A model generated the notes under the pieces. It was given only the letters and a program-made list of their open reading frames with translations. It was not told the DNA's origin and ran no database searches. Of a stretch of 43,816 bases of DNA, positions 1 through 43,816 are shown in pieces. Within the stretch, counting starts at the first letter, position 1, and the number at the start of each line of letters is the position of its first letter. The stretch is from the NCBI GenBank assembly GCA_023957275.1, contig JAMLHF010000038.1, positions 1 to 43,816 on the forward strand, read 5' to 3'. Both the position numbers and the translations under genes were made by a program. The stretch is from Lentimicrobium sp. GTDB taxonomy: Bacteria > Bacteroidota > Bacteroidia > Bacteroidales > Lentimicrobiaceae.

Positions 1-30
1 TCAACACAATATTGTTGATAATCAATAAAT

Positions 31-61
31 TAAAAAGAGGCTGCCCTTTTGAGACAGCCTC
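31..61 (-). terminator. Rho-independent terminator of the osmC-side transcript
   Basis: Read on the minus strand, GAGGCTG (61-55) pairs with CAGCCTC (43-37) across an 11-base loop and is followed by a run of five T residues (36-32). It lies about 85 bases past the OsmC stop codon, so it probably ends that transcript. Confidence 0.75.
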
Positions 62-144
62 ATATCATGTGAGATTCATAAAATTTCCTGCTGAAAGGTA
101 ATTTTCCAGACCAGCGAAAGTTTGCTTTTTCTGCTGCAATAATG

Positions 145-540
145 TCAGACGCTCCTTACTTCCGTTACCACCTTCATCTCAGGCGCATTATGCAAATGTT
201 TTTTAACAGCGCAAAGATTGGCAGCATTGATTACGGCATCCCGGTATTTCTCAGGAAACGTTTCCGGCAATATAATTCTGATTTCAACACCTCCGATCAT
301 TCGGGTTTCTGCATTATACTTCATTTCCTGCTCCAGGCTGATCCCATCGGTTGATATACCGCGCTGCTCGCAGAAAGATTTTACGTAAATACCTGCGCAG
401 GTTCCCAGCGAGGCCAGAAACAGATCGAATGGGGCAGGTGCACTACCTTCTCCTCCGGCTCTGACAGGCTGGTCAGTAACAATGCGGTGACCGTTAAATT
501 CCGCAATTACCTTTTTTTTGCCTTCAAATGTAATCTTCAT
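145..540 (-). CDS. OsmC/Ohr-family peroxiredoxin-like protein
   Basis: A 131-residue protein of the OsmC/Ohr fold. Family members reduce organic hydroperoxides using two cysteines. Both expected cysteines are visible: Cys48 in a LGTCAGIYV helix, where the peroxidatic cysteine sits, and Cys110 in NLCAVKKHL. The stretch AGGEGSAPAPFDLFLASLGTC is typical of the YhfA-like OsmC branch. An upstream in-frame ATG would add 19 residues, but family alignment favours the start MKITFEGKKK at 540. It follows the DUF2079 gene by 53 bases on the same strand and is probably cotranscribed. The family is sure; the substrate is not known. Confidence 0.85.
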   Translation of the reverse strand: MKITFEGKKKVIAEFNGHRIVTDQPVRAGGEGSAPAPFDLFLASLGTCAGIYVKSFCEQRGISTDGISLEQEMKYNAETRMIGGVEIRIILPETFPEKYRDAVINAANLCAVKKHLHNAPEMKVVTEVRSV

Positions 541-593
541 ATTTTTTCGTTTTAATTGAATCTTAAAAACCGCGAAAAGGGACTGTAAAATTA

Positions 594-2048
594 TCAATAT
601 ATCCCGTCTCTTTGCAGGATCACTATTTCGCCTTCATAAAGAACATGCCATTGACCGGAGGCCTCAAGGGAATCAGAAGTCATGCGAAATTCCGCTTCTG
701 TCAATGGATAGGGAACTTCACTGAAAGAGAGAACAATGTATTCTGCATCTCTGATAACCGGAAACTGATAGATTCTGTCCCTCAAAGCCAGATGCGGCAG
801 AAAAGGAGACTGGGCACTGACAATCGCATCAGGGGGCAATCCGGATAAAACCTTATGTACGGCTGCAACATCATACGCTCTTGTATAATGCTGTTTCTGG
901 TAAAATCTGATGTTGACCTTATCTGTATGGATGACGGTATTGTCCATCACCCGGAAGGCAGACGCAAAAGTCAGCAACAGCACCAGGATAGAGAGTACCC
1001 CGGCAAGCCGTTTCTTCCGGATACCTGAAATAACCGCAAAAATCCCGATGGCCATGACAGGGGCAAATTCAATGCTGTACTGATCGGCAATGCCCCACAT
1101 GTAATAATTGTCATGAAAGAGTTTCTGAAAATACACCGGTATCAGCATCAACAAATACGCTGGTCTGAATAGAAGTATCGGCAGCCCTGAAACGGCAAGC
1201 AAAAGATGCAGTTCAAGCTTAACATAATCACCTAACCGGCTGTTGTTGTGATTCACAAATAAAACCTTCAGCGACTCCAGCGGATGGGAAACAAGATGCA
1301 GGAAAGCCTCTTTGTAATTGCTACCCAGAAAACTGTAGTGAAAATGAGGATAATCGCCTGAATTTGAAAATGCGGGCATGATAAGTGAAACAATCATTAT
1401 AAAAGCGGCACCGCAAATGATTGAGGAGAACAGCATAAAATTCCTGATCCGGGTTTCCTTTCTGTACTCAACCGCTATTCCAAGACATACAAATAAGAGC
1501 CACAGGGATACATTTTCCTTTGAAACCAGCATCAAGGCCAGCAGCAGGGCGGCGGCCCCCAGATTTCGTTTCCGCACAGAATAAAACAGCCAGGGCAGTA
1601 AGGAAGCTGCGACTACATTACTGTGATAATCAAATGAAAGTGCTGAATAAACTCCAAAAAACAGGTAGAAATAAAGAGCGGCGTACAGGGGTATATTGCC
1701 ATGAGGATTTCTCAGCCTGAAACAGAACCATACCCCTGCCCCACCGGCCAGGACCGCTGCAATCTGAACGATCAGCAAGGTATAGGTACCGAAAACCAAT
1801 GACAATGGAGAAAAAAAGATAAGATACAGATCAAAATGATCGGCCAGCAGGTTTTCTTCAATTTCCTTGAAAACTGCGCTGTCGTTCCAGCGAAAATGGA
1901 TGTAATCATACATCGCATTGGTGTAAGCACCCAGATCCAGGGCATACGTTCTGAAATTATAATGATTCACCAGCGATATCAACGAGTATATCACCCCGAA
2001 AATAATAATAATCAGAGCAAGCCCTTTGTATTGCTTTAGCATTCTCAT
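594..2048 (-). CDS. DUF2079 polytopic membrane protein
   Basis: An integral membrane protein of about 484 residues with roughly ten or more hydrophobic helices. The N-terminal pattern YALDLGAYTNAMYDY after the first membrane span, together with the later loop HFHYSFLGSNYKEA, fits the DUF2079 family. These proteins resemble GT-C glycosyltransferases or lipid-linked sugar enzymes, but no reaction has been established. I chose the ATG at 2048 (MRMLKQYKG); 2042 is equally possible, and the longer ORF start at 2096 adds a polar, non-membrane tail that looks untranslated. It ends 53 bases before the OsmC gene and may form an operon with it. The membrane role is clear and the substrate unknown. Confidence 0.8.
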   Translation of the reverse strand: MRMLKQYKGLALIIIIFGVIYSLISLVNHYNFRTYALDLGAYTNAMYDYIHFRWNDSAVFKEIEENLLADHFDLYLIFFSPLSLVFGTYTLLIVQIAAVLAGGAGVWFCFRLRNPHGNIPLYAALYFYLFFGVYSALSFDYHSNVVAASLLPWLFYSVRKRNLGAAALLLALMLVSKENVSLWLLFVCLGIAVEYRKETRIRNFMLFSSIICGAAFIMIVSLIMPAFSNSGDYPHFHYSFLGSNYKEAFLHLVSHPLESLKVLFVNHNNSRLGDYVKLELHLLLAVSGLPILLFRPAYLLMLIPVYFQKLFHDNYYMWGIADQYSIEFAPVMAIGIFAVISGIRKKRLAGVLSILVLLLTFASAFRVMDNTVIHTDKVNIRFYQKQHYTRAYDVAAVHKVLSGLPPDAIVSAQSPFLPHLALRDRIYQFPVIRDAEYIVLSFSEVPYPLTEAEFRMTSDSLEASGQWHVLYEGEIVILQRDGIY

Positions 2049-2149
2049 TTTATCCTTTTCAAATTGAAAAGATCCTGAAGCCTGTAACCTGATCAAAGAA
2101 AATACAATATGTGCGTTTGAATCACTGAACTTTCAGGTTTTCGGGCACT

Positions 2150-3334
2150 CTATATAAAAGTCAGGGCCACTTCCTTCAGAAACTTATCCTCCAGCAACCG
2201 GGCAATCCTTTTCACCACAGTGCGGCGGATTTCCAGTTCAACCGGCAGACTTGGATCCTGATGGGCGATGTTGATGCGTGTACCGATGATAAAATGAATT
2301 TCATCGCTTTCGATAAGCATTTTTACAATGCGGTCGGCAGGGCCTTTGGTAAGACGGGTAGAACTGCTGAATCCTTTAAGTATTTCGGTTACCTTCCCCA
2401 GGGTAAGGATTCCTTCGGTGACCAGATCGACGCCTTCCATCAGTGAGATTGGCGGCAAGTCGGGATCGTCGAAGTCGAAGGTATCTTCAATGCTGCGCTT
2501 CAGCTCCCTGGCTATGATATCCGCGGTGGTTGCGCCGCAGATGATTTTTTTACCGTCGAACTGATCCACCATGCGGGCAAACTCGCTGTCATTGCTTTCC
2601 TCAAACGGCGGGCCCGTGCACACCAGCATCTTTCTGGGCTCTCTGAAATAGATTACGCCGCAACTGGTATCATCTTTGCTCAGATACCCATCGTTTACAT
2701 GGGCCATATTGACCACTTTGTGGGCAAGCTGAAGCGCTGAAAGATCCGGTTCATGATTAACCAGTTCCAGCACATACTGCTGCACGCTGTCGCGCCCCCA
2801 GCCAAAAAGAAACTTGCCTCCGCCAAGCCCCGACTGGGCGACACCATCACTGAAAAATATGATACGATCTTCCTTCTCGGGAATAAATTCACAACTTTTA
2901 AGTTCTTTGCCGGCGCTCTTGCCGCCTTCAAGCATCACACAGGTCCACTCGGGTTCAAATATCTTCTTCCCGCGCAAAACAATGGTTTGCGGATTGTCAT
3001 ACTCAAGTATTCTCACCCTGCCATCAAATTCAATATCAATGATGGTAAAAGTGGAGTAACTCATCTTTCGCTCGCTGCATTCCGGCAGCGTATTCATGAT
3101 GATCTCTGCAATGCGGTGCATTTCTTTATGCTCGGCCGTGAAATTCAGCGCCATGGTAGCCGTCAGGGTCGCCAGCATATTTGCCTTTACCCCGTGCCCC
3201 ATGCCGTCAGACAAAACCGCCACAATGCGGTTTTCCTCATTGATCCGTCTTGAAAGGAATACATCACCACAGATGCGTGATTCATGATGATTTTTAAGCT
3301 CCGCGTTGACCTCGATATAAAACCTGTTATCCAT
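2150..3334 (-). CDS. SpoIIE-type (PP2C) serine/threonine phosphatase linked to a sensory hydrogenase
   Basis: A 394-residue soluble protein. Residues about 1-230 form a SpoIIE/PP2C phosphatase domain: the metal-binding motif VLSDGMGHGVKA lies near residue 40, and a second aspartate motif IIFFSDGVAQSG lies further on. The rest (about 230-394) is a predicted soluble extension with CTGPP, a conserved-looking MEGVDLVTEGI stretch and an RIARLLED tail; I cannot assign it beyond its repeated association with these phosphatases. The start is 9 bases past the stop of the PAS-linked sensory hydrogenase, so the two are almost certainly cotranscribed. The same pairing occurs in phosphatase-linked group C [FeFe] hydrogenase loci. 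Inference: H2 or redox state read by the upstream protein controls dephosphorylation of an unknown Ser/Thr phosphoprotein. Confidence 0.85.
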   Translation of the reverse strand: MDNRFYIEVNAELKNHHESRICGDVFLSRRINEENRIVAVLSDGMGHGVKANMLATLTATMALNFTAEHKEMHRIAEIIMNTLPECSERKMSYSTFTIIDIEFDGRVRILEYDNPQTIVLRGKKIFEPEWTCVMLEGGKSAGKELKSCEFIPEKEDRIIFFSDGVAQSGLGGGKFLFGWGRDSVQQYVLELVNHEPDLSALQLAHKVVNMAHVNDGYLSKDDTSCGVIYFREPRKMLVCTGPPFEESNDSEFARMVDQFDGKKIICGATTADIIARELKRSIEDTFDFDDPDLPPISLMEGVDLVTEGILTLGKVTEILKGFSSSTRLTKGPADRIVKMLIESDEIHFIIGTRINIAHQDPSLPVELEIRRTVVKRIARLLEDKFLKEVALTFI

Positions 3335-3343
3335 GCGCTTAGC

Positions 3344-5206
3344 TTACTTTTTGGCTGCCTTGTGCGACTCAATGATTGAATTGAGCATGCGCTCCGTTTT
3401 CGCGGCGCCTTCACCAAGCAGAAATGCAATTTTCTGGACCAGGTCAAGATTCTCATCAATCACTTCGGTGACCCTGTGGATTACTTCTTCTTTGCGGACT
3501 TCCGGCAGGTACATATCGCGCAGCACAGCGCCGGCGATTTTCCCTTTCCTGATCGAAAACACTGAAACATTCAGAAGGCGGTCGCCAAGATGCACATCGC
3601 GGTTTACCACATTCTCGTTGGTAGTAAGGACTGCAGTAAAGAGTTTATAAAACTGGAAAGGAAGCAGGGTTTTCAGATCCGCTCCAACCAGTCCGGGTAT
3701 GATTTCATTAATTTCTTCGGCATCTTCGCCCAGCGTATTGATAAAACTCTGATTTGATTCTATCACCTTTAGGTTCTCATCCACAATAACTATCGCACTG
3801 GGCAGTTTCTGAAGCATGGATGACGTTCTTTCAAGGGCCTCCTGTGATGCCTGTTGCTCCTGACGCGCTTTGCGTTCCGACTCAAGCAGGGCTTCCTGGG
3901 TTTTGGCCAGTTTTTCATTGGTCAGCTTGAGGGTTCTGATAAAATCGTGCTTGCTTTTCAGCGAATAAGTTATACACATGTCGGTCTTTGTCAGCCCCTT
4001 GGCAACATTCACGGCAAAATCCCTGCACGACTCGTAGCCACAGGCACCACACCCGAGCTTATCCTCACTGTTTTGCTTGCCGATCACTTTCAGGATTTCC
4101 TCAACTTTTTCTTCGCTTGGCTGAGGCAAACGCTGATCATCGACGGAGAATTCCGCTTTAAAGTCGGTCAGGTTGCTGTGTTTCTTACATGCCTTTTCCC
4201 ATGTTTTCAGGTCAAAATTCTTCAGCTTTTTATTGGCATAATCCGTTACCAGAGTTTTGCGCGCATACTTTTTACCGCCACGTGAAGTTCCCGGCCCCAT
4301 TAAGCAACCTTCGCAATAGAACAGGTTAAAATGCTTACGGATAAAATCAATGGATGATTCAAATTCACGGATGGCCTCCAGCACATTGTCTTTCCCTTCC
4401 GCAGTGATTACACTTCCCTGCATCAGATCCTCATCCAGGCCGGCTGCCTGAAGAATTCCGTTACTGACCGCGTAAAGCGATCCTTTATACCCAAGCGGCG
4501 GGTCAAAATCGGAATATTCAACCGTGCTTTCCTTAATGTTAAATTCTGCGAATAACTGCCTCAGTTCCACAAATGTAAGCACAGCATCAACCTTTGCATC
4601 GCCTTCAAACCGAAGGGCTTCATCCTTGGCTCCGATACACGGACCGATATAAACTACTTTGAGATCCTTACCATAAAGCTGACGGGCAATCTGCGCGGTA
4701 GCAATCATCGGACTGATGATGGGTGCAAGGTTACCAAGCAGATCAGGATGGAATTTTTCAATTAGTGCAACAATGGGCGGACAGTTGGTGGTGATGTAAT
4801 ACTTTCCCAGAAATTTGGTAAACAACTCACGGTATTCGGCCGCGACCAGATCAACCCCGAATGAAACCTCATTTACATATGAAAATCCGAGTTCACGGAT
4901 CATGCGCACAAATTTCCTGTAATCCGTAATATCGTCAAATTCACCGGAAATACTGGGAGCGACAATGGCGACTGTCTTTTCGCCTGAAGCCAGGAATTCT
5001 TTCACATCCTGGCAGGAATCCCTGTAAGTGATGGCCAGGGGAGCGCATACCTGAAGACAACTGCCACAGCCGATGCAACGGGCGTGTTCAACCTCCGGCG
5101 CTTCCTGATTTACCTTAACCTGAATGGCATTCACCGGACAGGCGCGGACACAGGCATAGCAAACCTTACATTTGGTCTTGTCAATATTAATCAGCGGAGG
5201 TTTCAT
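3344..5206 (-). CDS. Sensory [FeFe]-hydrogenase-like protein with PAS output (HydS-1)
   Basis: A 620-residue multidomain Fe-S protein. Residues 1-60 hold two [4Fe-4S] ferredoxin motifs (CKVCYACVRACP and CIGCGSCLQVCA). About 75-375 is an H-cluster-type domain with altered motifs: TTNCPP (Asn141 before Cys142), GPCIGAKDE, and YCEGCLMGPG (Cys298, Cys301). Near 390-415 is another Fe-S domain, CGACGYESC followed by MC. A coiled coil starts near Leu426 (LKLTNEKLAKTQEALLESE) and leads into a PAS domain at about 460-580. There is no kinase. The design matches group C sensory [FeFe] hydrogenases that act as signal receivers rather than bulk H2 catalysts. It lies between the thioredoxin-like ferredoxin gene and the phosphatase gene in one operon. 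The residue changes are described in the findings. Confidence 0.88.
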   Translation of the reverse strand: MKPPLINIDKTKCKVCYACVRACPVNAIQVKVNQEAPEVEHARCIGCGSCLQVCAPLAITYRDSCQDVKEFLASGEKTVAIVAPSISGEFDDITDYRKFVRMIRELGFSYVNEVSFGVDLVAAEYRELFTKFLGKYYITTNCPPIVALIEKFHPDLLGNLAPIISPMIATAQIARQLYGKDLKVVYIGPCIGAKDEALRFEGDAKVDAVLTFVELRQLFAEFNIKESTVEYSDFDPPLGYKGSLYAVSNGILQAAGLDEDLMQGSVITAEGKDNVLEAIREFESSIDFIRKHFNLFYCEGCLMGPGTSRGGKKYARKTLVTDYANKKLKNFDLKTWEKACKKHSNLTDFKAEFSVDDQRLPQPSEEKVEEILKVIGKQNSEDKLGCGACGYESCRDFAVNVAKGLTKTDMCITYSLKSKHDFIRTLKLTNEKLAKTQEALLESERKARQEQQASQEALERTSSMLQKLPSAIVIVDENLKVIESNQSFINTLGEDAEEINEIIPGLVGADLKTLLPFQFYKLFTAVLTTNENVVNRDVHLGDRLLNVSVFSIRKGKIAGAVLRDMYLPEVRKEEVIHRVTEVIDENLDLVQKIAFLLGEGAAKTERMLNSIIESHKAAKK

Positions 5207-5232
5207 AATAAAATCTTTCCATCAATTGATTA

Positions 5233-5535
5233 TCAGACACCCGAAGAGGTCTTCCCAAAAATGCCGTCCAGGATCATGATCACTTTGTCTTCATTCAGGC
5301 CGGTATATTCCTTACCGTCAATGCTGATAAGCGGCCCCTGATCGCAACTGCTGAAACAATGGGCGCCGTGAAAATATACCAGATGCCTCAGGTTCCGCTC
5401 AGTCAGGTATTGCTCTATCACTTTAACCAGCCGCTTGTTCCCCCTTGAAAAGCAGGAACTACCCAAACAGATCTGGATATCAATTCTGTTTTCCACCAAA
5501 GTTTGTATTAAACTATAACCAAACCGGAATAACAT
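5233..5535 (-). CDS. Thioredoxin-like [2Fe-2S] ferredoxin (NuoE C-terminal type)
   Basis: A 100-residue protein with the four-cysteine pattern of the NuoE/HydC ferredoxin fold: CLGSSC (C-x4-C) near residue 27 and HCFSSC downstream, with GPLISIDGKEYTGL after it. It lacks the helical N-terminal half of full NuoE (compare the gene at 5880), so it is a stand-alone electron carrier. It leads the operon with HydS-1 and the phosphatase, 26 bases before HydS-1. Inference: it passes electrons to or from the sensory hydrogenase. Similar four-gene clusters containing a thioredoxin-like [2Fe-2S] protein, a PAS hydrogenase and a phosphatase (hfs-like) are known in Firmicutes; here the catalytic subunit lies across the divergent promoter instead. 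Confidence 0.85.
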   Translation of the reverse strand: MLFRFGYSLIQTLVENRIDIQICLGSSCFSRGNKRLVKVIEQYLTERNLRHLVYFHGAHCFSSCDQGPLISIDGKEYTGLNEDKVIMILDGIFGKTSSGV

Positions 5536-5752
5536 CCGGAGTATTAACTTCCTTTACCAGGAGCTGCCGGCAAATGAAAAGATATCTGATGCCAACAACC
5601 ATTGCGAAATTACGGTAAAAATGCATCTGAAGCAACTTCTCATTTTTCAGGACATTGCTTACTATTACCGCTGCTGTCAGCCAAAACCAGCTATGTCGTT
5701 GATTTCCGCTTATCCTGACAAAACAAAATTACTACTTTTTTAGAAAAATATC

Positions 5753-5768
5753 TGTTAAAGGAATAACA
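5753..5768. promoter_or_regulatory. Rex-like operator, site 1
   Basis: TGTTA (5753-5757), six bases, then TAACA (5764-5768): a perfect inverted repeat. The known Rex operator in many anaerobes is TTGTTAA-N4-TTAACAA, and this site matches it apart from the first base and one inner base. Rex itself is encoded at 13663-14286 in the downstream run. Binding is inferred. Confidence 0.6.
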
Positions 5769-5769
5769 A

Positions 5770-5785
5770 TGTTAAAAAAATAACA
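5770..5785. promoter_or_regulatory. Rex-like operator, site 2
   Basis: TGTTA (5770-5774), six A residues, then TAACA (5781-5785). It has the same arms and spacer as site 1, and the two centres are 17 bases apart. The tandem pair would place two Rex dimers between the divergent promoters. The inverted repeat is directly visible; the regulator is inferred. Confidence 0.6.
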
Positions 5786-5879
5786 GTAATTTTATCCTCA
5801 GAAAATCATAAAAGAATGTGTTTCTTTTTGCTTTTCCAGGGCATTTATACTTGTTTATACAATTGAATATCAGCTAGCT

Positions 5880-6350
5880 ATGGCCGACAAGATTGATGAA
5901 ATCATAAAAAAGCACATCAATGTGCAACGCGACAGCCTTTTGCCCCTCCTGCAGGATATCCAGAATGAATTAGGTTATCTTTCGGAAGAATCGATCAACA
6001 GAATTGCGCGGTCGCTTGATCTTCCCACAAGCAAGGTATATGGTGTTGCCACCTTTTATGATCAGTTCCGCTTTGAACCCAGGGGTCGCTTCCATATTCA
6101 GATCTGTCACGGTACAGCCTGCCACATCAACAATTCAGCACGCATCATTCAGGAAGCAGAACGGCTGCTCAAAATCAAACAGGGGCAGACCACCCGCGAT
6201 GGCATTTTCAGCATTGAGGTGGTTAACTGCATGGGAGCCTGCGGACTATCACCGGTTATCGCTGTAAATGACACCTACTATCACGGCATCGAACCGGCCG
6301 ATCTGAAAGAAATAATTGAACAGTGTAAAGAAAAAATCAGCCGGCAATGA
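5880..6350 (+). CDS. hydC: NADH-dependent [FeFe] hydrogenase, NuoE-like gamma subunit
   Basis: A 156-residue NuoE/24-kDa-type subunit. The helical N-terminal half is followed by a thioredoxin-like [2Fe-2S] domain with ligands Cys76, Cys81, Cys117 and Cys121 (CHGTAC and CMGAC). In trimeric HydABC enzymes this subunit relays electrons beside the FMN of HydB. It overlaps hydB by four bases (ATGA), which indicates translational coupling. It is the first gene of the 5880-16047 run and sits just downstream of the Rex-like sites. Plain nuoE of complex I is unlikely because hydB and hydA follow directly. Confidence 0.92.
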   Translation: MADKIDEIIKKHINVQRDSLLPLLQDIQNELGYLSEESINRIARSLDLPTSKVYGVATFYDQFRFEPRGRFHIQICHGTACHINNSARIIQEAERLLKIKQGQTTRDGIFSIEVVNCMGACGLSPVIAVNDTYYHGIEPADLKEIIEQCKEKISRQ

Positions 6351-8293
6351 ATATTTTGAGCACAATGAATACCAAAGAGCTGGCCGGGCATTTATTACTC
6401 AATACCCACCCAGGCAATGATCCGGCAACTGAAGAATACATCAACAGGCTCAGACGCGACACCGTTGATAAGCCGGTAATTTATGTGGGAACCGGCACCT
6501 GTGGAATGGTTGCCGGGGCTAAAGGCACGCTGAAAGCCATCCGTCAGTATCTGTCCGAAAAAAGCATTGACGCGGAAATCATTGAAGTGGGTTGCATCGG
6601 AATGTGTATTCACGAACCAATGGTTGATGTTCAGCTTCCGGGCAAACGAAGGATTGCCTTCTCATGCATTACGGAAAACAAGGTTGAACCCCTGCTGGAT
6701 GAGATCCTCAACTATGAAGTGCCGGCTGATAATCTGCTCGGGCAATATTCACACCCTAATCATGAGGCATGGGACGGAGTAAGGTTGTTGGGTGAAATGC
6801 CGTATTTCAGGCTTCAAAACCGGCTGGTACTCAGGAATTGCGGGATAATTAATCCATATTCCATCGAAGAATATATTGCCCGGGGTGGCTACCGCTCGCT
6901 GGTCAGGGCACTCCGTAACTACGCGCCCGACAAGGTTTGCGAAATTATTGAAGAGAGCGGACTCAGAGGCCGTGGGGGCGGAGGCTTCCCTACCGGCCGC
7001 AAATGGAAAACAGCCCTGAATACACAGGACGATGAGCGTTTCCTGATCTGTAACGGCGATGAAAGTGATCCGGGGGCCTTTATGGACAGGGCAATTTTTG
7101 AAGGCGACCCCCACAAACTGATTGAAGGCACTGCCATTGCCGCCTACGCCGTAAATGCAAAGAAAGCCTTTATATATGTCAGGGCTGAGTATTCCATTGC
7201 CGTTGACAGGCTCAGGCAGGCCATACAGCAGGCCAATGACGCCGGACTGCTCGGTTACAATATCCTTAACAGCGGGTATAACCTGCAGATACAGATACGG
7301 GAAGGGGCGGGCGCGTTCGTATGCGGAGAAGAGACCGCACTGATTTCAAGCATTGAAGGGAAAAGAGGAACCCCCAGACCGAAGCCTCCTTTCCCTTCCA
7401 TCCGGGGATTGTTCGGGAAACCAACCGTTGTAAACAATGTGGAAACCCTGGCCAATGTCCCTGCCATCATCGAAAACGGACCAAGCTGGTTCAACTCGAT
7501 GGGAACTTCAACCAGCAAAGGAACCAAAGTTTTCGCCCTGGCAGGCAGAATTGCAATTACCGGGCTTGCCGAGGTTACCATGGGAACTTCCCTCAAGGAC
7601 CTGATATACATCATCGCCGGAGGTGTGAGGGACGGTAAGCGCTTGAAAGCCATACAGCTGGGCGGCCCTTCAGGCAGCTGCCTGCCTGAGAAAAGCCTGG
7701 ATGTGCTGATTGACTACGAAGCCCTGCTTGAAGCAGGTACGATTATGGGCTCCGGAGGACTGGTGGTGATGGATGAGGATACCTGCATGGTGGACATTGC
7801 AAAGTTCTTTACCGACTTCCTTCAACGTGAGAGCTGTGGCAAATGCATCCCCTGCCGCGAAGGGTCAAGACGCATGCACGAAATCATGGAGAATATCACC
7901 CGCAGGCCCGTTAATGAAAGCGGCCATGAAACGCTGGAACGTTTCAAAGGGGTTATGCAACTCGAAAACCTTGCCGAGGTGATCAAAGATACCTCCCTGT
8001 GCGGGCTTGGCCAGACAGCGCCTAATCCATTGCTGAGCGCCCTGAAATATTTCAGGGAAGAATTTGAAGAACATATCTTCGACAGAAAATGCCGCGCAGG
8101 CGTATGCAAAGACCTTAAGGTTTACTACATTGATGTTGACAAGTGTACAGGGTGTACCGCATGTGCCAAAAAATGCCCGACCACTGCCATCATCGGTTCG
8201 CCAAGGATACCGCATTTTATCATCGAAGATAAGTGCATCGGATGCGGAATCTGCTTTGATGTATGCAAATTCGTTGCTGTTTTTGTAAAATGA
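6347..8293 (+). CDS. hydB: NADH-dependent [FeFe] hydrogenase, NuoF-like flavin subunit
   Basis: A 648-residue cytoplasmic flavoprotein. In order: a thioredoxin-like [2Fe-2S] domain (GTGTCGMVAGA, then CIGMC), the NuoF FMN/NADH fold with GLRGRGGGGFPTGRKW and GSGGLVVMDEDTC, a [4Fe-4S] site (SCGKCIPCREG plus SLCGLGQ), and two C-terminal ferredoxin motifs (CTGCTACAKKCP and CIGCGICFDVC). This is the layout of HydB in electron-bifurcating hydrogenases, where FMN exchanges electrons with NAD(H) and ferredoxin. The start overlaps hydC; a second ATG six codons in is possible. ribF in the same run could support its FMN supply, though that link is only inferred. Confidence 0.93.
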   Translation: MNILSTMNTKELAGHLLLNTHPGNDPATEEYINRLRRDTVDKPVIYVGTGTCGMVAGAKGTLKAIRQYLSEKSIDAEIIEVGCIGMCIHEPMVDVQLPGKRRIAFSCITENKVEPLLDEILNYEVPADNLLGQYSHPNHEAWDGVRLLGEMPYFRLQNRLVLRNCGIINPYSIEEYIARGGYRSLVRALRNYAPDKVCEIIEESGLRGRGGGGFPTGRKWKTALNTQDDERFLICNGDESDPGAFMDRAIFEGDPHKLIEGTAIAAYAVNAKKAFIYVRAEYSIAVDRLRQAIQQANDAGLLGYNILNSGYNLQIQIREGAGAFVCGEETALISSIEGKRGTPRPKPPFPSIRGLFGKPTVVNNVETLANVPAIIENGPSWFNSMGTSTSKGTKVFALAGRIAITGLAEVTMGTSLKDLIYIIAGGVRDGKRLKAIQLGGPSGSCLPEKSLDVLIDYEALLEAGTIMGSGGLVVMDEDTCMVDIAKFFTDFLQRESCGKCIPCREGSRRMHEIMENITRRPVNESGHETLERFKGVMQLENLAEVIKDTSLCGLGQTAPNPLLSALKYFREEFEEHIFDRKCRAGVCKDLKVYYIDVDKCTGCTACAKKCPTTAIIGSPRIPHFIIEDKCIGCGICFDVCKFVAVFVK

Positions 8294-8318
8294 CCATGGT
8301 TGACTGAAACTGAAAGAT

Positions 8319-10043
8319 ATGAACTTCCCTATTGAAGTAAATAATAAAACGATCATTGCCCGGAGGGGAGAAACCATACTGGAAGCCCTGGAGCGCAACG
8401 GCATTAAAGTCCCTACACTCTGCCATATGCAGGGCCTCTACCCTACCGGTTCCTGCCGGATGTGCGTTGTTGAGGTAGAAGGCAAACCCAACCTTATTAC
8501 CGCCTGCTCCTACCCTGTGGAAGAATGGATGAAGATCCGGACACATTCCCCCAGGGTAGTGAATGCCAGAAAAACCAATGTCGAACTCCTGCTGAGTAAT
8601 CACCCCGATGATTGCCTTTACTGTGAAAGGAACGGCAACTGCGAACTTCAAAACTTCGCCGAACAGCTCAACGTCAGAGAGCGCCGGTTTATCGGGAAGA
8701 AGAACAAGTACAAAACAGACCCGTCGGGATCAAGCATTGTAAGGGATCCTGCCAAATGTATCCTTTGCGGACGCTGTGTCAGAACCTGCGAGGAAATCAT
8801 CGGCGCTGCCACCCTGGGGTTTATCGGCAGGGGAAATAAAACGATTATCGGACCTGCATTCAACAAACAACTCAACCTGTCCAGCTGTATTACCTGTGGT
8901 CAATGCATCATGGCATGTCCGACCGGAGCTTTGCATGAAAAAAGACATTCATCGGATTTACAGAGTGCGTTGCATAATAAGGACATTCATGTTGTAGTGC
9001 AGTATTCTCCAACCATCGCTGTGAGCCTGGCAGAGGAGTTCGGATTAAAGGCCGGTAAAGAAATCAACGGAATCCTGAACGCCGCCCTCCGGAAAACAGG
9101 ATTTGATAAAGTATTCGACAGTACTTTCGGTGCCGATCTTTACATCATGGAGCTTGCCGCGGAATTTGAGCAACGCCTTGCCAACGGCATTCAGCGCCCC
9201 CTTTTCAGCAGTGACTGCCCTGCCTGGATCAAGTTTGTGGAGCAGTGGCATCCTGAGTTAATCCCGGACATTTCCACCTGTAAGTCGCCCCAGCAAATGC
9301 TCGGAGCTGTCATAAGCAGTTATTATACCAAAACATACCACATCAACATCGACAATCTTTATACGGTTTCAGCCATGCCCTGCACTGCCAAGAAGTTTGA
9401 AGCTCAGCGGGAGCAAATGACCCACAAGGGAATCAGTGATGTTGACGCCGTACTTACGACCCGCGAACTGGCTCAGTTCATCCGCCTTAACGGCATTGAT
9501 ATTCATCAGGGGGACCCTGAACTTGCCGACTTTCCTTTTCATATCCGCAGTTCGGCCGGCAAACTCTTCAGCGTTTCGGGCGGGGTGACCGAAGCTTTGA
9601 TCCGTACCCTGCATTTCAGGCTCACCGGCAAGGAATTGCAGCAAACGCGCATCAGCGAACTAAGAAGTAACCGGGATTACAAGGAAGTGAAACTTAAGAT
9701 CGGTGAGCATAAACTCGGTTTTGCGGCTGTCAGCACGGTTAAACAGGCAGCGATGCTGATTGAAGAAATTAAAAACGGACGCAACGACCTTCATTTTATC
9801 GAAGTAACGGCCTGCCCGGGCGGATGCGTAAACGGAGGGGGCCAGCCCATCGTGGATGATCCGTCAGCCCTGAAAGCGAGAATAAAAGCCGTATATGATC
9901 TGGATGAAAAAGAGCCTATCAGGGTGGCACATAAAAATCCTGCCATCGTTGAATTATACAAGGAGTTTCTGGGCGAACCTCTGGGGGAATTATCCGTAAA
10001 ACTGCTCCATACTTCCTATAAAAAAAGAGATGTTTCATTGTAA
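8319..10043 (+). CDS. hydA: Catalytic [FeFe] hydrogenase subunit with Asp in place of the proton-relay Cys
   Basis: A 574-residue catalytic subunit of the trimeric NAD-linked hydrogenase. In order: a [2Fe-2S] plant-type domain (Cys35, 46, 49, 63), a His-ligated [4Fe-4S] (His95, Cys99, 102, 108), two [4Fe-4S] sites (Cys147, 150, 153, 157 and Cys190, 193, 196, 200), then the H-cluster domain. Its motifs are SSDCPAW (Asp299, Cys300), MPCTAKKFE (Cys355, Lys358, Glu361) and ACPGGCVNGGGQP (Cys499, Cys503). These numbers coincide with those I recall for Clostridium pasteurianum CpI. All four cluster ligands are present, so H2 catalysis is expected, but the usual proton-relay Cys299 is Asp. It starts 25 bases after hydB and is followed 12 bases later by the kinase-linked sensor. 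Confidence 0.93.
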   Translation: MNFPIEVNNKTIIARRGETILEALERNGIKVPTLCHMQGLYPTGSCRMCVVEVEGKPNLITACSYPVEEWMKIRTHSPRVVNARKTNVELLLSNHPDDCLYCERNGNCELQNFAEQLNVRERRFIGKKNKYKTDPSGSSIVRDPAKCILCGRCVRTCEEIIGAATLGFIGRGNKTIIGPAFNKQLNLSSCITCGQCIMACPTGALHEKRHSSDLQSALHNKDIHVVVQYSPTIAVSLAEEFGLKAGKEINGILNAALRKTGFDKVFDSTFGADLYIMELAAEFEQRLANGIQRPLFSSDCPAWIKFVEQWHPELIPDISTCKSPQQMLGAVISSYYTKTYHINIDNLYTVSAMPCTAKKFEAQREQMTHKGISDVDAVLTTRELAQFIRLNGIDIHQGDPELADFPFHIRSSAGKLFSVSGGVTEALIRTLHFRLTGKELQQTRISELRSNRDYKEVKLKIGEHKLGFAAVSTVKQAAMLIEEIKNGRNDLHFIEVTACPGGCVNGGGQPIVDDPSALKARIKAVYDLDEKEPIRVAHKNPAIVELYKEFLGEPLGELSVKLLHTSYKKRDVSL

Positions 10044-10055
10044 GCGTAAAACCTG

Positions 10056-12080
10056 ATGTCCATGAATCCCGACGATACAACTTCAAAACGGCCACTGGTT
10101 ACCACCATCAGGGAGCGGTGCAGGGTTTGTTACACTTGTGTACGCGAATGTCCGGCCAAGGCCATCAGGATCATCAATGGCCAGGCGGAAGTTATCCCGG
10201 AAAGATGTATCGGGTGCGGAAATTGCGTGAAAGTTTGCAGTCAGAATGCCAAAGTTTTCCGGAAAGAGATTGATAAAGTAAAAGAATTGATCAGCAGCAA
10301 TCAAAAGGTTGCAGCAATCGTTGCGCCCAGTTTTCCTGCCGAATTTTCGGAAATCAAGAATCACCGGTTGCTGGTATCACTGATCCGGGCCCAGGGATTC
10401 AGGTATGTATCGGAAGTTTCTTTCGGGGCCGACCTGGTTGCCGGAGAATACAAAAAAATTATCCAATCAAAAAGTTATCCGCCGGTAATCTCTTCAGATT
10501 GTCCGGCCATTGTAAATTATATCGAACACTATCATCCCGACCTGGTAGGATCACTGGCCAACATCGTTTCGCCCATGGTTGCCATGACCAGGGTCATGCG
10601 CAAAAAATACGGCGCGGATCTCAGGATTGTATTTATCGGGCCTTGTATTGCAAAAAAGGATGAATCGTCCGAAGTGGATGCCGCTATTACCTTCAGGGAA
10701 CTCAGGGAGATGATAAACCAACTGGGGCTGAAACCCGCTGAGGTAAGTCCTACCGAGTTTGACCCTCCGCTGGGAGGCAAAGGATCAATCTTCCCCGTTA
10801 GCAGGGGCCTGCTGAATACCATGGAAGTCAAGGAAGATATCTTTGAGAGGAATGTGATTGTTGCCGAGGGGCGCAGCGATTTCCAGGAAGCCATCAAGGA
10901 ATTTGAGAGCGGGCAGATCGCCCAGGAGCACCTGGAATTGCTTTGTTGTGAAGGCTGCATCATGGGGCCGGGCATGTCTCCCTATCCTTTTCTTTCATCC
11001 CTCAGCCGCAGGTTCAGAAAAAGGGCCAGCGTCAGCGATTATGTTATCCACAAGATGGAGACCATGAATATGGACCAGTGGGAAAAGGATTACAAAGAAT
11101 TTTCGGATATAGATTTGTTCTGCGAATTTACCAGGCGCGACATACGCTACAGCAGGCCTGACAAGGAAGATATCAAAAAGGTGCTGAATAAGATGGGTAA
11201 ATTTGAGCCGCAGGATCACCTTGACTGCGGTGCTTGCGGTTATGAATCGTGCGAGGAGCACGCTGTTGCCATTATACGGGGATTGGCCGAACATGAAATG
11301 TGCCTGCCATATACCATTGAAAAACTGCATAATTACATCAGAGAGCTGAACATCTCGAATGAAAAACTGGCAAATACCCAGGAAGCCCTCAGGCAATCAG
11401 AAAAACTTGCCGGGATGGGGCAACTGTCAGCCGGCATTGCCCATGAACTGAACAATCCGCTGGGCATCATCACCATGTACAGCAACATACTTAAAGATGA
11501 AGCTTCGCCCGAAGATCCTATCCATAAGGATCTTGACCTGATTGCGGAGCAGGCCGAACGCTGTAAAAAAATAGTAGGCGGATTGCTTAACTTTGCGCGC
11601 AAAAACCAGGTCAACTTCACAGATGTCAACATTAACCAGTTGATGGAACATTCGATTAGTTCAGTAATTGTTCCTGAAAAAATCAGCATCTCGCTCGAAT
11701 CACAAGTCACTAATGTTGAGATAAAACTGGATTACGACCAGATGACCCAGGTTTTTACCAACCTGCTGAAAAATGCCATTGAAGCCATGCCCGAAGAAGG
11801 CGGACTGATTACTGTCAAAATGCATGATACTATTGACGAAATTACAGTTCATATTGCCGACAACGGCACCGGAATCGAAGAAGAGAATATGAATAAACTC
11901 TTCACGCCCTTTTTTACCACCAAACCCATTGGCAAGGGGACGGGTCTGGGATTGCCGATTATCTATGGAATTGTAAAAATGCATAAGGGAAATATCACAT
12001 TCAGCTCGAATGCCGATAAAACCAGGGGGGCAACCGGAACCACCTTTACCATTACCCTCCCCAGAAGAGCAATGACCTGA
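10056..12080 (+). CDS. Sensory [FeFe]-hydrogenase-like protein fused to a histidine kinase (HydS-2)
   Basis: A 674-residue soluble sensor kinase. The N-terminus has two [4Fe-4S] motifs ([23 protein letters not shown]). The H-cluster-type domain has SSDCPAI (Asp148, Cys149), GPCIAKKDE and [10 protein letters not shown] (Cys297, 298, 301). An accessory Fe-S domain follows (CGACGYESC). A coiled coil from Leu431 leads into HisKA with the H-box [11 protein letters not shown] (His463), then HATPase_c with [16 protein letters not shown] and GTGLGLPI. No membrane span is seen. It matches kinase-linked group C [FeFe] hydrogenases, probably reading H2 or redox state. The N-terminal half is clearly paralogous to the PAS-linked protein at 3344-5206. 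Its nearest partners are the two receiver proteins just downstream. Confidence 0.9.
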
Positions 12081-12131
12081 ATTACAGTGAACTGAAAAGA
12101 AAAATGAATCGCGTTTCATAAAATCAATGCA

Positions 12132-12518
12132 ATGAAAAAGACCATTCTGATTGTTGATGATGACATGGATTACCTGTTCCAGATGAAGCTGAAGGTAGAA
12201 CAATTCGGGTTTGACACCATTACTGCCGATGGACAGAAAGAGGCGGAATCGATCATTGAAACTGTAAGGCCTGACCTGGCCATTCTCGACCTGATGATGG
12301 AAAGTGACGACAGCGGGTTTATCCTGGCATACAAGATCAAACGCATGTACCCCGATGTGCCCATCATCATTGCGACCGCGGTTACGGCAGAAACCGGAAT
12401 TACCTTCGACATCAACACAGATGAAAACAAACAGTGGATAAAAGCCGATCTGTTTCTTGACAAGGGGATTCGGGCAGACCAGCTGCAGCGTGAAATAAAC
12501 AAACTACTTAAAATTTAA
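12132..12518 (+). CDS. Stand-alone response-regulator receiver domain
   Basis: A 128-residue CheY-like receiver with no output domain. The acidic pair is in ILIVDDD near the N-terminus, the likely phospho-acceptor is Asp53 (LAILDLMME), a Thr is in IIATAV, and the conserved Lys is in FLDKG. The stretch between the Thr and Lys strands is somewhat longer than usual. It begins 51 bases after the HydS-2 kinase and ends 3 bases before the receiver-kinase hybrid. Inference: it is a phosphotransfer intermediate or a protein-protein regulator in the H2-sensing relay. Confidence 0.85.
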   Translation: MKKTILIVDDDMDYLFQMKLKVEQFGFDTITADGQKEAESIIETVRPDLAILDLMMESDDSGFILAYKIKRMYPDVPIIIATAVTAETGITFDINTDENKQWIKADLFLDKGIRADQLQREINKLLKI

Positions 12519-12521
12519 GGA

Positions 12522-13649
12522 ATGGCATCGTACAAAGTATTGGTGGTTGATGATGAAATGGGTATCAGGATGGGAACCCGGAGGATACTTCAGAACTTCA
12601 AAGTTGACTACCCCTTTATGGATGAGCACATAGAATATATCGTGCTGGAAGCCCCTACCGGGGAGGAAGCCATAGAAATCATTGACCGGGAAATGCCCGA
12701 CATTATTCTGCTGGACAACAAACTCCCCGGAATACAAGGCATCGAAGTGCTGGAATATGTAAAGAAAAAACTTTACGACATTGTGGTAGTAATGATCACT
12801 TCATATGCATCGCTGGAGCTGGCTGTAAAAGCCACCCGCGACGGAGCCTACGACTTTATCCCAAAGCCTTTTACCCCTCAGGAACTTCGCAGTTCACTCG
12901 AAAATATCACCAAACAGCTCTTCCTAAAGCGGATGACGCAAAAAATGAACAAGGAAGGAAGGCTCATCAGGTTCCAGTTCCTGTCAGTGCTTTCGCATGA
13001 ACTCAAAGCCCCTATCAATGCCATTGAAGGGTATCTGAAAATCATGCATGAAAAGCAGTTCGGCGACAATATCACTTCTTACAAGGATATGATAGATCGC
13101 TCACTTGAACGGATCAGCGGTATGCGCAGCCTGATTATGGACCTGCTTGACCTGACGAAGATTGAATCAGGCAAACCTGTGCAGCATATGCAATCGGTGG
13201 ATATCACAAAAATTGCAGGCATTTCATTGGATACAATGCGACCTTATGCTATCCAGAAGGATGTTGACATTTACCTCAACACAAAGGAGCCTGTCATGAT
13301 GGAAGCGGATCCCAAGGAGATTGAAATTATTTTCAATAATTTGATATCCAATGCAGTAAAATACAACAAACAGGGAGGCCGTGTGGATATTTTCATTCAC
13401 AAGGATAATAATAAGATCAGGCTACAGGTTGCTGACTCAGGTATCGGCATGACTGAGGAAGAGAAAAGTACGCTTTTTCAGGATTTTGTGCGCATAAAGA
13501 ACCCAAAAACCAAACACATTACAGGCTCAGGCCTCGGTCTTTCAATCCTCAAAAAAATTGTTGAAATGTATCATGGCGATATAGACGTTGAAAGCATCCC
13601 TGACCAGGGAACAACGTTTACCATAACCCTTCCGGCAGATAACTCTTAA
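12522..13649 (+). CDS. Receiver-histidine kinase hybrid without a sensor domain
   Basis: A 375-residue soluble protein. A receiver domain comes first (residues about 5-125; VLVVDDE, phospho-acceptor Asp65 in ILLDNKLPG, Lys in FIPKPFTPQEL). A HisKA domain follows with His159 (LSHELKAPINAIEGY), then HATPase_c (NLISNAVKYN, DSGIGM, GSGLGLSILKKI). There is no PAS, membrane or DNA-binding part. A receiver-first kinase is normally driven by phosphorylation from another kinase, so the HydS-2 kinase is the obvious candidate. The gene is almost contiguous with the stand-alone receiver before it and rex after it (13 bases). Its own target is not visible in the window. Confidence 0.87.
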   Translation: MASYKVLVVDDEMGIRMGTRRILQNFKVDYPFMDEHIEYIVLEAPTGEEAIEIIDREMPDIILLDNKLPGIQGIEVLEYVKKKLYDIVVVMITSYASLELAVKATRDGAYDFIPKPFTPQELRSSLENITKQLFLKRMTQKMNKEGRLIRFQFLSVLSHELKAPINAIEGYLKIMHEKQFGDNITSYKDMIDRSLERISGMRSLIMDLLDLTKIESGKPVQHMQSVDITKIAGISLDTMRPYAIQKDVDIYLNTKEPVMMEADPKEIEIIFNNLISNAVKYNKQGGRVDIFIHKDNNKIRLQVADSGIGMTEEEKSTLFQDFVRIKNPKTKHITGSGLGLSILKKIVEMYHGDIDVESIPDQGTTFTITLPADNS

Positions 13650-13662
13650 AAGCGAATGACAC

Positions 13663-14286
13663 ATGATAAAAAGGCTACCCGATAAAACAGTTGAAAGACT
13701 CAGTCAGTATCGTCGCGCCCTGCTGAATTATTATTCAGGGGGGAAGCACCATATTTTTTCTCATGAAATAGCGAGTCTGCTGCATATCACCGCTGTTCAG
13801 GTAAGGCGTGATATAATGCTGATCGGTTATACCGGCACGCTGAGGCAGGGCTATGATGTGAAGGAACTCATTGACATTATCGGAAAAATCATTGATACCA
13901 GGGAAGGCCAGAAAGTAGCCGTGGTGGGAATCGGTAACCTTGGCCGCGCCATCATGGGATATTTCAGCGGCAAACGGACCAAACTTGCCATTGTGGCGGC
14001 ATTCGACAGCAATCCGGAAAAAATCAACCGTATTTACGCCGGGGTGCAGTGCTATCACAGCGATCAGATGATTGAAATCATCAAGCGCGAAGGCATCTCA
14101 ATTGCCGTTATTTCAGTTCCGGGCGAAACGGCCGCACAGGTTGCCGAAGAACTGGTGATGGCCGGAATCAGGGGAATCCTCAACTTTTCGCCCAAAGCGC
14201 TGAATGTGCCTTCGCATGTGTATTTGCAGGAATATGACATGATTACCAGCCTTGAAAAAATTGCCTATTTCGTCAAGAAGCCCTGA
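13663..14286 (+). CDS. rex: Redox-sensing transcriptional repressor Rex
   Basis: A 207-residue Rex protein. The N-terminal winged helix (about 1-75) carries the recognition stretch HITAVQVRRDIMLIG. A Rossmann domain follows with VAVVGIGNLGRA and AAFDSNP, and the closing DMITSLEKIAYF segment is typical of Rex. The family binds DNA when NADH/NAD+ is low and releases it when NADH rises, derepressing fermentation and hydrogenase genes. Its position inside the hydrogenase run, plus two Rex-like sites before hydC, suggests autoregulation and control of hydrogenase expression. The family call is firm; its targets are inferred. Confidence 0.92.
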   Translation: MIKRLPDKTVERLSQYRRALLNYYSGGKHHIFSHEIASLLHITAVQVRRDIMLIGYTGTLRQGYDVKELIDIIGKIIDTREGQKVAVVGIGNLGRAIMGYFSGKRTKLAIVAAFDSNPEKINRIYAGVQCYHSDQMIEIIKREGISIAVISVPGETAAQVAEELVMAGIRGILNFSPKALNVPSHVYLQEYDMITSLEKIAYFVKKP

Positions 14287-14312
14287 TATTAAGGTCTGAC
14301 AAACACATTCAG

Positions 14313-15254
14313 ATGAAGATATACTACGATCTTGACTCTATAACCTCAATCCGGAATCCGGTGGTTACCACCGGTTCATTCGACGGTGTTCATATCGGTC
14401 ATAAAACGATCCTCAACCGCCTGCGCGAAATCGCTTCAAATATTGACGGTGAATCAGTGCTGATCACCTTCCACCCTCATCCCCGTAAAGTCCTGTTTCC
14501 GGATACCGCAGGAAAAACCTTGTTGCTGATCAATTCACAACGCGAGAAAATCGAACTCCTCCGCAAAACCGGGCTTGACCATCTTATTATCATCAAGTTC
14601 ACCCGTGAATTTTCCGAAATTTCTTCCATAGATTTTATCCGCAATATTCTGGTCGGAAAGCTCCATGCCAGCAAGGTAGTTATAGGGTTTAACCATCATT
14701 TCGGTCATAATCGCGAAGGCAATTTCGACTACCTCTATGAATTGGGCCAGTATTATAACTTCGGGGTAGAAGAGATTCCGGAACAGGACATCCATAATGA
14801 AACGGTCAGCTCCACGCTGATCAGGAAGGCCCTGCTCGAAGGAAAAATCCAGCGGGCAAACGCATATCTGGATCATCATTACATCATCATCAGCGAACTG
14901 TTCACCGGCAGCGAAACCTGCCAAAGCATCAACTTCCCGACGATGCGGGTAAAAATTGATGAGGAAAGCAAGCTCGTCCCATGCGACGGAGTATATGCCG
15001 TGAATGTGCTGGTTGACGGAGAGTTTTACAAAGGCATCCTGAATATCAAAAATTCTCTGCCTCTCGAGGTAAGGAATATTGAAGAAATCACCATTGACAT
15101 TCACCTGTTTGAAGCAGATGTTAACCTTACCGGGAAAACCGCTACGGTGTTCTTCGCCAAACGGATCAGGGATGAACTGCAATTTGACAATAAAGAATCC
15201 ATGAGCCGGCAACTCAAATCTGACCTTGCCGAGGTTGAAGAACTTATTTATTAA
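14313..15254 (+). CDS. ribF: Bifunctional riboflavin kinase / FAD synthetase
   Basis: A 313-residue RibF. The N-terminal nucleotidyltransferase (FAD synthetase) domain has GSFDGVHIGHKTIL and, later, GFNHHFGHNREGN; the C-terminal riboflavin kinase domain has the INFPTMRV segment near residue 210. It converts riboflavin to FMN and then FAD. It lies 26 bases after rex and 10 bases before the next gene, in the hydrogenase run. FMN is needed by HydB, so co-expression makes sense, but ribF is a housekeeping gene and the link is unproven. A long antisense ORF over this gene is rejected below. Confidence 0.93.
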   Translation: MKIYYDLDSITSIRNPVVTTGSFDGVHIGHKTILNRLREIASNIDGESVLITFHPHPRKVLFPDTAGKTLLLINSQREKIELLRKTGLDHLIIIKFTREFSEISSIDFIRNILVGKLHASKVVIGFNHHFGHNREGNFDYLYELGQYYNFGVEEIPEQDIHNETVSSTLIRKALLEGKIQRANAYLDHHYIIISELFTGSETCQSINFPTMRVKIDEESKLVPCDGVYAVNVLVDGEFYKGILNIKNSLPLEVRNIEEITIDIHLFEADVNLTGKTATVFFAKRIRDELQFDNKESMSRQLKSDLAEVEELIY

Positions 15255-15264
15255 TACAAAGAAC

Positions 15265-16047
15265 ATGAGCCGGACAGGCCCGATAAAAATTACCTTTCTT
15301 GGAACCGGAACATCAATCGGGGTGCCGGTAATAGCCTGCAACTGTCCGGTATGCAAATCTTCCGACCCGAGGGATAAGCGTTTCAGGACCTCCGCCCTGA
15401 TCAATGTGGACAACCAGAATATTGTGATCGATTGCGGACCTGATTTCAGGTTCCAGATGCTTAAACAAAATGTAGAAGATATTGACGCGGTAATTTTTAC
15501 GCACGAACACCGCGACCACATTGCCGGTCTGGACGATGTGAGGGCGTTCAACTATATCCTCAACAAGAATATCCCTATCTATGGATCCGCCAACGTGATG
15601 GAAGCCATTAAGACGGAATTCCCCTATATTTTTACCGAAACCCGTTACTTCGGGGTTCCTCAGCTGACCATTCATGAAATCGACGCGACTGAATTCAGCA
15701 TCGGCCCTACCAGAATATTACCCGTAAATGTATTGCACAACAAACTACCGGTATTCGGATACCGTATCGGCGGGCTAACATACATAACGGATGCAAGTAT
15801 GATCCCTGACGAGGAAAAACATAAAATCTACGGATCAGAAATTCTGGTGCTGAATGCCCTCAGGAATTCAAAACACATCTCTCATCTCTCGCTGAGCGAA
15901 GCATTGCTGTTGATAGAAGAGCTTAAACCGGCCAGGGCTTACCTTACCCATATCAGCCATTTTCTCGGACTGCATTCAGAAGTTGAGAAGAAGCTTCCGG
16001 AGAATGTACGTCTGGCTTATGACAACCTCATCGTGGAAATTCCTTAA
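15265..16047 (+). CDS. Metallo-beta-lactamase-fold hydrolase (PhnP-like)
   Basis: A 260-residue MBL-fold hydrolase. Visible features are FLGTGTSIGVPVIACNCPVC at the start, where the CxCPVC cysteines suggest a structural zinc, the metal motif FTHEHRDHIAGLDDVRAFN, a later YITDAS strand and the terminal THISHFLGLH. These are typical of PhnP-like phosphodiesterases, though many bacteria carry such a gene with no phosphonate pathway, so the substrate is open. I chose the ATG at 15265, ten bases after ribF; an earlier in-frame ATG at 15226 would overlap ribF by 29 bases and adds an unlikely leader. It is the last gene of the 5880-16047 run. Confidence 0.85.
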   Translation: MSRTGPIKITFLGTGTSIGVPVIACNCPVCKSSDPRDKRFRTSALINVDNQNIVIDCGPDFRFQMLKQNVEDIDAVIFTHEHRDHIAGLDDVRAFNYILNKNIPIYGSANVMEAIKTEFPYIFTETRYFGVPQLTIHEIDATEFSIGPTRILPVNVLHNKLPVFGYRIGGLTYITDASMIPDEEKHKIYGSEILVLNALRNSKHISHLSLSEALLLIEELKPARAYLTHISHFLGLHSEVEKKLPENVRLAYDNLIVEIP

Positions 16048-16154
16048 AAACAGGGCAATTCGTTATTTGCTGTGCCGGAGTTAAAGATGAACTTTGTAAT
16101 CCGTATTGTAATTATAAAAGATATTCACCAAAGGGGACACATTGTTTTATAATC

Positions 16155-16204
16155 TTCTCTGTGTTGCTCTGTGTTTCTCTGTGTTGCTCTGTGTTGCTCT
16201 GTGT
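16155..16204. repeat. Tandem decamer repeat, GTGTTGCTCT unit
   Basis: Four full copies of a 10-base unit (16161-16200), one with two changes, flanked by partial copies on both sides. The unit is GTGTTGCTCT. Its period is close to one helical turn. No coding or regulatory role can be read from it. Confidence 0.85.
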
Positions 16205-16419
16205 AACAGGCTTTTTTACGAAGATAAAACAAGTCGCATTTTGAGGGATCAACCATAAGCCCGTGCCATATATTTCTTTTCTTACAAATATTTGGTTTTT
16301 TATATCCTGATGCATCCGCGATGGCGTGAAACCGGCACAGCATTAAACGAAAAGCCCTGAAAACGTAATCTGGAAGCAATTTAGAATACTCCGGAATGGA
16401 TTTTACGGTGAATAAACAT

Positions 16420-16427
16420 TAACTTTG
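16420..16427 (+). promoter_or_regulatory. Candidate -7 promoter box for hydG
   Basis: TAACTTTG matches the Bacteroidota -7 consensus TAnnTTTG and lies 45 bases before the hydG start. A matching -33 TTTG was not seen at the usual distance. It suggests hydG and its two followers are transcribed separately from the 5880-16047 operon. Confidence 0.5.
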
Positions 16428-16472
16428 TACCATAGAATTCATTTTTTTTAAACAACTGAACACCAGTATATA

Positions 16473-17909
16473 ATGATTTTTACACCGGAAAAATGCCGCA
16501 TTCCTGATCAAAGGATGAAACCGTTTATCGATGCAGATGAGTTGTGGGAAATCCTCAATGAAACCAAATCGGATAAACAGGCAGTGCGGGAGGTGATCGC
16601 CAAATCACTTGACAAGAAAAGACTGACGCTGCGGGAAACTGCCGTTTTGATCAATGCCAATGACCCTGAGTTGATTGAAGAAATCAAGGAAGGTGCCCGG
16701 GAACTCAAGAAGAGGGTTTATGGAAACCGTATTGTTCTGTTTGCACCGCTCTATGTAGGCAACAAATGCACCAACAATTGCAAATATTGCGGATTCAGGG
16801 CGTCAAACAAGGAGGCTATCCGTAAAACCTTATCTGATCAGGAATTGGTTCAGGAGGTTGAAGCGTTGGAAGATAATGGCCAGAAAAGGCTGATACTTGT
16901 TTACGGTGAACATCCTGAATATTCAGCTGATTACATTGCCCATACCGTAAGGACCGTTTATGGAGTGAAAAAAGGACCGGGAGAAATCCGCAGGGTCAAT
17001 ATCAATGCTGCTCCGCTGGAGATAGAAGATTTCAGGAAGGTGAAAGAGGCCGGCATCGGCACTTATCAGATTTTCCAGGAGACTTACCACCCCGAAGCCT
17101 ACAAAAACTACCATCTGGGCGGTAAAAAAAGGAACTTTGAATACAGGTTGACCGCGCTTGACCGGGCTCAGGAAGCGGGAATTGACGACGTTGGCATCGG
17201 CGCCCTATTCGGTTTGTACGACTGGCGTTACGAGGTGCTGGGCCTGGTGAGACATACAAACCACCTGGAAGCCTGCTACCATGTAGGTCCTCATACCATC
17301 TCCTTCCCAAGGATTCAAAATGCTTCAAAACTGGACCTTGGAACCGATTATACGGTTAACGATGAGGATTTTGCCAGATTGGTGGCCATTTTACGGCTTG
17401 CAGTTCCTTATACCGGAATGATCCTTACCGCCCGCGAAAATCCCGGGCTCAGGCATGAAGTGATTCAATTCGGCGTTTCGCAGATTGACGGGGGAACAAA
17501 ACTTGAACTCGGATCTTACTCAAATTCCATCAATGAAGCCCAGGACCTCAACCGGGAACAATTCCAGATTAATGACAACCGGTCACTGAATGAAATCATT
17601 GAGGAACTCTTCGAAAATGACTACCTCCCCTCCTTTTGCACAGCCTGTTACAGACTCGGCAGAACCGGAGAACACTTTATGGAATTCTCGGTTCCGGGAT
17701 TTATCAAGCGTTTCTGTTCACCAAATGCCATGCTTACCCTGGCCGAATACCTCGAGGATTATGCCCCGGCGAATACAAAGCAAAGAGGCTGGGAAGTTAT
17801 TGACAAGAACCTCAGCGACCTCCAGCAGTATCCCGATGCTGTCAATATCAATGAACTCAGGAACAGACTGGAACGCGTCAGGGGGGGCGAAAGGGACATT
17901 TACTTCTGA
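16473..17909 (+). CDS. hydG: [FeFe] hydrogenase H-cluster maturase HydG (radical SAM)
   Basis: A 478-residue radical SAM enzyme. The SAM cluster motif is Cys99-x3-Cys103-x2-Cys106 (CTNNCKYCGF). The C-terminal auxiliary cluster motif is Cys389-x2-Cys392-x22-Cys415, which separates HydG from its relative ThiH. HydG cleaves tyrosine to make the CO and CN- ligands of the H-cluster. Length and both motifs fit the family. It is followed by two TM1266-like genes, as in many hydrogenase maturation loci. The companion maturases HydE and HydF are not in this window and must lie elsewhere in the genome. Confidence 0.95.
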   Translation: MIFTPEKCRIPDQRMKPFIDADELWEILNETKSDKQAVREVIAKSLDKKRLTLRETAVLINANDPELIEEIKEGARELKKRVYGNRIVLFAPLYVGNKCTNNCKYCGFRASNKEAIRKTLSDQELVQEVEALEDNGQKRLILVYGEHPEYSADYIAHTVRTVYGVKKGPGEIRRVNINAAPLEIEDFRKVKEAGIGTYQIFQETYHPEAYKNYHLGGKKRNFEYRLTALDRAQEAGIDDVGIGALFGLYDWRYEVLGLVRHTNHLEACYHVGPHTISFPRIQNASKLDLGTDYTVNDEDFARLVAILRLAVPYTGMILTARENPGLRHEVIQFGVSQIDGGTKLELGSYSNSINEAQDLNREQFQINDNRSLNEIIEELFENDYLPSFCTACYRLGRTGEHFMEFSVPGFIKRFCSPNAMLTLAEYLEDYAPANTKQRGWEVIDKNLSDLQQYPDAVNINELRNRLERVRGGERDIYF

Positions 17910-17936
17910 TATTAAAACTTTACAGGAATATTTTAT

Positions 17937-18194
17937 ATGAAAGAGACGAGAATTATCGGTCTGCTCATCAGGGATCGCATCAAGGAAGCCGGGAAATTAC
18001 AGCTTACACTGAGTAAGCATGCACATCTGATCAAATCCAGACTGGGTTTTCATGAATTAAGTGAAAACACCTGCAGCAGGATGGGATTTGTTATTCTTCA
18101 TCTTTCAGGAAAACCAGAGGAATGGCAGGCTTTTGAGACCGAAATTTCGGAAATCGGCGGAGTAGAAATGCAAAAAATGTCATTTGAATTATAA
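17937..18194 (+). CDS. TM1266-like iron-only hydrogenase system regulator, copy 1
   Basis: An 85-residue protein of the TM1266 family, a small ferredoxin-like (ACT/NikR C-terminal-like) fold often encoded next to hydEFG. Visible features are the opening TRIIGLLIRDR, the SKHAHLIKSRLGFHE region, FVILHLSG and the closing MQKMSFEL. The family is called a hydrogenase system regulator because of its context; its mechanism is unproven and there is no DNA-binding domain. It is 27 bases after hydG and 9 bases before a paralogue. Confidence 0.82.
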   Translation: MKETRIIGLLIRDRIKEAGKLQLTLSKHAHLIKSRLGFHELSENTCSRMGFVILHLSGKPEEWQAFETEISEIGGVEMQKMSFEL

Positions 18195-18203
18195 GGCAGA
18201 ATC

Positions 18204-18455
18204 ATGAAAAGGCGAATTCTTGGAATCAGTGTCAGCAATCAGCACAAAGTTGCTGAAAAGGTGCAGAAAATTCTCACAACCTACGGATGTTCAATACGTA
18301 CCCGCCTGGGGTTAAATGAAACCGACGATGATACGGAATCAGGCGGATTGATTCTGCTTGAACTGATCGGAGATGAAAATGAATGGACAAGGCTGGAAAG
18401 TGAATTGTCAGCTATTGAACACACCGAGCTGAAACGTATGGATTTCTCAAGTTAA
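18204..18455 (+). CDS. TM1266-like iron-only hydrogenase system regulator, copy 2
   Basis: An 83-residue paralogue of the preceding protein with the same layout: RRILGISVSNQ, YGCSIRTRLGLNE, LILLELIGDENEW and a closing LKRMDFS. The conserved RLG-x-(H/N)E core is shared by both copies, but overall identity looks low, so this is not a recent duplication. Tandem copies suggest a heterodimer or a division of labour. It ends 2 bases before the stop of the convergent T9SS cargo gene. Confidence 0.8.
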   Translation: MKRRILGISVSNQHKVAEKVQKILTTYGCSIRTRLGLNETDDDTESGGLILLELIGDENEWTRLESELSAIEHTELKRMDFSS

Positions 18456-18457
18456 GG

Positions 18458-19744
18458 CTAATTGCGGTTTCCGCGCAGTATGGTGACTGCACCTCTGTAG
18501 GTCTCATCCCGGAAGTAACCATAAGTATTCAGCCTGTAATAGTATGTGCCGTCCGGAAGATTCCCTCCGTCCCAGTCGTTTTTGTAATTGTCATTATCAT
18601 ATACCTTACGTCCCCATCTATCAAGTACGACAAGTTCAAGACGCATATATTCCAGATTGAGCGGGATGTATTCACTGCCACTGCTGCTGCCGCCATCGTT
18701 GGCCTTGGCAATTTTGAAAACATCATTGATATTGTCACCGTTCGGTGTGAACACATTCGGAATAAAAATTTCCGCTTCGCTAACGGGAAGTTCAAAAATG
18801 ATCAGCGTATCACAACCCTGACTGTTGACTACAATAAGCTGAACCTGGTATGACTCCAGATCAGGCGCGGAGGCTGTAGAATAGACATGCAGGGGATTTC
18901 TCTCGCGTGATTTTTCACTTCCGTCTCCAAAATCCCATAACCATTCAACAACATTCTGATCTTCAGTAAATGAGAAGGTAACAACCGGATTCTGGATATA
19001 AACCGTATCAGGGTTGACATCAACTTCCACTTTTGTGGATGGAAGTTCAGAAACGCTGAAATTGGTATCCAGCACACAACCATTGGCATCCGTGATGTTC
19101 AGGTTATTGATTCCACTGCAGGCACCGGTTTTAATGCTGTCAAAAAGCGCCGGTTCTCCATTCCACAGGTATTGATATGGCTTCAGCCCACCGGTTACAT
19201 AAGCCGCAATATTGGCATCGCATTTCCCGGAACAGGTAGCATCTATCTCTTCAATCTCAACATAGAGGGAGGGGAATAATTCAACTTCTGCCCCAATGTA
19301 ATCCGATAACAATTCATTACCATCTGACTGCCTGTAATAACAAACGGCTTCATCCCATTCAAGCGTGCCGGGCTGGTTTCCGGTCTCAAACACCAGTTCC
19401 AGCAGTTTATCATCGGTAATACTCACCGGAGCCTTGGATTTCCATGTAAATGTAATTCGCGAACCATCTTCCGCCACATCAAAAAATCCGGTTTGCAGCA
19501 GAGGATTCACCTGCCTGAAACTTAAATAGGTGAGTGTCTGCGGCGGAAAAGCCAGGGTCAGTGAGATTGAATCCACATTTTCAACGGCGGTTACCATAAC
19601 CGGTGTAACAAATTGCGCCTGCGGGCAATAGAGCCCTCCCGTTACCCTGGTTTCATTTACCTGTCCTGACGCGTAAATTCCCGGAAATAAGAGGAATACG
19701 CCAAGCATATAGAATACTGATCTGAAAAAGATGCGTCTCTTCAT
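18458..19744 (-). CDS. T9SS type B secreted protein with cohesin-like, SprB-like and PKD domains
   Basis: A 428-residue exported protein. A signal peptide (about 1-26, MKRRIFFRSVFYMLGVFLLF) is followed by a cohesin-like beta domain (about 30-150), a cysteine-containing SprB-type repeat (CSGKCDANIAAYVTGGLKPYQYLW and ITDANGC), a PKD domain (WLWDFGDGSEKSRERNPLHVY), and a gliding-motility-associated C-terminal tail (FIPNVFTPNGDNINDVF to DRWGRKVYDND and DGTYYYRL). The tail directs export by the type IX system and surface attachment. Ligand and role are unknown. It converges on the hydG unit and is probably unrelated to it. Confidence 0.85.
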   Translation of the reverse strand: MKRRIFFRSVFYMLGVFLLFPGIYASGQVNETRVTGGLYCPQAQFVTPVMVTAVENVDSISLTLAFPPQTLTYLSFRQVNPLLQTGFFDVAEDGSRITFTWKSKAPVSITDDKLLELVFETGNQPGTLEWDEAVCYYRQSDGNELLSDYIGAEVELFPSLYVEIEEIDATCSGKCDANIAAYVTGGLKPYQYLWNGEPALFDSIKTGACSGINNLNITDANGCVLDTNFSVSELPSTKVEVDVNPDTVYIQNPVVTFSFTEDQNVVEWLWDFGDGSEKSRERNPLHVYSTASAPDLESYQVQLIVVNSQGCDTLIIFELPVSEAEIFIPNVFTPNGDNINDVFKIAKANDGGSSSGSEYIPLNLEYMRLELVVLDRWGRKVYDNDNYKNDWDGGNLPDGTYYYRLNTYGYFRDETYRGAVTILRGNRN

Positions 19745-19883
19745 TGAGCTGTTTAAGTTCAGAAATTCACCACAGGCAGCCTGGAAACTGCTGCAGCTTA
19801 TCAGCAGGCTAAATTACTGAAAAATCCTTTGACTGCCAGATAACGTTTAAACTATGGATTTCGTGTATAAGCAGGTCCATTTA

Positions 19884-20258
19884 TTAATAATACCCGCCTG
19901 AAATCATCATGAGTGTACATTTTTGCTCGGTATTGATTCCGCGATTCGCGGCGAGCTCTGCCAGCTCAGGATTCCAGGTGCCGGGATTAAAAATAATCCG
20001 GGCGGGTTTCAGATTCATCAGATAGTCATAATACTGAGGCTGATTCTTTGGCCCGAGGTAAAGTGTTACAGTATGAATGTTGCTTAATTGCGGTAAACCT
20101 GTCATTACGGCAATTCCTGCAACTATACCATTGCGGAGTCCCACGGCCGAAACCGGGAATCCGTTATCCACAAGTTCATTGATACAGATATTGGAAAACC
20201 GTTCAGGATTCAGGCTCGCACCAAGCACAAGTGTGTGCTTTCTTGATTTAGGGATCAT
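19884..20258 (-). CDS. CoA-binding (CoA_binding_2) Rossmann-fold protein
   Basis: A 124-residue protein with one Rossmann domain: HTLVLGASLNPERFSN at the start binds the nucleotide in this family, followed by VSAVGLR, VTLYLGPK and IIFNPGTWNPEL. It matches the stand-alone CoA-binding proteins related to succinyl-CoA synthetase alpha. The physiological role is not known. It is preceded by its own TAACTTTG box and is separate from the pyrophosphatase gene upstream. Confidence 0.8.
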   Translation of the reverse strand: MIPKSRKHTLVLGASLNPERFSNICINELVDNGFPVSAVGLRNGIVAGIAVMTGLPQLSNIHTVTLYLGPKNQPQYYDYLMNLKPARIIFNPGTWNPELAELAANRGINTEQKCTLMMISGGYY

Positions 20259-20278
20259 TACAGGATACTTTTCGACTG

Positions 20279-20286
20279 CAAAGTTA
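20279..20286 (-). promoter_or_regulatory. -7 promoter box of the CoA-binding protein gene
   Basis: On the minus strand this reads TAACTTTG, an exact TAnnTTTG match, 20 bases before the start codon at 20258. The leader would be very short. No clear -33 element was found. Confidence 0.5.
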
Positions 20287-20332
20287 TAAAACCAGGCATA
20301 ACCGGGGCCGGGAAAAACATGCTTTTCAACGG

Positions 20333-21007
20333 CTAAACTTCCGAGAGCAGTGTATCCAGATTTTCAAACTTCTGACGGTAATCCTCCATGGATGCTTCAA
20401 TCACCTCGTGTGCTTCAGCAGCATTGTAGGTGTGGGTGATTTCACAATCCCGCGCTTCGCCGGGGAGGTCCTTATAGGTCAGGAAATAGTGCTTCAAACG
20501 GGTTACAATCAGGGGGGGCAACTGTTCCACATCGGTATATTCCCCGTATACGGCATCATTTTTCAGCACTGCAATGATTTTGTCATCCGCCTGGTTTCCG
20601 TCAAGCATTCTGAATCCCCCGATGGGAATGGCCTGAACAAGGATATCTCCGTGAGATATGCTCTTTTCGGCAAGAATACAGATATCCAGTGGATCGCCGT
20701 CACCGATGATATCCTTTCTGCCCGATTTCTGTGCTGCGTAATCAGCAATCTTCTTTGCACACAGTGTTTGTGGAATAAAACCATACAGCGCCGGCAGCAC
20801 GTTTGAATATTTCTGAGGCCGGTCTATCTTCAGATATCCCGAAATTTTGTCAACCTCATACTTAACGGTGTCTGTTGTAACCATTTCAACAAAACAGGTA
20901 AGTACCTGAGGGGCATCCGGACCAATATCCACGCCATGCCACGGGTGCGATTTGTACCTTAAACCCATCAGCCTTCCGATGGGATCCATTAATCTGTTTG
21001 CTGCCAT
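20333..21007 (-). CDS. ppa: Inorganic pyrophosphatase, family I
   Basis: A 224-residue soluble family I pyrophosphatase that hydrolyses PPi to two phosphates. The metal-binding signature GDGDPLDICIL is present, followed by the IGGFRMLDGNQADDKIIAV region with further acidic ligands, and a basic/Tyr segment YLKIDRPQKYSN near residue 57. It is longer than the E. coli enzyme (about 175 residues), with an N-terminal extension that begins MAANRLMDPIGRLMG, as in other Bacteroidota. A TACCTTTG box lies 34 bases upstream. The enzyme call is sound. Confidence 0.92.
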   Translation of the reverse strand: MAANRLMDPIGRLMGLRYKSHPWHGVDIGPDAPQVLTCFVEMVTTDTVKYEVDKISGYLKIDRPQKYSNVLPALYGFIPQTLCAKKIADYAAQKSGRKDIIGDGDPLDICILAEKSISHGDILVQAIPIGGFRMLDGNQADDKIIAVLKNDAVYGEYTDVEQLPPLIVTRLKHYFLTYKDLPGEARDCEITHTYNAAEAHEVIEASMEDYRQKFENLDTLLSEV

Positions 21008-21040
21008 ATACTGATTTTAATCTGTTTTCATGTGAAAGCA

Positions 21041-21048
21041 CAAAGGTA
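21041..21048 (-). promoter_or_regulatory. -7 promoter box of ppa
   Basis: On the minus strand this reads TACCTTTG, an exact TAnnTTTG match, 34 bases before the ppa start. A -33 partner was not seen at the expected distance. Confidence 0.5.
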
Positions 21049-21215
21049 ACAGGCTTTCGCGGGTTTTGTTTACCGGAACAAAAAAAGAATTACGCCAATT
21101 TGACTTATTGGGAATATAGAGATATGCCATTTTGTCAGATATGTAACCATTTCTGCGGGTGGCAAGGCATTTGCTGTTCTTCAAACACTTGTAAAAGCAT
21201 TAAAGGAGATTAGCA

Positions 21216-23804
21216 ATGAACCTGAACAACTTCACGATAAAATCGCAGCAGGCCCTGCAATCGGCTCAGGAGCTGGCCGCCGCCCGGAATCATCAGTCGG
21301 TAGAAACAGCGCACCTGCTCAAAGGCCTGATGAATTCTGATGAAAATGTACTTCCTTTCCTGTTCGGCAAACTGGGTGTAAACACCGCCATGCTCAGCAA
21401 AGCCCTTGACGCCATGATTCAGGGGATGCCGAAGGTGAGCGGCGGAGATCAATACCTTGGCAACTCCACCTCAAAAGCGCTGCAGAAAGCAACTGCGGCA
21501 GCCCGTGAGATGGGCGATGAATATGTATCATTGGAACACCTGCTGCTGGGACTTTTCTCAGCCGGAGACCAGGTTTCGGACATGCTGAAACAGGCGGGGA
21601 TCAGCGAAAAGGAACTTAAAGCTGCCATCAGGGAGTTGCGTAAAGGTTCAGGGGCAAATTCAGCCTCGGCCGAAGACTCCTTCAACGCGCTTAACCGCTA
21701 TGCACGGAATCTGAATGAGCTGGCCCGGAGCGGGAAACTCGACCCGGTGATCGGCCGCGATGAAGAGATCAGAAGGGTACTGCAGATTCTGACCCGCCGT
21801 ACCAAAAACAATCCCATTCTGATCGGTGAGCCCGGAGTTGGCAAGACCGCCATCGCCGAAGGATTGGCGCACCGGATCATCAACGGCGACGTACCTGAAA
21901 ATCTTAAATCGAAGCAAATTTTCTCACTCGACATGGGGGCGCTGATTGCCGGGGCAAAATACAAAGGCGAATTTGAAGAAAGGCTCAAAAGTGTCGTCAG
22001 GGAAGTTATTGAATCAGACGGAGAAGTGGTGCTGTTTATCGATGAGATTCACACCCTTGTCGGTGCCGGAGGCGGCGAAGGGGCCATGGATGCAGCCAAT
22101 ATTCTGAAACCGGCCCTGGCCCGCGGCGAACTTCGCGCCATCGGCGCAACAACACTCAATGAATACCAGAAATATTTCGAAAAGGACAAAGCCCTGGAAC
22201 GCCGTTTCCAGATTGTACTGATAGACGAGCCAGACACGATGAGCGCCATTTCCATCCTCAGAGGACTGAAAGAACGCTATGAAACCCATCATCAGGTCCG
22301 GATCAAGGACGAAGCCATCATCAGCGCGGTAGAGCTCTCGCAACGATACATCAGCGACCGTTTCCTGCCCGACAAAGCAATCGACCTCATCGACGAAGCT
22401 GCCGCAAGACTCCGGCTGCAGATTAACTCAGTGCCTGAAGAACTGGACGCGGCAGAGCGGCATATCAAACAACTGGAAATCGAACGGGAAGCCATCAAAC
22501 GTGAAGGCGATGAACAGAGACTCAGAATAATTTCCGAAGAGCTTGCCAACCTGAATGAAACGCGCAATGCGATCGCCGGCCGCTGGAAATCCGAAAAAGA
22601 AGTGGTGGATGGCATTCAACTTAAAAAAAAGGAAATAGAACAGTACCGTTTCGAAGCCGAAAAGGCTGAACGTGACGGAGATTACGGACGGGTTGCCGAA
22701 ATCCGCTACGGACTGATCAAGGCAGCGGAACAAAAACTGGAAGCGCTTAAAGGCCAACTGGCTGAAATGCAGACGGGCTCAGCGCTGATAAAAGAAGAGG
22801 TCGGGTCAGAAGAAATCGCCGAAATCGTTTCTCGCTGGACCGGCATTCCGGTAAACCGCATGTTGCAGAGCGAAAGGGAAAAACTTCTCCACCTTGAAAA
22901 CGAATTACACAAAAGGGTAATCGGTCAGGACGAGGCCATTGAAGCCATTTCCGATGCCATTCGCCGCAGCCGCGCAGGGCTGCAGGACAGCCGCAGGCCT
23001 GTTGGTTCGTTCATCTTCCTCGGCACCACAGGCGTCGGCAAAACAGAACTTGCACGCGCACTGGCCGAATTTCTCTTTAACGACGAGAATGCCATGGTTC
23101 GCATCGATATGTCTGAATATCAGGAACGGCATACCGTTTCAAGGCTGATCGGCGCACCTCCGGGATATATTGGTTATGATGAAGGCGGACAACTTACCGA
23201 AAAAGTCAGGCGTAAGCCCTATTCCGTCGTTTTGCTGGATGAAATCGAAAAAGCCCATCCGGACGTGTTTAATATCCTGCTTCAGGTGCTCGACGATGGC
23301 CGGCTTACTGACAACAAGGGCAGGACCGCCGACTTCAGGAATACGATCATCATTATGACTTCCAACCTTGGATCGCATATAATCAGTGAGCGCTCTGAAG
23401 AAATGAACGAAGAAAACCGGGACAAGGTATTTGAGCAGACAAAGGAGGAGGTTATGGAATTGCTTCGCAAAACCATACGCCCCGAATTCCTTAACCGGAT
23501 AGATGAATTGATTATGTTCAGGCCTTTGTCGGCGGCAGAAATATCGGGCGTTGTAAGATTGATGCTGACCAACCTGGTTAAGGTGCTGAAGAAAAACGAC
23601 ATCAACCTTACATTTACGGACAAAGCCGTACAACATATTGCAATTATGGGATTTGACCCTCAGTATGGCGCAAGACCGGTAAAAAGAGTTATTCAGCGGG
23701 AAGTGATGAATGCCTTATCCAAAAAAATCCTCAGCGGAGAAGTCAGTAAAGATGCAAACATCACCCTGGATTCTGATAATAACAGGCTTGAATTCCACAA
23801 CTGA
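21216..23804 (+). CDS. clpB: ATP-dependent disaggregase ClpB
   Basis: An 862-residue full-length ClpB. In order: paired Clp N-terminal repeats (about 1-145), NBD1 with Walker A GEPGVGKT at 204-211 and Walker [11 protein letters not shown], the coiled-coil M domain (about 400-530) that separates ClpB from ClpA/C, and NBD2 with GTTGVGKT at 603-610, [14 protein letters not shown] and the arginine-finger region. No ClpP-binding tripeptide loop is expected. The protein threads aggregated proteins with DnaK. The start at 21216 ([14 protein letters not shown]) fits the family and follows an AAGGAG-like stretch. The promoter region (21049-21215) shows no heat-shock element I can recognise. Confidence 0.96.
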
Positions 23805-23921
23805 CAACACTGAATCACAACAATCAAAGCCTGACCCGAAAGGCATTCAACATTCTGAACTGATTCGGCTTACTGCTTACCCCGGTATTCACTGTTGCCC
23901 GGTAAACCTTTGGAAGGAGTT

Positions 23922-24150
23922 ATGAGATTACCTTCGGTGAGCTCTCCCGATACTATCGGTATCGGTTCTTCACTTCACTGCGTTACGTTCAGAATGACAA
24001 TACATTAACAATAATCAAAGGGGGCCTGGTGGCGGCAATACCGCCACCAGGCCCCCTACCCCCTCAAACTTATGTAAGTCAAAGCCATTCTGAGCGTTGG
24101 CGAAGAACCGATCCGCCGGGGGGCGGAGAGCTCACCGAAGGTAATCTCAT
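23922..24150. repeat. Nested 229-base palindromic element
   Basis: The outer arms 23922-23947 and 24125-24150 are perfect 26-base reverse complements. Inside them 23961-23971 pairs with 24102-24112 (11 bases), then CGTTCAGAATG near 23986 pairs imperfectly with the region near 24085-24096, and the centre is a separate GC-rich hairpin. There is no ORF and no clear target-site duplication. It could be a miniature inverted-repeat element or a genome-wide intergenic repeat. Confidence 0.85.
24020..24056. repeat. 16-base-pair perfect GC-rich hairpin
   Basis: GGGGGCCTGGTGGCGG (24020-24035) pairs perfectly with 24041-24056 across the loop CAATA. It is the core of the larger palindrome. It lacks a T run, so a standard Rho-independent terminator is doubtful, though it could block transcription from clpB. 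Confidence 0.85.
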
Positions 24151-24263
24151 GCTTTAACCAGACGACAGTGTCCGGCAATCTATCTTTTTATGGAAAACAA
24201 TCTGTAAAAAGTTGATTTGCCGGTTTTCTTTATGCGGCAAAATCCAAATTCACCCGACTTCCT

Positions 24264-24271
24264 TAACTTTG
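24264..24271 (+). promoter_or_regulatory. -7 promoter box of the AAE-type transporter
   Basis: TAACTTTG, an exact TAnnTTTG match, 18 bases before the chosen start at 24290. It supports that start over the ORF start at 24212, which lies upstream of this box. Confidence 0.55.
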
Positions 24272-24289
24272 CAAAGATTTTGCAATCTT

Positions 24290-25888
24290 ATGGACACCCT
24301 AATATCCGTCAGCTATCTCGCGCTTTTTCTAATAATCAGTCTGGGCCTGATAGCCGGAAGGGCCAGAATCAGGGGCTTTTCGCTTGATATCTCGGCAGTT
24401 ATTTTTATTGCCATGCTGCTCGGACATTTCGGCTTCAGGCTGCCTTCCGAATATCAGCATATCGGTTTGTTGCTTTTCATATTTACCATCGGCATTCAAT
24501 CGGGGCCGGGATTTTTCCGGAGTTTCAGGCAGTACGGGAAACAACTTTTCATCATCGCCGGCATTATCATTGCCAGCGGAGCCCTCATCACCTGGTTGCT
24601 CAGCAGCATTCTCGGCATCGATAAAGCGCTCGCCATCGGCCTTTTTAACGGCGCCATGACCAGCACACCCGGCCTGGCCGCTGCCGTGGAGGTGAGCAAA
24701 TCTCCCCTTGCCTCTATAGGCTATGGCATTGCCTATCCATTCGGGGTTATAGGTGTTGTACTATTTGTCAGTCTGATCCCGAGAATTCTGAAGATCAATT
24801 TTAAAGAAGCGGAAGAAGCGTTTAACCAGAGTCTGAAGCAGAGTTATCCTGAATTTATTCCCGGAAACTTCAGGGTAGAAAACCCGAACATTGACGGGAA
24901 ATCACTGATTGAACTTAAGTTCAGGACCGTAACCGGCTGTGTTATTTCCCGCGTAAAACACGAAGATCACACTACCACACCCTCCAAAGATACCATTCTT
25001 AAAAAAGGTGACGTAATCAGGGCGCTCGGAACCACTGAAGACCTGGAGAAAGTAAAATTACTGGTCGGACCGCAGACCGATGAAGAAATTCCACTGGACA
25101 AAGGCCACGATGTACAGTGGATCCTGGTGACCAGTAAACAGGTCGTGAATAAGCCCCTTCAGAAACTCAACCTGGGCGCGAACTACGATGCCACGGTGGT
25201 AAGAATCCGCAGAAGCGGTGTTGAACTGCGGCCAATGCATTATACCATGCTTCGGTTCGGCGACCGGCTGATGGTTGCGGCAAGCCGCGACAGTATGCGA
25301 CAGGTAGTAAAACTGCTTGGCAATGACGACAAACGGCTTTCGGAAACAGACTTTCTTCCCATTACCCTTGGCATTGTCATCGGCATTCTGATCGGAATGA
25401 TTAAAATTCCTGTTTTCGGGCTGTTCGATTTCAGCCTTGGCATCACCGGAGGTGTTTTGTCTGCCGCACTGATTCTGAGCGGGATAGGCAAAACAGGGCC
25501 CATAATCTGGTCTATGTCGAGTAATGCCAACCAGCTTTTCAGGGAACTCGGGTTACTGATGTTTCTTGCCACGGTCGGCTGTGAGGCAGGTGGCCATATC
25601 GGGGAGACTTTTGAAAGTTACGGAGCGGGACTTATTGCAGCCGGGGCTGCCATTACCATTATCCCGCTGATCCTGGCACTTTTGATTGGAAGGTACATCC
25701 TGAAAATGAATTTCCTCACCCTGATGGGCGTCATCACGGGGGGCATGACCAGCACCCCCGGTCTTGCCGCCATCAACACACAGTCCGACAGCGGTATCGC
25801 GCAGGTGGCCTATGCCGCCGTATATCCGCTTGCCCTCGTGCTTATGATTCTTTTCTCAAATATCCTGTTCCGCTTACCATTATTCTGA
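24290..25888 (+). CDS. AAE/YidE-family putative transporter with two RCK_C domains
   Basis: A membrane protein of 532 residues in the aspartate:alanine exchanger (AAE, YidE/YbjL) family. Two homologous five-to-six-helix halves each carry the duplicated signature: GLFNGAMTSTPGLAAAVE in the first half and GVITGGMTSTPGLAAINTQ in the second. Between them lie two soluble RCK_C (TrkA-C) domains (about residues 175-340; GDVIRALGTTEDLEKV and GDRLMVAASRDSM). The start MDTLISVSYL is preferred because the longer ORF begins upstream of the promoter box. The substrate is not known; amino-acid antiport is the precedent. The gene stands alone, convergent with the next. Confidence 0.85.
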   Translation: MDTLISVSYLALFLIISLGLIAGRARIRGFSLDISAVIFIAMLLGHFGFRLPSEYQHIGLLLFIFTIGIQSGPGFFRSFRQYGKQLFIIAGIIIASGALITWLLSSILGIDKALAIGLFNGAMTSTPGLAAAVEVSKSPLASIGYGIAYPFGVIGVVLFVSLIPRILKINFKEAEEAFNQSLKQSYPEFIPGNFRVENPNIDGKSLIELKFRTVTGCVISRVKHEDHTTTPSKDTILKKGDVIRALGTTEDLEKVKLLVGPQTDEEIPLDKGHDVQWILVTSKQVVNKPLQKLNLGANYDATVVRIRRSGVELRPMHYTMLRFGDRLMVAASRDSMRQVVKLLGNDDKRLSETDFLPITLGIVIGILIGMIKIPVFGLFDFSLGITGGVLSAALILSGIGKTGPIIWSMSSNANQLFRELGLLMFLATVGCEAGGHIGETFESYGAGLIAAGAAITIIPLILALLIGRYILKMNFLTLMGVITGGMTSTPGLAAINTQSDSGIAQVAYAAVYPLALVLMILFSNILFRLPLF

Positions 25889-26028
25889 CAAAGCACTACG
25901 CTTCCCGGTAATCCTGTCCTTTCATTGGGGAGATTCCGGTCCGGAAAGTGAAAAGATTCTCAGAAGCCCTTCAAATGAAAGTCGGCTGAATCACTGAATA
26001 TCAAATAAATCAAAAGGGAAAACAAGTC

Positions 26029-27384
26029 TCAGCGCCTATGCAGTTTCAGTTTTCTGAACCGTCCTTCAAAAGTCATGTAAATTACCAGAACCAGAAGACC
26101 GAGGATTGCGGCAAGTTTTATCAGCAGCGTCCACTTATCTCCCTGAATCGCTTCATTGATGCTCATCATATCCGCCAGCACACTTACGATGGTTAAAGCG
26201 GTCAGTGCCATTGCATATACATTCAGACGCTTGTCGCGGCTGGCCTGTTTTTGTTCAATCACCTCATTCTGAATGTTGGTAAAAATCTCGCAGGCGGAAG
26301 CCATATGTTCAATTTTTGCAGAGAGGCCGCCCAATTGATCGAAGGCATTCAGCAACTTCAGATCAGAGATATTCTGCGTGAGCGCGCCGAAACGGGTATA
26401 CTCTGCCACTGTATGGGCGATGGTGCGAAGCCTGTTCAGCGAAACGGCATCATACAATGATGCGTCCCCGCTCAGGTTTTCCCTTACGGATTGAGAAATG
26501 TGATGAGAGAACAGGCGTTCGAATCCATCGCAAATGCCATAATACACCTGAGTCATTTTCAGCAGGAACTGGATTCGGGTAACATAGTCCTCATTAACAG
26601 GTTCCACGATGGCCGCAGCCCACCCCAGCTGAATATTCCCATCATCCAGGCGGATAGGGGTAAGCTCGTCATAACCATAAAGTATTTTTTCTGCGCAGGC
26701 CACATCTCCCTGTTTGGTGCACATCAGCACCACCTGATAGCCGGGGAAGAAATCACAGGGTATCCTCCGGCGTGTAATCTGCTCAATACCATCGCGCTTA
26801 CCAAATGACCGGAAAATACTTGAAACCGACTTCCTGAAACCGTTTCTGAAGTCACCGCTGCTGTATGTGCCATACGTGGCATATTCGTAACAGCGGTAAA
26901 TCCACAATGCGTAATCCGCGAGGTGCTCACTCAGTTCATCCGATTCAATATAAAGATAACCAATACCCAGCCCATAGAGATGAACAACTGCTTTCCGGAA
27001 ACCGGCTTCAGCCTGAAAATCACTAATGATATCAGCAATACCTGCAGGCGGGTTGCTGTAATAGGAACCCATAAACCGGGGATCAGCCACTGCCTGCATC
27101 GCTTCCGCATGCAATTGCTTCAGCATGGCGCTTCCCTGCAGGTCGATTTCAAGCCCCGCCCCTATCGGGACACTCAGGCCAATATGTCCTTCGGCATCAT
27201 CACAAGTGTATTCTGCCTTATTTAACTCATCTGCAAAAGCATACTGATCAGCAGGTTTGTTGTATTTGACACTGAAATCATATTGCTGATTCAGCATGGC
27301 GATCACTTCCGGATTAACAAAAGGATAATCATCAATTCCGATTGAAAAACCCGCATCAAAATAACCACTGATGATAAACTTCAT
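26029..27384 (-). CDS. Uncharacterised protein with C-terminal two-helix membrane tail
   Basis: A 451-residue protein I do not recognise. The first ~380 residues look soluble, mixed alpha/beta then helical, with a tyrosine-rich segment (YCEYATYGTY-like, near 185). The C-terminus has two hydrophobic helices, about 390-410 (VYAMALTALTIVSVLADMM) and about 420-440 (LIKLAAILGLLVLVIYM), separated by an acidic loop and followed by a basic RKLKLHRR tail. A long helix before a two-helix tail resembles CorA topology, but no GMN-type motif is present. There are no catalytic motifs. Neighbours give no hint: it converges on the transporter and sits downstream of dnaX. It is probably real because it has full-length, normal codon use. 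Confidence 0.7.
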   Translation of the reverse strand: MKFIISGYFDAGFSIGIDDYPFVNPEVIAMLNQQYDFSVKYNKPADQYAFADELNKAEYTCDDAEGHIGLSVPIGAGLEIDLQGSAMLKQLHAEAMQAVADPRFMGSYYSNPPAGIADIISDFQAEAGFRKAVVHLYGLGIGYLYIESDELSEHLADYALWIYRCYEYATYGTYSSGDFRNGFRKSVSSIFRSFGKRDGIEQITRRRIPCDFFPGYQVVLMCTKQGDVACAEKILYGYDELTPIRLDDGNIQLGWAAAIVEPVNEDYVTRIQFLLKMTQVYYGICDGFERLFSHHISQSVRENLSGDASLYDAVSLNRLRTIAHTVAEYTRFGALTQNISDLKLLNAFDQLGGLSAKIEHMASACEIFTNIQNEVIEQKQASRDKRLNVYAMALTALTIVSVLADMMSINEAIQGDKWTLLIKLAAILGLLVLVIYMTFEGRFRKLKLHRR

Positions 27385-27457
27385 AATAAAGATAAATTTA
27401 GACTTACCCTGGAAAACACAAATCTCACAGATTCAATAGCATATATAAAAATGCCGC

Positions 27458-27496
27458 GTCGCACCTGAGTATAGCAACACATTCCGCCGGTGCGAC
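27458..27496. repeat. Short inverted repeat between dnaX and the unknown gene
   Basis: GTCGCACC (27458-27465) pairs with GGTGCGAC (27489-27496) over a 23-base loop. A second outer pair, ATGCCG at 27451 and CGGCAT near 27523, surrounds it. It lies downstream of the dnaX stop; without a T run it is at best a weak terminator or a repeat remnant. Confidence 0.5.
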
Positions 27497-27567
27497 ACCA
27501 GTCAGAATGTATTGCAAAATCACGGCATAATGCTCAATGACGGGGCATTACCTCGTCATCTGTCAGC

Positions 27568-29382
27568 TTACATTTCTATATCAAGGTTCAACTGATCCTT
27601 CAACGTTTTTATGGCCGGGTTTCGTTCAGCCATTGCATTGAATTTTTCCTGATCTGTATATGGCTTGCGCGATTCAACCGGCCGGTCAGTAACATGAGTC
27701 TCCAGTTGTATACCCCAGTTTCTGAGCTCTTTACGCAGATAGCCCAATATTTCGGTTCTTTTCCCGAAAATTTCACTGTCCTGGATTTTATTATCTACGG
27801 TAACGATGACCTTAAATCCATCTGTAAGCACAGGAATGCGGCAGGTAAGGGTATTAAAAAGGTTTGGCGAGTCCTTTGCCACGGATTCAGCCATGGGTTT
27901 CCAAACGAGTTCAAGATCGCTTTGGGTAAAATTTTCCCTGTCCGGCGGGAGTACTTCCGGCTCCTGGGCCGATGTGTTCTCTTCAGCCGGATCAGCGGCG
28001 CCTGAGCCGGGTTTCATCAGATTCCCGATGTTAACTCCGGTATAGGTTCTGACAGCGGCAGGAGACTCTTTACCCTCAGGTGCGGTGGTTTTTACAGGAT
28101 ATGAAGTGAGCGGTTCGGCAGCTTTATTCACATTTGCAGCCGGAATGCCTGATTCCGGTTCCTGCAATGTCTTAAGCGGCGGTTGTTCCTGTGGCTTTGG
28201 TCTTGAATCAACAGGTTTTGAAGCCGGGGCCGGCTCTTTGGGTACAGCCATAGCCGCAGCTCCCCGGGGTCCTGCCGGAGGCTGAACAGGTGAAGCCAGG
28301 TTGCAGAGTTGCAACAAGGCAATTTCGAGATGCAGGCGCTTATTGTTGCTGGTTTTATAACTGAGGTCGCAATTATTGCTCAGATCAAGGGCTTTAAGCA
28401 GGAAATCAGATCGACAGGCGGTTGACTGATTAAGGTAAAGATTACGGATATTTGCGCTGGTCTCAAGCAGGCCCACGGTTTCTTCATCGCGGCAAACCAG
28501 CAGGTTCCTCAGATGATTTCCAAGTCCGGTGATAAAATGCTGCCCGTCGAAACCATTATCGATGATTTCATTCACGGTAAGCAATGTCCGGCTTATATTT
28601 CCTTCAAGAATAAAGTCTGTAATCCTGAAATAATAATCATAATCAAGCACATTCAGGTTATCAATCACCTGTTTATAGGTAAGCCTGTCGCCGGCGAAAC
28701 TGACCAGCTGGTCAAACATGGAAAGCGCGTCACGTAAGCCGCCGTCGGCCTTCTGAGCAATGATGTGCAACGCATCAGGATCAGCGTTAACATGCTCGTT
28801 TTCAGCTACCCATGCAAGATGATGGGCGATATCCTCCACCCCTATCCGGCGAAAATCAAAAATCTGGCAGCGCGAAAGTATGGTCGGCAGTATCTTGTGT
28901 TTTTCCGTGGTGGCCAGAATAAACTTGGCATATGCAGGCGGCTCTTCAAGGGTTTTCAGAAAAGCGTTGAAAGCTGCCGCTGAAAGCATGTGAACCTCAT
29001 CAATAATATATACCTTGTATTTTCCGGATTGCGGGGGTATACGTACCTGATCCACAAGGTTCCGGATATCATCCACCGAATTGTTGGATGCGGCATCCAG
29101 TTCATAGATATTAAAGGAAGACGACTTATTAAACGAAAGACATGATTCGCATTCATTACAGGCTTCTCCATCAGGGGTCAGTGAACGGCAGTTAATCGTC
29201 TTGGCCAGTATACGGGCACAGGTGGTTTTCCCTACCCCTCTCGGTCCTGTAAAAAGGAATGCCTGCGCGATCTGCTGGTTACGGATTGCATTCTTGAGTG
29301 TATTTGTAATAGAAGCCTGGCCTATCACCGTGGCAAATGATGCCGGCCGGTATTTACGGGCTGAAACTATAAAATTCTCCAT
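27568..29382 (-). CDS. dnaX: DNA polymerase III subunit gamma/tau
   Basis: A 604-residue clamp-loader ATPase. The AAA+ domain has Walker A GPRGVGKT (46-53), a four-cysteine zinc site (Cys65, Cys75, Cys78, Cys81), Walker B IIDEVHMLS, and the sensor region ATTEKHKILPTILSRC. A clamp-loader collar follows to about residue 360. A Pro/Ala/Glu-rich linker (about 370-470) leads into a C-terminal domain that would be the tau part binding polymerase or helicase. The length fits Bacteroidota homologues. A TAAGTTTG box lies 30 bases before the start. No frameshift signal for a short gamma form was evident. Confidence 0.95.
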   Translation of the reverse strand: MENFIVSARKYRPASFATVIGQASITNTLKNAIRNQQIAQAFLFTGPRGVGKTTCARILAKTINCRSLTPDGEACNECESCLSFNKSSSFNIYELDAASNNSVDDIRNLVDQVRIPPQSGKYKVYIIDEVHMLSAAAFNAFLKTLEEPPAYAKFILATTEKHKILPTILSRCQIFDFRRIGVEDIAHHLAWVAENEHVNADPDALHIIAQKADGGLRDALSMFDQLVSFAGDRLTYKQVIDNLNVLDYDYYFRITDFILEGNISRTLLTVNEIIDNGFDGQHFITGLGNHLRNLLVCRDEETVGLLETSANIRNLYLNQSTACRSDFLLKALDLSNNCDLSYKTSNNKRLHLEIALLQLCNLASPVQPPAGPRGAAAMAVPKEPAPASKPVDSRPKPQEQPPLKTLQEPESGIPAANVNKAAEPLTSYPVKTTAPEGKESPAAVRTYTGVNIGNLMKPGSGAADPAEENTSAQEPEVLPPDRENFTQSDLELVWKPMAESVAKDSPNLFNTLTCRIPVLTDGFKVIVTVDNKIQDSEIFGKRTEILGYLRKELRNWGIQLETHVTDRPVESRKPYTDQEKFNAMAERNPAIKTLKDQLNLDIEM

Positions 29383-29411
29383 CCTGATAGCTCACTTGTT
29401 TTTTGGGATGT

Positions 29412-29419
29412 CAAACTTA
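29412..29419 (-). promoter_or_regulatory. -7 promoter box of dnaX
   Basis: On the minus strand this reads TAAGTTTG, an exact TAnnTTTG match, 30 bases before the dnaX start codon. Confidence 0.5.
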
Positions 29420-29513
29420 CGTGAAAAAATAATAGATCGTACAGCGGGCAGCGGAAAAAGGAATTATTATATCAAACCCTGAAAAAGTCCGTCTAATCCG
29501 GGTATCCCCCCCC

Positions 29514-30920
29514 TTAATTTTCCACAACTTCCGCAGCGATCAGCCTGTCGAAACGCGACCCCTGCTCCCGGTAATAAACCAGAATCGTATAGCTGTTGCG
29601 GGTTTCATACCGGCTGCCTTCCAGTCTGGAGAGTTCCGCCCCCGACTCCCCGTTTGGAAGAAAAGCATACAAATAATTATAATACCCCTGTTTCAGGAAA
29701 AGTTTTGCTTCGTAACCCTGACGGGCGAAATTATAATTCATTCTTCCCGGTGCTTTACCCTGCTCAGGAGTATTGCCGGCTGCACTGAACTGCCAGTCGG
29801 TAAGGGCGCCCATGATATACGGCGCACCGTCTGTCATCGGAGCCTCCCACGGTAGAAAAAAATGCACCCAGACATATTCTGCTTCCAGATCATTATCACG
29901 GGCGTCTTCCGTCTTAATCAGGCGCTGACCATTGATGTCGGAATATGTAACATAAGGCTTGAAAGTACGCGCAGCATCAGGTAAAAGGGTAACATGATAG
30001 CCATCATTCCGGTTTTCAACCTGATTTACTCTTTCAGAAGTATAACGAAGACTTTTAATATCAAAATAGCGGAATTCATTCCCGGCTTCAAAGGAATTTC
30101 TGCCATCGGTATAGTGGTAATCCAACTCATCGGCGCGAAGCATCATCGGGGCAAGATCCCAGATGGCATTGTCCCACCGGTTGTTCTGCAGTAATACAAC
30201 CTTCAGGTCACGATACGGCTCTGCAATCGGATAGGCCGAATTAAGGATCGAAAACGGCACTTCCTGATGCGTAAAATACTGGTCAATCACACTGGATCGC
30301 TTTACCCGCGCTTTCACGGTCACCTTCGGATCAACCACCATAAACCGCCGGGTAATGGCCGGCTGATCAGGCATTCCCTCGGGATACACCTTCAGAATAT
30401 AGTTTCCGGGCAAAGTAAATCTGAAGTTGTCGTTAGGGATTACCAGGTTGTAATGGGTAAACGCCTGCAGCGTGTTGTATGAATATTTATAATCCCGGAT
30501 ATAATCATCCGTAAACCCTCCGATATACTCATTCGGCCATAAGTCTGTCGGCTTCCAGACCGCATCGCAATGGATTACCGTATATTGCCATACTTTATAA
30601 TCGGCATCCAGATCATCAAAAGAAAGCATCAGCTTTTCGTCGGAATTGAAAAGAATCATCGGGGGTGTCAGCTCCCAGCCTTCCCGGTGAAAAAGCACCG
30701 TTCTGAGCGATTCCCGATAGATAAAATCCTCATACCGCATAAATCCGGAATCGAAGTAGCTGTTGTTGTCTTTCGCTTGTCTGACTTCCCGTTCCTTTGT
30801 CCTTTTGCCGCTTTTCCCCGGTTGCTCTTCGCCGGCCTGCGCATGTGTAACAGCCGGTATGTAAATGAAACACAGAAAAACAATGAATTTAACCAGTGCC
30901 GGTTGAACAATGCTATTCAT
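29514..30920 (-). CDS. Type IX secretion system plug-family protein (DUF5103)
   Basis: A 468-residue exported beta-rich protein. The N-terminal hydrophobic signal (VKFIVFLCFIYIPAVTHAQA, about 9-28) is followed by a basic linker. Then come the DUF5103-type features: FMRYEDFIYRESLRTVLFHREG, PPMILFNSDEKLMLSFDDLD, YTVIHCDAVW, and a downstream GGFTDDYIRDYKYSYNT. This family includes proteins called the T9SS plug, which bind the Sov (SprA) translocon on the periplasmic side. The gene is divergent from nqrA. The presence of T9SS cargo elsewhere in the window fits this role. The family name comes from recall, so treat the plug function as probable. Confidence 0.78.
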   Translation of the reverse strand: MNSIVQPALVKFIVFLCFIYIPAVTHAQAGEEQPGKSGKRTKEREVRQAKDNNSYFDSGFMRYEDFIYRESLRTVLFHREGWELTPPMILFNSDEKLMLSFDDLDADYKVWQYTVIHCDAVWKPTDLWPNEYIGGFTDDYIRDYKYSYNTLQAFTHYNLVIPNDNFRFTLPGNYILKVYPEGMPDQPAITRRFMVVDPKVTVKARVKRSSVIDQYFTHQEVPFSILNSAYPIAEPYRDLKVVLLQNNRWDNAIWDLAPMMLRADELDYHYTDGRNSFEAGNEFRYFDIKSLRYTSERVNQVENRNDGYHVTLLPDAARTFKPYVTYSDINGQRLIKTEDARDNDLEAEYVWVHFFLPWEAPMTDGAPYIMGALTDWQFSAAGNTPEQGKAPGRMNYNFARQGYEAKLFLKQGYYNYLYAFLPNGESGAELSRLEGSRYETRNSYTILVYYREQGSRFDRLIAAEVVEN

Positions 30921-30939
30921 AAGTTGTTTGAGAATTGAT

Positions 30940-30957
30940 TTGTTACAAAATTAACAA
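30940..30957. promoter_or_regulatory. Rex-like operator in the plug/nqr divergent gap
   Basis: TTGTTA (30940-30945), six bases, then TAACAA (30952-30957): an 18-base site that matches TTGTTAA-N4-TTAACAA at all but one defined base. It overlaps a TAATTTTG -7 box (30953-30946, minus strand) of the plug gene. It is 209 bases before nqrA and about 94 bases before the nqr -7 box, so repression of the plug gene would be easier to explain than of nqr. Confidence 0.45.
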
Positions 30958-31026
30958 TAGATTAATCCCTCAGGATAATTCAAAACGGTTTTCGTACCGG
31001 AATAACGTAAACAAGCCGGGTTAATT

Positions 31027-31058
31027 TTTGATTAAAGCTGAATTATTCTGTAGATTTG
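31027..31058 (+). promoter_or_regulatory. Promoter of the nqr operon
   Basis: TTTG (31027-31030), a 20-base spacer, then TAGATTTG (31051-31058), a good match to the Bacteroidota -33/-7 promoter. The leader to nqrA would be about 100 bases. A second TACCTTTG box at 31122-31129 lacks a -33 partner and may be an alternative start. Confidence 0.6.
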
Positions 31059-31165
31059 CTAAGAAAATGGGCAATGTAAAAAAAAGTCTCATTTACAAAA
31101 GTAAATATTTAACTTAATCAATACCTTTGCCGCTTTTAATGCGACAGTCTGAAATTTCCAACATT

Positions 31166-32512
31166 ATGCCGAAGACCATTAAACTTACCAAAGGGCTTAA
31201 CATCAGGCTAAAAGGTTCAGCCGAAAAAAAGATTTCAGGATTATCTTCACAGCAGTTCGCCATCAAGCCAACTGATTTTACCGGTGTTTTCCCGCGTCTG
31301 CAGGTAAAGGAAGGTGACGGAGTGAAGGCAGGCTCCCCGCTGTTTATCGACAAGTACCGGGAGAATATTATTTTTACTTCACCTGTCAGCGGGACAATCA
31401 CTGAGATTAAGCGTGGTGACAAGCGTTTGTTGCTTGAAGTCCGGATTGAATCAGACGGGAAATACGAAGCCATAGATTTCGGGAAGGCCGATCCCGCTTC
31501 CATGACCAGACAGGAGATTGCTGAGAAACTGCTTCAAAGCGGTGTCTGGACTGTGATCCGGCAACGGCCGTATGCCGTGATTGCCAACCCGGAACAAACC
31601 CCCAAAGCGGTGCACATCTCCGCGTTCGACACCGCTCCGCTGGCACCTGATTACGATTTTATTGTAAGCGGGCAGGGAGCGTACTTTCAGACGGGGCTCG
31701 ACGTACTATCCAGGCTGAGCGATGGCAAGGTTCATCTGAATGTAAGCAAACAAACTGCAGCAAAAGAATTCCTCGGTGCGCGTAATGTGACCATCAATAC
31801 ATTTTCAGGGCCTCACCCTGCAGGCAATGTGGGGATCCAGATTCATCACATCGATCCGATTAACAAAGGCGACGTTGTCTGGTTCGCCGGCGTGCAGGAT
31901 GTCATTACCATCGGACGCCTTTTTATGGAAGGCATATATGATTCCTCAGTAACAGCTGCACTCGCAGGGTCAGAAGTTACCCGCCCGCAGTACTATAAAA
32001 CCAGGCGGGGCGCTTCCATCAGCACGATGGTAAAAGGCAATGTGAACGATGAAAACGTGAGATATATATCAGGAAATGTACTCACCGGGAAACAAATCAG
32101 GCCCGATAATTTTCTGGGATTCTATGATTCCATGGTAACGGTTATTCCTGAAGGCAATTATCATGAATTCCTGGGCTGGGCTTTACCCGGTTTCGGAAAA
32201 TTCAGTACCTCCAGGGCATTTTTCTCCTGGATAAATCCCTCAAAGGAATACAGACTGGACACCAACCTGCATGGAGGTGAACGGGCCTATGTGATGACAG
32301 GTCAGTTTGAAAAGGTACTGCCGATGGATATTTATCCGCTGCAGCTGATCAAAGCCATTCTTACCGAAGATATTGACCTGATGGAAAACCTTGGGATTTA
32401 TGAAGTTGAACCCGAAGACTTTGCTTTGTGCGAATTTATGGACACTTCAAAAACCGAGATACAAACCATCATCAGAAAAGGCCTTGAAATTATGCGCAAG
32501 GAGATGAGCTAA
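31166..32512 (+). CDS. nqrA: Na+-translocating NADH:quinone reductase subunit A
   Basis: A 448-residue NqrA, the large peripheral cytoplasmic subunit of the Na+ pump. Visible features: the opening KTIKLTKGLNIRLKG, FPRLQVKEGDGVKAGSPLF (a hammerhead-like domain), FSGPHPAGNVGIQIHHIDPI, and the closing CEFMDTSKTEIQTIIRKGLE. It is related in fold to RnfC but lacks its ferredoxin cysteines. The ATG at 31166 is preferred to one at 31127, which would begin inside a promoter-like box. It is first of six genes in canonical nqrABCDEF order. Confidence 0.94.
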   Translation: MPKTIKLTKGLNIRLKGSAEKKISGLSSQQFAIKPTDFTGVFPRLQVKEGDGVKAGSPLFIDKYRENIIFTSPVSGTITEIKRGDKRLLLEVRIESDGKYEAIDFGKADPASMTRQEIAEKLLQSGVWTVIRQRPYAVIANPEQTPKAVHISAFDTAPLAPDYDFIVSGQGAYFQTGLDVLSRLSDGKVHLNVSKQTAAKEFLGARNVTINTFSGPHPAGNVGIQIHHIDPINKGDVVWFAGVQDVITIGRLFMEGIYDSSVTAALAGSEVTRPQYYKTRRGASISTMVKGNVNDENVRYISGNVLTGKQIRPDNFLGFYDSMVTVIPEGNYHEFLGWALPGFGKFSTSRAFFSWINPSKEYRLDTNLHGGERAYVMTGQFEKVLPMDIYPLQLIKAILTEDIDLMENLGIYEVEPEDFALCEFMDTSKTEIQTIIRKGLEIMRKEMS

Positions 32513-32568
32513 GCAGGGGATTCAATGACACGAAACAAACAGAAAATTAAAAATCAATACGTTACTGA

Positions 32569-33726
32569 ATGAAAGCGCTCAGAAAACAACTGGACAAAAT
32601 CAAGCCCCAGTTTCAGAAGGGCGGAAAGTTCGAGAAGCTTCACTCAACATTCGATGCGTTCGAAACTTTCCTTTTTGTCCCCGACAAAACAACTTCACAT
32701 GGCAGTCATATCCGCGACAGCATAGATATGAAGCGCACGATGAGCCTTGTGGTCATCGCTATGATTCCGGCCCTGCTCTTCGGCATCTGGAATGTTGGAC
32801 ATCAGCATTTTCTTTCACATGGCGAAACCGTTGCATTCTGGGATAAAGTTCTCTACGGTCTCTGGAAAGTATTGCCCATCATCGTTGTTTCATATGTTAC
32901 CGGGCTTGCCATTGAATTTGCTTTCGCGCAGATCAGGCACCACGAGGTGAATGAAGGATTCCTGGTTTCAGGGATGCTGATTCCGCTGGTAGTTCCACCG
33001 GACATCCCCCTGTGGATGGTTTCTGTCGCTACAGCCTTCGCCGTGATCATCGGAAAAGAAGTTTTCGGCGGCACCGGAATGAATATTCTCAACCCTGCCC
33101 TAACCGCGCGTGCATTCCTGTTTTTTGCTTACCCCGCCCAGATATCGGGCGATAAAGTGTGGATTGCCGAAAAGGCTGATGCATTTTCAGGCGCTACACC
33201 CCTGGCCGAAGCGGCCGCGGGAATCGGCGCTGAAACGGTGAATTTCACCCACAGCTTTATGGAAATGTTTATAGGGACCATTCCGGGCTCCATCGGAGAG
33301 ACTTCAACGCTTGCCATTCTGATTGGTGCCATTATACTGGCATTTACCGGCGTAGGAAGTCTGAGAATCATGGTTTCCGTCGCGCTGGGAGGTATCTTTA
33401 TGGGCGGCCTGCTTAACCTTGCTTCGGTGAATGCCTATATGGATGTTCCCTTTTACTATCATCTGGTAATGGGTGGTTTTGCTTTTGGCATGGTGTTTAT
33501 GGCCACCGACCCGGTCACCGCGTCACAGACCAACAAGGGTAAAATCATATACGGTTTTCTGATCGGTGTGATGGCCGTGCTTATTCGCGTGCTCAATCCG
33601 GCATATCCCGAAGGCATGATGCTGGCCATACTTCTCATGAATGTATTTGCACCGCTGATTGACCATTATGTTGTTGAAGCGAACATCAAGCGCAGGCTGA
33701 AACGCATGAAACCTGCAAAAGCCTGA
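32569..33726 (+). CDS. nqrB: Na+-translocating NADH:quinone reductase subunit B
   Basis: A 385-residue polytopic membrane protein with about ten helices. It carries the flavin attachment motif DAFSGAT, with FMN expected on Thr210 through a phosphodiester bond made by ApbE. The domain GTGMNILNPALTARAFLFF is the RnfD/NqrB-type membrane signature. NqrB also takes part in Na+ passage and binds riboflavin in the complex. A moderately long N-terminal cytoplasmic segment (about 55 residues) precedes the first helix. It is 56 bases after nqrA. Confidence 0.95.
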   Translation: MKALRKQLDKIKPQFQKGGKFEKLHSTFDAFETFLFVPDKTTSHGSHIRDSIDMKRTMSLVVIAMIPALLFGIWNVGHQHFLSHGETVAFWDKVLYGLWKVLPIIVVSYVTGLAIEFAFAQIRHHEVNEGFLVSGMLIPLVVPPDIPLWMVSVATAFAVIIGKEVFGGTGMNILNPALTARAFLFFAYPAQISGDKVWIAEKADAFSGATPLAEAAAGIGAETVNFTHSFMEMFIGTIPGSIGETSTLAILIGAIILAFTGVGSLRIMVSVALGGIFMGGLLNLASVNAYMDVPFYYHLVMGGFAFGMVFMATDPVTASQTNKGKIIYGFLIGVMAVLIRVLNPAYPEGMMLAILLMNVFAPLIDHYVVEANIKRRLKRMKPAKA

Positions 33727-33757
33727 AATCAACCCAAATTTAAAACACATCGTAATC

Positions 33758-34519
33758 ATGTACAGTAACGGTTATATATTCAGATACGCTTCTATCATGG
33801 TCATCCTGGTAGCAGCTTTGCTTTCGGCTGCCGCTATCCTGCTGCAACCGGCGCAGGAAAGGAATGTCAAGATCGAGAAGATACAGGATATTCTGCGCTC
33901 AGCCCACATAGAGTCAACCACTTCGGATGCCGAACAACTTTATGACAAGCACATTATCAAAGAGATTGTCATCAATGCTGCCGGAGAAGAGGTAGGCGTT
34001 TATGCCGGCGGAAAGTTTGAAAAAGGCGACCGCAGGGCTTTTTTTGTAGATGTAAAATCCGAACTTAAGGCCAAACAGCAGCTTGCCCAGGGCAAACAGG
34101 CCCAGGAACCGGTTTTCCCATTATTTGTCTGCCGTAAGGACAATGAGGACATTTACATCATACCGTTGTATGGCGTAGGGCTCTGGGGCCCCATCTGGGG
34201 GAACATTGCATTAAAAGGGGACTTTAATACGGTTGAAGGTGTCACTTTCGGGCATAAAGGCGAAACGCCCGGTCTGGGAGCCGAAATCGCCACAGAGATC
34301 TTTACTGCCCAATTCCCGGCAAAAACCCTTTTTGATGCCAATGGCAACTTCGCTTCTATTCAGGTGGTGAAGGGGGGTGTCGCAAATTCCAGCATCGACC
34401 CTGCCCATGGTGTAGATGCAATCTCCGGCGGAACCATCACCAGCAATGGTGTATCTGATATGCTCAGAAATTGCCTGGAAAATTATGTACCCTATTTTAA
34501 AAATCAGAAAGCCTTATGA
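33758..34519 (+). CDS. nqrC: Na+-translocating NADH:quinone reductase subunit C
   Basis: A 253-residue subunit with one N-terminal membrane helix (about 8-28) and a large periplasmic FMN domain. The flavinylation motif is [13 protein letters not shown], with Thr226 as the expected FMN site; the consensus has Ala where Gly225 stands. The earlier segment [24 protein letters not shown]-like and [12 protein letters not shown] are typical. It overlaps nqrD by four bases, indicating coupling. ApbE at 37201-38220 is the likely flavin transferase. Confidence 0.94.
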
Positions 34520-35172
34520 GTACTGCAAAAACTGAGAGAGAACCCATGTTCTCAGCTAAAATCAAGAAGTTGCTGCTGGGCCCGCTCAACAAAGATAACC
34601 CCATCACCGTTCAGGTACTTGGTATATGTTCAGCGCTTGCTGTTACCGTTAAGCTTGAACCTGCATTTGTGATGGCACTTTCGGTTATTGCGGTCACAGC
34701 CATCTCAAACCTGTCAATTTCATTGCTGCGCAACACCATCCCACCACGGATCAGGATTATTGTTCAGCTGACTGTTATCGCGGCGCTGGTAATTCTGGTC
34801 GACCAGATACTTAAGGCTTATGTTTATGATGTAAGTAAACAGCTTTCCGTGTTCGTAGGGCTCATCATCACAAACTGCATCATTATGGGTCGCCTTGAAG
34901 CTTTCGCCATGGCCAACAAACCGTGGCCTTCCTTCGTGGATGGCGTCGGGAATGGCCTGGGATACGGAATTATTCTCATTATCGTGGCTTTCTTCCGCGA
35001 ATTGCTGGGCTCAGGAACCGTGTGGGGCTATCATGTAATGCCAAAAGCATTCTATGAACTCGGATATGTCAACAATGGCCTGATGATTTTACCTCCTATG
35101 GCTCTTATTGTGGTAGGTATCATTATCTGGGTGCAGCGTGCAAAGAACCCTGACCTTCAGGAAGAAAATTAG
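34516..35172 (+). CDS. nqrD: Na+-translocating NADH:quinone reductase subunit D
   Basis: A 218-residue membrane subunit with about six helices. Features: ICSALAVT in the first helix, [17 protein letters not shown], and [23 protein letters not shown]-like loop. NqrD and NqrE form a pseudo-symmetric pair that carries a [2Fe-2S] centre inside the membrane; the expected cysteines are in ICSALA and TNCIIMGR. It overlaps nqrC by 4 bases and is 26 bases before nqrE. Confidence 0.94.
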
Positions 35173-35198
35173 TCAATCACCCAATACACAGACTGATT

Positions 35199-35816
35199 AT
35201 GGAAAATCTGATAAATATATTTGTAAAGTCAATTTTTATTGACAACATGATTTTTGCATACTTCCTGGGGATGTGTTCATACCTGGCTGTATCAAAAACG
35301 GTAAAAACTTCTGTCGGACTGGGGATTGCGGTAATATTTGTGCTGGGCATCACCGTACCGGTCGATTACCTGATCAACAACTATCTTCTCCGCAAGGGGG
35401 CCCTTTCATGGCTGGGCGGAGAGTTTGCCAATATTGACCTGAGCTTTCTCAGCTTCATCATGTTCATCGCGGTAATCGCCTCTATGGTGCAATTGGTTGA
35501 GATGGTAATCGAGAAGTTCTCCCCTACCCTTTATGCTTCACTCGGTATCTTCCTTCCGCTAATCGCTGTAAACTGTGCCATACTCGGAGGCTCGCTCTTT
35601 ATGCAGGAGCGGGATTACGAATCCATAGCCGAAGCCACGGCATTCGGTCTGGGGAGCGGAATAGGCTGGTTTCTTGCCATTGTGGCCATTGCCGCAATCA
35701 GGGAGAAAATCCGGTATTCTAATGTACCCAAACCGCTGAGGGGCCTGGGTATTACCTTTATCATCACAGGCCTGATGGGTATTGCCTTTATGAGTTTCAT
35801 GGGCATCAAACTCTAG
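35199..35816 (+). CDS. nqrE: Na+-translocating NADH:quinone reductase subunit E
   Basis: A 205-residue six-helix subunit, the inverted-repeat partner of NqrD. Visible are [19 protein letters not shown], where the Cys contributes to the shared iron-sulfur centre, and [19 protein letters not shown] with the second Cys. The helices alternate topology relative to NqrD. It lies between nqrD and nqrF with short gaps and has a typical length. Confidence 0.95.
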
Positions 35817-35857
35817 GATAACAGGAATTAATTTAATTAACAGAGAAAAATACTGCC

Positions 35858-37102
35858 ATGGGAACCGGAATTATTGTATTGATAAGCATTGTGGTTTTCC
35901 TCACCATAATCCTGCTTCTGGTCGGTGTGCTGCTTTATGTGCGTGCAAAACTCACACCTCCGGGAAAAGTAAAAATTACCATCAACGATGATACCGAGAT
36001 CGAAGCAGATCCGGGGTCATCATTGCTGAGCACCCTCTCGGCACAGAAAATCTTCCTGCCTTCAGCATGCGGAGGCGGCGGAACCTGCGCCATGTGTAAA
36101 TGCCAGGTTTTTGAAGGCGCCGGCGACATTCTGCCAACCGAAAAGGGCTACTTTACCCGCAAAGAGCAGCAGAACAACTGGCGGCTCGGCTGTCAGGTGA
36201 AGGTGCGCGGCGACCTGAAAATCGGTATCCCCAAAGAAATCTTCGGAATTAAGAAATGGGAATGCGAAGTGGTCAGCAACCGCAATGTTGCTACTTTCAT
36301 CAAAGAATTCGTGGTCAGGCTGCCTGAAGGCGAAACCCTCGATTTTCAATCAGGAGGCTACATCCAGATTGATGTACCCAAGTGTGAGGTCGATTTCAAG
36401 GATATCATCGTTGAGGATAAATTCCGCGAAGACTGGGATAAACTGAAGATATGGGATCTCAAAATGAAAAATCCCGAACCGATTTTCAGGGCATACTCCA
36501 TGGCCAACCACCCGGCCGAGGGGAACATTGTGATGCTTAACATCCGTATTGCCACCCCACCCTGGGACAGGGCCAAAAATCAGTTTATGAACGTGAATCC
36601 CGGAATCTGTTCATCCTACATATTCTCCCGCAAACCGGGCGACAAGGTAATGGTTTCCGGCCCTTACGGTGAATTTCATATCAAGCACACCGACAAAGAA
36701 ATGCTCTACATCGGCGGAGGTGCTGGCATGGCCCCGCTCAGAAGCCAGATTTTCCATATGTTCCACACCGAAAAAACAAACAGGAAAGTGACCTATTGGT
36801 ATGGAGCACGCTCGTTGCGCGAAGTCTTCTATGATGATGAATTCAAGGCGATTGAAAAGGATTTTCCGAATTTCAAGTTCAACATCGCCCTTTCGGAACC
36901 TTTGCCGGAAGACAACTGGAACGGATATACCGGATTTATCCATCAGGTAGTTCTCGACAATTACCTCAGCAAACATCCTGAACCTGAGGAGATTGAATTC
37001 TACCTCTGCGGCCCGCCCATGATGAACTCAGCCGTATTTAAAATGCTTGATAACCTCGGCGTGCCAAAGGAAAACATTGCATTTGACGATTTCGGAGGAT
37101 AA
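35858..37102 (+). CDS. nqrF: Na+-translocating NADH:quinone reductase subunit F
   Basis: A 414-residue NADH-accepting subunit. An N-terminal membrane helix (about 4-28) anchors a plant-type [2Fe-2S] domain with Cys71, Cys77, Cys80 and Cys112 ([17 protein letters not shown]). An FAD domain with RAYSMANHP follows, then an NAD-binding domain with [15 protein letters not shown] and the closing YLCGPPMMN and FDDFGG. It oxidises NADH and feeds electrons to the membrane subunits. It ends the operon and is followed 18 bases later by a strong terminator. Confidence 0.96.
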
Positions 37103-37120
37103 CAGACTCCTGCCTCTTCG

Positions 37121-37151
37121 AAAGCCCTGAAACCGGTTCAGGGCTTTTTTT
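37121..37151 (+). terminator. Rho-independent terminator of the nqr operon
   Basis: AAAGCCCTGAA (37121-37131) pairs with TTCAGGGCTTT (37137-37147) over a 5-base loop and runs into T residues to 37151. It lies 18 bases past the nqrF stop. Confidence 0.9.
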
Positions 37152-37181
37152 GTGACAACCGGCATAATTTTTCTAATTTCG
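37149..37181 (+). promoter_or_regulatory. Candidate apbE promoter abutting the nqr terminator
   Basis: TTTG (37149-37152), a 21-base spacer, then TAATTTCG (37174-37181), one base from TAnnTTTG, 19 bases before the apbE start. The -33 element shares bases with the terminator T run. Confidence 0.45.
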
Positions 37182-37200
37182 CACAACCAAAACAAACCAG

Positions 37201-38220
37201 ATGACAAAAACCGGATTTTTGAGCCTGATTGCAGTGTCAGTTGTAATGGCCTCATGCGGAAGAATGCACAATCTCAAGGAAGTTAAACTTAACGGGATGG
37301 CACAGGGAACCTATTATGCCATCACCTATTACGATGAGGAAGGAAGGAACTTCCAGCCCGCCATCGACAGTTTTTTCAGGGCATTCGACATGTCAGCCTC
37401 GGTTTATCTTAAAGAATCTGTTATTTCAAGGTTCAACAATAATGATTCAACAGCGGTCGCCGACGATGCCTTCACTTATGTATTCAAAAAGGCACAGGAA
37501 GTCTCTGAAATGACAGATGGCGCATTCGACATCACCACCATGCCGCTGACCAATGCCTGGGGCTTTGGATTTACCGATGCCATGAAACTCAGCCAGGAAC
37601 AGGTTGACAGTATTCTTCCCCTGGTGAACTACAGAAATATCTCTTTGGAGAACGGCCGGCTTATCAAGGCAGACCCGGCCATTATGATCGATTATAATGC
37701 CATCGCGCAGGGCTACTCAGCCGACCTGATCGGAAAAATGCTTGAAACAGAAGGTATAAAAAACTATCTGATCGATGTGGGCGGCGAGGTGCTTGCCAGG
37801 GGAGCGAAGCCAGGCGGTAAATTATGGCGGGTCGGCATCGAGAAACCCGCCGGCGAAGGCGATGAAACCCGCACCGTTGACGTGGTGGTAAAACTGAAAG
37901 ATAAAGCGCTGGCTTCCTCAGGAAACTACCGGAGATATTTCGTGAAAGATGGCGTGAAATACTCTCATACCATCGACCCGAAAACGGGCTATCCCGTTAC
38001 GCATTCACTGCTGAGCGTTTCGGTACTTGCGGATGACTGCATCACCGCCGATGCCTTCGCAACGGCATTTATGGTGATGGGTGTTGAAAAGTCTAGGGAT
38101 TTTCTCATTAAGCATCCTGGCCTGGAAGCGCATTTCATCTTCAGCGACGCGCAAGGCACCAACCAGCACTGGACCAGCCCGGGACTCGAAAAACTGTTTG
38201 AAGATAATAACGCCGAGTAA
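37201..38220 (+). CDS. apbE: FAD:protein FMN transferase ApbE, lipoprotein
   Basis: A 339-residue ApbE. The N-terminal lipoprotein signal has Cys19 in the lipobox (VMASC). The core carries MAQGTYYAITYY, TDGAFDITTMPLTNAWGF, DYNAIAQGYSADLI, YLIDVGGEV, and the Mg-binding-type tail HTIDPKTGYPVTH and DDCITADAFATAFMVMG. The enzyme transfers FMN from FAD to Thr of NqrB and NqrC on the outer face of the inner membrane. Its place after nqrABCDEF fits this exactly. It converges with a small NqrM-like gene 1 base away. Confidence 0.94.
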   Translation: MTKTGFLSLIAVSVVMASCGRMHNLKEVKLNGMAQGTYYAITYYDEEGRNFQPAIDSFFRAFDMSASVYLKESVISRFNNNDSTAVADDAFTYVFKKAQEVSEMTDGAFDITTMPLTNAWGFGFTDAMKLSQEQVDSILPLVNYRNISLENGRLIKADPAIMIDYNAIAQGYSADLIGKMLETEGIKNYLIDVGGEVLARGAKPGGKLWRVGIEKPAGEGDETRTVDVVVKLKDKALASSGNYRRYFVKDGVKYSHTIDPKTGYPVTHSLLSVSVLADDCITADAFATAFMVMGVEKSRDFLIKHPGLEAHFIFSDAQGTNQHWTSPGLEKLFEDNNAE

Positions 38221-38221
38221 A

Positions 38222-38416
38222 TCAGGCAGTTTTATTTTCGCAGGAGCTTCCTTCGCTGTTCCCGCAGGTGCATCCCAACCGCTGACCTGTATTGGGGTCA
38301 ACGCTTGAGCAGGATTTCTTAAACTCCCCTCCCTTTTTCACAAACATTTTTATGGCTATACCGGCAATGGATAATCCGATGATTGCAGTGGCAAGCAGAA
38401 CGACTTTCAGTATCAT
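38222..38416 (-). CDS. Small four-cysteine membrane protein, NqrM-like
   Basis: A 64-residue protein with one N-terminal membrane helix (about 4-24) and a short soluble tail that bears four cysteines: Cys36, Cys49, Cys51 and Cys59. NqrM (DUF539), needed in Vibrio to insert iron into the NqrD/NqrE centre, has the same size, one helix and a C...C-x-C...C order. Here the last gap is longer and the CGGL motif reads CSSV. Its position beside apbE and nqr supports the idea, though it is on the opposite strand. In Bacteroidota similar proteins are commonly labelled only as membrane or secreted proteins. Confidence 0.6.
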   Translation of the reverse strand: MILKVVLLATAIIGLSIAGIAIKMFVKKGGEFKKSCSSVDPNTGQRLGCTCGNSEGSSCENKTA

Positions 38417-38544
38417 TGATCAGAAAAATTAAATTCATTTTACATTGAAGACCAGGCCTTAACAGCCCGGAAAATTCAGCATCAGCACTCAGGCAATATA
38501 ACAGCAGCTTCCGCTTAATGTTGTTATCAGCCGGTAATTTTTGT

Positions 38545-39318
38545 CTATCCCAAAGGATGTTGACGCCTGATCTCATAACAGATCAGCGCGGCAGCGATGG
38601 AGGCGTTCAGCGATTCAGCGCGGCCTTTGGGTCCTTTTAATGCCCCCGGAATGGTAATCCGTCCGGTGATCAGGGGGATGATCTCTTCCGAAATTCCGTG
38701 CGATTCGTTACCTATTACTACTATTCCACCTGTTTTGAACCGGACAGTAGTTACATCTTCCCCTTCGAGCAGGGTACCGTAAACCGGCACTTGCGAAGCA
38801 TGGGTATTCAAAAATTTCTGAAGATCAACATAATGGAATGGCATCCGGAAAACGGAACCCATACTTGCCTGAACAACCTTTGGATTCCAGATATCGACGC
38901 TGCCCGATGCGGCAACAATGCGGTCAATCCCGAACCAATCGGCTGTGCGGATGATTGTCCCCAGGTTACCGGGATCCCTGATCTGGTCAAGCGCCAGCAC
39001 CCATTCACCCGAAAGATCACCAGCAGCGTGGGTTTCCGGAATCCGGGCAATGGCAAGTACCTGATTCGGGGTATTCAGTACACTTATTTTTTCGAGTTCC
39101 TGCTGGCTTATTTCAACAATATCAACCAGGTAACGATGTTTTGGGATATGACTTCCGCTTATCCAGCCGGCAGTGGCAAAAATCTTTTCAACCGCAAAAT
39201 CGCTGGATAACAATTCATCCACCAGCTTAACCCCTTCGGCGACAAAAAGCCCCTCCTCCTGCCGGTTTTTCGACAGGCGCAGGGAATTGATCAGCTTTAA
39301 TTGGTTTTTACTCAGCAT
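38545..39318 (-). CDS. TrmH/SpoU-family RNA 2'-O-methyltransferase
   Basis: A 257-residue SPOUT methyltransferase. An N-terminal L30e-like substrate-binding domain (about 1-95, SLRLSKNRQEEGLFVAEGVK) precedes the knotted catalytic domain with the three SpoU motifs: DQIRDPGNLGTIIRTADWFG, IVVIGNESHGIS and SLNASIAAALICYEI. It methylates ribose 2'-OH of a tRNA or rRNA nucleotide; this member cannot be assigned to a specific target from sequence. It stands alone between the NqrM-like gene and the ribosomal protein operon. Confidence 0.9.
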   Translation of the reverse strand: MLSKNQLKLINSLRLSKNRQEEGLFVAEGVKLVDELLSSDFAVEKIFATAGWISGSHIPKHRYLVDIVEISQQELEKISVLNTPNQVLAIARIPETHAAGDLSGEWVLALDQIRDPGNLGTIIRTADWFGIDRIVAASGSVDIWNPKVVQASMGSVFRMPFHYVDLQKFLNTHASQVPVYGTLLEGEDVTTVRFKTGGIVVIGNESHGISEEIIPLITGRITIPGALKGPKGRAESLNASIAAALICYEIRRQHPLG

Positions 39319-39414
39319 CCTATTACAGTAGTCCGTTAAGAATTTTAAATGAATTGACTTACAGCGGAATATTAAAACTTGTTTAAAGATAGCAAATCGA
39401 TCATTATCAATTCG

Positions 39415-39438
39415 TTGCGTCTTTGCGTCCTTGCGTGA
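39415..39438. repeat. Three tandem octamers, TTGCGTnn
   Basis: Three consecutive 8-base units TTGCGTCT, TTGCGTCC and TTGCGTGA, upstream of trmH and beyond the rplI terminator. This phrase is a familiar low-complexity intergenic repeat in Bacteroidota. No function is apparent. Confidence 0.75.
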
Positions 39439-39465
39439 TTCTTAAATTTAACAGACTATTGAATG

Positions 39466-39494
39466 AAAAAAATCCCGGCTTTACGACCGGGATT
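39466..39494 (-). terminator. Rho-independent terminator of the rpsF-rpsR-rplI operon
   Basis: On the minus strand AATCCCGG (39494-39487) pairs with CCGGGATT (39478-39471) over an 8-base loop, followed by a T run (39470-39466). It is 28 bases past the rplI stop. Confidence 0.85.
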
Positions 39495-39521
39495 AAAGTT
39501 ACAAAAAATCCTCAGTATCGC

Positions 39522-39971
39522 CTATTCGGCGAATACCTCAAAGTTCACCATTACGCTCACGCCTTTGTGCAGCATAACTTTGGCCTTGTATTCACCGACT
39601 TCCTTAACGGAATCTCCATCAAGGTGGATCTTCTTGCGGTCGATATCGTAATTGAACTGCTCTTTCAGCGCTTCCGCAATCTGCAGTGCATTGACGGAAC
39701 CAAAAATCTTACCGGTTGAAGCAACCTTGGCACCGATTTTAACTTTTACGTTTTCGAGCAGTTTAACCATTGCTTCGGCTTCCTTACGGACTTTCTCTTC
39801 CTTAAAAGCTTTCTGCTTCAGGGTTTCGGCATTCATTTTCTTGTTGGCTTCGGTAGCCAGCATTGCAAAGCCCTGCGGAATAAGGTAATTGCGTCCGTAA
39901 CCATCGCGAACCTTCACGATATCAGTTGCATAGCCCAGATTGGGGATGTCTTTCTTGAGAATAACTTCCAT
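39522..39971 (-). CDS. rplI: 50S ribosomal protein bL9
   Basis: A 149-residue bL9. The N-terminal rRNA-binding domain has the signature VILKKDIPNLGYATDIVKV and DGYGRNYLIPQGFAMLAT; a long central helix rich in Lys and Glu leads to the C-terminal domain with VASTGKIFGSVNALQIAEAL. The length is standard. It is last of the bS6-bS18-bL9 operon, 15 bases after rpsR. Confidence 0.97.
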   Translation of the reverse strand: MEVILKKDIPNLGYATDIVKVRDGYGRNYLIPQGFAMLATEANKKMNAETLKQKAFKEEKVRKEAEAMVKLLENVKVKIGAKVASTGKIFGSVNALQIAEALKEQFNYDIDRKKIHLDGDSVKEVGEYKAKVMLHKGVSVMVNFEVFAE

Positions 39972-39986
39972 GGTATGTTCCCTCCT

Positions 39987-40259
39987 TTACTTTAAAAGAT
40001 CAGCCACGTAAGGCATCAGGGCAATATGACGGGCCCTTTTAACCGCCTGCGCGACCTTGCGCTGGTATTTGGTTGATGTACCGGTGATGCGGCGGGGAAG
40101 GATCTTACCCTGCTCATTCACGAATTTCATAAGGAAGTCGGCATCCTTGTAATCGATATACTTGATCCCGCTCTTTTTGAAGCGGCAGTATTTCTTTTTC
40201 TTAACATCGACCGCGATCGGTGTAAGATATTTTATTTCAGAATTGGGTTGATTTGCCAT
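39987..40259 (-). CDS. rpsR: 30S ribosomal protein bS18
   Basis: A 90-residue bS18 that binds 16S rRNA with bS6. The motifs [18 protein letters not shown] and [20 protein letters not shown] are typical. A single cysteine is left in the YCRF position, as in zinc-independent forms. It lies 28 bases after rpsF and before rplI. Confidence 0.97.
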
Positions 40260-40287
40260 TGTTCAATGAATTTAAAATTTAACCTGA

Positions 40288-40650
40288 TCAGGCTTCCGGA
40301 TTTGTTTCAGCAACTGCGGCTGCTTTGTTTAAACGCTTTTTCTCGTTGTAGGCAACGGCATGCTTGTCGAGCGCTACGGTGAGGAAACGGAGGATCCGCT
40401 CATCACGTTTAAAGGCAACTTCAAGATCTCCGATAAGGCTACCCTCGGATTTGAATTCAATTAAATGATAAAATCCCGAAGTTTTCTTCTGGATAGGATA
40501 AGCCAGCTTGCGCAAGCCCCAGTGATCTTCGTGGACTATCTCAGCCCCCTTGTCTTTCAGCAATTTCTGAAATTTTCCAACCGCTTCCTTCATCTGTTCA
40601 TCAGACAAAACGGGAGTCATAATGAAAACGGTTTCATAGTTTTTCAACAT
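40288..40650 (-). CDS. rpsF: 30S ribosomal protein bS6
   Basis: A 120-residue bS6 with the opening [42 protein letters not shown] and the [11 protein letters not shown] segment. The ordering bS6-bS18-bL9 is conserved in bacteria; no ssb gene interrupts it here. The C-terminal tail is Ala/Lys-rich. A TACTTTTG box lies upstream. Confidence 0.97.
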
Positions 40651-40697
40651 CTGCGTTAGGTTTAATTATTAATTCATGGTGTTTTTAAAACGGATTG

Positions 40698-40705
40698 CAA
40701 AAGTA
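40698..40705 (-). promoter_or_regulatory. -7 promoter box of the rpsF operon
   Basis: On the minus strand this reads TACTTTTG, a match to TAnnTTTG, 47 bases before the rpsF start. A TTTG lies 17 bases upstream of it, a little closer than the usual 19-21. Confidence 0.55.
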
Positions 40706-40915
40706 CAAAAAAATCTGATTTCCAAAGCAAATAAGCAATTCATTTTATTAATGCCGTGAAATTGAGGGGTAATTCGTTACTTGATGCGTTATAGAAAGAA
40801 GAAAAGCAAATTCCCTTAAGTGACTAATTCAATCTCCTTGTGATTGCGTTGGTTGGCTTTAATTCCTGATTCGGACGTTAGAATTCTGATGCAAAGGAAT
40901 GTGATCCTGCCTGCT

Positions 40916-41098
40916 TTACTCCGGGCTTCAGCCCGGAGTAAAAGCAAGTCCCCAAACTAACCGGCTTTAGCCGAAAAGCCGGAAGAAGCCTGGCCAGGGG
41001 GATATCCGGGCTTGCCTGTTTTTACTTATACGTGCCTACCTTTTGCCACCTTTTGGGCTAAAGCCCCTGAGTTTGTCGGCCCTGATACCCCCCGGCTC
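40916..41098. repeat. Hairpin-rich intergenic repeat, copy 1
   Basis: The copy begins with the hairpin CTCCGGGCT-TC-AGCCCGGAG (40919-40938), then a CCGGCTTTAGCCGAAAAGCCGG-type fold starting near 40961, a GGGCTAAAGCCCC element near 41054, and a CCCCCGGCT-CA-AGCCGGGGG hairpin (41089-41108) at its end. Long stretches match copy 2 base for base. Confidence 0.85.
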
Positions 41099-41231
41099 AA
41101 GCCGGGGGTTATAAACCGGAATTGAGTATCTTCAGAAACTGCGAAATGGGCATCATAAATTGCATTAGTTGAGCCGAAGGCCGGATCCAGGCATCAGATT
41201 TCCGAAGAAAAGTCAGAAAATGCTGTTTGCC

Positions 41232-41415
41232 TTACTCCGGGCTTCAGCCCGGGGAAAATGCAAATACCCGAACTAACCGGCTTTAGCCGAAAAGCCGGGA
41301 GAAGCCTGATCAGGGGGACATCCGGGCTTGCTTGTTTTTACTTATGCTTGCCTATCTTTTGCCACCTTTTGGGCTAAAGCCCCCGGGGTTGTCAGCGCCT
41401 GATAACCCCCGGCTC
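41232..41415. repeat. Hairpin-rich intergenic repeat, copy 2
   Basis: Same order of elements as copy 1: CCGGGCTTCAGCCCGG, AACCGGCTTTAGCCG, CTTGTTTTTACTTATGC, TTTTGCCACCTTTTGGGC and the AACCCCCGGCTC end. The final hairpin is broken here (CCCCCGGCTCTGCCC), and scattered substitutions show an old duplication. It resembles REP-type palindromic repeats. Confidence 0.85.
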
Positions 41416-41564
41416 TGCCCACTTTCATGCCACCTGGCTATCATATCCTGCATTAGAACGGCCTTCTCTTTCTTTGTCATAGCTTTTTTCTGCAAAAATC
41501 AATTGCAGCCATATTATAGAAAGATGCAGTTTACCGGACGCTTACAATATAAATCCATCAGGCC

Positions 41565-42755
41565 TTATTGCCTGATAATTACCTTCTCTGACCAGAAACT
41601 GTTTTCGCCGCTCAAATGCAGGAAATAGATTCCGTTTTTGACACTGCCCATCTCTATCCGGGTTGATAATTGCTCTATTTTGCCCGATATTACTTCTTTA
41701 CCTGCCGAGTCAAGCAGTTTATAAGCAGTAAACCTATGCTCACCGGCTGCTGAGATATCAACCATCAGAAACCCTGATGCGGGGTTGGGCCTGACCACAA
41801 CACCTGGATTAACATCTTGTTTTACAGACGATCCGGTAACCATATTACAGTCGGGTAGTAGTGTAAATTCAAGTTGCCCCGAATTATTGAGTACACCCCG
41901 CCAGCAGTTGCCATCGGGCGATTTCATGATAATCCCCCGGTTGATGTCTTCCACAAAAATATCGCCATCTTTAACCTGAAGGCGGGCCACCGGTTCTTCG
42001 CTGCCAATGCCTATGTTGCCGTTGGCTGCATTGATAAACATGCGGGTATTTGTACCACCGGTTACAAACGACAGGGAATGATTATTTGAAGCAGTACCGA
42101 GGTAAGCCTGACCACCGGCCATAATAAAACTGCTTATTTTATTGGTGCCTGTGGCTTCGAGCAGCAAAGAGGCATCCTCGGCAGCATCGGCTCTTATATG
42201 CAGTTTCGCCTGTGGATCGGTAGTGTTGCCGATGCTCACTTTGCCGGTTCTATCACTTGCAGGCGATTCACTTACAAAAAAAGTAGGAAAAGTGCTTTTA
42301 AAGCCAACTGCCAGACTATGCATTTTATTGTTGGTAAGAAAACCACCTACAGGTCCTGCCCCAATAATAATTTGATTGGTAGACCCTGATTTAAGTCTGT
42401 GGCCAATCAACATTACTCTGCTTGCAAGTGCCTCAGAACCACTACCAAAAATATAACTCTCCTGTCCACCTGTAAAGATGGTATTAAAACCTCCAATTAT
42501 ATAAGAGTTAGTACTACTACTATTTATTTTTGACTGTGCACCTGCAATAAATCCAAAACCTGATGAAATAATATTATCATTGCCAATGGCAGTAGATTTT
42601 GTACCAGATACAGTATTGTTTGACCCTAACGCTGAGGCCGATGCACCGGTTACAGTGTTTCCCGGGCAGGTAGCGCATGTTTGTGCTTTTATAGCTTGAG
42701 GATTAAGATAAATTGCAAGTGCAACTGCTGCAATTATTGTCAATGTTTTTTTCAT
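41565..42755 (-). CDS. T9SS type A secreted protein with YadA-head-like repeats
   Basis: A 396-residue exported protein. A signal peptide (about 1-24, ending QAIKAQT) is followed by short repeated turns such as GASASALGSNNTVSG, GTKSTAIGNDN and GSEALASRVMLIG (about 35-165), which look like YadA/trimeric-adhesin head repeats. A beta-rich middle follows with VSIGNTTDPQAKLHI and IGIGSEEPVARLQV, as in phage-tail or fibre-like surface proteins. The C-terminal type A sorting tail starts at VVRPNPASGFLMVD and ends NGIYFLHLSGENSFWSEKVIIRQ. It is probably a surface or adhesive protein. It is 11 bases after the gene at 42767 in the same operon. Confidence 0.8.
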   Translation of the reverse strand: MKKTLTIIAAVALAIYLNPQAIKAQTCATCPGNTVTGASASALGSNNTVSGTKSTAIGNDNIISSGFGFIAGAQSKINSSSTNSYIIGGFNTIFTGGQESYIFGSGSEALASRVMLIGHRLKSGSTNQIIIGAGPVGGFLTNNKMHSLAVGFKSTFPTFFVSESPASDRTGKVSIGNTTDPQAKLHIRADAAEDASLLLEATGTNKISSFIMAGGQAYLGTASNNHSLSFVTGGTNTRMFINAANGNIGIGSEEPVARLQVKDGDIFVEDINRGIIMKSPDGNCWRGVLNNSGQLEFTLLPDCNMVTGSSVKQDVNPGVVVRPNPASGFLMVDISAAGEHRFTAYKLLDSAGKEVISGKIEQLSTRIEMGSVKNGIYFLHLSGENSFWSEKVIIRQ

Positions 42756-42766
42756 GGCAGTGTTTG

Positions 42767-43816
42767 TTATTGTTTAATAAACTTGTGCGTTTCAATTACT
42801 GCTTTGCCCACAGTACTGATTTTTAACAGATACATACCGGGTTTGAGATTTTGTATTGGTAAATTGGTGGTTCCCTGCACCAGTTTATAAGCAGAGATTT
42901 CTGCTCCGGACAGGGTCAATACGCTGGCTTCAGCTTGTTTCAGCATACATTCTACTTTGAGGTACTCCTTAGCTGGATTGGGAGAGATAAAAGCACGGTT
43001 GATGATAATCTGACCAGGTTTATTTGAAGTAATTAAACCTTCCCTGTTTAGTTTAATAAAGTACATGTCGTACAAGTCAGTTTCATGATTAAACCTGGGG
43101 GCATGAATCACAAAACCACCATCAGAAAGCGGAAGCATATATCTGGGTTCATAAAATGCATCTCCCCCCAGGTAATGCAGATACCTGAGCTGAAGCTGGC
43201 TATCTACCTGCCCCGCCATTATCCAACTTACCCGGTTAATTGCAGGTGGCCAGCCTGTCGCATTCTTAAAACCTGAAAAGAATATTGTATCAGAATGTAC
43301 ACATCCTACTCCAATTCCAGTAATTGGGGTGTGATCTAGTGTATCCGGTGAACCAAAACTTACCTTATTAATCAGGTTTAAAGCAGAATCATATTTTGCA
43401 AGCCAAACATCATCATAATCTGTAATTATGATTGGACTTCGGGCAACATAAGACATCAGTATCATGCTATCTGGTGTCCAGGTGGTGTAATAACGCCATG
43501 ATGAATTGTCCTGTGGTACTAGTGGTAAGGTTGTAACATATTCAAAGTTTTCGTTAAATATGCTATACGAAGAACCAGTAACTCCACCGACAAAAGCATC
43601 TGCTAACATAAAAATATTTTTTTTGTCGATACTTAGGATGAAAGAATGGAAGATACTATTTAAAGATGGATCATCGTGGAAGACTTCAGATAGAATATTT
43701 CCCTGCAAATCAGTTTTTAAAAACATTGGATAAGTTGAACCGCAAGGAAATTCACACCTCCCCACCGGCATTATCAAGGTGTCACCTATCTGAAAGATAT
43801 TTTCGACTATGAGCCT
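42767..43816 (-). CDS. T9SS type A secreted protein, 5' end cut by window
   Basis: Partial gene: the reading frame stays open to the window edge at 43816, so the N-terminus and signal peptide are missing; at least 349 residues are visible. The body has beta-strand repeats with YDDVWLAKYDSALNLINKVSFGS, GFKNATGWPPAINRV and LPLSDGGFVIHAPRFNHETDLYD, resembling T9SS proteins with repeated beta-propeller blades that compare logged events. The tail FISPNPAKEYLKVECML to NLKPGMYLLKISTVGKAVIETHKFIKQ is the type A sorting domain. It is the first of a two-gene unit with the YadA-like protein. Confidence 0.8.
   Translation of the reverse strand, partial: RLIVENIFQIGDTLIMPVGRCEFPCGSTYPMFLKTDLQGNILSEVFHDDPSLNSIFHSFILSIDKKNIFMLADAFVGGVTGSSYSIFNENFEYVTTLPLVPQDNSSWRYYTTWTPDSMILMSYVARSPIIITDYDDVWLAKYDSALNLINKVSFGSPDTLDHTPITGIGVGCVHSDTIFFSGFKNATGWPPAINRVSWIMAGQVDSQLQLRYLHYLGGDAFYEPRYMLPLSDGGFVIHAPRFNHETDLYDMYFIKLNREGLITSNKPGQIIINRAFISPNPAKEYLKVECMLKQAEASVLTLSGAEISAYKLVQGTTNLPIQNLKPGMYLLKISTVGKAVIETHKFIKQ

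Follow-up and report, generated by a model that had tools for sequence, protein, structure and literature searches.

The window (the whole stretch of DNA that was analysed, 43,816 nucleotides in length) carries the genes of a HydABC hydrogenase with one sensor gene upstream of hydC and a second downstream of hydA. For positions 3344..12080, an ORF check agrees with the earlier description of reading frames and strands. On the forward strand lie HydC (5880..6350) and the NADH/FMN subunit HydB (6347..8293), both recognized by Pfam, and HydA (8319..10043), a catalytic group A [FeFe] hydrogenase by Pfam and NCBIfam, followed by the sensor HydS-2 (10056-12080; ORF and Pfam). Further along the same strand, and missed by the original prediction, are a stand-alone receiver (REC; 12132..12518) and a REC-histidine kinase (12522..13649), both identified with Pfam, the redox-sensing repressor Rex (13663..14286; 198 bits with NF003995, whose cut-off is 126) and the H-cluster maturase HydG (16473..17909; 508.6 bits against a cut-off of 312).

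The reverse strand carries a small thioredoxin-like [2Fe-2S] protein (5233..5535; Pfam), the sensor HydS-1 (3344-5206; ORF and Pfam) and a SpoIIE-type phosphatase (2150-3334), and because 9 bp separate the phosphatase gene from HydS-1 and 26 bp separate HydS-1 from the [2Fe-2S] gene upstream of it, the three genes likely form one operon. The phosphatase begins with a SpoIIE/PP2C Ser/Thr phosphatase domain (residues 1-232, 2639..3334; Pfam) which contains the motifs SDGMGHG and SDGV and has 3pu9 as its nearest solved structure (E 1.9e-13). Its C-terminal domain (residues 233-394, 2153..2638) accompanies the phosphatase in other samples too; neither Pfam nor NCBIfam recognizes it at E <= 0.01, its sequence matches in the PDB are weak, and so are the fold matches of the whole model (1vmd, E 0.028; 8rja_B, E 0.013).

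The arrangement is not peculiar to the window genome: at least 37 of the 295 sampled genomes of the order Bacteroidales carry the divergent HydS-1/HydS-2 pair on a single contig, and the same ten genes are present in 29 of the 36 distinct paired loci that were mapped. The survey called for by the original prediction found loci with both sensor types, and the combination of two output chemistries with a single HydABC is genuine and conserved. A small [2Fe-2S] protein usually accompanies HydS-1 and the phosphatase. The regions fetched for comparison were picked by the authors and are non-random; sample V was seeded from a Kiritimatiellae genome (Verrucomicrobiota), sample F from a Ruminiclostridium genome, and sample I from further members of the phylum to which the window belongs.

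The divergent gap and its Rex-like sites

The gap between the [2Fe-2S] gene and HydC (5536-5879) contains two tandem Rex-like operators, found by a pattern search and likewise missed originally: TGTTAAAGGAATAACA (5753..5768) and TGTTAAAAAAATAACA (5770..5785), to neither of which a strand is assigned. Rex-like sites are present in 26 of 35 divergent gaps, in which 36 sites are observed against 0.63 expected, for a pattern that was chosen after the sites of the window had been seen and that follows a consensus given in PMC5317091 and PMC5886521. Genome-wide enrichment is excluded, with 81 matches (both strands, at most one mismatch) against 81 for the reversed control; only the position of the sites, at the divergent gap, is unusual. 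The locus thus combines palindromes of the TTGTTAA/TGTGAA type at the promoter with a rex gene, which is the last gene of the operon, and this is the composition of a Rex regulon according to the consensus in the same two papers. Rex may bind the candidate sites and repress from them. A predicted Rex site upstream of hfsABCD is also reported in a passage of PMC5886521.

The two sensors and their H-cluster ligands

Both sensors have the composition of group C sensory hydrogenases, with two N-terminal ferredoxin ([4Fe-4S]) motifs, an H-domain and a C-terminal CxxCx4Cx16C Fe-S domain, and in both this sensor half is followed by a coil. In HydS-1 the sensor half (3974..5206; Pfam, trees and ligand counts) comprises the two [4Fe-4S] motifs (C13-C54), the H-domain (C142, C190, C298 and C301) and the Fe-S domain (C386, C389, C394 and C411), with Pfam matches to Fer4-type motifs, Fe_hyd_lg_C (5.8e-41) and FeS (PF04060); the coil covers residues 412-455 (3842..3973; linker and identity comparison). 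In HydS-2 the sensor half (residues 1-416, 10056..11303; Pfam and residue comparison) has the H-cluster ligands C149, C197, C298 and C301 (and C297) and the Fe-S domain cysteines C391, C394, C399 and C416, with matches to Fe_hyd_lg_C (3.4e-48) and FeS; the coil covers residues 417-449 (11304..11402; linker comparison). BLASTP aligns the two proteins at 40% over 527 columns (E 7e-139), and the sensor halves alone at 42.7% over 429, which together with the Pfam matches bears out the common sensor half that had been proposed. The residue comparison also confirms the proposed coil starts at residues 426 and 431. The original prediction placed Cys301 at the same residue in both sensors, and it is indeed a cysteine in each, but the shared number is fortuitous: C298 coincides too, and the other two ligands are shifted by seven residues between the sensors (C142 and C190 in HydS-1, C149 and C197 in HydS-2).

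Beyond the coil HydS-1 continues into a PAS domain and a C-terminal helix (residues 456-620, 3347..3841), with the SpoIIE/PP2C phosphatase encoded by a separate gene, and HydS-2 continues into a histidine kinase (11403..12077) with HisKA (2.7e-13; His463, counted from the coil start) and HATPase_c (9.3e-25). The Pfam match to PAS in HydS-1 is weak (0.0036, under the curated cut-off), and the assignment, which agrees with the original one, draws on an AlphaFold2 model (pLDDT 55.8 overall, 70-82 in the PAS blocks) that matches PDB PAS domains with a best E of 9.9e-7; this model is usable for the PAS domain and the coil only, and is too poor elsewhere for ligand geometry. HydS-2 has no Pfam match to PAS at E <= 0.01, and the kinase stands in its place. 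To call the outputs of the two sensors opposite, as was done originally, is an overstatement, since a His-Asp relay and a Ser/Thr phosphatase are orthogonal systems that act on different residues, and the phosphatase is a protein of its own.

The H-cluster environments of the two sensors also differ. The positions of Cys299 and Met353 of CpI, which were located by matching motifs to the places given in PMC8163306 and PMC10055695 and not by aligning CpI itself, are occupied by N141 and G188 in HydS-1 and by D148 and G195 in HydS-2, so that the proton-relay position is Asn in one sensor and Asp in the other. Among Bacteroidales HydS-2 rows the Cys299 position is Asp in 41 of 43. The L3 loop reads C-E-G-C in the HydS-1 of the window and C-C-E-G-C in its HydS-2, where Cys297 provides both L3 spacings, and the four H-cluster cysteines are present in each. 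Because L3 reads CxGC in many members of the kinase lineage rather than CxxxC, which is seen in the phosphatase-linked clade and which we take to be the canonical spacing of the H-cluster cysteines, even the binding of an H-cluster by these sensors is putative and unproven.

After identical sensor halves had been merged (203 to 151), all four H-cluster ligands are present in 43 of 43 HydS-2 rows (these 43 do not include the HydS-2 of the window genome, for which the merged set has just a truncated copy), while 16 of 78 HydS-1 rows lack at least one ligand and four of the 78 lack all four. The HydS-2 ligand counts exclude L157_1019, an odd protein of 1077 aa, and so does the L3 count, for which it was a misread. 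Given this difference in ligand loss, and the Asn and Asp at the proton-relay position, the claim that the two sensors read the same ligand is unproven. A tentative alternative, to which we give a minor share of the probability, is that HydS-1 is not a classic H2 sensor, but monitors electron pressure by way of its ferredoxin and Fe-S domains, which the [2Fe-2S] partner may feed, with the H-cluster optional or being lost and H2 sensing kept by HydS-2 alone. Besides the ligand losses, this would fit the retention of the four Fe-S domain cysteines in 78 of 78 HydS-1 rows, the presence of all ten genes at two loci with a ligand-free HydS-1 (L139 and L140), and the PP2C motif SDGxGxG kept beside a ligand-free HydS-1 at L139 and L148. 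It is at odds with the presence of all four ligands in the HydS-1 of the window and 61 other rows, and with the retention of all eight ferredoxin cysteines in only 62 of 78; moreover, in the motif search the strict DDxS pattern is unmatched in the L139 and L148 phosphatases and SDGV is unmatched in that of L148, so that their activity is putative.

Discordant histories within HydS-1

In a tree of 52 sensor halves (a non-random selection picked by the authors from 114), HydS-1 and HydS-2 of the Bacteroidales form one clade (98/92), which is the close relationship that the original prediction required, and this clade joins the kinase-type sensors of the V sample (100/100). The phosphatase-linked sensors of the other samples form a separate clade (100/100) together with a copy on contig C107 of the window genome, where a phosphatase-linked HydS cassette is still present. 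One HydS-2 row (L135) falls outside the remaining HydS-2 both here and in a quick tree of 112 rows, from which the long-branch rows V_L248_7078 and B_L157_1019 were omitted and in which the HydS-1 and HydS-2 clade has moderate support (94 SH-aLRT). AU tests prompted by the quick-tree topology reject the grouping of all phosphatase-linked sensors (dlnL 94, p 1.2e-49), and give dlnL 172 and p 2e-7 for HydS-1 with the C107 type, and dlnL 113 and p 3e-5 for HydS-1 with the C107 and V types. The output tree (PAS and phosphatase, 45 rows) instead places the HydS-1 output as sister to the C107 output (99/98), inside the V outputs. HydS-1 therefore has the PAS domain and the neighbouring SpoIIE/PP2C gene of phosphatase-linked HydS, and a sensor half that lies outside their clade (AU p 1.2e-49; coil).

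Characters that do not depend on trees show the same division. The linker between the last Fe-S cysteine and PAS is 45 residues long in 33 of 34 HydS-1 and 43 in one, compared to 7 in 29, 5 in two and -3/-2 in two (partial HMM matches) of 33 other phosphatase-linked sensors; the HydS-1-type coil is missing from the other phosphatase-linked HydS sampled. The kinase-type L3 loop, which is one residue shorter, is present in 19 of 33 HydS-1, and the longer loop at eight HydS-1 loci (L052-L054, L057, L058 and L143-L145) needs re-insertion, parallel deletion or another history. The identity of HydS-1 changes sides between residues about 435 and 466, a putative splice region (3809-3904, reverse strand) that takes in the last part of the coil; over residues 373-403, HydS-1 is at least as near to the C107 type (0.43) as to HydS-2 (0.41). 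The [2Fe-2S] partner is nearest to that of C107 (0.40, vs 0.33 for V and 0.25 for F). HydS-1 thus looks like a chimera, with its sensor half and coil from the kinase lineage, and its PAS domain, phosphatase and [2Fe-2S] partner from the phosphatase-linked lineage.

It is very unlikely that HydS-1 is instead an ordinary phosphatase-linked HydS whose position beside HydS-2 is a long-branch or alignment artefact: the quick-tree support of just 94, the deviating letter composition of several rows and the long branch of the V phosphatase-linked clade would allow for it, but the AU tests and the tree-free characters (the coil insertion, the short L3 in most readable HydS-1 and the identity switch) argue against it. 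Slightly less improbable is plain paralogy, in which HydS-1 and HydS-2 are duplicates, and HydS-1 acquired PAS and phosphatase elsewhere, from a source that has nothing to do with other phosphatase-linked HydS. Except for one row the two sensors are indeed sister groups in the sensor tree, but the C107 cassette holds the closest sampled counterparts of the PAS domain, of the phosphatase with its C-terminal domain and of the [2Fe-2S] gene, and its gene order is identical.

A two-channel reading and its relation to known systems

The reading that we consider probable is that of a two-channel module around HydABC, in which HydS-1 arose by replacement of the sensor and coil in a phosphatase-linked cassette, and in which the gap is under Rex control. 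In the first channel HydS-2 would act as a cytoplasmic histidine kinase, with an H-domain and an Fe-S chain that lead to a [4Fe-4S] domain at the base of the coil; H2, or an electron pressure mirrored by H2, would alter this cluster and turn the coil, which would set the phosphorylation of His463, the stand-alone REC and the REC-histidine kinase, with a final output that is unlinked. In the second channel a copy of the kinase-type sensor and coil would be joined to the PAS domain of HydS-1, and since the phosphatase is encoded separately and has its catalytic domain at the very N-terminus, the signal would have to reach it in trans. HydS-1 would have a single origin, prior to the split of the sampled Bacteroidales families, when the sensor half and coil of a cassette of the C107 kind may have been replaced by those of the HydS-2 lineage. 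The sensing or binding of H2, the direction of the signal and the phosphatase substrate are likewise conjectural parts of this model.

Anti-sigma pathways are the usual target of SpoIIE-type phosphatases. The search for a phosphatase substrate in the window genome yielded none, the sole PF01740 STAS match lying in a 611-aa frame, and Pfam finds no DNA-binding output encoded in the module besides Rex. A second hydABC cluster, on contig C60, includes an RsbW-like ATPase of 141 aa. It is conceivable, though doubtful, that the outputs act directly on the enzyme or on other proteins through their Ser/Thr phosphorylation state, and not on transcription. Such direct action would agree with Rex as the sole DNA-binding regulator, with the lack of a stand-alone RsbV-type STAS protein in the PF01740 search and with the ATPase on C60; the usual anti-sigma role of these phosphatases speaks against it, as do the scope of the STAS search, which covered PF01740 as opposed to PF13466 (STAS_2), and the 95% completeness of the assembly. 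To return to the two-channel reading, the divergent gap would be controlled by Rex according to NADH/NAD+, and therefore both sensors and the enzyme would probably be produced together when NADH is high.

A more specific version, offered only as a speculation, is that in Bacteroidales a kinase sensor and coil were spliced onto a resident phosphatase cassette and both copies were kept, the phosphatase arm drifting from H2 to plain redox sensing through ligand loss that in some cases became total, and the kinase arm remaining an H2 sensor with an Asp proton relay. If so, the locus would evaluate H2 and redox state as two distinct inputs, with Rex in control. The orthologues that have no H-cluster ligand and yet stand inside ten-gene modules are ready controls for H2 sensing versus redox sensing.

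The double arrangement, which the original prediction singled out as noteworthy, was already known: passages of PMC11406978 report two sensor genes (bfuT) around one BfuABC (HydABC) in three Bacteroidota, with a group C sensor upstream of bfuC and another downstream of bfuA, call the implications unclear, and file PAS and kinase BfuT both under C3. For Hydrogenedentota the same paper distinguishes two kinds of BfuT, PAS and His_kinase, which belong to different cluster types. The outputs of the three loci, the chimera, the Rex sites and the ligand loss described here are absent from those passages; what is new relative to the literature is the chimerism of HydS-1, the H-cluster difference between the sensors and the Rex-like operators in the divergent gap.

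HydS-1 shares its H-domain and PAS with phosphatase-linked HydS, as these are described in passages on HydDB group C3 (PMC5037454), R. albus (PMC6776011), where a Ser/Thr phosphatase is also a neighbour, and T. saccharolyticum HfsB (PMC5707799). It differs in its sensor half, which lies outside the sampled clade, and in a coil that adds about 38 residues ahead of PAS; R. albus, HfsB and the like are compared by description, outside the trees. HydS-2 resembles the histidine-kinase-type HydS (HydDB label C1; sub-type V BfuT) in its H-domain, Fe-S domain, coil and HisKA-HATPase beside HydABC, followed as in other samples by REC and REC-histidine kinase, but the Cys299 position, which is Asp in nearly all Bacteroidales HydS-2 rows, is Pro, Ala or Ser in all 17 kinase-type rows that come from other parts of the phylum. 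TmHydS and TamHydS, as described in parts of PMC10055695 and PMC8163306, share with both sensors the N-terminal 2x[4Fe-4S], an H-domain without Cys299 and with Met353 replaced, and the C-terminal CxxCx4Cx16C; judged by description, HydS-1 and HydS-2 differ from them in an L3 shorter than the CxxxC of the phosphatase-linked clade and, in HydS-2, in the fused kinase. In passages of PMC12143880, which describe a coiled-coil toolkit, coiled-coil linkers are proposed to make sensors interchangeable between kinases and phosphatases. The locus, in which related sensor halves and coils would drive a histidine kinase and, in the sister protein, a phosphatase, amounts to a natural swap experiment that bears on this proposal and on the question of how group C hydrogenases signal. 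As in the toolkit, a coil connects a single type of sensor with both kinds of output, but at this locus the phosphatase is not fused to its sensor, begins directly with the catalytic domain, and would receive the signal in trans.

Two sensor cassettes around one hydrogenase

The positions and domains originally predicted for the two H-cluster sensors were borne out by a check of open reading frames and domains. The minus strand carries a SpoIIE/PP2C phosphatase gene (2150-3334), the PAS-type sensor HydS-1 (3344-5206) and the gene of a small thioredoxin-like [2Fe-2S] protein (5233-5535). A gap of 344 bp separates this last gene from HydC on the plus strand, where HydC, HydB and HydA are followed by the histidine-kinase-fused sensor HydS-2 (10056-12080), a receiver protein (REC), a receiver-kinase (REC-HK) and Rex, which ends at 14286; the H-cluster maturase HydG is encoded downstream of Rex (16473-17909). 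HydS-1 and HydS-2 are 40% identical over 527 columns and 42.7% identical across their sensor halves, the H-cluster cysteines being C142, C190, C298 and C301 in the former and C149, C197, C298 and C301, with C297 in addition, in the latter. Elsewhere in the window, the open reading frames at 31127-38220 resemble, as judged by eye, an operon for Na+-translocating NADH:quinone reductase and then an ApbE-like gene.

Of 295 sampled genomes of the window's order, 139 contain a gene that matches HydS-1 with E <= 1e-60, HydS-2-type genes being counted among the matches. Both sensor types lie on one contig, on opposite strands and roughly 6-8 kb apart, in 31 genomes (counted by eye from the listed rows), and gene maps also reveal the pair in G024, G388, G405, G428, G484 and G504 of the same sample; paired sensors are present in at least 37 of the 295 genomes, spanning 18 family labels. 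The phylum sample yielded a match at 1e-60 in 20 of 296 genomes, the window's own included, and among the matches listed only the window's own genome has two on one contig. The regions for gene maps were chosen rather than drawn at random, and among them 36 distinct genomes contain both sensors, 29 of which have all ten genes from the phosphatase to Rex; in the other seven, at least one of the [2Fe-2S] gene, REC-HK, Rex and the phosphatase was not found, partly because of region ends.

HydS-1 and its phosphatase occur without hydABC within mapped regions L057, L058, L143, L144, L145, L148 and L171, while HydS-2 and REC occur beside hydABC without HydS-1 within mapped regions L152, L153 and L155-L159, in six of which the receiver-kinase adjoins them (the L159 region ends early). 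The locus is therefore composed of two separable cassettes, either of which is able to stand alone. Other arrangements were also observed: a receiver-domain protein of about 165 residues lies upstream of hydC where HydS-1 is absent (L152, 7399-7893; similar in L153, L155, L156 and L158); region L151 of genome G570 has a divergent pair of HydS-1-type sensors separated by about 3 kb (at 4091 and 8658), each with its own phosphatase, and no HydS-2 within the mapped region; and L232 (G916), from the Verrucomicrobiota-seeded sample, has two PAS/phosphatase HydS units on opposite strands about 6 kb apart.

The ancestry of HydS-1

For the sensor halves, a quick tree was built from 114 rows and a careful one from 52 selected among them. 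The careful tree groups HydS-1 with HydS-2 (support 98/92) and joins this pair next to kinase-type sensors from the Verrucomicrobiota-seeded sample (100/100); a third copy from the window's own genome, on contig C107, falls in a separate clade with the phosphatase-linked sensors found in the other samples (100/100). In AU tests designed after the result of the quick tree had been seen, constraining all phosphatase-linked sensors together cost 94 log-likelihood units (p-AU 1.2e-49), constraining HydS-1 with the C107 type cost 172 (p 2e-7), and constraining it with the C107 and Verrucomicrobiota-seeded types cost 113 (p 3e-5). The tree of the PAS and phosphatase outputs (45 rows) gives the reverse for HydS-1, whose output is sister to that of C107 (99/98) and nested within the outputs of the Verrucomicrobiota-seeded sample; the [2Fe-2S] partner of HydS-1 is likewise nearest to its C107 counterpart. 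One frame, in L157 (from 1019, 1077 aa), combines a divergent HydS-like sensor half with kinase-like segments and has a very long branch.

Characters that do not depend on trees mostly agree with the joining, in HydS-1, of a kinase-lineage sensor half and coil to a phosphatase-lineage PAS output. The spacing from the last Fe-S cysteine to PAS is 45 residues in 33 of 34 HydS-1 proteins and 43 in one, as against 7 in 29 of the 33 other phosphatase-linked sensors; of the remaining four, two have 5 and two give -3/-2 from partial matches. The extra stretch before the HydS-1 PAS resembles the coil of HydS-2. When mean identity was scanned along HydS-1 in 31-residue windows, the protein was closer to HydS-2 than to the C107 type up to residue 434 in every window but 373-403 (0.41 to HydS-2 vs 0.43 to the C107 type); no C107-type residues align with residues 435-465, and from residue 466 HydS-1 is closer to the C107 type (0.30-0.47) than to HydS-2 (0.13-0.19).

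The L3 loop of kinase-type sensors reads CxxC in 26/26 B rows (L157_1019 set aside) and in 6/6, 4/4 and 2/2 rows of the samples seeded from Verrucomicrobiota (a Kiritimatiellae genome), other members of the phylum and Ruminiclostridium, respectively; most B and Verrucomicrobiota-seeded rows have a second Cys in the loop, which gives CxxxC too. In the phosphatase-linked clade the loop is CxxxC where readable (13/14, 4/4 and 11/13 for the same three samples, and 2/2 for the C107 type), and of 33 HydS-1 rows, 19 have CxxC and 4 have CxxxC, the remaining 10 being different or unread. The proposed joining leaves unexplained the longer loops found in eight HydS-1 of the wider set (L052-L054, L057, L058, L143-L145). 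Given the conflicting trees, the coil spacing, the switch in identity, the partner and the L3 loop, the most likely history of HydS-1 is a single origin in which a phosphatase cassette had its sensor half replaced.

Ligands, outputs and the divergent gap

The four putative H-cluster ligands are kept in 43 of 43 HydS-2 rows, whereas 16 of 78 HydS-1 rows are without at least one and four are without all four; the position of Cys299 is Asp in 41 of the 43 and Asn in 54 of the 78. Substitutes at this position are reported to cripple prototypical enzymes, Asp being the exception (PMC10055695). On these differences in ligand retention and residue, HydS-1 and HydS-2 may be read as two sensors of different character. 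The FeS-domain cysteines adjoining the coil are kept in all 78 HydS-1 rows and all eight ferredoxin cysteines in 62. On the tree, loss of C298 (8/34 HydS-1 rows) requires four changes and loss of all four ligands (2/34) requires one; two of the ligand-free HydS-1 from the full set of 78, L139 and L140, lie inside ten-gene modules.

HydS-2 would feed REC and REC-HK, and the order hydCBA-HydS-REC-(REC)HK is shared by three of six kinase-type regions of the Verrucomicrobiota-seeded sample and four of four from other members of the phylum. HydS-1 has no fused output domain and the PP2C gene begins at its catalytic domain, without a linker, and HydS-1 must therefore control the phosphatase in trans; this control would plausibly be exerted through its PAS and last helix. 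A good model of the phosphatase (pLDDT 82.7) gives fold matches to PP2C structures. Among neighbouring phosphatases SDGxGxG is matched in 32/33, SDGV in 26/33 and the DDxS pattern in 22/33; those of the two ligand-free rows in this set, L139 and L148, match SDGxGxG, neither matches DDxS, and L148 is also without SDGV. The C-terminal domain of the phosphatase (2153-2638, minus strand), which has no Pfam name, accompanies the mapped HydS-linked phosphatases of other samples (in L264, in a second frame); its predicted fold is alpha/beta, with a weak match to methylglyoxal synthase. There is reason to doubt a classic anti-sigma pathway at this locus: a STAS search of the window's own genome, made with PF01740 alone, found its sole match in a 611-aa frame. 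A further output was seen in L253 (9081-11357), where a HydS sensor half is fused to a sigma-54 activator with HTH (Pfam); L252, L254, L261 and L265 have a similar P-loop-like linker start, and such an output is not named in the accessible part of the HydDB table.

Within the divergent gap, palindromes at 5753-5768 and 5770-5785 are predicted Rex sites that fit the published operator, given as TTGTGAANNNNTTCACAA in PMC5317091 and as NTTGTTANNNNNNTAACNNN in PMC5886521, which predicts such sites upstream of both hfsABCD and hydG. Across 35 orthologous gaps, 36 Rex-like sites with at most one mismatch were observed, compared to 0.63 expected from shuffles; they occur in 26 of the 35 gaps, and in 19 of the 27 outside the window's genus. 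Exact TGTTAANNNNWTAACA occurs at seven distinct places in the window's own genome, two of which fall in the divergent gap, and another precedes the iron alcohol dehydrogenase gene in the C107 HydS operon by 54 bp; genome-wide, the Rex-like pattern is not enriched, being no commoner than its reversed control.

Relation to other HydS loci and to published systems

The window's own genome has further HydS loci. On contig C60 (L170, 11246-18866), a second hydABC is accompanied by a 141-aa RsbW-like ATPase, a PHP protein, a 183-aa HATPase and a 458-aa HydS that has no PAS and an architecture like that of group D; about 60 bp ahead of hydC there are Rex-like palindromes that carry one mismatch. The third HydS, on C107 (L169, 1-7820), is of the PAS type, with a phosphatase, a [2Fe-2S] partner and Rex, and its neighbours are the iron alcohol dehydrogenase gene and a hydrogenase-like frame of 456 aa; this cluster resembles the one described for R. 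albus (PMC6776011).

In HydDB, group C1 is histidine-kinase-linked and C3 phosphatase-linked (PMC5037454). Neither the joining proposed for HydS-1 nor paired kinase and phosphatase outputs are described in the titles and abstract openings covered by a search that took in only a minority of subscription papers. Three Bacteroidota have been reported with two bfuT genes around one BfuABC, the implications being called 'unclear' (PMC11406978); Tenuifilum and Williamwhitmania are among the names given in that paper. The arrangement is real, conserved and already glimpsed; what is new is the mixed ancestry proposed for HydS-1, the different fates of the H-cluster ligands in the two sensors, and the Rex-like sites of the gap.
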